Assembly: GCA_005656395.1 (NCBI GenBank)
Contig: SRSI01000046.1
Coordinates: 1,381,103 to 1,445,102, forward strand
Length of the DNA: 64,000 nt
Direction: 5' to 3'
From: Strongyloides papillosus
Lineage: Eukaryota > Nematoda > Chromadorea > Rhabditida > Strongyloididae
Positions 1-64,000 of this stretch are shown one piece after another. The notes beneath the pieces were generated by a model. The model saw nothing but the letters and a program-made list of their open reading frames with translations. It had not been told where the DNA came from and searched no databases. The position numbers and the translations under genes were made by a program. Every line of letters starts with the position of its first letter. The first letter of the stretch is position 1.

Positions 1-506
1 TTCTTGCTTTCCTTGCTCGAAGATGTCCTTCTTTTCTTTACCAAAGTATTTGGTTCTCTTGAAGTAATCATCAGTCATGGTGGCTGGGATCTTGACTCCA
101 GATACATCAATTTTGGTTGATGTTGGGAGGACAAATTTTTGAGCAATACGTCTAACTGGAACACCATTGATGGAGAATGGACCTAAAAATGTAAATAAAT
201 ATAATATATTGTGGTTAATTAAAAAAATATACCGGTAACAAGAAGAAGTCCAGATTTTTCCATTTGTTTCAAGAAGACAACACGTTTTCCGGCATATCTT
301 CCAGCAAGGATAACTACAACAGTTCCTGGTGTAATTTTTGAGTTGAGTTTTTGAACTTTAAGAGATCTCTTTGTTTTTGGAGTTCTCTTTTTTGGGTTTT
401 TTCCCTTGCTGACAATGGCATTGCATCTAGCAAGATGAGCTAAACTAAAACGCATAAGTCCAGTAGCATAGTCAGCGCTTTTTGGCATAGAAACCTTTTT
501 TGCCAT
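1..506 (-). CDS. rpl-6: Large-subunit ribosomal protein eL6 (RPL6), 3' end cut by window edge
   Basis: Cytosolic large-subunit ribosomal protein eL6. Two exons are visible: 506-233 (ATG at 506-504) and 182-1, separated by a 50-bp GT-AG intron (232-183) that splits a Gly codon. The first exon gives a lysine-rich start and then the eL6 core ([22 protein letters not shown], in pieces, then SGLLLVTG). The second exon continues [16 protein letters not shown] and [20 protein letters not shown], both diagnostic of eL6. The reading frame is still open at base 1, so the last residues lie outside the window. It is divergent from Dicer and shares a ~436-bp intergenic region with it. The frame is clean and there is no sign of decay. 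Identification is by recognised family sequence; certainty is high. Confidence 0.96.
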
Positions 507-942
507 CTTTATAATTATCTACCCTAAAAAATTTACAACATACATTACTAAAGTATAGAAGTTAACGATAATAAAAATTGAAAATTCAATAAAATAAATA
601 AAAAGGAGAAATTATGATTAAAATTCGAAGTATAGAGGTCACAAAAAAATTAGTAAGCATTCCTATGTACAAAAAAAACACTACAACAAAAATAATCCTT
701 ATTTTCATATCATTTTTGTAAAAAATGTCCAAAAATTAAAATTACAAGTGGGAAGACGCACCCCTCCAGTATTATCATAAAATCGTTTCGGGAAACATTT
801 TTAAAATTCTTGAGAGGAAAGAAACTTGGAGTAAGGTTTATTGAAATCAATCTACATTTTGATATCGTGAAAATTCCATTTAAAAGGTAAACTAATATTT
901 ATTTATTTGAATATAATATTACTAATGTGGAGAAACTAAACA
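507..942. promoter_or_regulatory. Divergent intergenic region between rpl-6 and dcr-1
   Basis: AT-rich spacer between two divergent host genes; it must hold both 5' UTRs and promoters. I see no convincing TATA box or other named element. A short GC-richer patch lies at about 748-800. No gene is supported here. Confidence 0.5.
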
Positions 943-3900
943 ATGACAGGCAGGAGCTTCGAAGTTTCTGATGAACAGTTTACTCCACGTCCGTACCAAG
1001 TAAATAATAAAGTAATAATTGTATTTTTTAAAATTTTTTTTAGCTTGAAATTCTTGAGAAGGCAAAGAAAAGGAATGTAATTGTTCAACTGCCGACAGGT
1101 TCTGGAAAAACATACATTGGGATTTTAATGATAAAAGAAGTTCAGTATACAGTTAGAGAAACTATTTCAAAAGGCGGGAAAAGAATATTTTTTATAGTTA
1201 ATAACGGTTAGGGTGTAAATTTAATATTAATTTATCCATTATTTTTAGTTGCATTGGTAGAGCAGCAAGCAAAGCACATAAGGAATGAATGTGAATTAGT
1301 TGTTGGAGAGTTACACGGTGACTCATCGGTTAAAGTTGAAAATCTGGACAAAATCAATGATTTTTTGGATAAAAACCAAGTTATTGTTCTCACAGCTCAA
1401 ATATTAGTTGATTTAATTTCGCACGGTAGAATTTGTTTAGAGAATGTATCATTACTGATTTTTGATGAATGCCATCATTCAATGGGAAAGGCTCATCCAT
1501 ATTCAAATATTTTAGCCAAATATGATCGTGTATCCAATGAAAAAAAGCCAATAATCCTGGGATTGACAGCTAGCTTATTTAATCAACGATTAAAAAAGAG
1601 TCAAATTGAGACATTGTTATTGAAATTGGAACATAAAATGCACTCGGAAGTAGTTACAGCCGACGATTTTTCTCAAATATTAAAGTATTCTGCAAGACCA
1701 AACGTAAAGTTAGTTGTGTGTGACAACTTTAACGTAACAGATTTTGAAATCGTTGAGAAGACGTTAAATTTAGTTTACAATCTTAATGATCTTGTTAGAC
1801 AGATGGAAACAGTATTGAAAGATACAAGTGATATTGAATCAGGTAATCTTACTGGGAATAATATTAGCACTGAAATGGCTAACACAATTTTTGAGAAATT
1901 TCTTGATTCTGGATTAAAAGAAGTTAGAAAAAAGACGAGTGAATTTATCTATGTTACCACTTCTCTAGGCCCTTTCACTGTTCATAGAGTTATTGACTTT
2001 TGGACTAGAGAGTTAAAGGAATTGTCAGGTGATAAGACATATCCTGAAAAGATTAGTCTTCTAATAAAATCCGCATACGATGTATTTGATAGCATAAAAA
2101 AAGAATATACAAGTATATTTTCTAATTTGACAACATTTGAGGAAATTATGGAATATCTTCCCGGTAAATTACTTAAAGTACTTGAGATTTTGGAGGCATT
2201 TAATAATAAGTGTGCAGAAAATGGTGGTTCTCCTCAGAGTATGTCATGCATAATATTCGTCGAAAGAAGATCTTCAGCTTATGCTATTTTTGAAGTATTA
2301 AAAGAGTTGAAAAAAATTAATAAAGAAAGATTTGGGTTTATTAAAGCAGATTATATTGTTGGGTATAATAATTATAGATCAGAAGAGGTAGTAACTGCGA
2401 GTAGTAGGGCACAAGACAAAAAACTTCAGAATTTCCGTCAAGGTTCACTAAATGTTCTTGTGTCAACAGATGTTCTTGAAGAAGGAATTGATATAAGACA
2501 GTGTAATTTAGTTATAAGATACCAATTTCCTAAAAATTTCCGATCATATGTCCAGGGAAGAGGACGTGTCAGGCATAAAGAAGGTTTATATTTATTATTG
2601 TCAGATAAAAAATCAATTGAAGATGATTCAAATGAATTACAGAATTTTGAGGAATGTGAGGCATTGTTAATTAAAAGATTTCAAACTCCAAATAATTGTT
2701 GTGATGACATGAAAAATTTAAGTTGTCCACGTTTGTATATTGATGATCTTTATGATTCCTATGTAGTTGAGAGTACCGGTGCCAAAGTATCTATGTCAAA
2801 TGCTATAAGTATTGTGAATAAGTATTGCCAAAAATTACCATGTGACAATTTCACAGTTTTGTCACCAACCCCAGAAATTATTGTAAATGACGATGGTACT
2901 TTTGATTGTAAATTATTACTTCCTGCAAATTGTCCATATCGTGAGGTAATTCAAACAAAAAAGTCGCTTCCTAGAGCTAAGTATGCTCAGATGGCAGCTG
3001 CTGTAGAGGCATGTAAGATTCTCCACCAAATTAAAGAATTGAATGATAACTTACTGTCAAATGGAAGAGAAAAATTAAAGCTCATTGAAACAAAATTCGA
3101 TGACTACGAAGATGAAGTCGATATAAAAGAAGTAATAGTAGGTAGTGCACAAAGAAAACAATTATATGATAAGAAGTCTTCAATTTACTTATATGATATA
3201 TTGCCTTCTGTAGATGAAGAATCTTACCTCTATATTTTTGATATTGACTTAAAGCAACCAATCCACAGTTATATGAATTTGAAGAACAGAAGAATTGATA
3301 ATCCTCAAGATTTTGAGTGTGCCTTTGGGTTTTTATCAAAAAAAATTATTCCAGATATGCCTTCATTTCCAATTTTTTTAAGATGTGGTTTTGCTGAAGT
3401 TACTGTAAAAAGACATCCAAAAAAATATTCAATATCGCAGGATGATTGGGAGAAGTCAATTAAATTCCATGAGTATATTTTTTCTGATATTCTTAGAGTG
3501 ACTGATGTAGCGACATTTTCAGCTACTCAAGCTATTGTTAAGATTGTTACTTTGCCACTAAAGAAAATTAAAGTTGATGGTGATGAAAAGTACGATTATG
3601 AAATTGATTTCAATTATATGAATTACATATTAGATTCATTAGAAGGTATGTTCAAAGCTCCATTAGAAGAAGATAGAAAGAACTATACATTCGATGAAAG
3701 TCTTTACGAAAATGCTATTGTTTATCCGTGGTATCGTTCTGAGGAGAATAGAAATTACTACATAATAGGAGAGATAATGCATGATGTTAAACCATGTAGT
3801 GATTTCCCAGATAATAATTTTAAGACATTTGAAGAATATTTTCTTGAAAAGTATAAAATAACCATTTACAATAAAGATCAACCACTACTGGATGTTGATT

Positions 3901-6494
3901 ATACAAGCAATAGATTGAATTTACTTGTTCCCAAGTATCCTACCAAGTCATCGAGACCACTAAAAGGATCTAGGAGTTCCCAACGTCAGATATTAATTCC
4001 AGAGTTAGTTTCAATACATCCTATTAAGTCGACACATTGGTCTATTATTGGAGCACTCCCATCAATATTTTATCGATACAATTGTCTTCTTATGGCTAAT
4101 GAGTTAAGAGAAATTATTGTTAAAAGTGCTTTAGGAAAATCTGATGTTTATGGGGGACCATTTGAGGCATTGTCATATAGAACATGTCTGGAGAAAGATT
4201 CAAAGGATGAGAAGAATCCAAATGAAATTATTGAGGAGGAGGGAGAGGCTGATCAGGTTGAAGAAGATATAACTGATTTTGAAATTGGCGTTTGGGATCC
4301 TAAGTGTGTTGAAACATTAGATATTTTAAAACCTGTTCAAGAACCATTAACTGAATTTGAAAATGATATTCAAGGCCTTAAAGCATCTTATCCTGATGAT
4401 GAAAAAATGGAATCAGATATTGAGGATATGGACGAAGAGAAATTGGGAACTTTTAAATTTCTACCAGAGGACAAGCGACCGATAATAAATCCTATAGCTG
4501 AACCATCTTTTGATTTAGAGAAACTAAAAAGTTTGGGTGGTTGGGATGATCCAACAATAGATGATCAAGAAATTAACAGTGTCTTACATATTTCAGATGT
4601 TGATGCAAGTATTGATAAAAAAGCTCTTGTAAGAGATATGAATGATGTAAATGAATTAGATGAAGGAGAATATTTAGATAACCACTTTTCATCATATCCA
4701 ATTAAGAAGAAACGTGTAGTTGATGTTGAAAAGAAATTTGTTGATCTAAGGGAGTATGAGCAATCTGAATCTCCACCCCCAATCATTGATCCTGATTTTA
4801 ATTTCCATATGAAGATAGAGGGATTTGATGATTTGGGACATGAATGGAAAGATATAGTTAGAGATAATTATGAACTTTTAATTGATCAACCCGTTATGTC
4901 ATATAGGTTAGACGATGAAGGCATTGAAATTGATGACCTTTATTCTAAAGGAGTTAATCCGGCTATTTTACTTTGCGCATTAACATCACGTGGAGCTAAT
5001 GATGGTATAGACTTGGAACGGTTAGAAACAATCGGTGATTCTTTTCTTAAGTTTGCAACAACGGATTACTTGTATCATAAACATGTAGATGCGCATGAAG
5101 GTTGTTTAAGTTTCTTGAGAAGTAAAGAAGTATCAAATATGAAACTTTATGTTCTAGGGAAAAAACGAAATATCCATAACATTATAATTAATGAGAAATT
5201 TGAACCTCATACAAATTGGATTCCTCCTGGTTACGTGGTATCTAGTGAATTTAAACCAAATTACGTTCAACAGAATGCTGATAAAGAAGATAAAGATGCT
5301 GAAGCAATACTGAATTGCGATTTTGAATCTGATGATAGATTATCAGAACTTTGTAATGGAATGGAGAAAGAGAAAAGTTCGAAGAAAAATAGTTCTGAGT
5401 ATAAATTTAAGAAAGTTCGCCAGTTTAACGAGTTATCAAATATTGTTTATAATCCTTACCTACAGCAGCAGATATGTGATAAGACAATAGCTGATGTTGT
5501 TGAAGCGTTGATTGGTTGTCACCTCATTCATATTGGTTTTAATGGTACTCTTAAATTTATGCAATGGATGGGAATCAGTGTTTTTTCACATCATTTTGAA
5601 GCTGTAGAAAGTGATCCATTGATGAGAATATTAGATTCAATTGAAGAGCCCAATAAATCAATGGAATGTCTATATGGTTTTTATAGGAAGAATTCATTTG
5701 ATATTTTTGAACAAAAAGTTGGATATGTATTCAAAAACAAAGCGTATCTTATTCAGGCTTTTTCACATGCTAGCTACTATGTTAACAGAGTAACAGGTTG
5801 TTATCAAAGACTTGAATTTTTAGGGGATGCTGTTTTAGATTTTGTCATTACAAGATACTTATTTTCTCATGAAGCCAATTTTAATCCCGGTACACTAACT
5901 GACCTAAGAAGTGCATTAGTAAATAATACAATGTTAGCTTCTGTTGCAGTTGATCATGATTTCCATAAATATCTAATGGAATTTAGCCCAAAGTTACATG
6001 AAGTTATCAAGAAATTTGTCACTTTTATTAAGAGTCATGAAAATGAGTTAATTAATCTTGATTCAGATCTTTTCATGGTTAATGAAGATGAAGAGGATTG
6101 TGATGGAACTGAAGATGTAGAGGTTCCAAAAGCTCTCGGAGATATTTTTGAGTCGTTTGTCGGAGCTGTTTATTTAGATTCAGGTAGAAATCTTAATGTC
6201 GTGTGGGCATTGATATATAAAATGATGAAGCCCCATTTGGAAAGGTATACAAAGGAGCCTCCAATAAGTCCTATTCGTGAATTAACTGAAAGTTATCCAG
6301 ATAAAGTACAATTTTCAAAAATGGAAAGAGACCCAAACACTCAGAGGGTCAAAGTTTATGTCGATGTTTCAGGTTCCAAAATAACTGGTGGTGGTAGAAA
6401 CTTTAAGATTGCGAAGTGTAATGCCGCTAAACGTGCTCTTAAGTATATTAAACAACTGGAAAAAGAACGTGCTAAGAATCAAAGTGCTTTATAA
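943..6494 (+). CDS. dcr-1: Dicer endoribonuclease, complete
   Basis: Dicer cuts long dsRNA and pre-miRNA into small RNAs in the cytoplasm. Three exons: 943-999, 1044-1206 and 1249-6494, with introns of 44 and 42 bp (GT-AG); the product is about 1821 residues, close to nematode DCR-1. The small first two exons supply the N-terminus with Walker A (PTGSGKT, Lys ~41). Then follow the DECH box (~146), helicase C (GIDIRQCNLVIR to QGRGRVRH, ~480-517), the Dicer dimerisation fold (~588-672), PAZ (TFEEYFLEKY ... QPLLDV ... RLNLLVPK ... LVSIHPI, ~930-1005), an acidic linker, RNase IIIa (ERLETIGDSFLKF ~1328; DVVEALIG ~1488), RNase IIIb (RLEFLGDAVLDF ~1594; GDIFESFVGAVY ~1704) and a C-terminal dsRBD (~1745-1815). 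All four acidic catalytic positions of the two RNase III domains are present, so it looks functional. The start was chosen because an upstream ATG at 925 meets a stop after four codons. Confidence 0.96.
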
Positions 6495-6876
6495 ATTTCT
6501 TCTAATTACCAAAGTTTAACTAAACAATAACTGAGTATTTTTTGTTTATATTTATTTTATTAATTACTTACTGCAATAAATATATTTATTTAAAAGTGTA
6601 GTTTCATACACTTTACGTTACATTTGTCAAATAACTCATTCCCTTCATGTATACATTTTACAAAAGATGAAAAAATGTCTATATAAGTAAAACAACATCC
6701 CTTGTGATATCAGTCGGTGTCTTCATTGTACCTATTCGTCTTTTTTTTGTTTCATCATCGTATTAGAAAAAGTCTCTGAAATTCCCGTGTTTTTACGCTA
6801 TCCTTTTTAATTTCTAACGAGATTTTATATTTTTAAAAATTATAGGAATTTATTGTTCTATTTTTTCTAGTAAATA
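6495..6876. other. Intergenic spacer dcr-1 to coiled-coil gene
   Basis: 382 bp of AT-rich sequence containing the Dicer 3' UTR (several AATAAA-like runs near 6570-6600) and the promoter side of the next gene. No ORF or repeat is visible. Confidence 0.5.
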
Positions 6877-7462
6877 ATGGTTCTGGCAAAAGGTCAGTCT
6901 GCACTCCGTAAGGTTGAAAATGAAAAGGAGGGATCTGCGCCATTTAAAATATTAAGTCACATCCCGGAATGTGTAGCGGTGCAGAAAAGACTAGAAGAAC
7001 TAAAAGAACAACAAAAATACTTACAAAGTATTCTGTCACGGGGTGATAACAAAATTAAGGTTAGTTATCTACATTTAATTATTAGTCTATTTTTTAAGAT
7101 CCCCAAGACTCCTAATGAAGGTGGCACAGGTGTCTCAACTGTGCTACTTGTAAAACAGGATAACAGCCTTCGTAGGGCCGATATGAAGAAAAGAAATATT
7201 TGGAAAGAGAATGCTGAAAAGGCCAAAAGGTAAGAGTTGTTGATACATCTTTTTTTATATATTCATTTTTTATAGGGGACAGGAAATAAAGACAAAACAA
7301 GTTGATGAGATTAGGAGGTCAGAGGAACAGAAGCGTGAGGAAATACTTAGAGAAAAAAAAGAGAGAGAGCTTGAAGAAGAGGAGACTGACACAGTTTGGG
7401 ATAGAACCATCGTAGACAAATCATATGGGGAGATTGAAATAGTTTATGAAACTCCCAAATAG
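6877..7462 (+). CDS. Small lysine/glutamate-rich coiled-coil protein, unrecognised
   Basis: Three exons: 6877-7059, 7099-7229 and 7276-7462, with GT-AG introns of 39 and 46 bp, giving 166 residues. The first intron (GTTAGT...TTTTTTAAG) is a multiple of three and has no stop, so an unspliced reading also stays open; it encodes a hydrophobic stretch that does not fit the rest. The second intron must be spliced to reach TAG at 7460-7462. The protein is hydrophilic: an early helix with KRLEELKEQQKYLQ, then a C-terminal charged helix rich in Arg, Glu and Lys (REKKERELEEEE), then an acidic tail. There is no signal peptide or membrane segment. I do not recognise the family. It lies downstream of Dicer in the same orientation, 382 bp away, which is too far to argue for an operon. 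Confidence 0.7.
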
Positions 7463-7637
7463 TTGATTGTGTAAATAGTATAGATAATTATTTTATATGT
7501 ACAAGAAAATTTATAAATTTTATTTTTTTATTCTGTAATTTAAATTGTATCATACTTTTTGTTCTGTATTATAAATCATAACATATTTTTTGTTTCGTAT
7601 TATAGTTTGTATCATTTTTTTTAATCTCCATTGTAAT

Positions 7638-8075
7638 TTATATCCTCTGATCAATTTTACTATGATCTATTAAAGTATATGTGAATGTTGAAGCTTGATA
7701 TATCATTTCCAATTGTTCATATGATGTCTTCCTACCTCCATAACGATTTTTAAGAATAACTAAGAACTTCCTAACAATTGCAAGTTCTTTTGGATGAGTT
7801 TTTCTAATGATTGCAATAACATTATCAACATCTTGTGTTATTTTACCACTTCCACCAGCATCTAGAAGTTCAACTTTTGCTTCACCAGGAATTTTACGCG
7901 GATGTACAACCAGTATAACACGAATGCCACAATCCGTTGCCAATCGACGAAGAAGACCTACAACAAATTGATCTTGGAGATTAAGTTTACCCATGAAAGA
8001 CGACTTTTCATTATTTAATGTACTGATACCGGAGCTAGTTCGGAATAAGGGCGACCAATTATTTCTTGATTGTAA
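7638..8075 (-). pseudogene. C-terminal exon of a Twinkle-like mitochondrial DNA helicase, 5' part missing
   Basis: Twinkle is the DnaB/T7-gp4-type replicative helicase of mitochondrial DNA. The open frame runs from 8075 (just after an AG acceptor at 8077-8076) to the stop at 7638. It reads WSPLFRTSSG, STLNNEKSSF, then GLLRRLATDCGIRVILVVHPRK and a Gly-Ser-Gly-Lys...DNV segment, matching the family's pattern of a conserved FAT/LAT-D, HPRK and QxxDNV before the C-terminus. The ATG at 7994 is internal. Walker A and the primase-like N-terminus are absent. Upstream lie about 70 bp of AT-rich, possibly intronic sequence, and then the TATAA target site of LTR element A. The helicase therefore appears severed by the retroelement, unless the upstream exons lie beyond 16.7 kb. 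It may be the end of a real, very long-intron gene, but I see no upstream exon in the window. Confidence 0.7.
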
Positions 8076-8148
8076 CTATTTTTTTCGCTTTTATGATGTT
8101 TTTAGGATAAAATATTATAGTTAATGAACATTTTTAAAATTTTTATAA

Positions 8149-8277
8149 GTAATAAAAATTTATTGAGTGGTGTTACCCACATAATTCAACGTGTATAAAT
8201 AATAAAATTTATATTCCAATTACAATAATAATATTTATATTTATTTCTAATTGTCAAAATATTATAATTTGATTACA
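8149..8277 (-). repeat. 3' LTR of element A (129 bp)
   Basis: Matches 12478-12584 plus 16665-16686 with two differences. On the minus strand it begins TGTAATC and ends TTATTAC. Confidence 0.9.
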
Positions 8278-8286
8278 TCTCCCCCA

Positions 8287-11200
8287 TTAATAAACAAGCA
8301 CGATATCCTTCATATGGCGTTTCAGGGGTCTACCTCTAGTTCCTTCAACTTTTAAATAAACATATGGCGGTTTTACTTCAGTAATCACATAGACTTGTGA
8401 AGGTTCAAACTTAGTTTGATTTCTAGTTGCCTCTTTCATTTTAACCTTCTGTCCAATGCGAAATTCCTTTTCCATAGGAGTAGGAGATTCTTGCAATGCT
8501 TTCAATATTTCATAGGACACACGGCGAGCTTTCTCAATTTCATTTTGTCTCTCTAAAGAGTAATCATACTTATTTGAAACATCCTCTCCATCTTCAAAAA
8601 ATTGTCTCGGAACATATCCCAAAAATAACTTGGCTGGTCTCTCCCTCAATACTGTATGGTGCGACAAATTGTAATTTAAACAAACCATAGCGGTTAAGTT
8701 ATCCCATGACGATTCATTCATTTGCAATGCCATAGCTTTGAAACACTTCTCAATTGTTCTGAATGTTCTTTCGATTAAAGCTTGGCTTTCATGATGGTGA
8801 GCACATCCAAAACTTATTGGTATACCTTTGTTCTTCAAACCCTCAAACGATTTGGCTTTGTCACTGGTGAAAATTCTCGGCATCCCAAATATTCTAACTA
8901 CTCTTTCCATCAATTTCCTGTAAATTTCATCAGTACTCTTAGTTCTTAAATTTATTAGGAAAAGATATCTCGTAGCGCGATCTACTATTCCAAGTACATG
9001 TTGATAATCATTAACACGGCCTTTTACAGGACCAATCAAATCCATTTGCAATTCATCCATCGCTTCCAAGCTCAACTTCTCATGTCTACCTAAGTTTCCT
9101 TCTCTATCTTTACGTCTTTCTCTTAATCTAGCACATACTTCACATTGCTTTAGAAATTCTCTGTACATCTTTCTTACTTTCTTTCGAGATATAGACTTTC
9201 CAAGTTTTCCCAATTCCTTATCAACCATTATGAAACTTCTCTCATAGCTAGGATGACCCAATTGATCATGATACCTTTGAAATACTTTCTTTATCTCTTC
9301 TGGAACTTCTTTTATCTTCTCAGATACCACTCCCTCATCAACCACATCAATTGTTTCTTCAATTGAATCACCTTCATCATTTTCTTTGTCATATAACGTT
9401 CTCCACAACTTAAGAGTTTGAACTATTCTATCCTCCTCCGATACCTTTAAACTTTTACACGTTGCACGAGACAAAGAGTCTGCTAACTCATTCTTACTTC
9501 CTTTCCTGTAGAGAATTCTCATACCTCTTCTTGCCACCTCTTGCATCAACATCTCAACCTCAATGTTTTCACTTGGTTTCTTGCACGTAGTCAGCGGTTT
9601 ATGATCACTGTAGATGATGACTTCTCTTCCACCAATAACCTTTGATAGATGCAATATTGCCTGTTGAATTGCTCTTGTTTCAATTACAATTGCTGGTAGC
9701 GGTTTAATTCGCTTTGGCAAAATTTTACTGAAAAAGGCAGTAGGCACATATGAATCTTCCTCATTTCCGGTCTTTTGTACTAAAGCAGCAGCAACCTTTT
9801 CCTGTGATGCATCTGTAAACAACATTAGTGGCTTTGAATCATCTATTCTGTATGTTCTCATAGCTTTGCATACAGCTTCTTTCGCTTTCATAAAACTCTC
9901 ATCTAACTCTTTCGTCCATACAAATTTCTCACGGCGGTTTTCCACAGCATAAAGATCATTCAAATGAATTGACAACCCTGGTATATGCGATTTGAAATAT
10001 GTCACACCTCCAGTAAAGCGTCTCACAGCTTTCCAAGAACGTGGCGTTTCATATTCTCTCCAAGCTTTGATGGCATCTTCATTTGGTCTAGAACCCATTT
10101 CATCAAGATGATGACCCAACACCAATACCTCCTTTTCTGCGAACTTAAACTTCTCATGATTTGCTTTAACTCTCATAGCTTCCATATTTGACAACAGTTT
10201 CGCGACTTCCATAGCATGATGTTCTAAAGTGGAATCCATTGATATCAATAGATCATCTATGTAGCCAGATGCACAGGTGTTTTCTATCAGAAAATCTGTG
10301 ACTCTCTGAGCATAAGACGATGCATTCTTTGTACCAAATGGGAGACGTTGAAACATCATCACTCTTCCTTTCATATCTTTAAAAGACAAATAAGGCATGT
10401 CCTCATCGCGGATTTTAAGTTGTAAGAAATACTGAGAACAATCTATGACCGTGTACCATTTATGACCCTTGTGTTTCTGTAAGATGTCATCTATTGCTGG
10501 AATCGGATATTCAAATCTACACGTAATTTGATTTATCGGACGTGCATCCAAGCATAACCTTATACCATGTTTGTTAACAGGTGAAGGTTTTGGTACAGCA
10601 ATCAGATTCAGCACAGAATGCGGCCATAAACAAGGTGCAACAATCCCTTGCCTTTTCCAACTTTCAATCTGCTCCTGAACAGCTTCTCTCATCTCGGGTT
10701 TAACTGAAAATAAAGGATGTTTAGGCACTTCCCTTTCACTAAATTGAAATTTAGGTACTTCAATTACACATGGCTCATTATCTCCACCAAATACCGTTGA
10801 ATGCGTTGAGATCAGAAGTTCCTTCAATTTCTTCCTTTCTTCCATTGTTCTCCATCTTTCCCAATCTTTATGACTTACTCCATGATACAACTTATCACCA
10901 ATTGTCATCTTATTCTGCCCATGATGCACTGTAACCCCTTTCATGTCCAGAAAATCAGTACCCAATGTAATCCCGTAGCGTTCATCTCTTCTCCTTGTGG
11001 TTTCAACACACACCCATAAGTCAACATCAAATCCCCCTTGAATTGGCATCAGCTTCATCTGATGGCCCTTCTTGAGTGTACCTTCCACGTTTCCTGCCAA
11101 TCCTACCTTTACTTCATCAAGTTCATCTACTTTCCATCCCATAGCTTCTGCCAGATTGTACGTGACTGAAGTCTTGTTGGCTCCTCCGTCGATTAACGCT

Positions 11201-12405
11201 AAAGTTGACTTGTATCCATTCTCCGAATTCTTTGTGCATTTGACGAGCACCGGCAACGTTACATCTTCACCAAGACCCTTCACCTCACTTCTATTCAACA
11301 AAATCAGCTTTAATCTTTCATCAAGATCCATTGGTTCCACGTAATTCAACTTTGATTCCTCTTTAGTCTCTTTAACTTCACATAGCTTTGACTGAATGAA
11401 AGGTTCTACCTTCCCTTTCTTCGGACATTCATATCTCTTGTGTCCCTGTTCACCACATCCAAAACATGACAGGACGTTCCTAACCTTGCCCTTCTCATCA
11501 TATCGCTTCCCCAAATGATTCTCATGGCGGTTATGGATTCCAGTGACTTTCTTTCTCTGAAGACCTCGTTCCTTCCTTCTCTTAAAATGATCATTGGTTG
11601 ATACCAGTGCAGATATCAACTCTGAAGACGATCTCCACTCTTGACTGGTGGCCTTATTCCATAACGTGTCCCAATCTTCTACCTCTCTCTCAATGCGGTT
11701 ACACTGTGCTTCTATAATCGCTTCTTCAGATGCATTTGACTGCGATTTCCTTACCAACTCAGCAAGCTCCTTCAATTGCTCCTCAAACCCAGGCGCCATT
11801 GGATCCACCTTGAAATTCTTCAATTTTGATTTGATCGTTGATCTTGCTAGTTGCCCATCGTAGCGACCCTTAAGAAAGTCACAAATGCCTTTGTACGTGG
11901 ACTCCGGCTTCTTCTCCATCTCCTTCTCAATGCTCATAACGATTTCATCACATACCAAAGTCATCAATACCAGCACTTTCTCTTCTTCAACTGTCTTTTG
12001 AAGAGTCATTGCTCTTCCCAACCGATTCAACCAAGGTCCAATGTCTTCACTGACATCTTCAAACATTTTCACTTTCCCTATGTAATCTGGCATCTCTTCA
12101 ATTACTTTTACTATCACAGATGCGGTCTCTTCGTTCTTTAACACAATCTCCACGTCAACCAGTTTGTCTTTGTCGTCACCAAAGCTCTCCCCAATCACCG
12201 GCTTTCCGAGTCCCAACTTTTCCACTAGTGTATCCTTCACAACAGCGACTCTCTTCTTCTCACTCAAACTCGCGAATGTAATAAGTTCTTCCAAAACTTC
12301 TTCTCCAAGATCCTCGTATCCAATAGTTGTCTGCAGCTCCTCTAGCACAGCTTCCACAACTCCCTTGATTTCCTGTCTCTGTACAGCACTTGACAAATCT
12401 GACAT
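8287..12405 (-). CDS. Gag-Pol polyprotein of gypsy element A, intact
   Basis: One uninterrupted 1372-residue frame. The Gag part (~1-310) is helical and acidic, ending in a CCHC knuckle (CFGCGEQGHKRYEC, ~314-327). The aspartic protease motif is LIDGGANKT (~402), with Gly in place of the usual Thr/Ser after the Asp. The RT has CLDARPINQ (~618) and YIDDLL (~715). RNase H has LFTDAS (~865), YSDHKPL and ELADSLSRA. Integrase shows the HHCC finger (HDQLGHPSYERS ... CEVCARL, ~1050-1095), then Asp (QMDLIGP), Asp (FTSDKAKSF) and Glu (ALIERTFR). No envelope ORF follows. The order PR-RT-RH-IN places it in Ty3/gypsy. The ATG at 12405 is the first in the frame and lies 73 nt from the LTR edge. Confidence 0.95.
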   Translation of the reverse strand: MSDLSSAVQRQEIKGVVEAVLEELQTTIGYEDLGEEVLEELITFASLSEKKRVAVVKDTLVEKLGLGKPVIGESFGDDKDKLVDVEIVLKNEETASVIVKVIEEMPDYIGKVKMFEDVSEDIGPWLNRLGRAMTLQKTVEEEKVLVLMTLVCDEIVMSIEKEMEKKPESTYKGICDFLKGRYDGQLARSTIKSKLKNFKVDPMAPGFEEQLKELAELVRKSQSNASEEAIIEAQCNRIEREVEDWDTLWNKATSQEWRSSSELISALVSTNDHFKRRKERGLQRKKVTGIHNRHENHLGKRYDEKGKVRNVLSCFGCGEQGHKRYECPKKGKVEPFIQSKLCEVKETKEESKLNYVEPMDLDERLKLILLNRSEVKGLGEDVTLPVLVKCTKNSENGYKSTLALIDGGANKTSVTYNLAEAMGWKVDELDEVKVGLAGNVEGTLKKGHQMKLMPIQGGFDVDLWVCVETTRRRDERYGITLGTDFLDMKGVTVHHGQNKMTIGDKLYHGVSHKDWERWRTMEERKKLKELLISTHSTVFGGDNEPCVIEVPKFQFSEREVPKHPLFSVKPEMREAVQEQIESWKRQGIVAPCLWPHSVLNLIAVPKPSPVNKHGIRLCLDARPINQITCRFEYPIPAIDDILQKHKGHKWYTVIDCSQYFLQLKIRDEDMPYLSFKDMKGRVMMFQRLPFGTKNASSYAQRVTDFLIENTCASGYIDDLLISMDSTLEHHAMEVAKLLSNMEAMRVKANHEKFKFAEKEVLVLGHHLDEMGSRPNEDAIKAWREYETPRSWKAVRRFTGGVTYFKSHIPGLSIHLNDLYAVENRREKFVWTKELDESFMKAKEAVCKAMRTYRIDDSKPLMLFTDASQEKVAAALVQKTGNEEDSYVPTAFFSKILPKRIKPLPAIVIETRAIQQAILHLSKVIGGREVIIYSDHKPLTTCKKPSENIEVEMLMQEVARRGMRILYRKGSKNELADSLSRATCKSLKVSEEDRIVQTLKLWRTLYDKENDEGDSIEETIDVVDEGVVSEKIKEVPEEIKKVFQRYHDQLGHPSYERSFIMVDKELGKLGKSISRKKVRKMYREFLKQCEVCARLRERRKDREGNLGRHEKLSLEAMDELQMDLIGPVKGRVNDYQHVLGIVDRATRYLFLINLRTKSTDEIYRKLMERVVRIFGMPRIFTSDKAKSFEGLKNKGIPISFGCAHHHESQALIERTFRTIEKCFKAMALQMNESSWDNLTAMVCLNYNLSHHTVLRERPAKLFLGYVPRQFFEDGEDVSNKYDYSLERQNEIEKARRVSYEILKALQESPTPMEKEFRIGQKVKMKEATRNQTKFEPSQVYVITEVKPPYVYLKVEGTRGRPLKRHMKDIVLVY

Positions 12406-12477
12406 ACAAAACCCGTCAGATCTAAACTTACTCTTCTCGTTGGCTCACCCTCCAGTAATAGGGCTTCGTAAAGAAGA

Positions 12478-12584
12478 GTAATAAAAATTTATTGAGTGGT
12501 GTTACCCACATAATTCAACGTGTATAAATAATAAAATTTATATTCAAATTACAATAATAATATTTATATTTATTTCTAATAGTC
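12478..12584 (-). repeat. 5' LTR of element A, proximal part (split by element B)
   Basis: 107 bp of the 129-bp LTR. The remaining 22 bp are at 16665-16686, beyond element B. The last five bases (TAGTC, 12580-12584) are duplicated at 16660-16664, as expected for a 5-bp LTR-element target duplication. Confidence 0.92.
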
Positions 12585-12739
12585 TGTTATGATTTGTCAT
12601 TAAGGTTTCTAGATTTTGAGAAACCGACATTATAAGATAAAAGGGAAAAACTATTTATTTGATCAAATACAATAATTAAATAATAATAAATGATACAATA
12701 ATTTGAATAATGGATTATTCAAATTGTTATTTTATCACA
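12585..12739 (-). repeat. 3' LTR of element B (155 bp)
   Basis: Same sequence as 16505-16659, TG...CA ends, followed inward by the polypurine tract. Confidence 0.95.
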
Positions 12740-12800
12740 TCCCTCCTTCAAGATCTTGACACTTCTATAACTTCGAGTATGTTTTTTTCCAAATCTATCT

Positions 12801-15800
12801 CTAATTATGTATGTATGGGGGGGACGGTTGTGTGAGAACAATGCATTGCTCGAATGTTCTATCTATATCAGGACGTCGCAAAAAGTATCCTTTTCGATTA
12901 ATTACCTTAGGTTTAAACTTTGTACTTTTATCTTGTACTTTCTCACCATCGTCATTTGTGTCACTAAATTTCTGTAGTGCTGTCTTTTTGTCTTTTTTAT
13001 AACTACTATTAAGTCTTTGTAAGCTCAATTCTAGCGCTTTCTTTTTACCTAGACAATGAAATTTAATTAATGCCTCTTTGAGAGAACGTACGCACCTTTC
13101 GGCATGTCCATTGGACTGGTGTTCGTATGCTAAACTATATGTCAATTTTATTTTATTTCTTGTGCAATAGTCTTTAAAATTTTTTGATATAAAACATTTT
13201 TGGTTATCTACTACTATATGTTCTATTTTATGTCTACTACGATGTTGCAAATTTTCTAATGTTTTTATTATGTTATTTGTATCTTGTTTTCTTACCCAAT
13301 TTGCTACTACCAATTGTGAATATGTATCAGTGAATAAAATAAACCAACTTTTGTAATATTCGTCATAACCTAGATCACCGTGAATTCTTTCTAATGGTTT
13401 TGATGTTTTGGCCCAACTACTATTTTTCGATCTTAATTTATTTGTTTTTAAGCATGTTTCGCAATCATCTATTATCGAATTTATCTCTTTAGTGATACCT
13501 GGACAGAAGTAAAGATTATTTATATGTGCTAGCGAATCAGTTTTACTTCTATGTAAGGGATGATGTATACTATTCACTAGGAGTTTGTACAATTTTTGTG
13601 GGATTACAATTCTACTCTTATTAACTACTAGGACATGATTTTTATTAAAAGATAGTTGTTTGAAGACTTTAGCAAATTTTCTTTCTTTATAGTTACTGCT
13701 TGGTACAAAGGTCGTATTATTATGCATGCATTTTATTATCTTCCTAATAACTGAGTCATTACATTGAAGTCTGCCTATATCTATCTCATCTAAAAATTTG
13801 TCTTCATTTAATTCTACGTTAATGACCTGATTGTCCTTAAATTCTTCTAACTTAGGTTCTTGTGAATCTTTCCAACCTGATCTACTTAAATAGTCCGCGA
13901 TTACATTAGACGAACCTTTTATATGGATGATCTCAATATTGTATTCTTGAATTAATAAGGCCCAACGTAGTAGTCGATTAGCTAGATTTGTCTTTGTAAA
14001 AAATGAGACTAATGGTGCGTGGTCAGTATAGATTTTTACTTTTGTGTGATATATGATATTTTTAAATCTCTTTAGCGCACTAACTAAACTCAGAGCTTCT
14101 AGGTCACTAATGTGATAGTTTTTTTCAGCACCTTGAAGGGCTCTACTGAAAAACATTATCGGTCGTAAGTGTTTTTCATAACGTTGCATGAGACATGCGC
14201 CTATACCACTGTAGCTCGCGTCAATGAATATACTAAATGGATTAGATCCATCAATCGCACCTTCTATATCTGGTTGTATAAGGGCATCTCCTTTTAGCAG
14301 GATCTCTTTAATTTTATTAAAAGCATTTAAACATTTACTATTAAAATCAAATTTTGTTTTATTATTTAAGCACAAGTATAAATCGGAAAGTAAAACAGCA
14401 CAATTAGGGATAAAGTTACGAAAATAATTAATAAATCCTAGATATGATTGTAACGTAGCATGATTTGTTGGAATTTCAAAATTTAAAATTTTTGCTTGTT
14501 TAACTTTATCAATCTTTACTCCTTCCGCACTAATGTCGAATCCTAAAAATGGTATTGTGCTTTTACAAAAATTTGATTTTGTTTTATTAATTTTTAGTTT
14601 ATACTTAATAACGCGTTTAAGTACTAGTTCTAAAACTTCTAAATGCTCGTGGACTGTTTTCGTTGCAATAAGAATATCATCTAGATAGACAAATACTACT
14701 TTACGTTGTATAAGATCCCTATACACTAATTCCATCATTCTCTCGAATTCAGCAGGTGATGTAGCTAAGCCAAACGGTAGTTTATTAAATTCGAATAAAC
14801 CATAGTCACAACTAAATGCGGTATACTGTTTGCTGCATTCAGTCAAACCTATTTGCCAGTAGCCTTTTGTGAGATCTAAATTTGTAAATACGGCTTTATC
14901 GTGCAGACTTTGTAACAATAACTGAATGTTAGGTAAGCTATATGCATCAAGTTTAATAATTCTATTTAATTTTCTATAGTCAACACATAATCTAACGTCA
15001 TCAGTACCTTTAGCAACTATTTGTAATGGTGCACTCCAAGGGGATGTTGAAGGCCGAATTATCTTATTCTTAAGCATTTCATCTAACTTCTTTTTTACTG
15101 ATTTTTGTAATGCCAATGGTGTTGGTCTTTTCTTCTCCCTAATTGGGGGGTGGTCTTTTACTATAATTTTATGTTTGAAGAAATTAGTTTCACTTATATC
15201 ATTATCATTTTTCGAGAACGCGACTTCATTTTCATGAAGAATTTTATCTAGTTCTATATCTACGTCTAGTTTATTTACTTCAGGTTTCATTAATGACATA
15301 AATTTATCGTAAATTTTTGGCGATTTAGTAATAATATTAGTACCTATAATTACATCATAACTAATGTTTTTAGCGACAAAAAGATCAAAATTCCGACTAT
15401 CTATATTTAGTGTAATTTTACCTAAGATATTCATAGAGTTGTTAGAAGCATCACGAATTTTTATAGTATCAAGTGACTCAATTTGAAGTTTGGATTTACA
15501 AACAAAACTACTATTAATTAAACTAACATTAGCTCCGCTATCTAATAAGCAGGAAGCAGGTAAATTATTAATATTAATTTTAATTATAGGTTTAATGCCT
15601 ATTTTATTTTTCTTGTTTATAAACTTACAGTCTGTTGTAAGACAGTATGCGTTGATTTCTACTTCTGAATTCTCCTCTGAATCTTTCTTCTTAATAGTAT
15701 TGATTTTCTTTGATTCTTTTTTAAACGTGGGTTTGAACGGCTTTCCTTCTTTTCTGAATACTTTCTTTTTACAATATGAATTTCTAGTTCTCTCCAAAAA

Positions 15801-16550
15801 CCATTTCTTTATTTTTTCTACACTACCATCTAACTCTCTTGCTTCTTTTCCTTTAGGAATGCCAGCCATAGTTTTGTTGAAGATTTCATGCAATAATTCA
15901 AAAATTTCGCCAGTACTGGGATCCCAATCATAGAGTTCTTTATACTTTTCCATTGCAGCTTCAACTCTTAGCAAGAACTTCAGTCCAACTTCCTTCTCCT
16001 GTGGCTCCATCTGTCTTAATTTTTGTTTAATTTGGGTAGATGTCAGGCGGCCTTCAGGTGGGTCGAGTTTGGTAATAATTGTTTCTTTAAGTTCATTCCA
16101 GCTTTCTTTTTTTGATTCTGGTACCGCATAGTATGCTAGTTTAGCAACACCTTTCAATTTACTTGGAAATATCTTTTCTCTATCTGAAGTGATTGAAGAT
16201 TCGAAGCGTTGAATAAAACCTCTAATATTTCCTTCTGAAAATGTCTCCTCGAAATTTTCTGTATTCTTCATTAACGATAAATTTATGAGTTGTTCCAGAG
16301 TCTCCGACAATCTGGAATCGTTTGGTCCGTTCTGGGAACCTTTGAGATCTGCATAATCTTTAGCCAGTGCCAATAGATGTTTGAGTACTACTTTTCCAGT
16401 AGCTGAGCCAGATCCTTCTACTAGTCTACACATTTCGGTGCAGTTTTTCAACAATGTTGATTTATGAATTCCTCCCTGTATACCGTACTCAGGTGGAACC
16501 TCCATGTTATGATTTGTCATTAAGGTTTCTAGATTTTGAGAAACCGACAT
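12801..16550 (-). CDS. Gag-Pol polyprotein of gypsy element B, intact, starting inside the LTR
   Basis: A single 1249-residue frame. The ATG at 16550 lies inside the 5' LTR (16659-16505), so the first ~15 codons are LTR-encoded; a second in-frame Met (MEVPP) begins at the LTR boundary. Gag is ~1-300 with a basic, Cys-poor end and no clear CCHC knuckle. The protease is CLLDSGANVSLI (~337). RT shows CVDYRKLNR, PFGLATSPAEF and YLDDILIA (~623). RNase H shows FIDASYSGIG (~777), YTDHAPL and ADYLSRSG. Integrase has an HHCC finger (~1000-1030), Asp (HGDLGYD ~1057), Asp (VVDNQKCF ~1112) and Glu (HQSNGHAERCVRSLK ~1147). No envelope gene is present. Everything needed for retrotransposition appears present. 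Confidence 0.95.
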   Translation of the reverse strand: MSVSQNLETLMTNHNMEVPPEYGIQGGIHKSTLLKNCTEMCRLVEGSGSATGKVVLKHLLALAKDYADLKGSQNGPNDSRLSETLEQLINLSLMKNTENFEETFSEGNIRGFIQRFESSITSDREKIFPSKLKGVAKLAYYAVPESKKESWNELKETIITKLDPPEGRLTSTQIKQKLRQMEPQEKEVGLKFLLRVEAAMEKYKELYDWDPSTGEIFELLHEIFNKTMAGIPKGKEARELDGSVEKIKKWFLERTRNSYCKKKVFRKEGKPFKPTFKKESKKINTIKKKDSEENSEVEINAYCLTTDCKFINKKNKIGIKPIIKININNLPASCLLDSGANVSLINSSFVCKSKLQIESLDTIKIRDASNNSMNILGKITLNIDSRNFDLFVAKNISYDVIIGTNIITKSPKIYDKFMSLMKPEVNKLDVDIELDKILHENEVAFSKNDNDISETNFFKHKIIVKDHPPIREKKRPTPLALQKSVKKKLDEMLKNKIIRPSTSPWSAPLQIVAKGTDDVRLCVDYRKLNRIIKLDAYSLPNIQLLLQSLHDKAVFTNLDLTKGYWQIGLTECSKQYTAFSCDYGLFEFNKLPFGLATSPAEFERMMELVYRDLIQRKVVFVYLDDILIATKTVHEHLEVLELVLKRVIKYKLKINKTKSNFCKSTIPFLGFDISAEGVKIDKVKQAKILNFEIPTNHATLQSYLGFINYFRNFIPNCAVLLSDLYLCLNNKTKFDFNSKCLNAFNKIKEILLKGDALIQPDIEGAIDGSNPFSIFIDASYSGIGACLMQRYEKHLRPIMFFSRALQGAEKNYHISDLEALSLVSALKRFKNIIYHTKVKIYTDHAPLVSFFTKTNLANRLLRWALLIQEYNIEIIHIKGSSNVIADYLSRSGWKDSQEPKLEEFKDNQVINVELNEDKFLDEIDIGRLQCNDSVIRKIIKCMHNNTTFVPSSNYKERKFAKVFKQLSFNKNHVLVVNKSRIVIPQKLYKLLVNSIHHPLHRSKTDSLAHINNLYFCPGITKEINSIIDDCETCLKTNKLRSKNSSWAKTSKPLERIHGDLGYDEYYKSWFILFTDTYSQLVVANWVRKQDTNNIIKTLENLQHRSRHKIEHIVVDNQKCFISKNFKDYCTRNKIKLTYSLAYEHQSNGHAERCVRSLKEALIKFHCLGKKKALELSLQRLNSSYKKDKKTALQKFSDTNDDGEKVQDKSTKFKPKVINRKGYFLRRPDIDRTFEQCIVLTQPSPPYIHN

Positions 16551-16659
16551 TATAAGATAAAAGGGAAAAACTATTTATTTGATCAAATACAATAATTAAA
16601 TAATAATAAATGATACAATAATTTGAATAATGGATTATTCAAATTGTTATTTTATCACA
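16505..16659 (-). repeat. 5' LTR of element B (155 bp)
   Basis: Same sequence as 12585-12739. It contains the Gag start codon (16550-16548). Confidence 0.95.
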
Positions 16660-16691
16660 TAGTCAAAATATTATAATTTGATTACATATAA

Positions 16692-17586
16692 ATTTTTAAA
16701 AATTAAAAAATATTTTTTTTCACTTAAAAAAATCGAAATTTTTTCAAAAAATTTTTTTCAATCAAATTAACTAAAAATCATTAAAAACAAGGAATTTGAT
16801 AATGATAACAAGGCATTCGATAGAAAAATGAGGAATTTGATGAAAAAATGAATTGACAGTAAAAAATAACCAAAAATGCTTACAAATCAAAACAAAGATG
16901 ACAGTCAAACATCCATTGAAGAGGATCTCGGTACTGATGGTCAACATCACTTAGATAGGCAGTCGAGTCCACCAGTTGCTTCACCAGTTAGAACAAGAAG
17001 AAGAACCAGGAATACTTAAGGTCTCATGGTTGCCCCTTAGTTTTCCTAATACTAATCAATTTTAACCCAACGGCCCTCTTTAGGGCCACCTATTATTAAA
17101 AAAAATTAATTGTAAAATTTCGTATATGTGGTGTGATAACGACGGCAGGGCCTTTTTCCTTTTAAAAAATTTACTGCAAATGTTAAAAAATACAAAAAAA
17201 TATGTTTATTAATTTTTATTCATACTTATAATACCGAAAAACTATAAAAAATCACTCGAAAATACAAATGCTGCACAAAAAAAATTTGCTGCAAATGTTT
17301 TAACATGCTTAAAAATATGTTTATTCATCGTTACCTATGCTTAAAATACCCTTTATTCCAAGAATATTCCATTAAAAAACAATTTGACGGTGGTCGCCCT
17401 TATTCCGAACTTTAGCCATTTTCACAATACTTACAACAAATCTGACAAGGAAAAAAGCACTTTATCCTTATTTATGCTGTGTTTTTATTTTTTATATACT
17501 TTTTATTATCGTTATATTTTTTTATCTTTGTCACTTTATGTTTTCTATTTATGTTGGTCATTATTTAAATTATATTTTATTTGTTG
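16692..17586. other. AT-rich region between element A and the Merlin element
   Basis: No well-supported gene. A 47-codon ORF (about 16876-17019, plus) ends in an Arg-rich tail (RTRRRTRNT) and could be a remnant exon. From about 17160 to 17370 there are two diverged copies of a ~115-bp unit, each starting near AAATTTRCTGCAAATGTT. A 21-bp match to the Twinkle exon lies at 17391-17411. Confidence 0.5.
17391..17411 (+). repeat. 21-bp exact inverted copy of part of the Twinkle-like exon
   Basis: These 21 bases are the exact reverse complement of 8037-8057, which code WSPLFRT in the helicase exon. Downstream, the similarity fades. It may be a decayed duplicate of the exon; one short match cannot prove that. 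Confidence 0.5.
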
Positions 17587-17594
17587 TTATTTTT

Positions 17595-19007
17595 GGTACT
17601 CTTCCTTTTCGGTAGGGCCATTTTTAAAATTATTTTTTTGTTAATAAAAAGTGGTAATATGATAAAATAGAGTAACTAATAATGATTATACAATACTTTC
17701 TCAGTGATAATGAGAAAAAATTTTTTAAATTTTTAATATCTTTGAGGCATAAATAACTGATAACGCACACTGGTCATTTTGGTAGTATATACCTCTATTA
17801 AGTCACTAAAAATTTTGGAAATTAAGATGGGAAAAGTGATAATATGATAAAGGTAATTGATCTAAAATGATAAAATGGTACTTTCTCAATGATAATGAGA
17901 AGAAAATCCAAAAAATAAAATAATTTTAAAGCATAAATAACCAAAGAAATCACTTTAATAAGTTCGTTCGTTTTATTACGCTAAATTTAATCATGTCTAT
18001 CAATTTGTGGAATCTACCAGCAACTGAAGAAGATGACATTGCCTTTTTGCAAGAACATGGTCTTTTACCAAAAGAGAGAATTTGTCCTGAAGGACACCAA
18101 ATGAAGCTCTATGTAGGGCAAAGAATTCAATAGAATTGCAATTTGCGCACCTGCCGCAAAAAAATAGCAGTGAAACATGGCACATGGTTTAGTGATAGCA
18201 GACTGGAGTTTGTAACTGCAATCAGGTTCATCTATTGCTGGAGTGAGGAGCTTGTCTCCATCAATTTTTGTGAGAAACAGCTCCAAATAAGCCACAATAC
18301 ATCAGTGGACTGGTGCAATTTCATGATGGAGATGTGTGTGGGTTCAATGGAGCATCTGGAGGCCCAGAAAATAGGAGGACCGGGAAGAATTGTGGAGATA
18401 GATGAGTCCCTCTTCAGTAAGAGGAAGAATCACTGTGGTCGAGTCCTACCGCCAGTATGGATTTTCGGAGGAGTATGCCGTGAAACTGGTGAGTGTTTCC
18501 TACAAGCAGTTCCGAACAGGGGATTCAAGACACTCACCAGTGTCATTTTGGAGAGAATTGAAGAAGGCTCAACGATTTATTCGGATTGCTGGAGGTCGTA
18601 CAAGACCAGTGAACTTGAGGCTCAGGGTTTCGAGCATTTCAGAGTTAACCACAAATATAACTTTGTGGACCCTGAGTCTGGAGCTCACACCCAGACAGTA
18701 GAAAGAATGTGGGGCAGTGCGAAATGGAGGAATAAGAAACAGAGAGGTACAGATAGAAATATGCTGGATAGTTATCTTGCCGAGTTCATCTGGCGAAAAA
18801 ATAATAGAGAAAATGACCTTTTCATAAAGGCGCTTCAAGATATTGCTGCATTGTGGCCTCCAGAGGTAAAAATTAAAAAGGAGGAAAAGTGAATCTTGTA
18901 AAAAACATTTTCCTCTATTTATATAGATAATAAAAATTTAAAAATTTTTTTTTTTAATATTCAAAAATAATAATTTAAAAATGGCCCTACCGAAAAGGAA
19001 GAGTACC
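17595..19007 (+). mobile_element. Merlin-family DNA transposon (1413 bp)
   Basis: Perfect 34-bp terminal inverted repeats (17595-17628 and 18974-19007, starting GGTACTCTTCCTTTTC) flanked by an 8-bp target duplication TTATTTTT (17587-17594 and 19008-19015). The 8-bp duplication and the IS1016/ISXO2-like transposase identify Merlin. The 5' non-coding part contains two diverged copies of a ~120-bp unit (about 17650-17770 and 17838-17955), each with ACTTTCTCARTGATAATGAG. Confidence 0.95.
17993..18892 (+). pseudogene. Merlin transposase with one in-frame stop
   Basis: A DDE transposase of the IS1016/ISXO2 type, which cuts and pastes its own element. From the ATG at 17993 the frame runs 46 codons to TAG (18131-18133) and then stays open to TGA at 18890-18892: about 300 codons with a single interruption. 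The N-terminal part holds a CPEGH...CNLRTCRKK zinc-finger-like segment, and the stop falls inside it. The catalytic acidic residues are visible: EIDESLFSKRK, YSDCWRSYK and TQTVERMWGSAKWR. A stop at a position where the family usually has Trp suggests a single G-to-A change. This copy is probably inactive, but its perfect ends mean it could still be mobilised in trans. Confidence 0.93.
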
Positions 19008-20518
19008 TTATTTTTTATTTGTATTTTTTTTGGAATTCTGTTGCTATGCAAAAAATTTAAAAACTGGATAGATAAAGAAACTTGTGATAAGTTGATGACT
19101 GACCCTGTATGTAACAACATATTAACAGCTATTAAAGAGTTAATAGACAACTCTCTGGATGTCGGTGCGACGAGGATCTCCATAAAAGTGTACAATTATG
19201 GTATTGAGAAATTCCATGTCATAGATAACGTTCGGGAATTAAGGAAAATGATTTCGGTATGATAGCGGAGCCTCACGCAACGTCAAAAATAAGGAAATAT
19301 GAGGATTTAACTGCTATACAAACTTATGGGTTTCGTGGAAGAGCACTAAATTCTTTGTGTTCGTCTAGCAAATTAACAGTATTGATAAGGGCCGAAGGCA
19401 ATAAAGGATACCAGTTAGGGTTTGATAATACTGGCAAGTACCTACCTGAGGAAACAAAAGAAATCACAAAGACCGTGGGAACAGAAGTTATAGTGACAAA
19501 CTTTATGTGTCACAGTCCAGTAAGAAGAAAAGCACTCCAAAGAAAGAAGAAAGCTTATATTGACATTATTATAAATGTTGTGAAAGTTCTCCAAGATTAC
19601 GCCTTAGCGAGAATTGATAGTGTTTTTGAATTATCACATACAAACAATGGAAAAACAACTGTATTGATGAAAACTCCTGCTAACAATGCGCAAATGGATC
19701 GTGTTGTTAGGTCAGTGTTTCCTAATAAGGGGTACTTTTTGAATAATAATATGGTAAAGCTCAAAGATGTGGATATTAGCGAGACAGCGTATGACTTATA
19801 TAAGCTTAGTAAGGTTAAATTGGATCTTTTAAAAGTTAACCTTGTTAAAGTTGAAGGTTATATAAGTATGATAGAGAATATCGAAAATTATAGTTTAGAC
19901 TATATATTTTTATTTGTTAACAAAAGACAGATAAAAAATCAGGATATTAAGGCAGGTGTCAAACGGGCTTACCCTAGAATTTGTCGCGTCTGTGATGTTC
20001 TTTCTGTTATGCATATTACGATTCCGAGCATTTATCTCGACGTTAATTCCTCACCACTAAAAGATCAAATAGAATGTACAATAATGGATCTAGTATTAGC
20101 TAGATTTTACAGTTGTGTGGATGCCGCGATGATCGAAAAAATTTCACCAAATACGTGTGATACTAGGAAAGTGAGAATTGACGATTCTGAAGGCTTAAAT
20201 ATTTCAAGGAACAGAAAATTAAGTATTGATAAAAATGTTAATGATGAAACATTTAAAAAACCAGATTTAAGCAACCATTCACAAGTTCCATCAAAATTTA
20301 GTCTAAAAGCTCTTAAAGAATACGTAAAATCACTTTCACAACAAGAAACACCTTCCACAAACAGCTATGACACCGAAGTGGTATTTAGGGAAGAAAATGA
20401 AAAAGGCGCTGAAGAGGAATTAAAACGTTATCTAAAGAAAGATGATTTTGCTAAAGTGAACGTTATAGGACAATTCGATTATACTTTTATTTTATGCCAG
20501 AATATACAGTTTGATTGA
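19008..20518 (+). pseudogene. PMS2-like MutL mismatch-repair pseudogene, frameshifted and truncated
   Basis: MutL homologues of the PMS2 type are ATPases that nick DNA in mismatch repair. Motif I is recognisable (AIKELIDNSLDVGAT, ~19129-19172), but the usual ELVEN catalytic Glu is Asp. The frame breaks just after VIDN (~19226-19240): the first frame ends at 19262 and the second, clearly homologous through GMIAEPHATSKI and TYGFRGRALNSL, continues from the neighbouring frame to TGA at 20516. The motif GFRGEAL has Arg in place of Glu. The transducer region follows (FLFVNKRQIKN, YLDVNSSPLKDQI). The protein stops at VIGQFDYTFILCQ, where the C-terminal endonuclease domain should begin. The only nearby ATG upstream (18981) is in the Merlin TIR. 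Loss of frame, ATPase residues and the C-terminal domain together indicate a pseudogene. Confidence 0.88.
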
Positions 20519-21686
20519 CATAATACCAATCAAACGTATATGATGTTGAGTATAAATAGGTTTAAATTGTGATGACTTTTTATTTTTTCTTTCTCCCAAC
20601 ATCTTAACACTTCATTACTAACTAAGGAAATTTCTGTAAATCAAGTAAATACTTGGGTAGGTCTAGTACATTTTAATTATTGTATAATATCTATTGTCTT
20701 TGTTTAGTTTTTATTTTTTTATATATATCTCGAAGTTTTTTAAATAAAGTTCTTATCTTAGTTGGTGTCTTTCTTGGTGACGAGGATTCATTTATTTACT
20801 TGCGATCCAACAATTTAATTCATTAAAATTAAACTGAGCATCAAAACGGTTTGGATATACTAAATTAATACATTTTTAAAAAACATCTTCTTTAGAAGTA
20901 CTTTTTTTTATAGTTTCGCTTTTTGGATATCATTTCAAAAAATTAAAAAATAGAATAATTTATAACTCATTTGAAAAACTTAATACCAGAATAAGAGGGA
21001 AACTTAATTTTATAAAAATTTATTAATAACTAATCATTTTATGGACAAAAGAGTAGTAAATTGTTTTGTTCAAAAAAATTCTAAGTAGAAGACGTTGAAA
21101 GGTTAAACAAAGCTATGAAGAGGCAAATTTTTGGCTGACAAAAAAAATTATATATAATTAGAATATTTAGATACTGTTACTATTTGCACTTTGAATATAA
21201 GTTTTATTTGTTACATATAAATTAATTATTTAACATTTCAAGATTTTTATATTTTAATATTTTGAAGTATTAAATCATCCAAATTGTTAATATATATATA
21301 TCCTATAACAAATACATATTTTAAATTTGTTAACAGTTGGTATATTACAAACATTCGGTGCATGAAATTTTAGTCAAATTAGACAAATTGTACTATTAAA
21401 TTAATGATAATATAAAAAGGTGGTAGTATGAAGTTACAACAATATAATCATAATAGTATATAAATAAATTAGTATTTGAAAAAACTTTAAATATAAATAT
21501 AATTGATATTATTGAGTTTTCTTATTTTTCTGTTAAAAAAACTATAAATTTACTCTGAAATTAAAGTTAATTAATTGTTTAGAATTAGTAAAAGAGAAGT
21601 AATCTTAACTCTTCTTCTCATTTGGCTTTGTTTTGATCCTGTAAAGAAAATATCCTTTACAGTTAAATATATAAACGGGTATGTGT

Positions 21687-21767
21687 ACACTAGCCGTATT
21701 GGGCTAGTATGTATTCGCCCCCTTAGTACTAGAGGTGAATATATATTAGCCCAATACGGCTAGTGTA
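21687..21767. repeat. 81-bp near-perfect hairpin
   Basis: Arms of about 34 bp (21687-21720 and 21734-21767, core CTAGCCGTATTGGGCTA) pair with only a few mismatches around a ~13-nt loop. The arms are far more GC-rich than their surroundings. It may be a foldback element or MITE remnant; no target duplication is obvious. Confidence 0.85.
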
Positions 21768-22869
21768 ACTTTATCGATATAAACAAAAGATTTCAAAATA
21801 GTTGTCATTTTGTAAAAATACTATGTCATTATTTTTTATCGTATTAAGTATTATACTAACCTAATTCCTTTTATTTTAGTGTAATATTCAAGGGGACGTA
21901 GAGGATTCTAATTATATTGTTTATTAGTGTTTAGATTGTACTTTGTGTAGCTAAAAGTAAGTTCCCAAGAATCTTATAATTAACAAATTGTCATTAGGTG
22001 GACATTTTTAGCGCTTGTCTTTGTATTGTAAAAGTGTATAATAATAAAATATTAGTTTGTGTGTGCGTTAAACCTTCTATACTATCTTTTAACTGAAACT
22101 AGGCACCAACAAAACTTAAATAATTTTACTAATTACTAAAAATATTACTTTATTAATTTTTTATAAGAAAAGCTTCTTTATTTTTTTTCGTTTTATTTAC
22201 TAAACAATTAAAACATAAACTGTCAGCCATCAGCTCCATCAGCTTCTGGCTCGTGGTCATATTAAAAATAAACTTATAAATTTATTATATAATAATCAGA
22301 CAATCATTTTACAATTTTAACGATATATATATTAATTGTTTATATTAAAATTTATATGTTATCTAAATTTTCATAGGTAGTTGATATGATGCGTCAACTG
22401 CCGACAAAAACATTTTTGTTAAATTAGATCTTTTGAATCAGGAAAAGTAAATCGCGTGTATTTAATATAAAGGCCCAATTTAATGTATCCATAAAAATGT
22501 TTTTTTATTTTTCCTCCGTGATTTTAAAACATCTAGACAATTTTCGAATTATTTTTTTTAATATTTTGAAAATTTTAACTGAATATGAGAAATTATCTAA
22601 AGATTATGAAAATAATTAATATATTGTTAACAAATATGCTTAACCTGACTTGTTAAAATTCTTAAACGCTGTTGTACATCAATGTTATAATGTTGTTTAT
22701 GTGAATTTGTTTTTGAATATGGCATATCTTTACAGTATCAAAAAGAAATATAAAATATTAGAAATTTTTTTTATAGTTTTGTAGAAATTTTTAGAATTTT
22801 GTAAAATTAATTGTATATTATTTCAGTAAAAAAAAGAAAACACATTTATACTGTAAAAGCAATAAAAAA

Positions 22870-23035
22870 CAATTAAACATAAAATCTCCATATGAATAAA
22901 TATTTATGAAAATGTTAACAATAAGAAAGTAACTGATGTTTGCAACAAAAATCCTTTAAAAACATAAAATCTTCATATGTATAAATATTTATGATTATGT
23001 TAACAAAAAGCAAGTAACTCATGTTTGCAAAAAAA
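22870..23035. repeat. Two tandem copies of a ~93-bp AT-rich unit
   Basis: Both copies contain ACATAAAATCTYCATATG, ATAAATATTTATGA and GTAACTSATGTTTGCAA. They lie about 180-340 bp upstream of the secreted-peptide gene, so they could be part of its control region, but that is untested. Confidence 0.75.
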
Positions 23036-23212
23036 TATCGTCTCAACAAAATCTCAATTTATATTTAGTAAAATACTTATTTGTTTAATAAACTTTATCT
23101 TCAATTTATCCATCCCCTGTTTTTTAGAAAATATTTTTTTTAAATAAAAATTAGTATAAAAAGAAATTAAATTTTATAATGATATCATAAAACATTTATT
23201 AAACTTAAAAAA

Positions 23213-23473
23213 ATGTATTCTACCAGCTTCAACAAGGTTGCTCAAATCATCATTTTGATGTTCTTTATTTCTTTTGCAGTTATAAACTGTGAAATGAATT
23301 CCCAATTTTCAAATCAATTAAAAAATGCTCCAATAAGAGCTAAACGTGATTTATCAATTAATCAAGGTCAAAGACTTTTCGATGAACTTAACAAAGCACG
23401 TGAAGATCAAGCAAAAGAAACTGTAACAAAAAATTACAAAGATCCTAGTGATCCATGGGGTTACGGAAAGTAA
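23213..23473 (+). CDS. Small secreted peptide precursor (neuropeptide-like)
   Basis: An 86-residue single-exon ORF. Residues ~8-26 form a hydrophobic signal peptide (QIIILMFFISFAVINC). A dibasic AKR site near residue 43 would release a C-terminal peptide of about 42 residues starting DLSINQGQRLFDELNKARED. The protein ends WGYGK: a Gly followed by Lys at the very end is the classic signal for C-terminal amidation. The charged, amphipathic helical middle resembles long amidated peptide hormones of the CRF/DH44 type only in a general way, and I do not assign it. Promoter and 3' UTR are AT-rich; an AATAAAA lies after the stop, near 23568. I am confident about secretion and less so about the hormone role. 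Confidence 0.7.
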   Translation: MYSTSFNKVAQIIILMFFISFAVINCEMNSQFSNQLKNAPIRAKRDLSINQGQRLFDELNKAREDQAKETVTKNYKDPSDPWGYGK

Positions 23474-24756
23474 TTAAATATTTAAAACATGAATTAACTA
23501 ACAAACCTATGAAAACAGAAGATAGTGAATTAATTGAAAAAATAATTTTAACACCATCATAACTTTAATAAAAATTATTGTAATTTGTTGTTATTGCATA
23601 GGCCTAAAAATAAAATTTTCATATATATATTTTTATATAATTTTTAATAAGAAAAAAATAATTTTAGCTCTTTTCATAAACTGCTGATTTTAAATTTATT
23701 TTTAATAACATCAAACGGTTTTTTGACTGGTTAGGCGATTATAACAGATCTTTCGTAATTTTATACTTTCTCAGTAGTTCAATCTCTTTGTATGCTTTCT
23801 TTCGAGATTATTCTTTAAATTAATTTTTAAAAAAATGCACTACATAAAAAAAAGAGATGAAGGTCGGTAAATTATTTTCGTTTTTAAAACTTTTCTATCT
23901 TGATATATGTAACGTTATATTCCGATTCTAAAAAACGTAAAATTAGCTCAATCTGAAGTTCCATTCTTGAGATATTGATTACTTATACGGGTATTTAGTG
24001 TGTCGATCAGTAAAATATTTTTATCGGTCTTATCGATCTTTAATAACAATAAAATAAATAGGAACAATAATTAGTTAATTTCCTTAGAATCTTCTTTAAT
24101 ATCTTCTAAATTCCAGCCAGTAAAACTCCTGATCTTTATTTGGTAATTCTATAATATATTGAATAGTACGTGTTTAAAATAATATAATGATATTGTTCAC
24201 GACTTTCCAGGTTATTTATAGTTCTTTCCAGTCACAATATCATCCTTTTTCTCTCTCTTTCATAAACAGAGTTTACTGATCCCTACCCCCTTAAAGTTAC
24301 TTTTTTTATCTAAACAATTTCAAGAATTTGTTGTTTAAAATGCTAATAACGTTAAAAAAAGTAAAATTGGAACTTGAGGTTTCATTTTAAGATTTTAAAC
24401 TTTTATGAAAATTACTCATAAAAGCTAAATTTAAATATATTGAAAAGATATATCAGGATCAAGAAAAAGTAGTTAAAAAAGAAAAAAAGCTATTTTAAGT
24501 TTCTCTTTAACTTAAATTTTAAATATAATTCTAAGAAAATTAAAAAACACCAAGTATTATAAATCCATTGTCGAAGTCTTTTTTTCATTAAAAATCTATA
24601 ATACTTTAAAAAAGTATGTCTAAATGGGACTTTTAAAATATAGCATTTTTACAACTTTAATGTAAAATTAAATTCTCAGTTGTATGATATGTATATTATG
24701 TATTTTTACGTTTTGGTAGAGCCATTTTTAGGTTTGAGTTTTAGTGATAAAAAATG
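23474..24756. other. AT-rich intergenic region
   Basis: 3' UTR of the peptide gene, then about 1.2 kb in which I see no gene and no strong repeat. Confidence 0.5.
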
Positions 24757-27665
24757 ATTATCAATAAAAAAAGAAATAAGTAAAAAAATTTGTCTCTCTC
24801 ATAACTCTTCTCAAAACTTAACCGATTTTTACAACTAAATAGCCAAAAGATGTGTTTTTTTCTAACTTAGTGGGTAAGATGGGTCTAAAAAGTTTTTGGG
24901 CCATAATTGACCATGTTATCTATAAAAAAACCCGTTTTTATGGCCTTTTTAGCATGAATTTGACCAGAAGTAAACATTATTTCAAAATTAATAATATACA
25001 ATGGTTTATAAACCATTTAAAAGGTCTACTACCAGAATAGGGGGAAACACAATACTATGGAAATGTATTGAAAATTGGCCATGTTATGGTCCAAAGAGTG
25101 GTGATCGTTTTGAAAAAAAGACTTAAAAGTTAAATAGCTCTAACTTAATTATAACTTGATAAAATCAAATAAAATAGTATCTGTTATAAAGATTTAAGTC
25201 TAACTTAAAAAACAAGTACCTAAAAAAGTTTGTAGCTTAACAAAGAAAAAAGTTATATTAATTTGAATGTCAACTTTTTCGCTTTTTTTTCATTTTTTTC
25301 ACATAAATCAATTTTGTCTTCAGCATGACTTTCCTCGAACTTGATCAATTTTTATTATCAGGTAGTCATTTGATGTATTTTTTTCCAAGTTAGTGGGGGA
25401 AAATAAGTTTCACAACTTTTGATTTAAATTTGGCCAAGATATTTTTAAAAAAAGCTACTTTTTTGGACAATTTTTTGCATAGTTTTGTGCAGAGAATAAC
25501 TTTCTTCAAAGTTAATAAAATAAATTGTTTTTTTAATCATTAAACAGATTTGAATCTGGAATCCTAGGAAAACATAATACAATAGAAATATATGAAAAAC
25601 TGGCCAAATTATGGACCCAAGAATAGTCATCATTTTTTAAATAAAAACAAAAATTTTTTTAATGCTGTAATCTAAATGAAAAGTTATTTAAAATAAATAA
25701 ATTCAAAGTATTTTATAGATATATGTTTAACTTAAAATATAAAACTACAACGAATTATATTCATTAACAACATAAAGAGTTATACTTATTTAGATGTCAA
25801 TTATTCCACTTTTTCTTCATCTTTTTCACAAAAATTAATTTTGTGATTGACATAACATTCTTCAAACATAATCAATTTTTATGGTTAAGTAGTTATTAGA
25901 TGTATTTTTTTCTAACTTAGTGGGGAAAACGGTTTTTGAAAATATTGGTTCATTATAGGCCATGTTATTTTTAAAAAACAACACTTTTTAGTCACTTTTT
26001 TGTAGAGTTTTGTCTTTTAGATAACTTTTGTAAAAGTAAATAGAATTTTTTGGTTTAAGACTCATTTGAAAGATACACGTCACGAATAAACGGAAAACGT
26101 AATATTATTAAATCGAATAAAAGTCGACGAAGTTATAGTCCAAAGAATGCTAACCTTTTTTTTAATGAAAATTAAAAAATTAGATAGCTATTATTTAATT
26201 AACCATCCTTAGACCTGCCTTCAGCACGTCAGAGCTGGTCCGCAGAGCGTATTTTATAATAAAGATTTTTTTATAATAATTTATTAATCAAAGTATGTGT
26301 GTAAAAAAATTGTTTCATTGAATTATATATTTCTGAAATAATAAAATAACGGAAAATACATTGTTTTAATATATTAATATATGAAATATTTTTGAGTTTC
26401 AGAATCATTTTATAACATTTATATTTGCTGAAACTGCTTAATTAAGTAAAAAATTTACTCAACAAAAAAATTTTATTTTTGTCCAAAAAAAGAATAAAAA
26501 TGAATATTTGAATCACTATAAGTAACTGTCTAAGTAATTTTCTAATATATTTTAAGAATTGGTATAAACAATTTAATATCATTCTTCCATTAGCTACATA
26601 TTTACCTTAATTTTACAAATATTTAAATGAGAAAAAGCAAACAAAATTATTGACTAAAATAATTTTTTTCGTTTCTAAGATACAAACTTTGTTATGATTT
26701 CATATTTTAAATCAGACATTGATCTATGTCCTACATTTAGTTTTATTCTTTTAAACAACTTTTCATAATGTTATAACACTGAGAAATTTGAATTTTTACT
26801 AAAAATGGTCATAATATTTTGGTCCATAATTTGACTAATTTTCTACTAATCTTTCTAATATTAAGTCTTCCCCTTTATTCCTAACTTGCACTTTTAAAAT
26901 GAGTCGTAAACCAAAAAATTTTATTAATTTTTAAAAGAGTTATTTTTGGAACAAAACAATTAAAAAAAATGTTCAAAAATGTGGTATTTTTTAAGCAAAA
27001 CTTAGCCATTTATGGACCAAAAGTATTGAGGCTTATTTTTCGCACTAAGTTAGAACAAAACACATCTAGTCACTACCCAATCTTTAAAATTGATAAAGTT
27101 TGAGAAAAGTTATGCTAAAGACAAAATTGATTTTTGTGAAAAAAATGAAAAATAATCCAGAATGTTGGCATTAAAATTAACATAACTTCTTTCATTGTTA
27201 AGGTTAGATCTTCGATAGACTCTTATTTTTTAAGTTAGAATTATATTTATATAACAAATATTATTTTATTTATTTTTATAAAGTTTTCACTAAGTTATAG
27301 TTATTTAACTTTAAAATTCTTTTTTTCAAAATAGTCGTCACTCTTTGAACCATAACTCATCAATATTTGATACATTTTTATAACATTGTCTTTCAGCTCT
27401 ATTCTGGAAGTGTACCTTGAAAATAACATAATAATTAAATTATTTGATTAACTCTGAAAAAAGTTATTCTCTGAACAAAATCATACAAAAAAATGGGGTC
27501 AAAAAGGGTGTTTTTTAAGAATAACTTGGCCAAATTCTAGTCAAAAAGTTTTGAAACTAATCCAACCTCTCTAGTTAAAAAACACATCTTTTGACTATTT
27601 ACTCATAAAAATCGGTTGAATTTGAGAAGATTTATGAGAGATATAAATTTTTTTTTATTTCTTTT
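24757..27665. repeat. Large imperfect palindrome built of ~527-bp repeat units
   Basis: Three head-to-tail units lie on the plus strand, with the marker CTAACTTAGTGGG or a close variant at about 24861, 25388 and 25915 (spacing 527 bp). Two more units lie in the opposite orientation (reverse-complement markers near 27042 and 27570, spacing about 528). The outer ends also match: about 24757-24870 is the reverse complement of about 27555-27665. The axis falls near 26.2-26.8 kb, in unique DNA that includes a short GC-rich patch (26208-26252). Units have diverged and no unit holds a real ORF. A related fragment occurs at 20.96-21.06 kb. Confidence 0.85.
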
Positions 27666-27936
27666 TATTATAGACGAGTAAATGTAAGAATTTTAGGCTA
27701 TATAATTTTTTGGTGTCAACTTCTTTTCATTTATTGACCATATTTTAACCTTTTATGCAAAATTTTGCAGAAAACGATAACTCATGATAATATTTGACAA
27801 ATGCGATGAGTGTCAAAAAAAGCATGAATAAAAAATAAATATTAAAAATTAACAGAACGGGAAATGAATCTTTTAAGACTATCAAAATTTCTAAGAGGAT
27901 GAAAAATGTGTGGTTTTTTGTTATGTTTAGTTAAAA

Positions 27937-28382
27937 ACCCAATGCATTGTAGACAGATTTTCTTGTGCAAATCTGCATAAGACGGCCATCTTGCGCATAT
28001 TTGCGTAAGAAAAGGCTATCTTCTGCAGATCTAGGTAAGATAATGTTGTCTTTTGTAGATCTCTACAAGACGTCTCTTTTTTGCAGATCTGCACAAGATG
28101 ACAGTCTTATGAGGATAGCAATTTTTTAATTTTTAAAGTAGAAAAAGCATAAAATTGAAAAAAATTTGTTTTTTTAAATTAACAAAGCGAAAAAAAAAGT
28201 CTAATAGTATTTTAAGAGATTTATTTACCCAGCGCATAGTAGACAGATTATTTTGTGTAGATCTGCCTGAGTTAAAACTATCTTGTGCAGATCTGTGGTC
28301 ATCTTTTACATATCTTTATGTCTAGAACAGATACGGCTTGTGCAGATCTGCACAAGATGGCCCTATCTACAATGCATTGGGT
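27937..28382. mobile_element. MITE-like element with palindromic core repeats (446 bp)
   Basis: Ends are inverted copies beginning ACCCAATGCATTGTAGA; matching continues with gaps into CTTGTGCARATCTGC. Inside are several degenerate copies of the palindrome CTTGTGCAGATCTGCACAAG, and an internal copy of the terminus at about 28230, as if two copies had fused. Flanks are A-rich, so the target duplication cannot be set. A similar terminus (CCCAGTGCACTGCGGACGGA) occurs alone near 28897. Confidence 0.75.
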
Positions 28383-29219
28383 AAAATTTGATATGTTGGT
28401 ATTTTTTTTAGTATTCACAAGATGTTCCTGAAGCGAATTCGCGTTTGATAAGAAACGTGTACTCATAAATTATTGTCTCTTTGAAAAAAGAGATACATGG
28501 AATTGATCTGTTTATAAACTTACTTTAAACACTTAGATTGATTATGGAAAGTAGTAAACAGTTATTAAGAAATAAAACTTTTACTCTAGAAAATGAAATT
28601 ACAAAAAAACGTGTTTTAAGAAAAATTTTCAAATCAATGAAGTAAGGCAAAGACGTACTTCTGAAGAAAAATTGTAACACATACAACAATATTATTCAGT
28701 TACATAAAGATTAAAAAATTAACACAATCAAGCATCGCATTTTGAAATATCTTATTAATCATGATAAGATATCAAAATTCTATTTCACAAGATAATTTTA
28801 ATTAAAATTATTAGCAAAATATACAATTATTAATTAAATAAACTAAATTTAATATATATTAGAATAAATATATATGTCTTAATTATTTTTACATTCCCAG
28901 TGCACTGCGGACGGACCTTTCCGACAAAATGTTTGTTTTCCATAATTAGACGTAGTTGTCCGACTTCGGACAATCATTAATTTTTTTGGCAATCACTATA
29001 TAAATTAGTGAGAAATAGTTTAATAAATGGTTAATATTAATATTAAAATAAAAAAAAATTTTTAACTATTAATTTATTATAATAAAAGAAAATACAATTT
29101 ATTAAAATAAAAATATCATATAAAGAATTAAAATATCATAAATATTATATAAAAAAATTCTAGATATAGTATGTAAACGAAAAAATGATTATGAAATACC
29201 TTCATTTAAATAAAATATA
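28383..29219. other. AT-rich intergenic region
   Basis: No gene seen. A short GC-richer patch at about 28895-28975 looks like the end of a MITE related to 27937-28382. Confidence 0.5.
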
Positions 29220-30180
29220 AGGAGATATATTATTAGTATACTATTTTGAAATTCATTTGCCAAAATTTCATTCCTTTTTGTTTTACATGAATAGCACGCA
29301 TTTATATAAGATTACTTTACTTATGCAACAGTGACAAACGGTTTCATTAACATAAACATACGAAATCAAAAAGGCAATTAATAAAGAAACATTGTTTGAT
29401 ATATAGAAGAATTTCTTATAAAAGAAATAGTGATTATGATTAAGTAATTAAGCATATTATAATAATGATAATTATTTAATTAATTTAAATATAGTTAATA
29501 ATATATGCAACAGTTTTGTTGTTTCTGTATATCTGTTTTCTATCGTTTATAATATTATTCATTGTTTACTTTCATTTATTTAGAATGATACAATTTTTTT
29601 GGTACATTGTTTTTTTTGAATTGTAATATTAACAGTACCAAAGAAAATTATTTTAAATAATACGCTATTTATGGATAAAATGAAAATTGAGGACTGTATA
29701 AATAAGAAAATGTGATTATATAATTGTTTTAAGTACTTATTTCAATATTTATGATATTATACATATTAGATACTTTCATAGATTTTCTTTTTAAAATCAT
29801 TTACCTCAATTTCATTTCTTTATGTTGTATATTAATAGCACGTATATATATAAGATGACTTTAATTATGTAACAGTGACAAACGGTTTTATAAACATAGT
29901 TACATGCGAAATCAAAAAGTCAATTGATAAAGTAGCATTGCTTGGTATAAAGAAGACTTTCTTGTAAAAAAAATATTAGCTATGAAATACCTTTATCTAA
30001 TTATAAAATACAAATTTATTTAATTAAAATATAAGGAGGTACATTAAAGTATATTATTTTAAAATTCATTTGCCTAAATTTCTTCTTTTTACTTTGTACG
30101 TCAATAGCATGTATTTATGTTAGATGACATTATTCATCCAACGACAACAAATTGTTTTTTAAACATAGACATGAGTGACG
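29220..30180. repeat. Three direct copies of a diverged repeat upstream of the AT-hook gene
   Basis: Copies share TTCATTTRCC...TTTC, then an AATAGCAYG motif and CAGTGACAAACGGTTTYAT, with markers at about 29327, 29870 and 30138 (spacing about 543 and 268). No ORF lies within. Confidence 0.75.
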
Positions 30181-30301
30181 TTACGCTAAATATAGAAAAT
30201 TTTTTTGTCTTATTCATTAGTTTTCGTTGAATATTTAAAATTTGATTCTTGTATTTTTTTCAATGTTACATTTTTCAGATTGATAAAGTTTAATAATAAA
30301 G

Positions 30302-30799
30302 ATGTCTAATAATAATAAGGAATTATTATGTGCTAAATTTAATCCAAACCACATAAGAAGACTATTCGACGATTCATCAGAATGCAGTTCACCTTATTCT
30401 GTTAAAACACAAAGTTCTGTTAGAACACAAAATTCTTTTGAAACACAAAGTTCTTTTGTTGATAAAGAAAGTCAAGAAAGAGAAAATGTTGTTGAAAAAG
30501 TTGTTGACAAAGTTTGCAGAAGACGTGGGAGGCCAAGAAAGAAAAAGTTTGATGAAATGGAAAATAATCCAGAGTCCTACCAATCAAGAATTGAAGAGAA
30601 CGAAAAAAAGAAATCATGTAATGTTAGTTTTATTTTTTGTTTTAAAATTTTAACTTGTATTTTACAGTCTTCATTTGCAAATTTGTTATCAAGTTTAGAA
30701 AACAAAGAAAATGGTAGTAAAAGTGATGAAACTGGTAAAAATAGTGGAAATGAAGAATCAAATGAAAAAAATTCAACAATAAATAGTGTAAAGGAATGA
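30302..30799 (+). CDS. AT-hook protein whose C-terminus runs into an LTR
   Basis: Two exons, 30302-30622 and 30668-30799, with a 45-bp GT-AG intron (GTTAGT...TTTACAG) that is in phase and stop-free. The Ser-rich N-terminus has three imperfect repeats of (V/F)xTQ(S/N)S at ~34-53, then an acidic/basic helix and an AT-hook (CRRRGRPRKKK, ~78-88). That motif binds the minor groove of AT-rich DNA, so a nuclear role is likely. The last four codons and the TGA lie in the LTR of element C, so the native C-terminus has been replaced. I do not recognise the orthologue. The AT-hook is certain; the gene model is moderately so. Confidence 0.65.
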   Translation: MSNNNKELLCAKFNPNHIRRLFDDSSECSSPYSVKTQSSVRTQNSFETQSSFVDKESQERENVVEKVVDKVCRRRGRPRKKKFDEMENNPESYQSRIEENEKKKSCNVSFIFCFKILTCILQSSFANLLSSLENKENGSKSDETGKNSGNEESNEKNSTINSVKE

Positions 30800-30992
30800 A
30801 GCCTTTCTTTATGAAAATTTAGTTTCCCACTACTCCATTATCAAAGATGCATTATCGCTAATGGATTATGTTGATATAAATATCACATAAACTGATATTT
30901 TTGATATATCTTATCTTTTAACAATAAAACTTTATCATTTATTGTATTTTATTCTTAATCGATTTCTATGAGTATGTTGAAATCGAATAACA
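30787..30992 (+). repeat. 5' LTR of element C (206 bp)
   Basis: Pairs with 40773-40978 with about seven differences. It contains the Gag start codon at 30968. Confidence 0.93.
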
Positions 30993-33160
30993 TGGAGGTT
31001 CCACCTAAGGAACAAAATAAGAAACTAAAGGATAAAGAGTTATTTGACACTCTAATGGGACAGTTAAAAATGTATGAGTCCGTTGACCAGGATATAGAGC
31101 AATCATTAAGAGCTCTATGGTCAACAGGAAACTACAAGGCGGCAGAAAAGCTAATTGACAAAATGATTGGCAATATAGAGAAAGACTCTTCGAAGGCGGA
31201 CAGGTTGGCTACACCGGAAGTGAAATCAGCTGTAAATGACAACACATTATTGAGAACACTTACTCCATTTGAAGGAAATGATGTTACCGAATTTAAACGA
31301 TGGGTAGAAACTTACGATTTGGCAGTTTCACTAGCACATCAGACACTACCTAATGAACAGAAAGAGAAATTAAGATGTATTTATTTGGCATCCTATTTGA
31401 AAGGTCGCGCAGGACAATTACGTAAAGATGCTTATGCAAGGATGGTAGATATCACGTTTGAAAGACTGATCGGATATATTGAAAATAATTTACCAGTACC
31501 TATAAGCATTGAAAGAACAGGACGTATGAGAAGGGTTTATTTCAAAAACATGACGGACGACTTTGAGGAACACTGTAATACGTTCTTGGAAGGTACGAAA
31601 GCTGCGACAGGAGTAAGCATAGATATGTTGGCTGGACGTTCTCCAGGAACGATGGAACCATTACAACAGCTTACAAGAATTGATTTTATAAACAGCTTTC
31701 CCTTCTATATTAGGGAACATTTGGAACAAATGGCTTTCACATCTTCTCTTTGGGAAATTAAAGATGCAGCCTTCGAACTAGTACTAAGAGAAAGAAACAA
31801 ATTAACAAGACGAAATATGAAAGTCTCTTCACCAACCAGAGAGAGGAAGAACCAGCAATCCAACGAAGACAAACGTCAAGAACGTAGGCAGGCACCAGGA
31901 TACTTTAAATCACGAAGAATTGTTAATGTAGTTAACCCTCAACAACCTGAAGATATCAATCATCCTTCAGAAGTTGAAGACCCGGTCGAACTTAATTTTG
32001 CAGGTCCTATCGTACCAACAGTTCTGTCAATACAGCCAGGGAGGATGCCGACACACAGATCTTATGGTTTAGCATGGTGGATAGTAGTATTATTGGCGGT
32101 AATACCGGTAATATACATGAGTCACTATGTATGGGATTGTAATCAGGTGTCATCAAAGTCATGGAACATAGCAGCTCCTCATAGAATAAATTGCAATAAT
32201 CTTCAAATGTGGCACTTAGAATCCAGATACGTGTTTCGCAGAACCGAAAACAATTGTACGAAAACACTGGAATTATTAGCGGTAAGCAATAATTTCATAT
32301 TGCTAATCAAGGACAACCCTACATTGTTATACAAGACAAAGGAAAACAACCAGAAATGTAATGTTTCAGCTTACACACTCAGTAAGGGATATTTGACCAA
32401 TTTTGTGGACAACATTTGGCAATTTTCAACTATACCTCAAGAAGTGGCAGATGATCAAATAAGATTACCCGAGGATATGGATGAAAGCTTAAAGGGTATT
32501 GCAATACAGTTGCTGTTATTTAAGGCGGGCATATTAGTAAGGCAACTTGACAAGACGCAATGGGATGCCTTATTTATTAATATCTTCAATGCACACTACA
32601 AGGAAGTGCACAAAAGGCATATATTTCGAACAATTACTTTTACATTGGTCCAACAATTAGTAACCCCTTTATATAATACAGCATATGTTAGACTACAGAA
32701 GGAATTTATGGATATTAGTAAGACAATTGATCCTACGGAGAAAATGCGAATATTTTTAGAAAGAGAAGACATTAGGGCATCATACCATCAGGGTAGATAC
32801 AAGATTCAAACATGTACGAAAGTGAAACCAACCTCTATCTTTACGGACTATAGGTACCAAAATATGTGTTACACTTTTATGCCAGCGATAGTAAATAAAT
32901 CACTCAAGTTTGTGGACCAAAATAATTATTTGCATGAACACTCCCAAGGGTCTCCTTGTGTTACATTAGCTAAACAGGAAATTCAAAAGATACAAGAGAC
33001 TCAGAGATCAGATGAAGGCATTCTCGAATCCTTAGGAGAAACAGTAAATATGTTTGAGAGGGCAGTTCAAGTACTGGAACTATCATTAATACACGGTATT
33101 ATAGTTATTTTAGGGATACTCGCTTGTATAGTTATAGGTGTTTGGGTATTAAAATGCTAA
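30968..33160 (+). CDS. Gag fused to a membrane glycoprotein (element C ORF1)
   Basis: A 730-residue frame starting inside the LTR, with an in-frame Met-Glu-Val-Pro-Pro at the LTR boundary as in element B. Residues ~90-290 are a gypsy-type Gag capsid region; ~275-320 are basic; no CCHC knuckle is seen. From Met360 the protein changes character: a hydrophobic segment (~366-388, AWWIVVLLAVIPVIYM), an ectodomain with seven cysteines near 391, 409, 430, 464, 616, 634 and 664 and N-glycosylation sequons (NCT 429, NVS 465, NKS 643), and a second membrane segment (~706-729) ending in Cys. The ectodomain matches the stand-alone protein at 48579-50120 in its WHLE, NCTK and CYxxMP motifs and cysteine order. 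An acceptor-like TACAG (32031-32035) precedes Met360 by 10 nt, so the module might also be made from a spliced RNA. The family is unrecognised; envelope-like is an inference from topology and context. Confidence 0.88.
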   Translation: MSMLKSNNMEVPPKEQNKKLKDKELFDTLMGQLKMYESVDQDIEQSLRALWSTGNYKAAEKLIDKMIGNIEKDSSKADRLATPEVKSAVNDNTLLRTLTPFEGNDVTEFKRWVETYDLAVSLAHQTLPNEQKEKLRCIYLASYLKGRAGQLRKDAYARMVDITFERLIGYIENNLPVPISIERTGRMRRVYFKNMTDDFEEHCNTFLEGTKAATGVSIDMLAGRSPGTMEPLQQLTRIDFINSFPFYIREHLEQMAFTSSLWEIKDAAFELVLRERNKLTRRNMKVSSPTRERKNQQSNEDKRQERRQAPGYFKSRRIVNVVNPQQPEDINHPSEVEDPVELNFAGPIVPTVLSIQPGRMPTHRSYGLAWWIVVLLAVIPVIYMSHYVWDCNQVSSKSWNIAAPHRINCNNLQMWHLESRYVFRRTENNCTKTLELLAVSNNFILLIKDNPTLLYKTKENNQKCNVSAYTLSKGYLTNFVDNIWQFSTIPQEVADDQIRLPEDMDESLKGIAIQLLLFKAGILVRQLDKTQWDALFINIFNAHYKEVHKRHIFRTITFTLVQQLVTPLYNTAYVRLQKEFMDISKTIDPTEKMRIFLEREDIRASYHQGRYKIQTCTKVKPTSIFTDYRYQNMCYTFMPAIVNKSLKFVDQNNYLHEHSQGSPCVTLAKQEIQKIQETQRSDEGILESLGETVNMFERAVQVLELSLIHGIIVILGILACIVIGVWVLKC

Positions 33161-33211
33161 TGCAGGAATAAACGACGAGGCAACCGACAACGGAGACGTC
33201 TTTTAGGCAGA
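33161..33211 (+). other. Gag-glycoprotein / Pol junction
   Basis: ORF1 and Pol are in the same frame, separated by one TAA (33158-33160) and then 17 open codons rich in Arg before the Met at 33212. An acceptor-like CTTTTAG ends at 33206. Pol could therefore be made by stop-codon readthrough or from a spliced RNA that removes the glycoprotein; the sequence does not decide. Confidence 0.6.
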
Positions 33212-35404
33212 ATGAGCGATATGGTGGAAATGCGGCTAATGAGACCAACAGTGTCAGTAGCAGTAACACAGATAGGGAAACAACCAATGGTGGATCTCTA
33301 CGTTCATCAGGAAGGGCAAACCAAAATTGCTAGGTATCTTATTGATACAGGGGCTTGTGTTTCGTTTATACGCAAGAAATGTGTAAAGCACAATACATTT
33401 CTTTCACTTTTTACCCAGCCAATGACAGTTGCAACGGACTTTAATAATCAACCTATAAAGGCCATAGGCAAAACATCAATCCTGTTTGTCTTTGGAAGAA
33501 AGAAATACGTTAAGGTGGACATATGGGTGGTGGATGACCTTAGATATGATATACTCATTGGCTCGGATGTCTTGGAAGATATGGATTGGAATAATTTGTC
33601 AGTCACGTTCAAATTAGCAGCTAATTCAATACAAATAGGCACTATAAGATATCCCTTGGTGAGGAAAGCCTCAGTGGCATATTTACAACCATATGAAGTA
33701 TGGAAAACAATGCGTTCGTGGATTAGTTTACTACAACCACCCTCTGTCATCCAATTCCAGGAAGATAAGAACCCAGAGATTCTAGACTTATCTACATTAG
33801 ATTTACCAGAAGAGGCAATGGCGGATTTTGGAATTTGGGAACCACTTCCCAAGGAAAGTACTCTGGCAACCATTAACTGGAAGGGTACGGCCTTATCGGG
33901 AAGAGGCCGTGCAAAAGTAGCATTGATTATTCAAAAGTGGTCAGAGGCATTCATAAAACATGATGATGACATTGGAAGATATAAAGGGCCAATTGCACAC
34001 ATAATTAAGTTAAAACCGGATGCGAAACTACCTTACACGGGGGTACCACGACACTCAGCCTACACTAATCAAGAAGCAAAAAAGCATGTCGATGCTATGT
34101 TAGCAAATGGTATAATAAGACCATCCACAAGCCATTGTACGTCAAGATTCTTAATTGTTCCAAAACTAAATGGAACTACACGCTTCGTGGTTGATTATAG
34201 AATGATAAACAATGCAACAAGAATAGAAGTACCAAGCATACCATTAATAGAGGATATCATTAAGACGGTCAGTCAGTATAAATACTTTTCGGCATTTGAT
34301 GTGGCCTCAGGCTTTCATCAAATTTCATTAGAAGCAGAATCACGATTTCTCACGGCCTTCAATTCACCCTGGGGAGTATATAAATTCAATACAACACCAA
34401 TGGGATTGAGTGGTAGTCCTGGAACCTTCCAAAGAGTAATGGATAATATTTTTCGTGACATGAAAGATCGATTATTAATTTATATTGACGACATAATCAT
34501 CTTTTCGAATAATGAAAATGAACACATCAAAACAATGAATGAATTTCTACACCGAATCGTTCATAGTGGATTGAAATTGAGACTGGATAAAAGTAAATTT
34601 GGAGTAGATGAACTAACCTACTTAGGATTCAGGATCTCTCAAAGAGGCATCGAGGTGGATCCGGCAAAAAGCAAGGACGAATTACAGGAATTACAAACAT
34701 TACATGAACAAAAGAAAATCATAAAAAGAAACGGTCGCTTCTACAATTTAGCAAACGAGGGGGGAAGTGGTGGAATTATACCACCTAAAGAAAAAAGAAA
34801 GGAATTTCTGGAGGCGTTTCATCAACATCCTTTGTTTGGGAGTCATTTTGGATGGGAAAAAGTTCAGGAAAAATTAAGAAAGTTAATGAATTGGCAAGGT
34901 ATCAAGGAAGAATACAAAGAATTGTGTAGAACCTGCATACAATGTAACACTCAAAATTTTTTACCAACATATTCAGTATGTAACATTACATATTTTTGTA
35001 ATAAAATTGGTAAAAATTACTTCAGTATGTTATTTACATACTGATGTCTTAAATTTCAAAAAAGTATGTAATATAGTTTTTACGTGAAAAACACATATTA
35101 ATATGTGTTTTTTTTACTGTGATAATTTTACATACTAAATATGTGTTATAAATTTTTAAAATAAACACATATTTTTTCTTAATTAACTTTAATGTTTTAA
35201 GTCTAATTATCATAAATATTATTCATATTAATGTGCAAATCTAATTTTATTTTAGTAAAACTACAAACAATACAAAATAATTATTATGAAATAAAAAAAG
35301 AAACATAAAGCTACAAATTAAAAACAAAACTACATTAACAGAAAACAAACAATAATTGACTGGACACAAACTTCTTCAAGAATTTCTTATCCTTAACTAG
35401 TGAA

Positions 35405-35710
35405 ATTGAATCTGAAAGAAAAAGTAAAATGAAGAAATAGAGCAAAACCTATCTTTTTTAACAGATTGAATATGAAGAGATGATTCCTAAGCTTATTATT
35501 GACAAATCTACACCTGAAAAAATATTGTTATATAAGAAAAAATATAATAAAACTTATCTTATTATCAGTTTGAATAGTGAAGATGCTCCTTGTTCATATA
35601 ATTTGTGAATTCAAATCTGAAAAATTTAGTTATTTAAGAACAAAAAGGTAAAACTTATCTCATTATCAAGTTAAATTGTAGTATATGTAAAAAAATCTGA
35701 AATATAAACA
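35405..35710 (-). repeat. Four tandem ~100-bp units with intron-like edges
   Basis: On the minus strand, units at about 35696, 35616, 35513 and 35412 each have a pyrimidine-rich TTTCAG; the last three are preceded by ATAAGTTTT or ATAGGTTTT. They resemble a string of short introns whose 5' ends read AT rather than GT. I see no long ORF across them. Confidence 0.5.
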
Positions 35711-36160
35711 TGGTTAATATATAATAAAAACTATTAAATCAACATACCAATTACAAAATTTCTACTGGAAAAAGACAATACAATAAAAGTTAAAGATTAT
35801 TATATAGTGATATGTCAGGAAAAAATATGTAATTTAAAAACATAGGTAGACATAATGAAACAAAAACAACTATAAGAAGAATGATTGTGTTAAGACTATT
35901 TGGTAAAAAGAACACATTTTTAAATAACTTAAAGTATACATGTATTTATCATACTTCTAACAAGAGTCACTTAGTTTTTTGTTTGGAAATGATACTTTTT
36001 ACAACAAAGAACAATCATAGACATACCTCATAATAAAAAGACATACTACACAGCACAATATAAAAAGCATGGTATAAAGAAATCCCTTACATTAGTTTAA
36101 AACTATTAATTTTTGTTATAAAAAATTTATAAATAAAATTTTTAAATATTATACTATAAA

Positions 36161-36839
36161 ATGGAAAACGATAGTGAAACTACCATGCACGTATTGTTGA
36201 TTCAACATCAAATTAGAAAAAGAGGTATTTGATCAAAAAATAATAAAAAATTCTATTTTTATAGATGAATTATCAAGTGATAAACTTTATGAAAGAGTTG
36301 AAAGTGGCATTTTGAGCAAAAATGACTTCATCATTTTAGAAAGAATCTTTGCTGAAGTCTTTAAATTCACTTTGATAAGAATTGATCAAGAAAAGATCAA
36401 GAAAATTTTAAGCAAATTCTTCGAAAGCCACAAAATCAATGTAGATATGGATGCTTTCTGTTCAGGCACTAGTGCCTTCTATGCTAAATTAAGATCAAAA
36501 TTTAGCAATTTATACAGAAAAAGAAAAGAAAATGCTGAAAATGCTGAAATTGAAGAAAATAAAGAAGAGGAATTTGATTTTGAGAAAGAAATGAAGGAGA
36601 TAATTGGAAGAACAGTTGATAAGATTCATGAAAAATGTAAATCTCTGTTTAAAGCAAGAGAATTGTTGATGGAGGCTTTAGATTTAGAAGTTGATGCCTC
36701 TGTCATTGCAGAAAGAAAAATTTCAATTGATGGGATTGAAATGTTTTTTGAAGATTTTGTTGTCAACAAAATTAAAATTGATGATGGTCTTTTGAAATTT
36801 GTCAGACTTACACAAAAAATCAAAATAGAGAAAGTGTAA
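36161..36839 (+). CDS. Accessory protein of the CACTA-like element, 212 residues
   Basis: Exons 36161-36224 and 36265-36839 with a 40-bp GT-AG intron. The protein is hydrophilic and mostly helical, with a central acidic run (ENAENAEIEENKEEEFDFEK, ~115-135). There is no zinc finger, signal peptide or membrane segment. CACTA elements often carry a second gene (for example a TnpA-like DNA-binding protein); by position this would be that gene, but I do not recognise the sequence. It lies upstream of the transposase on the same strand, 520 bp away. Confidence 0.65.
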
Positions 36840-37358
36840 AAATTGAAAACAAGAGAAGAAGACATAAATACTCAAATATCAAAGTTTTCTTTGATTCTTA
36901 TAAATAATTTTTTTAATTTTTAATAATTTTTTAATAATTATTTAATTTTAATTAATTTTTTTGATAAAAATTTTTACTGCTAGTAGTTATAAATTTAGAC
37001 AAATCAGTATTATTTTTATCATTTACAAACAATCAAAATAAGGAACATTTTATCTCGTACTTTTGACTTATATTATAGAAGATTGTGCAACTCTTAAACG
37101 GTTAAATATACTATTCGTTATAAAAAGATAATATTTTGAACTTATATGATCTCTTAACCACAATATGTGCAACAATTAAAGAAGGTTTATAAAAAAACTA
37201 AGGTATAAAATAGTTAGTTGTTGCAAATGTGGTACTATACTATGTTGTATGAATAATATATTGCGCGAGTATTCCGATTAAAATAATAAAATATTTTTTA
37301 AATAATATTAATAATGTACTACAAGTAAACCTAATTTTATGTATTTTTATAATAGATC

Positions 37359-39721
37359 ATGAATGTTAAATGTTCTGTTTGCTTAGATGAAATTAACTTT
37401 AGTGAATTTACAAGTCATATAGATAGTCATATTTCCGGTACTGGTATTCTGAAGAAAAATTTAAAATTAAAATGTCTTCAAAATAGTGCATCAAATTGTT
37501 ATAATAAAGAATTTTCTTTTGCTTATTTTAAAAAGCATTTTTCAAATGTTCATAACAGTGAAGTAGCTATGGAAAGTAATAATAATTATGAAGATATTCC
37601 ATTATCTAGTAATATTAATATGGATGAAATGGAAGAAATTATTATAGATGATATTAATATGGATGAAGTTGAAGAAATTATTATAGATGATATTAATATT
37701 ATTGAAGAAGAAACTAATGATTTTGAATTATATGATAATTTTGAAGATGATGACTTTGATAATGAATTTACATTATCTCCTGAAGTTGAATCATTTGTTC
37801 AGGAAATATTTTCAAACTCGATGCAACATAAAGTAGTTGATAATAGCATAAATAATTGTTTAAAATTATTGAAATGCATAAATAATGCAGTGAATATTAA
37901 AGCAAAACTTAAAAAATGTATAGAAGAACTTTCATCATTGAATACATACGTCAAAAGATCAAAAATTATTACTTCTAAGAGGAATGGAATAATAAAAAAA
38001 GAAGTAAATACAGATAAAGGTGTTTTTCCTTGTTATTATTTCAACATTATATCTAGGTAACTTCAAATTAAAAATTTTTAATATAAATTTTTAGAATAAA
38101 GCTATTGTTATCTAATAATGACTTTAAAAGGCATCTAGAATTTAGTCATGACATCAAAAAAAATGTTTATGATTCATATCTTTGTGGAGAATATATTCAA
38201 AAAATTAAAAATGATGTTATTAGAAAATACAATGTAGCTGATCCAAAAATACTTTACATAGTAACGTATTCTGATGATTATAATGTTACTTCAAGATCAT
38301 CAATTCAAAATAGTAATAATAGTAGTGTTACTGCTGGATACTTTTATTTTTTAAATATGAACGAAGATGTAAGCAGTCGTTTAGAATCGATTTCTCAATT
38401 TTATGTTGATCCTTCATGTATTTCTAAATACTCTAATGATGAACCATTTAGAACAATGAAAGAATATTTTAATGAAATTAATGATTCAGTTATAAATATT
38501 GGTTTAGAGCAATATTTTATCAGACATGTATTACATGCAGGTGATAATCTTGAATTAAAAAAGTACCATAATATTGAATCAGGATTTAGAGGAAGAGATT
38601 CACAACCTTGTCGTTTATGTAAAACTATAGGTTCAAATTTTCCATTAATGACAAGAGAATGTCTTATTCCTCAATGTTCAGTAGGAGTTTCTGATCCATC
38701 CTACTTTGTAGATATAACGCATGATTTTTTTTTGGGAGCAGCAGTATACTTTTTTAAGATAGTTTTTACAAAATTAAATAGTAGAAGACTTATATCTGTT
38801 GAAACATTAAATGAAACTATAAAAAATATCAATTTTCAAGATCATGATAAGCCAAATTACTTCAAAGATTTGAATAATATTTATCAAAATTCAGGACAAA
38901 TGAAAAGTTTTTTTACTTTTTTTCCAGTAATACTTAAACGTTCTCTGATAAACGAAAATGATTCTTTAGAATTTATAAAAACATTACTGATATCATATGA
39001 AAATATAAGAAAAATAATGGAAATTATAAATTCTCCAATAATACATGAAATTGATTTAATTTCATTAGAAAAATTAATTGAAATATATATTAAATTTCTG
39101 AGAGATGAAAGAAGTGAAGATGAAAGTAGTAGAAAAATTGTAATAAAATATAAAGAACATATATTAATTCATTACATTTCTGCTATTAAAAAACTCGGAA
39201 ATTTGAAAAAATTCAGTACAATAAGATGTGAAGCAGCACACCAACAAGGTAAAAGAATGATACAATTAAGTAATAATAAGAAGGATATTTGCTTAACATT
39301 GGCAAGAAAGAAACAACTTGATTTTTCTTATAAGATTGGTAAAACAAATTATTTTAATATTCAAAAAGAAAAGTTAAGGATTAATGATCATATTTTATTG
39401 CTTAACAAGAAATATCACCAAACATCAAGGAACATGTCTTCAGAATCAAAATATTTCTGTTGCAAAGTTACTGATGTATTTGAAGACAAAATAATTGTAA
39501 ATAAGCTTCAATTTGTTGTTAAAATTGGGTCAATGTATGCCTTTGATGATAGTAATGAGTATTTAACAATTGAAGATATATATTCATGGGACGTAAGAAA
39601 GCAAAATGCTTTCTATTTTATGGAAAATTTCTCTTTTTTTATATTTTATGAAAATTGGAAGTTTCCAAATGTATTAACTTTAAATTCACACAAAATTTTA
39701 AAATATTTTAATTATGAATAG
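37359..39721 (+). CDS. CACTA/EnSpm-type transposase of the animal class, 774 residues
   Basis: Exons 37359-38056 and 38095-39721 with a 38-bp GT-AG intron. The N-terminus has C2H2-like fingers (KCSVCLDEINF ... HIDSH and FKRHLEFSH). An acidic section repeats NMDEMEEIIIDDI twice (~86-112). The middle carries landmarks of animal CACTA-like transposases: a Cys pair (PCRLCKT), DITHDFFLG, in the place of the family's D-x-x-H-D-x-x-E-G, the GQMKSFFTFFPVIL block, KEHILIHYISAIKKLG and then RCEAAHQQGKRM. The C-terminus is a hydrophobic/aromatic domain (YSWDVRKQNAFYF). The frame is intact, so this copy may be functional. The start is the first Met in the exon; an upstream exon is possible because AATAGATC precedes it. 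Confidence 0.85.
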
Positions 39722-40772
39722 ATGTTATAAATTAAATAAAAATATTTACACACTGGCGTATGTATATTTAAAACAAAGTATGTAAATTACAGCAAAGTTC
39801 TAAAAAAAACATACTTGATATGTTAATTTATCTACCAGTATGTATATTACATACAAAATAAAATGTACATACGAAATATGTCAGTAAAAATTTTGAGTGA
39901 AACAGAACAAATCCATTCCGGCTGATGTTATAAAATATAAGAATCAAAGTATTATTTGTGGAGAGGTACCATTAGGGAAGGTCAATATAGATATCCTACA
40001 GCATGGTAAAAAGAATGAAGATGGATATATCGCAGTAGTAATAGCGGTAGATACGCTAATCAGATTTGCTATGGCTGCTCCAATTCGAAAACTAACATCA
40101 GAAGAAGTAATTTTGGCTTTGTTAAGGGATATTTTCTTTAAGTATGCTATTCCTAAACAGATTATTACTGATAAAGGAACCTGCTTTGTATCTGAAGAAT
40201 TTCAAGATTTCATAGAAAAGTTAGGCATTGTGACCATACTTGCACGGCCAATCATCACCAATCCAATGGTGTCGTAGAGAGACTTAACAGAACAATCAAT
40301 GAAGCTATCAGAATATATCAGGGAAAAGACTGGATCCAGACTGTGAATAATACTATATTCACTTACAATGATTCAATTCACCCTAAGACCAAGTTATCTC
40401 CCTTTTACTTAATGATGGGTAGACATGCTAATTATGGGGTAACGGAAAATCAAGTGATAACTACCGGAGAGTACAAGGAAGAGATAAAACAATGGGAGGA
40501 ATACCTAAAAGAACTGCAACAACACTGGATTAATCAATTCTTGAAAAGCAAGGAATCTGGAGACAAGCTTAAAGGTATCGAAGTAGACATCCATATTGGA
40601 GACCAAGTTATGAAGAAGCGAATTGTTAACAAGAGAGGGACTACAAGTCCATGGATTGAGCCGTATACAGTTATTGGGAAAGATGAACATCAACGTATCC
40701 ATATCAAAAAGGGGAGAAAACAAGAATGGCTACATGTTTCTCAATGCAAACGCTTCAAAATTGGAGGGGGGG

Positions 40773-40978
40773 TGTGAAGGAATGAAGCCTTCCTTTATGA
40801 AAATTTAGTTTCCCACTACTCCATTATCAAAGATGCATTATCGTTAATGGATTATTTTGATATAAATATCACATAAACTGATATTTTTAATATATCTTAT
40901 CTTTTAACAATAAACCTTTATCATTTATTGTATTTTATTCTTAATCGATTTCTATGAGTATGCTGAAATCGAATAACA
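40773..40978 (+). repeat. 3' LTR of element C (206 bp)
   Basis: Pairs with 30787-30992, directly after the polypurine run. Confidence 0.93.
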
Positions 40979-41061
40979 AATACTTATAAATTTTTCCATA
41001 CCAGGTTTCTCTTATATCATAATTTATCTGAGGAGTAGCTAATGTTAATGCAACATTTGTT

Positions 41062-42596
41062 TCACGGCCTGTCATCAAGAAATATGGTGAATATTCCTGA
41101 ATCTTCTGAAGTACTACTATTCATAACAAATTCAACAAACGATAAAAATTTATCCCTCTCTTTTGTTTTATCTTTTGCAAGTTTATTTAAAATATGTTGT
41201 GCCGTCTGGATGTATCTTTCAGATAGAAAATTGCCTTTATGCCAATATTCAGTTGAATGTGTTAACTCCACATTCGTACTCATCAACCAATCTTTAAAAA
41301 TAGACGATTTAAAATTCTCTGCATTATCTGAATTTAAAATAGGATAATATCCATGTTTCATAAAAACATTTGTACTAACGATAGAGCAACATTTTCAAAA
41401 TCTTGTTTTGGTAGTGGATGTAAAGATATTTAAAATATTTTAATGTTATCACTAAGAAAAGTATGAAACATCAAAATAAAAGTAATGTTGCATTAACCAA
41501 GCTAGTGGAGGCTTGGGAAATGCAGCATAAATAAACAATATTTAAAGAATAAAATTTTAATATACATTTACATTTTCTTTTTGAAAAATAGAAATCCTGA
41601 TTGATTTCTTTATCTTTAATAAAATTATTTTACTATATTTTTTTATGGACTTAAGGTAATGTATTTGGAGAAACAATCTATTTTTAGCAAAATATATTTA
41701 TTATCTTGTTCACTGATATCAATCGGTCCTAATATATCAATTGCTAATGCTTGACCTAGACCACTATACGAAATCGATGTTTCAGCAATCTTTCTTACAT
41801 GAGACTTATGTTTTGACTGACATATGGTACATGATGATAAAATCTTTATTATTTTTAACGACAAATTTTCAATTTTATACTCCATGCCATCTTCATGGTT
41901 AGAAATTATGTGCAACATCTTTTTATAGCCAATATGACCACTAGATTGATGAATTTCCATAAGATAATTTTGTTCCTCTAACTTATTTAATTTAGAATCT
42001 TTCGGTGTTAATTTTTCTATCAATTCACTATTTTTGATTGTCATATCCTCAGTCGTTTTAGGTTTACGTCCTCTCTTCTTTTTGATCTTTGTACTTTCAG
42101 TAGTACTTGTTACATTGTCTCGCACATTTTTTGACTTACGTTCTCTCTTCTTTTGTACTTCCTTTTTAGTTTCTTTCTTATTATATGCATTCTCACTAAT
42201 CGTTTTGTCGTAGAAATTTTTTGGTTTTCGTCCTCTCTTCCTTTTCTCACCTATTATAACCTTTTTACATTAGTGTCACTTTCTTTTTCGGACCTTTCAT
42301 AGTTATATTGTATATACAACTATCACTCTCTCCTTCAATTGTAAAAGATTTATCTTTTTCATTATCGGCATTAACTATTTTATTCATTGTTCTAAGATCT
42401 TTTTCATTCATTATTTCATCATCTTTTTCATCTTCATAACTTTCAATATCTATATAATTTAGGATTTTTTCATTCTCAAACTGTATTCCTTTTACGTATA
42501 CACATCGCAAAGATGCTCTACTAATGGCATCTGCTAACTGATTGTGAATTCCTGGGATATACTTGATCTCAACATTATGATTTAGAATTCTTGATA
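41062..42596 (-). pseudogene. Integrase region of element D
   Basis: RNase H end: IPGIHNQLADAISRAS (42555-42505 area). After a basic linker (KKKRGRKPK) comes the HHCC finger (HQSSGHIGYKKML ... CTICQSK), Asp (LAIDILGPI), a ~280-bp interruption (41362-41642) that destroys the core, then Asp (ILNSDNAENF) and Glu (FLSERYIQTAQ). Frameshifts separate the three parts. Confidence 0.85.
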
Positions 42597-42598
42597 TA

Positions 42599-44674
42599 CA
42601 GGGTGTCCAGAAAGTCATCACCCCATTTTGATACAATGTAACTTTTTTCGTTTGTAATATTTATTTACGATTTTATAATCATTGTAAAGTTTAACTCGTG
42701 CTAAATTAAATGGTTAATAAAAATTAAAAAATAATTAATTTTAACAGGAGTTATTAACATTTATATGATGTCAATTTTTTTTAAGAAAAATTTTTGTTGT
42801 TTTTTAAATTTTTAACAGATTAAACCTTTTGTAAATATGATGTTTGTTTACATTATTTATGTTCTTTTAAAGTGAAACTTATTTTATCTAACATATTTCA
42901 AAATTGGTGAAATTGGAATACTTTTAAACGTGTGTAAAAAAGCTATAAATACAATTAAAAAAAACTTCCCTTTCATTGCATAAATAAAAGTTGCATATGC
43001 TATCCAAAAAAATTATATTTAAAAGTGTAATTTAAAATATTTTTTTCGAAAAAAATATGATTTGTACTGATAATTATAAATTATTTCTACTTTTTCTAAC
43101 ATTGTATGCTATTTCTGCACAAAAATTCAAGTATAGCCAATTTGAGCGAACAATAGTTGTAGAATGTTATTACGTAAACAACTTATCAATTATTCTTACA
43201 CAAAAATGTTATAAAAAATATTTCAAAACGAGAAATGCTCCAACTCGTCAAACGATAAGAAATATTGTTAAACGTTTTAATAAACATGGATCTGTAAGTG
43301 ACGTGAATCGTCCAGGAAGACCCCGTACAATGTCTTCAACTGAGAATATTGAAAAAATAAAACAAAATGTTTTAGTAGATGGAAATATTTCATTAAGAAA
43401 ACGCGCCCAACAATTATGTATGGCCAAATCAACACTTCATGATGTTATGAAGCATAAAATAAAATTTTTCCCCTATAAACCACAAACAGCACATGAATTA
43501 TTACCTGTTGATAAAAACCAAAGAATAGATTATGCTGAAAAAATTAAAGAATTAATTGAAAAAGACTGTAATTTTATTGATAAATTAATAATGAGTGACG
43601 AAGCAAATTTCTATTTAAATGGTTTTGTAAACAAACAAAATTACAGACAATGGAGTTTGAAAAATCCTAGAAAAATTATTAATAAAAAAATGAAGTCAAA
43701 AAAAGTTACAGTATGGTGTGGAATAACATCAAAGAAAATAATTGGACCATACTTTTTTGAAGATAAAAAAGGTAAATTATTAATGATAAATGTAAAACGA
43801 TACCGAGAAATGTTAGAAAAATTTTTGGTTCCTGAGTTAGCAGCATTTCCAAAAGATACATGGTTCCAGCAAGATGGAGCTCCATCGCATACTGCTGCTA
43901 AGACTATTGAATTATTAAAAAAAATATTTAATAATCGGGTAATATCAAGAAATTCACCTGTAAATTGGCCATCGAGATCCCCAGATCTAACAACACCCGA
44001 TTTTTTTTATGGGGTTATCTTAAAAATCGTGTATATCAAAATAATCCTAAAACATTAAGCCAATTGAAACTCAATATTAGAAATGTAATAAATTCCATTA
44101 CAATTGATACATTAACAAGAACTATGAATAGTGCCATTGATAGAGCAAAACTTGTTGAAGAAGAAAAAGGTGGTCATCTTAAAAAAGTAATATTTCATAA
44201 TTGATATTTTTAAAATTAGAATTAATAATTTTAATTGTGTTAAACTATGTCTTTAGTAATATTTGTAATTAAATACACAAAAACGTTTAATTACTATTAA
44301 TTGCGCATGATAAAATGGACTTAATATTAATGTCTTTACAAATGTCTAAAAGTATTCCAATTTCACCAATTTTGAAATATGTTAGATAAAATAAGTTTCA
44401 CTTTAAAAGAACATAAATAATGTAAACAAACATCATATTTACAAAAGGTTTAATCTGTTAAAAATTTAAAAAACAACAAAAATTTTTCTTAAAAAAAATT
44501 GACATCATATAAATGTTAATAACTCCTGTTAAAATTAATTATTTTTTAATTTTTATTAACCATTTAATTTAGCACGAGTTAAACTTTACAATGATTATAA
44601 AATCGTAAATAAATATTACAAACGAAAAAAGTTACATTGTATCAAAATGGGGTGATGACTTTCTGGACACCCTG
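42599..44674 (+). mobile_element. mariner/IS630-family transposon with ~337-bp terminal inverted repeats
   Basis: Begins CAGGGTGTCCAGAAAGTCAT and ends with its reverse complement, with TA on both sides (42597-42598 and 44675-44676). The inverted repeats run about 337 bp (42599-42935 and 44338-44674), far longer than the ~30 bp usual for mariners. Total length 2076 bp. It interrupts RNase H of element D. Confidence 0.95.
43057..44204 (+). pseudogene. mariner transposase with one frameshift
   Basis: A DDD transposase. The N-terminal HTH part includes RQTIRNIVKRFNKHGSVSD and GRPRTMS. Catalytic residues: MSDEANFYLNG, WFQQDGAPSHT and SRSPDLTTPDFF. The first frame (43057-44058) is lost in a run of eight T at 44001-44008 within DFF; the family's LWGYLKNRVYQ continues in the next frame to 44204. 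One missing T in a homopolymer explains it, and a sequencing slip cannot be excluded. The long TIRs are nearly matched between ends. Confidence 0.92.
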
Positions 44675-45927
44675 TATATCGCAACATGAACTTATTACTT
44701 GTACTCTTAATCATACCTAACAATGTTTTATGATCCGTATAGACCATTGTTTTTGTATTTCCAATTATATATCTAAAGTGATTTAAACATTCTGCAATCA
44801 CTTTGAGTTCTAACTCTCCAGCAGGTACATATCCATTTACATCATTAAATTTATTATCAATGTCTTCAAATTTCTTTCTTAAAGCAATATTTTTACTATA
44901 AAATCCAACGGTTAAGTATCCTTCATCATTTCTCTGTAATAATGCTCCAACAATATAAAAGTTTGAAGCATCTGTTACCAATACAAATTCATTGCTAGGA
45001 TCTGGATGATACGAAATACAAGCCTTCACAATACTATTTTTAACTTCCTTAAACGCCTCTCTTATCTCCTTGGAATCTTTATAAACACCTCTTTTATTCA
45101 TCACAAGACATAAAGATTTCAAGGACTTGGCAAGTGCAGGTATGTTACTTCTAAACCAATTTACAGCTCCAACAAATCTTTTAATAGCTTTATAACTATT
45201 AAAGCTTGGATAATTCAACCATGCATTTAAGATTTTTATTTCAGGTAAAATACGCTCCTTGGTGATAATAAATTCACGTACAGTTATGGCTTCACATCCA
45301 AATCGTGATTTCATGACATTAGCTGTAGCTCCTGTATCCTTCAGTCTCTGTGAAAACTTAACGACTTCTTTGACGTGATATAGCCAATCCTCTTTAGTTA
45401 CCAGTATGAAGTCATCCACGTAAGTTTAGATATAGTCCCGTCAGCGATTTTTTCTGCTATATTTTGGGCATAACTACACGCGTTTTTAATTCCAAATGGC
45501 AATCTCTGGAACTGATACTTTTTACCATGAGTATCACGGAAAGCGAGATATTCCTGGTCTTTCTTATCAATTGGCAGTTGCAAGAAATAGCTATTCAAAT
45601 CAATAACGGTAAAAAATTTCCCTTCTCTCATTTCATTTAACATTTCATTAGTTTTAAGCAATGGATACTGGTAGTCTTTATAAAGTTCATTAATGGGTCT
45701 TGCATCCAGAACAACTCTTACTTTATCGTCAGACTTTAGCACACAGTGGATATTTAAAAGAGTCCGGGGCCATTCGCTCGCAACAATTATATCATTCCCA
45801 ATCCACCCATCAATTACATCCTGTGCAGCCTCTTTATACTTTCCCGAAATAAGATACAAAGTGAACTTCTCAATCTTTTCATTTTTATATTCAAATGGAG
45901 GTACTTGGTAGGTGCATCTGCCTATTC
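44675..45927 (-). pseudogene. RT-RNase H region of element D
   Basis: RT: VVLDARPINELYK, FQRLPFGIKNACSYAQ, then a frameshift near 45420 before MDDFILVT (the YxDD region). RNase H: LVTDASNFYIVG, VYTDHKTLLG, ending at the mariner insertion. Upstream, the frame is open to 45927, where the Tigger-like element begins. Confidence 0.85.
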
Positions 45928-45929
45928 TA

Positions 45930-46693
45930 CAGTGTAACCCCTTAGTAAGAAACCTTTTAATAAGAGAAATCTCTACTTAGTCACCGTAAAGTCTGGTTCC
46001 AAATTGTTTTTTAAATTTTCATACAAAAAACCTCTTAATTAAGTACATCTAAATAAAAAAGCCTCTAAATAACCATGGTAGTAAAAAAAATCATATGCAT
46101 TTTTGCATGTACTTTAACACTCAAATAGTTTCTTAGTCCACTAGAAGCATAAATTTACTGAAAATTTCTATAAAACTGATATGTTAGATAGTAATGAAAA
46201 TACGTGTAGTAATTAAAAATTATAAGAATGTTCTAATCTTTATAATAATGACGTCGACGAATATGATAGTGATGAAAAAATTACTCAAGAAGAAACAAAG
46301 AATAAAAGTTTTAGGGGTCTATACAATTTAAGAACTTATATAAAAAATTTTAAAATAGATGATTGTTTTCCTTTTATAGTACGTTTAGAAGATAAAATTG
46401 TAAAGCATGTCATTATTTACAGTTCTCAATATTAGATCACGCACTGCTTTAAATAATATACTTAAAGATAAATAATTATGATTAGACTATATTTAATAGC
46501 AATTTCTTTTTGTTATTTACTTTTATTTGGCACTTTTTTACCATTTAAAACAGTCTAATAAATATTTATACATATTATTGGATTTTAATCGTAATTATTA
46601 ATAATGTATTAAATAACCTCTAAATAAGTAAAACCTCTAAATGATCACCAAATTTCTTGGTCCCGGCAAGGCTCTGTTTTAGAAGTTACACTG
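45930..46693. mobile_element. Tigger/pogo-like remnant (764 bp)
   Basis: Ends match as inverted repeats starting CAGTGTAAC, with weaker matching inward (CCTCT-rich), and TA on both sides (45928-45929 and 46694-46695), as in pogo/Tigger elements. The interior has an uninterrupted plus-strand stretch (about 46230-46434) that looks like the acidic C-terminal part of a pogo transposase (DEYDSDEKITQEE ... LYNLRTYIKNF). No full transposase remains. Confidence 0.65.
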
Positions 46694-46695
46694 TA

Positions 46696-46920
46696 CACTT
46701 TTTTAAAAATTGTAATGTATGTATAAATTTTTAAATTTTTTGAATTATCTAAGGTATTTCTGCATGTGCTTTTATATTTTTTTTTTAAAAACATATACAC
46801 ATTAAACAATTTTAAAATTCATATTTTCACTAATTTTTGTCACAGACATTTAAAAAATGATATCAATTTCGACAAAAAAATTTTTCTGTGTTTTAATTTT
46901 GTTTATTATAAAATACCTAT
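46696..46920 (+). repeat. Left long inverted repeat of the glycoprotein segment
   Basis: Pairs with 50390-50804 in reverse complement, without the ~200-bp insertion seen there. Confidence 0.8.
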
Positions 46921-46992
46921 TTTCATTTTTCATGATTTTAAGAATTAGATCAGAATCATTAGTATTGTAGTCATTTGTAATAATTATATTTT

Positions 46993-47910
46993 TTATGAAA
47001 TAAAATGATTGTTGTTGAAAATGCAAATATTTGCTCTTAAAAAAAAGGATGCAGCAGCCAAATACGTTGATAAATTAAAACTTATTGAAGGATCTAATAT
47101 TTTAAAATAATCCAATTTTTGCCTTAAAATATGTGTAAAAAATAACATGTCATTTTTGGATGATTTTGGAAAGAAATATTTGCTAAAAAGATCCAAAATA
47201 TTTTCATCTTCTCCAATTTCTTTATTTTCATATGCTTCTTCTATAAAACAATTTGTTTTGGAATCAATTCCTTTGATTCTTTGTTTGGATCTTGGCTCTT
47301 TTACATGAGCATGAATTCCAATGTATTCTCCAATCAACGCGGTAACTTCTTTATTTAAATCCCAATCATACTTTGAATATGGTGGACTAAGGAAACGTGT
47401 AAGTTTCATTTTGTTCTCTATTTTGCTGTTACCTAAGTCTTTGTACAGTTGATTGATATTGAAATTTAGAAAATTTTCAAGTTTCCCTCTAGCTGCAAAT
47501 GTTGCTTTCTTTACCATCTGGTGATATCCACTTTCGTCCTTAGTGACATACAAAATTGGTCATTTTTTAATTTTTTCTTTAGTTACTTTTTTTGATTGAA
47601 CTATTGGCAACAAAATATTTGTTGGTATTTCAAATGGTTTGACAAACATTATAACAACATTCAGATAAATTGATAAATTGTATTCTTCATAAAAAGTATT
47701 TTTATATTGTTGTTCGATTTTGAGGTCCGAATAAACATTTTTTTTCACGTCATCCAATTTCTCTTCGAAATTTTTTGTTGCTTTTGTTGTATCTTTAAAC
47801 ATGGAAAAGGTAAAAAAATCTCTTAAAGTTTTTTCTTTTCCTTCAAACATTTCTAGGTCAGAAAAAATTATAAGATTTTTATCTTTCTTCTCAATTTCTG
47901 CAAATACCAT
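46993..47910 (-). CDS. Unrecognised gene of the glycoprotein segment
   Basis: Two frame-matched ORFs (47910-47560 and 47553-46993) separated by one TGA. A 48-bp GT...AG sequence (GTAACT...ACTAAG, about 47583-47536) in phase 0 would remove that stop. Further upstream a short exon (ATG GCT TCG AAA, 48053-48042) with a perfect GTAAGT donor and another GTAAGT at about 47959 suggest more exons, but I could not make their phases agree. The product would be about 300 residues, lysine- and phenylalanine-rich, with no signal peptide and a hydrophobic C-terminal stretch (FNLSTYLAAASFFLRANICIF). I do not recognise it; it shows no DDE or polymerase motif. It is divergently placed from the glycoprotein gene. 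Confidence 0.5.
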
Positions 47911-48052
47911 GTTAACTATTATATGATTTAAATTTCAAGCTCCAAAATTTTCACTTACATTTTTTAAAAGAAATGTAAGAATTTCTTTGGTGTAAACCTT
48001 GCCAATTTAAAAAAATATTTAAATTATAACAAAATTACTTACTTTCGAAGCC

Positions 48053-48578
48053 ATTGTTAAATTTTGTTGATAATAAATCAAGAGATTATGAGTTCTGAAA
48101 TTAAAAAAAGCTTTAGAATAACTGTATAAAAAATTAGCAATAATTTTGTTGAATTCAATTATTTTATTCTTCATATTTACAAAAGAAAACAATTGTAAAT
48201 AGCAATTTTCATTTATTAATTTAATCTTAAAGTTTGCAATTTCGTTTGATGCATAATCTTAAAACATAAAAGCGTCTCGGTGCGACAAATAAAATTGTTT
48301 TGTAGTGATTTTTTACTGATTAAAAAAACAAACTTTTATTAAAATTATACCGATATCTAACAAACCTTTATTAAAGTTAAACCGATACCTTATTTAACAA
48401 ACATTTGATAACTATAATTTTGATTTTGGCAATGCTAGAAGTAAAAATAGATCTAACATTTTAACAAAATATTAAACCAACAGCATTTTATTATAAAGCA
48501 TTAAATAGTATATAAGGACTAGCATAAATAGCATTATCACCAAATAATAATTGACAAAATCAATTAAGTCAACTGAAA
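48053..48578. promoter_or_regulatory. Divergent promoter region with TATA box for the glycoprotein gene
   Basis: AT-rich 526 bp. TATATAAGG at 48509-48517 lies 62 bp upstream of the glycoprotein ATG and is a good core promoter candidate. No other element is recognised. Confidence 0.5.
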
Positions 48579-50120
48579 ATGTTTTCAAAGATCAATCTCA
48601 TTGGACCATTTTTACTTATTTTACCTCTAACTTTGGCAACTGATACAGGAAATCAAAAAAAACAAATTTTCTACAACTGCAACAATTACCAGGAGATTGA
48701 CAGCTTTGATTTGAGAGTACCTGAAAAATGCAACGTTACTGAAGACATATCATGGCATTTGGAGCTTAAGAACGTAATTCGGTACCATAGAAAAAACAGA
48801 ACTTGCACAAAAGAACTAAAAATTGTTTTCGTATCAAAGGATCATGTTTTAGTCCCAATTCAAAATTCTGAAGGAAACAATGATTTTCTCTTATTGGATT
48901 ACTTAGATGGCATTTACAAGCATCAACCTTCATGTCTTTCAGGAGATACCAAATACCACATATTTAACTATGACATTTACATTGATGTCATGCGTGATAA
49001 CTTCTGGACTGATAACATCACGATACACAAAGCCTTTGAAAAGTCATTTTTGGAGTTTGTTGTCGGTAATAATTATGAACACTTCAGTGATGAAGCATTG
49101 TTTGCATCAATTGAAGCTTTTCTCTTTGCCAAATGCATAAATGGAAAGCACACCTTAAAGGAATACTATGGTATAAATGAAGAACCTCATAGTCTTATTG
49201 AATCAATTAAAGGTCTTTTTGAATCAGAAAAATCAAAGAAATATCTCAGTTATAAAAACTTGGAGCACTATTTTTATGAAATTACACAATTTAACTTAAC
49301 AAACGATGAAACAATTATTAGTCGAGGATCAAAAATAATCAAAGACAAAATTCAAAGCATGGCAAAATTGAATTATAAAGAAACATGCAAATTGAAAAAT
49401 GAAAAGAGAAAAATATTCGCCGAAAATGCAACTCCCAATCAAATAATTAGAGAATATTTTAATAGAAAAGATATTCTTGCTGAAGAGATAGAGGTCAATG
49501 AACTATACCTTGTTCATGTCTGTAAACAAGAAAATCCGAAAGAAATCCATTCGGATTTCAAACTTGATGAGGTATGTTATGAAAAAATGCCGATGGTTTT
49601 AGAAGATGGATCTTTAATGTTTGCTGATAGAAAACATTACTTGTACCACTATTCATCAAAAAGATCCTGTACCAGTTTATTTAATATTAAAAGTCCAATT
49701 TATGAATACCATGAAGCTGAAATGGATCCATACGATTTAATAACAAATGGTCTTATGGAAAGAGTTAGTGTCAAATTTTCGAAATTATCTACTGGATGGT
49801 TTGGACATTCACTACAAAAACACAAATTTTACTTTATTATTGGAGCTGTATTCATATTTGTATTTGGAACTACAGTATTATTGGTTGTTAGCTATTTTTG
49901 CTTGAAATCATTAGGAACAGATGGAATATTTGAAGCAGTTGAATATACTTTTAAAATACTTACTTCAATAGTGATTTACTTTTTATGGATACTATTGAGA
50001 ATTCTAACAATATTTTTACCGTTTTTGAACAAAAAAGCCCAAACACTTGAAAAAACATTCAGTAATTTAACAAAAACGAAAAAAAATTCACAAACGTCGG
50101 AGCTAAGCGTATTGCCATAA
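48579..50120 (+). CDS. Stand-alone envelope-like membrane glycoprotein, 513 residues
   Basis: An intronless type I-like membrane protein. Signal peptide ~1-20 (IGPFLLILPLTLA), ectodomain ~21-415 with N-glycosylation sequons (NVT 52, NRT 73, NIT 146, NLT 239, NAT 283), a membrane segment ~417-442, a short loop, a second hydrophobic segment ~457-483, and a basic/Ser-rich tail. Cysteines at 34, 51, 76, 119, 315, 333 and 364 match those of the glycoprotein module in LTR element C, together with WHLE (59-62), NRTCTK (73-78), CYEKMP (333-338) and SLMFAD (345-350); the 315-to-333 spacing equals that of element C. It lacks the Gag part and has ~120 residues more in the middle. No protein family comes to mind; a captured envelope or fusogen is one reading, a host surface protein captured by element C is the other. 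The frame is fully open. Confidence 0.85.
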   Translation: MFSKINLIGPFLLILPLTLATDTGNQKKQIFYNCNNYQEIDSFDLRVPEKCNVTEDISWHLELKNVIRYHRKNRTCTKELKIVFVSKDHVLVPIQNSEGNNDFLLLDYLDGIYKHQPSCLSGDTKYHIFNYDIYIDVMRDNFWTDNITIHKAFEKSFLEFVVGNNYEHFSDEALFASIEAFLFAKCINGKHTLKEYYGINEEPHSLIESIKGLFESEKSKKYLSYKNLEHYFYEITQFNLTNDETIISRGSKIIKDKIQSMAKLNYKETCKLKNEKRKIFAENATPNQIIREYFNRKDILAEEIEVNELYLVHVCKQENPKEIHSDFKLDEVCYEKMPMVLEDGSLMFADRKHYLYHYSSKRSCTSLFNIKSPIYEYHEAEMDPYDLITNGLMERVSVKFSKLSTGWFGHSLQKHKFYFIIGAVFIFVFGTTVLLVVSYFCLKSLGTDGIFEAVEYTFKILTSIVIYFLWILLRILTIFLPFLNKKAQTLEKTFSNLTKTKKNSQTSELSVLP

Positions 50121-50389
50121 TTTATCAGTAATATTTTTTTTGTCATCATTTAATGTTCATCAATATAATAAAAAATGTTTCATAATTTCCATGTTTGTTT
50201 ATAAAAATATTTTGTTAATCTATCAATATATTTATATTAAAAATATACTTCGATTCATTGAAAATTATTAGTTTATATACTTTCCAATAAATTTAAGTTT
50301 AAATTACATCAATACACATTATATTTATTGTTAAAATTATTATTTTATTATTGCTATTATTGTAAATTTAAATAAAGGTATATAAAATA

Positions 50390-50804
50390 TTTTCAGTATT
50401 GTAATTTATGTACACGGAAAAATTTTTTTGTCAAAAATAATGTCATCTTTTAAATGTCTGTGACAAAAATTAGTAAAAATATGAATTTTAAAATTGATTT
50501 AAATGTGTATTTTTGTAAATTATTATTATACTTTATAATATAATGATGACAATCCTTAATATATAAGAATAGAAAATTAAATTTACCTCTTTATTGTTAT
50601 AAACCTCCAACAAAACGAGAGGGTAAGTTTTAAATTTTTGATTACTATTATTTTTGTTTAGTTTTTTCCTACTTATCAAAAAAATTTCAAACATTTTATA
50701 TGTTTTTAATAAGAAAAATGCAAAAACACATACAGAAATACCTTAAATAACAATTTTAAAAAATTCAGTAATTTATATATACATTACAATTTTTTAAAAA
50801 ATGC
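50390..50804 (-). repeat. Right long inverted repeat of the glycoprotein segment
   Basis: Reverse complement of 46696-46920 with an extra internal stretch (about 50515-50700). Confidence 0.8.
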
Positions 50805-51230
50805 ATTCCTTTGTCTTTTCTGAATGCTATCTGGCAAATTTGGTCTTTTTGTTTAAAAAACGACAAAAAACATTTTCTGTGTAGCTTTATTAAAATATTA
50901 ATTAATTATACTTTGTTTGTTAACATTTATTTAATGATATCAATAATACTACAAAAAACATATTATTTACTGTATTAATCTCTTTTATCGTTATTTTGCT
51001 TTTTTATACGCTATTACTTGTCTATTCTGCTTTTTTATACACTGTTACTTGTCTACCCTGCTTTTTTATAAACTATTATATATAATACAAAGTAACCTTA
51101 GTCAAAATTGTTATATATTGTAGTATTGAAACAAATGTCGAAAAAAGCAAAATAGCCGAGTCAACTTGTTGTCTCTCTTCATACTAACGAGTGGTAACTT
51201 GACGTGTCGCCGTAGATACAATCATTTGAT
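50805..51230. other. Spacer before the satellite, with a small tandem repeat
   Basis: No gene seen. 50993-51066 holds about two and a half copies of a ~33-bp unit (TGCTTTTTTATACNCTRTTA). The first ~80 bp on the minus strand might be a decayed continuation of element D. Confidence 0.55.
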
Positions 51231-51589
51231 AATAAAATTAGGAAACCATTTAAGTACACCTCTTACAATCTTTTGAAACCATTCATAGACACTCATTTTT
51301 AATCAAAATTAAGAAATCATTTAGAGACACCTCTTTTAAATCTTTTTAGATCAATTAAAGACACTTATTTAAGAAATCGTTTTAAGACACTTCTTTTAAA
51401 TCTTTTTAGTTAGATCAATTAAAGTCACTTATTTAAGAAATCATTTAAAGAAACTTCTTTTAAATCTTTTAGTTAGATCAACTAAAGACACTTCTTTTTA
51501 GTTAGATCAACTAAGAACACTTCTTTTATATCTTTTTAGTTAAATCAATTAAAGTCACTTATTTAAGAAATCATTTTAAGACATCTCTT

Positions 51590-51720
51590 AAAACAGTATT
51601 AAGAAATCGTTTTAAGACATCTCTTAAGACAGTATTAAAAAAGTCGTTTTAAGACATCTCTTAAAACAGTATTAAGAAATCGTTTTAAGACATCTCTTAA
51701 AACAGTATTAAAAAAATCAT
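51590..51720. repeat. Block of the 36-bp satellite unit
   Basis: Four copies of the TTTTAAGACATCTCTTAARA unit. Similar blocks lie at 52565-52885, 60190-60330, 60840-61015, 61620-62085, 62450-62915 and 63280-63740, alternating with 38-bp-unit blocks. Confidence 0.9.
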
Positions 51721-54700
51721 TTAAAGACACTTCTTTAAAATCTTTTTAGTTAGATCAACTAAGAACACTTCTTTTAAATCTTTTTAGTTAGATCAACTAA
51801 AGACACTTATTTAAGAAATCATTTAAAGACACTTCTTTTAAATCTTTTAGTTAGATCAACTAAGAACACTTCTTTTAAATCTTTTAGTTAGATCAACTAA
51901 GAACACTTTCTTTAAATCTTCTTAGTTAGGTCAACTAAGAACACTTCTTTTAAATCTTTTTAGTTAGATCAACTAAGAACACTTTCTTTAAATCTTTTTA
52001 GTTAGATCAACTAAGAACACTTCCTTTAAATCTTTTTAGTTAGATCAACTAAGAACACTTCCTTTAAATCTTTTTAGTTAGATCAACTAAGAACACTTCC
52101 TTTAAATCTTTTTAGTTAGATCAACTAAAGACAATTCTTTTAAATCTTTTTAGTTAGATCAACTAAGAACACTTCTTTAAATCTTTTTAGTTAGATCAAC
52201 TAAGAACACTTCTTTAAATCTTTTTAGTTAGATCAACTAAGAACACTTCTTTAAATCTTTTAGTTAGATCAACTAAGAACACTTCTTTTAAATCTTTTTA
52301 GTTAAATCAATTAAAGTCACTTATTTAAGAAATCATTTAAAGACACTTCTTTTAAATCTTTTTAGTTAGATCAACTAAAGACAATTCTTTTAAATCTTTT
52401 TAGTTAGATCAACTAAGAACACTTTCTTTAAATCTTCTTAGTTAGATCAACTAAGAACACTTCTTTAAATCTTTTAGTTAGATCAACTAAGAACACTTCT
52501 TTTAAATCTTTTTAGTTAAATCAATTAAAGTCACTTATTTAAGAAATCATTTAAAGACACTTCTTTATACAGTATTTAAAAAATCGTTTTAAGACATCTC
52601 TTAAGACAGTATTAAAAAAGTCGTTTTAAGACATCTCTTAAGACAGTATTAAGAAATCGTTTTAAGACATCTCTGAAAACAGTATTAAGAAATCGTTTTA
52701 AGACATCTCTTAAAACAGTATTAAAAAAGTCGTTTTAAGACACTTCTTTTAAACAGTATTAAGAAATCGTTTTAAGACATCTCTTAAGACAGTATTAAAA
52801 AGTCGTTTTAAGACATCTCTTAAGACAGTATTAAGAAATCGTTTTAAGACATCTCTTAAAACAGTATTAAAAAAGTCGTTTTAAGACACTTCTTTTAAAT
52901 CTTTTTAGTTAGATCAACTAAAGACAATTCTTTTAAATCTTTTTAGTTAAATCAATTAAAGTCACTTATTTAAGAAATCATTTAAAGACACTTCTTTTAA
53001 ATCTTTTAGTTAGATCAACTAAAGACAATTCTTTTAAATCTTCTTAGTTAGATCAACTAAGAACACTTCTTTTAAATCTTCTTAGTTAGATCAACTAAGA
53101 ACACTTCTTTAAATCTTTTAGTTAGATCAACTAAGAACACTTCTTTAAATCTTTTAGTTAGATCAACTAAGAACACTTCTTTTAAATCTTTTTAGTTAAA
53201 TCAATTAAAGTCACTTATTTAAGAAATCATTTAAAGACACTTCTTTTAAATCTTTTTAGTTAGATCAACTAAAGACAATTCTTTTAAATCTTTTTAGTTA
53301 GATCAACTAAGAACACTTTCTTTAAATCTTCTTAGTTAGATCAACTAAGAACACTTCTTTAAATCTTTTAGTTAGATCAACTAAGAACACTTCTTTTAAA
53401 TCTTTTTAGTTAAATCAATTAAAGTCACTTATTTAAGAAATCATTTAAAGACACTTCTTTTAAATCTTTTTAGTTAGATCAACTAAAGACAATTCTTTTA
53501 AATCTTTTTAGTTAGATCAACTAAGAACACTTTCTTTAAATCTTCTTAGTTAGATCAACTAAGAACACTTCTTTAAATCTTTTAGTTAGATCAACTAAGA
53601 ACACTTCTTTTAAATCTTTTTAGTTAAATCAACTAAAGACAATTCTTTTAAATCTTTTTAGTTAGATCAACTAAGAACACTTCCTTTAAATCTTTTTAGT
53701 TAGATCAACTAAAGACAATTCTTTTAAATCTTTTTAGTTAGATCAACTAAGAACACTTCCTTTAAATCTTTTTAGTTAGATCAACTAAGAACACTTCTTT
53801 AAATCTTTTTAGTTAGATCAACTAAGAACACTTCTTTAAATCTTTTTAGTTAAATCAATTAAAGTCACTTATTTAAGAAATCATTTAAAGACACTTCTTT
53901 TAAATCTTTTAGTTAGATCAACTAAAGACAATTCTTTTAAATCTTTTTAGTTAGATCAACTAAGAACACTTCTTTAAATCTTTTTAGTTAGATCAACTAA
54001 AGACAATTCTTTTAAATCTTTTTAGTTAAATCAATTAAAGTCACTTATTTAAGAAATCATTTAAAGACACTTCTTTTAAATCTTTTAGTTAGATCAACTA
54101 AAGACAATTCTTTTAAATCTTTTTAGTTAGATCAACTAAGAACACTTCTTTAAATCTTTTTAGTTAGATCAACTAAGAACACTTCCTTTAAATCTTTTTA
54201 GTTAGATCAACTAAGAACACTTCCTTTAAATCTTTTTAGTTAGATCAACTAAAGACAATTCTTTTAAATCTTTTTAGTTAGATCAATTAAAGTCACTTAT
54301 TTAAGAAATCATTTAAAGACACTTCTTTTAAATCTTTTTAGTTAGATCAACTAAGAACACTTCCTTTAAATCTTTTTAGTTAGATCAACTAAGAACACTT
54401 TCTTTAAATCTTCTTAGTTAGATCAACTAAGAACACTTCTTTAAATCTTTTAGTTAGATCAACTAAGAACACTTCTTTTAAATCTTTTTAGTTAAATCAA
54501 CTAAAGACAATTCTTTTAAATCTTTTTAGTTAGATCAACTAAGAACACTTCCTTTAAATCTTTTTAGTTAGATCAACTAAAGACAATTCTTTTAAATCTT
54601 TTTAGTTAGATCAACTAAGAACACTTCCTTTAAATCTTTTTAGTTAGATCAACTAAGAACACTTCTTTAAATCTTTTTAGTTAGATCAACTAAGAACACT

Positions 54701-57700
54701 TCTTTAAATCTTTTTAGTTAAATCAATTAAAGTCACTTATTTAAGAAATCATTTAAAGACACTTCTTTTAAATCTTTTAGTTAGATCAACTAAAGACAAT
54801 TCTTTTAAATCTTTTTAGTTAGATCAACTAAGAACACTTCCTTTAAATCTTTTTAGTTAGATCAACTAAAGACAATTCTTTTAAATCTTTTTAGTTAGAT
54901 CAACTAAGAACACTTCCTTTAAATCTTTTTAGTTAGATCAACTAAGAACACTTCCTTTAAATCTTTTTAGTTAGATCAACTAAGAACACTTTCTTTAAAT
55001 CTTCTTAGTTAGATCAACTAAGAACACTTCCTTTAAATCTTTTTAGTTAGATCAACTAAAGACAATTCTTTTAAATCTTCTTAGTTAGATCAACTAAGAA
55101 CACTTCTTTAAATCTTTTAGTTAGATCAACTAAGAACACTTCTTTAAATCTTTTAGTTAGATCAACTAAAGACAATTCTTTTAAATCTTTTTAGTTAGAT
55201 CAACTAAGAACACTTCCTTTAAATCTTTTTAGTTAAATCAATTAAAGTCACTTATTTAAGAAATCATTTAAAGACACTTCTTTTAAATCTTTTAGTTAGA
55301 TCAACTAAAGACAATTCTTTTAAATCTTTTTAGTTAGATCAACTAAGAACACTTCCTTTAAATCTTTTTAGTTAGATCAACTAAAGACAATTCTTTTAAA
55401 TCTTTTTAGTTAGATCAACTAAGAACACTTCCTTTAAATCTTTTTAGTTAGATCAACTAAGAACACTTCCTTTAAATCTTTTTAGTTAGATCAACTAAGA
55501 ACACTTCTTTAAATCTTTTAGTTAGATCAACTAAGAACACTTCTTTAAATCTTTTAGTTAGATCAACTAAAGACAATTCTTTTAAATCTTTTTAGTTAGA
55601 TCAACTAAGAACACTTCCTTTAAATCTTTTTAGTTAAATCAATTAAAGTCACTTATTTAAGAAATCATTTAAAGACACTTCTTTTAAATCTTTTAGTTAG
55701 ATCAACTAAAGACAATTCTTTTAAATCTTTTTAGTTAGATCAACTAAGAACACTTCCTTTAAATCTTTTTAGTTAGATCAACTAAAGACAATTCTTTTAA
55801 ATCTTTTTAGTTAGATCAACTAAGAACACTTCCTTTAAATCTTTTTAGTTAGATCAACTAAGAACACTTCCTTTAAATCTTTTTAGTTAGATCAACTAAG
55901 AACACTTTCTTTAAATCTTCTTAGTTAGATCAACTAAGAACACTTCCTTTAAATCTTTTTAGTTAGATCAACTAAAGACAATTCTTTTAAATCTTCTTAG
56001 TTAGATCAACTAAGAACACTTCTTTAAATCTTTTAGTTAGATCAACTAAGAACACTTCTTTAAATCTTTTAGTTAGATCAACTAAAGACAATTCTTTTAA
56101 ATCTTTTTAGTTAGATCAACTAAGAACACTTCCTTTAAATCTTTTTAGTTAAATCAATTAAAGTCACTTATTTAAGAAATCATTTAAAGACACTTCTTTT
56201 AAATCTTTTAGTTAGATCAACTAAAGACAATTCTTTTAAATCTTTTTAGTTAGATCAACTAAGAACACTTCCTTTAAATCTTTTTAGTTAGATCAACTAA
56301 AGACAATTCTTTTAAATCTTTTTAGTTAGATCAACTAAGAACACTTCCTTTAAATCTTTTTAGTTAGATCAACTAAGAACACTTCCTTTAAATCTTTTTA
56401 GTTAGATCAACTAAAGACAATTCTTTTAAATCTTTTTAGTTAGATCAACTAAGAACACTTCCTTTAAATCTTTTTAGTTAGATCAACTAAAGACAATTCT
56501 TTTAAATCTTTTTAGTTAGATCAACTAAGAACACTTCCTTTAAATCTTTTTAGTTAGATCAACTAAGAACACTTTCTTTAAATCTTCTTAGTTAGATCAA
56601 CTAAGAACACTTCCTTTAAATCTTTTTAGTTAGATCAACTAAGAACACTTCCTTTAAATCTTTTTAGTTAGATCAACTAAGAACACTTTCTTTAAATCTT
56701 CTTAGTTAGATCAACTAAGAACACTTCCTTTAAATCTTTTTAGTTAGATCAACTAAAGACAATTCTTTTAAATCTTCTTAGTTAGATCAACTAAGAACAC
56801 TTCCTTTAAATCTTTTTAGTTAAATCAATTAAAGTCACTTATTTAAGAAATCATTTAAAGACACTTCTTTTAAATCTTTTAGTTAGATCAACTAAAGACA
56901 ATTCTTTTAAATCTTTTTAGTTAGATCAACTAAGAACACTTCCTTTAAATCTTTTTAGTTAGATCAACTAAAGACAATTCTTTTAAATCTTTTTAGTTAG
57001 ATCAACTAAGAACACTTCCTTTAAATCTTTTTAGTTAGATCAACTAAGAACACTTCCTTTAAATCTTTTTAGTTAGATCAACTAAGAACACTTCCTTTAA
57101 ATCTTTTTAGTTAGATCAACTAAGAACACTTCCTTTAAATCTTTTTAGTTAGATCAACTAAGAACACTTCCTTTAAATCTTTTTAGTTAGATCAACTAAA
57201 GACAATTCTTTTAAATCTTTTTAGTTAGATCAACTAAGAACACTTCCTTTAAATCTTTTTAGTTAAATCAATTAAAGTCACTTATTTAAGAAATCATTTA
57301 AAGACACTTCTTTTAAATCTTTTAGTTAGATCAACTAAAGACAATTCTTTTAAATCTTTTTAGTTAGATCAACTAAGAACACTTCCTTTAAATCTTTTTA
57401 GTTAGATCAACTAAGAACACTTCCTTTAAATCTTTTTAGTTAGATCAACTAAGAACACTTTCTTTAAATCTTCTTAGTTAGATCAACTAAGAACACTTCC
57501 TTTAAATCTTTTTAGTTAGATCAACTAAAGACAATTCTTTTAAATCTTCTTAGTTAGATCAACTAAGAACACTTCTTTAAATCTTTTAGTTAGATCAACT
57601 AAGAACACTTCTTTAAATCTTTTAGTTAGATCAACTAAAGACAATTCTTTTAAATCTTTTTAGTTAGATCAACTAAGAACACTTCTTTAAATCTTTTTAG

Positions 57701-60700
57701 TTAAATCAATTAAAGTCACTTATTTAAGAAATCATTTAAAGACACTTCTTTTAAATCTTTTAGTTAGATCAACTAAAGACAATTCTTTTAAATCTTTTTA
57801 GTTAGATCAACTAAGAACACTTCCTTTAAATCTTTTTAGTTAGATCAACTAAAGACAATTCTTTTAAATCTTTTTAGTTAGATCAACTAAGAACACTTCC
57901 TTTAAATCTTTTTAGTTAGATCAACTAAGAACACTTCCTTTAAATCTTTTTAGTTAGATCAACTAAAGACAATTCTTTTAAATCTTTTTAGTTAGATCAA
58001 CTAAGAACACTTCCTTTAAATCTTTTTAGTTAGATCAACTAAGAACACTTCCTTTAAATCTTTTTAGTTAGATCAACTAAAGACAATTCTTTTAAATCTT
58101 TTTAGTTAGATCAACTAAGAACACTTCCTTTAAATCTTTTTAGTTAGATCAACTAAGAACACTTCCTTTAAATCTTTTTAGTTAGATCAACTAAGAACAC
58201 TTTCTTTAAATCTTCTTAGTTAGATCAACTAAGAACACTTCCTTTAAATCTTTTTAGTTAGATCAACTAAAGACAATTCTTTTAAATCTTCTTAGTTAGA
58301 TCAACTAAGAACACTTCTTTAAATCTTTTAGTTAGATCAACTAAGAACACTTCTTTAAATCTTTTAGTTAGATCAACTAAGAACACTTCTTTTAAATCTT
58401 TTTAGTTAAATCAATTAAAGTCACTTATTTAAGAAATCATTTAAAGACACTTCTTTTAAATCTTTTTAGTTAGATCAACTAAAGACAATTCTTTTAAATC
58501 TTTTTAGTTAGATCAACTAAGAACACTTCCTTTAAATCTTTTTAGTTAGATCAACTAAGAACACTTCCTTTAAATCTTTTTAGTTAGATCAACTAAGAAC
58601 ACTTCTTTTAAATCTTTTTAGTTAAATCAATTAAAGTCACTTATTTAAGAAATCATTTAAAGACACTTCTTTTAAATCTTTTTAGTTAGATCAACTAAGA
58701 ACACTTCCTTTAAATCTTTTTAGTTAGATCAACTAAGAACACTTTCTTTAAATCTTCTTAGTTAGATCAACTAAGAACACTTCTTTAAATCTTTTAGTTA
58801 GATCAACTAAGAACACTTCTTTTAAATCTTTTTAGTTAAATCAACTAAAGACAATTCTTTTAAATCTTTTTAGTTAGATCAACTAAGAACACTTCCTTTA
58901 AATCTTTTTAGTTAGATCAACTAAAGACAATTCTTTTAAATCTTTTTAGTTAGATCAACTAAGAACACTTCCTTTAAATCTTTTTAGTTAGATCAACTAA
59001 GAACACTTCTTTAAATCTTTTTAGTTAGATCAACTAAGAACACTTCTTTAAATCTTTTTAGTTAAATCAATTAAAGTCACTTATTTAAGAAATCATTTAA
59101 AGACACTTCTTTTAAATCTTTTAGTTAGATCAACTAAAGACAATTCTTTTAAATCTTTTTAGTTAGATCAACTAAGAACACTTCCTTTAAATCTTTTTAG
59201 TTAGATCAACTAAAGACAATTCTTTTAAATCTTTTTAGTTAAATCAATTAAAGTCACTTATTTAAGAAATCATTTAAAGACACTTCTTTTAAATCTTTTA
59301 GTTAGATCAACTAAAGACAATTCTTTTAAATCTTTTTAGTTAGATCAACTAAGAACACTTCTTTAAATCTTTTTAGTTAGATCAACTAAGAACACTTCCT
59401 TTAAATCTTTTTAGTTAGATCAACTAAGAACACTTCCTTTAAATCTTTTTAGTTAGATCAACTAAAGACAATTCTTTTAAATCTTTTTAGTTAGATCAAC
59501 TAAGAACACTTCTTTTAAATCTTTTTAGTTAAATCAATTAAAGTCACTTATTTAAGAAATCATTTAAAGACACTTCTTTTAAATCTTTTAGTTAGATCAA
59601 CTAAAGACAATTCTTTTAAATCTTTTTAGTTAGATCAACTAAGAACACTTCTTTAAATCTTTTTAGTTAGATCAACTAAGAACACTTCCTTTAAATCTTT
59701 TTAGTTAGATCAACTAAGAACACTTCCTTTAAATCTTTTTAGTTAGATCAACTAAAGACAATTCTTTTAAATCTTTTTAGTTAGATCAACTAAGAACACT
59801 TCTTTAAATCTTTTTAGTTAAATCAATTAAAGTCACTTATTTAAGAAATCATTTAAAGACACTTCTTTTAAATCTTTTAGTTAGATCAACTAAAGACAAT
59901 TCTTTTAAATCTTTTTAGTTAGATCAACTAAGAACACTTCTTTAAATCTTTTTAGTTAGATCAACTAAGAACACTTCCTTTAAATCTTTTTAGTTAGATC
60001 AACTAAGAACACTTCCTTTAAATCTTTTTAGTTAGATCAACTAAGAACACTTCCTTTAAATCTTTTTAGTTAGATCAACTAAGAACACTTCTTTAAATCT
60101 TTTTAGTTAGATCAACTAAGAACACTTCTTTTAAATCTTCTTAGTTAAATCAATTAAAGTCACTTATTTAAGAAATCATTTAAAGACACTTCTTTATACA
60201 GTATTTAAAAAATCGTTTTAAGACATCTCTTAAGACAGTATTAAAAAAGTCGTTTTAAGACATCTCTTAAGACAGTATTAAGAAATCGTTTTAAGACATC
60301 TCTTAAAACAGTATTAAAAAAGTCGTTTTAAGACAATTCTTTTAAATCTTTTTAGTTAGATCAACTAAGAACACTTCTTTAAATCTTTTTAGTTAGATCA
60401 ACTAAAGACAATTCTTTTAAATCTTTTTAGTTAGATCAACTAAGAACACTTCTTTAAATCTTTTTAGTTAGATCAACTAAGAACACTTCTTTAAATCTTT
60501 TAGTTAGATCAACTAAGAACACTTCTTTTAAATCTTTTTAGTTAGATCAACTAAGAACACTTCTTTTAAATCTTTTTAGTTAAATCAATTAAAGTCACTT
60601 ATTTAAGAAATCATTTAAAGACACTTCTTTTAAATCTTTTAGTTAGATCAACTAAAGACAATTCTTTTAAATCTTTTTAGTTAGATCAACTAAGAACACT

Positions 60701-61572
60701 TCTTTAAATCTTTTAGTTAGATCAACTAAGAACACTTCTTTAAATCTTTTAGTTAGATCAACTAAGAACACTTCTTTTAAATCTTTTTAGTTAAATCAAT
60801 TAAAGTCACTTATTTAAGAAATCATTTAAAGACACTTCTTTATACAGTATTTAAAAAATCGTTTTAAGACATCTCTTAAGACAGTATTAAAAAAGTCGTT
60901 TTAAGACATCTCTTAAGACAGTATTAAGAAATCGTTTTAAGACATCTCTGAAAACAGTATTAAGAAATCGTTTTAAGACATCTCTTAAAACAGTATTAAA
61001 AAAGTCGTTTTAAGACACTTCTTTTAAATCTTTTTAGTTAGATCAACTAAAGACAATTCTTTTAAATCTTTTTAGTTAAATCAATTAAAGTCACTTATTT
61101 AAGAAATCATTTAAAGACACTTCTTTTAAATCTTTTAGTTAGATCAACTAAAGACAATTCTTTTAAATCTTTTTAGTTAGATCAACTAAGAACACTTCTT
61201 TTAAATCTTCTTAGTTAGATCAACTAAGAACACTTCTTTAAATCTTTTAGTTAGATCAACTAAGAACACTTCTTTAAATCTTTTAGTTAGATCAACTAAG
61301 AACACTTCTTTTAAATCTTTTTAGTTAAATCAATTAAAGTCACTTATTTAAGAAATCATTTAAAGACACTTCTTTTAAATCTTTTTAGTTAGATCAACTA
61401 AAGACAATTCTTTTAAATCTTTTTAGTTAGATCAACTAAGAACACTTTCTTTAAATCTTCTTAGTTAGATCAACTAAGAACACTTCTTTAAATCTTTTAG
61501 TTAGATCAACTAAGAACACTTCTTTAAATCTTTTAGTTAGATCAACTAAGAACACTTCTTTTAAATCTTTTT

Positions 61573-64000
61573 AGTTAAATCAATTAAAGTCACTTATTTA
61601 AGAAATCATTTAAAGACACTTCTTTATACAGTATTTAAAAAATCGTTTTAAGACATCTCTTAAGACAGTATTAAAAAAGTCGTTTTAAGACATCTCTTAA
61701 GACAGTATTAAGAAATCGTTTTAAGACATCTCTGAAAACAGTATTAAGAAATCGTTTTAAGACATCTCTTAAAACAGTATTAAAAAAGTCGTTTTAAGAC
61801 ACTTCTTTTAAACAGTATTAAGAAATCGTTTTAAGACATCTCTTAAGACAGTATTAAAAAGTCGTTTTAAGACATCTCTTAAGACAGTATTAAGAAATCG
61901 TTTTAAGACATCTCTGAAAACAGTATTAAGAAATCGTTTTAAGACATCTCTTAAAACAGTATTAAAAAAGTCGTTTTAAGACATCTCTTAAGACAGTATT
62001 AAGAAATCGTTTTAAGACATCTCTGAAAACAGTATTAAGAAATCGTTTTAAGACATCTCTTAAAACAGTATTAAAAAAGTCGTTTTAAGACACTTCTTTT
62101 AAATCTTTTTAGTTAGATCAACTAAAGACAATTCTTTTAAATCTTTTTAGTTAAATCAATTAAAGTCACTTATTTAAGAAATCATTTAAAGACACTTCTT
62201 TTAAATCTTTTTAGTTAGATCAACTAAAGACAATTCTTTTAAATCTTTTTAGTTAGATCAACTAAGAACACTTTCTTTAAATCTTCTTAGTTAGATCAAC
62301 TAAGAACACTTCTTTAAATCTTTTAGTTAGATCAACTAAGAACACTTCTTTAAATCTTTTAGTTAGATCAACTAAGAACACTTCTTTTAAATCTTTTTAG
62401 TTAAATCAATTAAAGTCACTTATTTAAGAAATCATTTAAAGACACTTCTTTATACAGTATTTAAAAAATCGTTTTAAGACATCTCTTAAGACAGTATTAA
62501 AAAAGTCGTTTTAAGACATCTCTTAAGACAGTATTAAGAAATCGTTTTAAGACATCTCTGAAAACAGTATTAAGAAATCGTTTTAAGACATCTCTTAAAA
62601 CAGTATTAAAAAAGTCGTTTTAAGACACTTCTTTTAAACAGTATTAAGAAATCGTTTTAAGACATCTCTTAAGACAGTATTAAAAAGTCGTTTTAAGACA
62701 TCTCTTAAGACAGTATTAAGAAATCGTTTTAAGACATCTCTGAAAACAGTATTAAGAAATCGTTTTAAGACATCTCTTAAAACAGTATTAAAAAAGTCGT
62801 TTTAAGACATCTCTTAAGACAGTATTAAGAAATCGTTTTAAGACATCTCTGAAAACAGTATTAAGAAATCGTTTTAAGACATCTCTTAAAACAGTATTAA
62901 AAAAGTCGTTTTAAGACACTTCTTTTAAATCTTTTTAGTTAGATCAACTAAAGACAATTCTTTTAAATCTTTTTAGTTAAATCAATTAAAGTCACTTATT
63001 TAAGAAATCATTTAAAGACACTTCTTTTAAATCTTTTTAGTTAGATCAACTAAAGACAATTCTTTTAAATCTTTTTAGTTAGATCAACTAAGAACACTTT
63101 CTTTAAATCTTCTTAGTTAGATCAACTAAGAACACTTCTTTAAATCTTTTAGTTAGATCAACTAAGAACACTTCTTTAAATCTTTTAGTTAGATCAACTA
63201 AGAACACTTCTTTTAAATCTTTTTAGTTAAATCAATTAAAGTCACTTATTTAAGAAATCATTTAAAGACACTTCTTTATACAGTATTTAAAAAATCGTTT
63301 TAAGACATCTCTTAAGACAGTATTAAAAAAGTCGTTTTAAGACATCTCTTAAGACAGTATTAAGAAATCGTTTTAAGACATCTCTGAAAACAGTATTAAG
63401 AAATCGTTTTAAGACATCTCTTAAAACAGTATTAAAAAGTCGTTTTAAGACACTTCTTTTAAACAGTATTAAGAAATCGTTTTAAGACATCTCTTAAGAC
63501 AGTATTAAAAAGTCGTTTTAAGACATCTCTTAAGACAGTATTAAGAAATCGTTTTAAGACATCTCTGAAAACAGTATTAAGAAATCGTTTTAAGACATCT
63601 CTTAAAACAGTATTAAAAAAGTCGTTTTAAGACATCTCTTAAGACAGTATTAAGAAATCGTTTTAAGACATCTCTGAAAACAGTATTAAGAAATCGTTTT
63701 AAGACATCTCTTAAAACAGTATTAAAAAAGTCGTTTTAAGACACTTCTTTTAAATCTTTTAGTTAGATCAACTAAAGACAATTCTTTTAAATCTTTTTAG
63801 TTAAATCAATTAAAGTCACTTATTTAAGAAATCATTTAAAGACACTTCTTTTAAATCTTTAGTTAGATCAACTAAAGACAATTCTTTTAAATCTTTTTAG
63901 TTAGATCAACTAAGAACACTTCTTTTAAATCTTCTTAGTTAGATCAACTAAGAACACTTCTTTAATCTTTTAGTTAGATCAAAGAACATCTTAAGTCTTT
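61573..64000. repeat. Higher-order satellite repeat of ~826 bp
   Basis: The linker motif AGTTAAATCAATTAAAGTCAC followed by TTCTTTATACAGTATT recurs at 61573, 62399 and 63225: two intervals of 826 bp with near-identical content, the third copy incomplete or altered at the edge. Confidence 0.85.

What the first reader, a model, noticed from the sequence alone, without database searches (positions are those of the whole stretch)
48579..50120. A membrane glycoprotein family shared by a stand-alone gene and an LTR element
Reading the two proteins side by side, residues ~33-120 and ~300-365 of the 513-residue protein match residues ~390-465 and ~600-665 of the element C Gag fusion: seven cysteines in the same order, WHLE, N-x-T/C-C-T-K, D-I-x-A, P-x-x-I-x-x-D, CYxxMP and SLxFxD. 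Two cysteine spacings agree to within one residue (18/18 and 31/30). Both have a hydrophobic N-terminal segment and a C-terminal membrane anchor. The same envelope-like module therefore exists as a free gene and as part of a retroelement. I recognise no known glycoprotein class; whether it is a fusogen is unknown.
Basis: partly seen in the sequence, partly recalled or inferred. Interest (0 to 1): 0.92.

Follow-up and report, generated by a model that had tools for sequence, protein, structure and literature searches.

The report
Envelope-like glycoprotein in two transposon classes
In this parasitic-worm genome the same virus-envelope-like surface protein is carried by two unrelated kinds of jumping gene, one that copies through RNA and one that moves as DNA, which hints that worm transposons can share the sort of protein viruses use to leave and enter cells.

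Summary
In detail: the 513-aa protein (48579-50120) and the second half of the element C Gag fusion are homologous along the ectodomain (BLASTP E 1e-10; hhalign 97.4%, E 9e-12). First, the "stand-alone gene" belongs to a TIR DNA transposon, probably Mutator-like: a 9.0 kb copy elsewhere has terminal inverted repeats, AAATACTA on both sides, a transposase-USP stretch, a 403-aa gene and the glycoprotein; the window copy keeps the right end (51137-51211), no left end was found. Second, in the LTR elements the module lies between Gag and protease in one frame, with strongly basic residues after the second TM; one such element has 229-bp LTRs that are identical. Two of 22 family pieces scanned match Pfam's Monjiviricetes fusion glycoprotein, below cut-off, overlapping at profile 392-430; the window proteins do not. 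Both AlphaFold models failed, so fold and fusion activity are untested. Most likely an RNA-virus-type glycoprotein family shared by two transposon classes; a fusogen role is inferred, not shown.

The parts
48579..50120 (+). Glycoprotein gene of the transposon copy: N-terminal hydrophobic segment, cysteine-rich ectodomain (about 22-415), TM about 419-442, second hydrophobic segment about 464-484
46880..48006 (-). Divergent partner gene of the transposon (homologue of the intact 403-aa gene of L069), broken by stops in the window
   Evidence: (hits C12:1427982-1428161 and C12:1428095-1429108, converted to window coordinates)
51137..51211 (-). Right terminal inverted repeat of the transposon copy; inner core 51137-51155 (1 mismatch), outer end GACGTGTCGCC at 51211
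50412..50879 (.). Later insertion of a MITE-like repeat; in the other copies the alignment stops at or before 50412 and resumes at 50878-50880. Its end is an inverted copy of 46773-46891
30787..30992 (+). 5' LTR of element C (96.6% identical to the 3' LTR over 207 aligned bases)
30968..33160 (+). Gag plus glycoprotein of element C (730 aa); stop codon directly after the second TM in this copy, while sister copies read on into protease
32063..32125 (+). First transmembrane segment between Gag and ectodomain, approximate
32126..33082 (+). Ectodomain homologous to the 513-aa protein, approximate bounds
33083..33151 (+). Second transmembrane segment, approximate; followed in sister copy L071 by 20 residues of net charge +10
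33212..35044 (+). Protease-like and reverse transcriptase region of element C; about 0.65 kb present in L071 is missing at about 34687
34948..39899 (+). Insertion nested in the integrase region of element C, with two ORFs without a significant Pfam match (37356-38060, 38087-39721)
39900..40777 (+). Rest of the integrase region of element C
40773..40978 (+). 3' LTR of element C

Best explanation
One family of envelope-like, cysteine-bonded membrane glycoproteins, probably derived from an RNA-virus (Monjiviricetes / chuvirus-type) surface protein, is carried in this Strongyloides-like genome by two unrelated mobile element classes. (a) In Ty3-type LTR elements it is built into the Gag-Pol frame between Gag and protease. 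Shown: order, frame, two hydrophobic segments, basic flank. Inferred: Gag and Pol stay on the cytosolic side, the ectodomain faces outside, the element's protease frees the parts, and every precursor that forms a particle brings its own surface protein. (b) In a DNA transposon, probably Mutator-like, it is a separate gene next to a 403-aa gene and a transposase-USP gene. Shown: structure, target duplication, low dN/dS. Inferred: the protein serves the transposon at cell membranes, by helping packaging, passage between cells or fusion of host cells. Fusion activity is not shown. The 513-aa ORF of the window is the glycoprotein gene of an old copy of (b) whose left part is missing.
For: Homology; cysteine spacings 18 and 30/31 in 16 of 16 members listed (some are near-identical copies). 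Transposon: direct repeats of 8-9 bp at the ends in L017, L019, L020, L027 and the 9.0 kb L076/L069 copy, 5 of 8 copies tested (L027 with a boundary unclear by 2 bp); two of the other three, L021 and L022, carry each other's flanks as after an inversion. Transposase: UCH domain E 1.6e-14 in the 545-aa ORF; 4 of the 17 hits of the neighbouring 107-aa piece overlap 4 of the 27 PF10551 MULE places. LTR elements: RT, RH, IN domains and weak protease matches; Gag then glycoprotein in four subfamilies; LTRs 229/229 identical with 4-bp flanks GAAC in L070. Selection: dN/dS 0.165-0.217 in 10 of 10 transposon-gene pairs, 0.20-0.25 in 3 of 3 element C glycoprotein pairs. Viral link: PF24664 with L072 (E 2.8e-5, profile 328-431) and L052 (E 0.0013, profile 392-430); 0 of 2 reversed controls match it.
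Against: PF24664 was matched by 2 of 22 family pieces scanned, both below its cut-off of 27 bits; P0001 and P0002 do not match it. PDB sequence searches gave nothing below E 0.65. Both structure predictions failed (pLDDT 38.1 and 35.5), so class III fold and fusion loops are untested. The proteins are shorter than the 653-position model. Four members (L072-L075) look like host genes, so a host origin is possible. PF10551 was not matched directly by the L076 pieces at E 1, and the five best hits of the 107-aa piece outside its own family (C14:1222961, C8:55744, C5:931489, C6:1560733, C57:123604) are not among the PF10551 places. A loose search for 8-bp repeats at random places succeeded 272 times of 3585. 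The window copy has no left end or transposase match. L070 has one stop codon between RNase H and integrase.
Confidence: 0.6

Rival explanations
1. The family is an ordinary nematode membrane receptor or surface-protein family (L072-L075 type); the LTR element and the transposon each picked up a host gene, and the likeness to viral glycoproteins is distant or convergent.
For: L072-L075 are open frames of 358-435 aa with a C-terminal TM and without transposon domains in the stretch read; L072 lies beside an ORF that looks by eye like a multi-span membrane protein; they form their own branch in the tree; PF24664 matches are sub-threshold.
Against: The two PF24664 matches overlap on the profile stretch where the family's most conserved motif lies, and 0 of 2 reversed controls match. 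The module is joined to Gag in several LTR subfamilies, the place where a particle's surface protein would be useful (inference).
Confidence: 0.3
2. In the LTR elements the TM-ectodomain-TM unit is a membrane anchor or targeting device for assembly inside the cell, not an entry protein.
For: It is joined to Gag and Pol in one frame with two TMs, an unusual place for an entry protein; identical LTRs show recent germline insertion, which needs no entry.
Against: A mere anchor would not need an ectodomain of about 310 residues with kept cysteines and dN/dS of 0.20-0.25, nor be shared with a DNA transposon gene.
Confidence: 0.25
3. The transposon copy is a passenger: a gene swept up by a Mutator-like element (as Pack-MULEs do), without function for it.
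For: Only 5 near-full-length copies including the window's; derivatives that have lost all but the tail of the gene still amplified; for a related family with a 984-aa transposase-USP ORF no glycoprotein match is listed.
Against: Four of the five long copies are open from end to end and all 10 pairs have dN/dS 0.165-0.217 at dS 0.1-1.1, so selection acted after amplification; gene and partner gene travel together.
Confidence: 0.15
4. The match between the two proteins is chance or convergence of cysteine-rich secreted proteins.
For: Pairwise identity is low (24-29%).
Against: hhalign E 9e-12 over the ectodomain; bridging members L052 (E 4.4e-11 against the element profile) and L014, L024.
Confidence: 0.01

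Closest known systems
Anakin, Pao elements of mosquitoes with a chuvirus-derived glycoprotein (passages of PMC12440569 and PMC10084718; PMC7642597 seen in a listing only)
   Same: LTR element that took up a Jingchuvirales glycoprotein
   Different: Pao type in mosquitoes; here Ty3 type in a nematode, with the module inside the Gag-Pol frame. PMC10084718 (passages and Results read) reports one integration event of such glycoproteins in Nematoda (two copies, flanked by simple repeats) and no clear capture by Gypsy or Copia elements
Env-bearing Metaviridae (errantiviruses) and the nematode Atlas retrovirus with a class II Env (passages of PMC10309623; rest recalled)
   Same: LTR element with a membrane glycoprotein
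   Different: There env lies 3' of pol; here the module precedes protease in one frame
Maverick/Polinton elements of nematodes with a putative fusogen (passage of PMC10680173)
   Same: Nematode DNA transposon with a viral-fusogen-like gene
   Different: Mavericks encode polymerase, integrase and capsid; here a transposase-USP stretch and 8-bp duplications, no capsid or polymerase recognised. Whether the two glycoproteins are related was not tested
Mutator-like elements (MULE), Pack-MULEs (recalled)
   Same: TIRs, 8-9 bp duplications, MULE transposase relatives, extra genes carried
   Different: My two searches for a MULE with an envelope glycoprotein listed one paper (an annelid genome, not opened) and none
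Monjiviricetes fusion glycoprotein, PF24664
   Same: Two family members match its profile, overlapping at 392-430
   Different: Sub-threshold; window proteins do not match; shorter; fold unknown

Membership tests
Monjiviricetes (chuvirus-type) fusion glycoprotein | Match to PF24664 above its curated cut-off | tested here: not met
   2 of 22 pieces match below cut-off (22.7 and 17.2 of 27 bits), window proteins not at all
Monjiviricetes (chuvirus-type) fusion glycoprotein | Class III fusogen fold | tested here: inconclusive
   AlphaFold pLDDT 38.1 and 35.5, too poor for a fold search, which was not made
Monjiviricetes (chuvirus-type) fusion glycoprotein | N-terminal signal or anchor, ectodomain with conserved cysteines, C-terminal TM | tested here: inconclusive
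   Cysteines kept; C-terminal hydrophobic segment in 15 of 16 members (L024 is a piece without it); N-terminal one over my threshold in 10 of 16, three of the rest (L014, L024, L052) being pieces or lacking the gene start
Ty3/gypsy (Metaviridae) LTR element | PR-RT-RH-IN order with LTRs, PBS and short target duplication | tested here: met
   L070: RVT_1, RT_RNaseH, H2C2 and rve domains, protease only weakly (E 0.03), LTRs 1819-2047/7764-7992, PBS-like TGGAGGTTACCCC, GAAC flanks
Env-bearing retrovirus or errantivirus | env 3' of pol | tested here: not met
   Module lies between Gag and protease in subfamilies C, D and E; in F Gag precedes it but protease was not seen
Mutator-like (MULE) transposon | TIRs with 8-10 bp target duplication | tested here: met
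   5 of 8 copies tested, incl. the 9.0 kb glycoprotein-bearing copy; a loose search at random places succeeds 272 of 3585 times, but the repeats found abut the TIR ends (L027 unclear by 2 bp)
Mutator-like (MULE) transposon | MULE transposase domain (PF10551) | tested here: inconclusive
   No direct match of the L076 pieces at E 1; indirect: 4 of 17 hits of the 107-aa piece overlap 4 of 27 PF10551 places, while its five best outside hits do not
Mutator-like (MULE) transposon | Both ends present in the window copy | tested here: not met
   Right end only; no second end core at up to 3 mismatches in the window

The most novel reading that the evidence does not exclude
A membrane-fusion glycoprotein of RNA-virus descent entered one nematode lineage and was taken up by two unrelated transposon classes: a Ty3 element that makes Gag, envelope and Pol as one membrane-spanning precursor, and a Mutator-like DNA transposon. 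Both could then move between cells or individuals, and nematode transposons would share a pool of entry proteins.
Probability: 0.35. Interest if true: 0.93.

Novelty: new variant of a known kind. Interest (0 to 1): 0.78.

Why it matters
How DNA transposons cross between species is an open question; a cut-and-paste element with its own surface glycoprotein gives a testable answer. An LTR element whose envelope is part of the Gag-Pol precursor is a layout that I did not meet in the listings and passages I saw, and it makes a clear prediction on topology and assembly. A copy with identical LTRs means the layout was working not long ago.

Tried and rejected
Rejected: that the inverted pair 46773-46891 / 50412-50530 is the pair of ends of a 3.8 kb transposon around the gene; the other copies lack 50412-50879, so these are separate small insertions. 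Rejected: that the loci sharing only the TM tail are exons of other genes; those examined look like internally deleted transposon copies. Led nowhere: both AlphaFold jobs (no fold search was made on them); PDB sequence searches (best E 0.65, unrelated proteins); viral contigs (six pattern places, none a relative; none); three protein database searches, which returned only Strongyloides papillosus proteins, so other nematodes could not be surveyed. One search (Monjiviricetes class III) listed no paper. An early thought of a Merlin element (note) was dropped.

Full report
1. Where we are. The window is G000:C12:1381103-1445102 of a 58.2 Mb, 79-contig assembly. The closest database proteins are from Strongyloides papillosus: P0003, 95% identical to the 513-aa protein, and P0006, a Gag-glycoprotein-protease gene model 98% identical to the element C ectodomain. 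The species is therefore S. papillosus or a near relative (inference). The database names of P0003-P0005 (Pv-fam-d, MIR domain) find no support in Pfam for the window protein at E 1.

2. The observation. Both ORFs are as described. A profile of seven transposon-type sequences against one of six LTR-element sequences aligns 30-368 of the 513-aa protein at probability 97.4 and E 9e-12. The 315-333 cysteine spacing is 18 and the 333-364 spacing 30 or 31 in 16 of 16 members listed, near-identical copies included. Nine columns are invariant in 14 sequences. Chance is not a reasonable explanation.

3. What the "free gene" is. A protein search of the genome found five near-full-length copies: the window's and four others, 66-69% identical to it, one of them with a stop. 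The ninth C9 place holds the first 121 residues only. Some 13 or 14 further places match the tail only; I examined 11 of them. Seven of the 11 show both a left and a right end by pattern, three a right end only, and L023 neither by that pattern, though one search shows its left-end core. Measured lengths are 2.1-3.0 kb in the four where duplications fix the ends. Left ends read like GGCCGCCCGTCG..TTCACCACTGGCTATTTTGC, right ends like their inverted counterpart. Direct repeats of 8-9 bp flank L017, L019, L020 and L027 (the last unclear by 2 bp); L021 and L022, in opposite orientation on contig C8, carry each other's flanks, as expected after recombination between them; L018 has none. The end core occurs 78 times forward and 75 times reverse in the genome, against 0 and 1 for the pattern read backwards (inner tandem repeats with two mismatches add to this).

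4. The glycoprotein gene at C13:996551 lies in a 9,001-bp unit with the same ends and AAATACTA on both sides. It carries, from the left: a 545-aa ORF with a ubiquitin-hydrolase domain (PF00443, E 1.6e-14) and an overlapping 107-aa piece before it; a 403-aa gene; and, divergent from that, the glycoprotein gene. The 107-aa piece has 17 hits in the genome, of which four (C10:1629869, C15:1080089, C5:1286592, C59:113804) overlap four of the 27 PF10551 MULE places; its five best hits outside its own family do not, and PF10551 was not matched directly. With the 8-9 bp duplications I call the element Mutator-like, as the likeliest class. Two more glycoprotein copies on C13 have the transposase-USP stretch, with stops, and end cores about 8 and 13 kb apart. 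The window copy has the right end (51137-51211) and a broken partner gene (46880-48006); no left end was found at 3 mismatches, and no transposase-USP match is listed for it or for the C4 copy. Synonymous divergence of the window copy from the other four is 1.04-1.12, and dN/dS is 0.165-0.217 over all ten pairs (Nei-Gojobori, stop codons skipped, L013 only from the stretch after its stop). So the genes were kept for protein function while they multiplied.

5. What the LTR context is. In sister copy L071 Gag, glycoprotein and protease form one 919-aa frame. In L070 one 1476-aa frame runs from Gag to RNase H; a stop follows, then integrase in the same frame. At C76 a 1917-aa open frame overlaps the match, with one stop inside the matched stretch. 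Domains are RVT_1, RNase H, H2C2 and rve, with weak protease matches, i.e. Ty3 order. Gag followed by the glycoprotein recurs in four subfamilies, C, D, E (L045/L046/L048) and F (L047); E and F are broken by stops, and protease was not seen in F. L070 has LTRs identical over 229 bp and GAAC on both sides, so that insertion is recent. The window copy of element C has LTRs of 96.6% identity, a stop after the second TM, a missing RNase H part and a nested insertion.

6. Topology. The 20 residues after the second TM have net charge +10 (L071) and +9 (L070); those before it -2 and -1. Around the first TM the N-side is +1 and +3, the C-side -1 and 0. By the positive-inside rule Gag and Pol are cytosolic and the ectodomain is outside or in the lumen (inference).

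7. Family and origin. Other members: L052 (395 aa, bridging), the L014/L016/L024/L028 types, and L072-L075 (358-435 aa; C-terminal TM in all four, N-terminal hydrophobic segment over my threshold only in L072 and L073). In the tree the LTR-element module forms one clade (100/99) and the transposon genes another (100/100), with L052 near the LTR clade (87/83) and L072-L075 apart; several branches are long and the program warns of false joins. PF24664 (Monjiviricetes fusion) is matched by L072 (E 2.8e-5) and L052 (E 0.0013), 2 of 22 pieces scanned, overlapping at profile 392-430, where the family's most conserved motif lies. A genome search with that family found one place, L072, below cut-off, and none in 14 control genomes. 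As the cut-off was not reached I do not file the window protein as a member.

8. Verdict. Confirmed homology; two mobile contexts of unrelated class instead of one mobile and one free; an unusual gene order for an LTR element; viral descent likely but not proven; fusogen function untested. Literature seen: PMC12440569 (abstract, passages), PMC10084718 (abstract, passages, Results), PMC10309623 and PMC10680173 (passages), PMC7642597 (listing only). Searches for a MULE with an envelope gene or for a Gag-Env fusion gave nothing relevant in the titles and abstract openings listed.

Noticed in passing
window 1254-6494: Dicer-like gene with helicase, PAZ and two RNase III stretches.
   Followed up: no
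window 8148-12584 and 12585-16660: Two retroelements appear to abut directly: repeat pairs, probably LTRs, at 8148-8255/12477-12584 (98%) and 12585-12740/16505-16660 (100%), each around a minus-strand Gag-Pol-like ORF.
   Followed up: no
window 18143-18892: IS1595-type transposase ORF (PF12762, E 1.2e-16), beside a DNA mismatch repair-like ORF at 19259-20518.
   Followed up: no
window 42593-44680: ORF with DUF4817 and HTH matches (transposase-like) between 346-bp inverted repeats, 99% complementary, amid minus-strand retroelement-like ORFs.
   Followed up: no
window 51286-64000: Long satellite array with units of about 38 bp and higher-order repeats, strong GC skew.
   Followed up: no
window 34948-39899: Insertion nested in the integrase of element C with two ORFs (234 and 544 aa) without a significant Pfam match.
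   Followed up: partly
G000:C15:554769, 567955, 581140: A further glycoprotein relative occurs three times at about 13.19 kb spacing, apparently a tandem array.
   Followed up: no
L014 1-411 and L028 3352-3762: Two other glycoprotein relatives share a downstream 137-aa ORF, 65% identical, suggesting yet another repeated unit.
   Followed up: no
G000:C57:122155, C5:930040, C14:1221512: Related transposase-USP ORFs of 984 aa without stops in the match, each near a small ORF like the end of the 403-aa gene (E about 1e-4), with no glycoprotein match listed.
   Followed up: partly
L021 and L022 (G000:C8:72743-83103): Two opposite transposon copies with exchanged 8-bp flanks, a sign of an inversion of the stretch between them.
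   Followed up: partly
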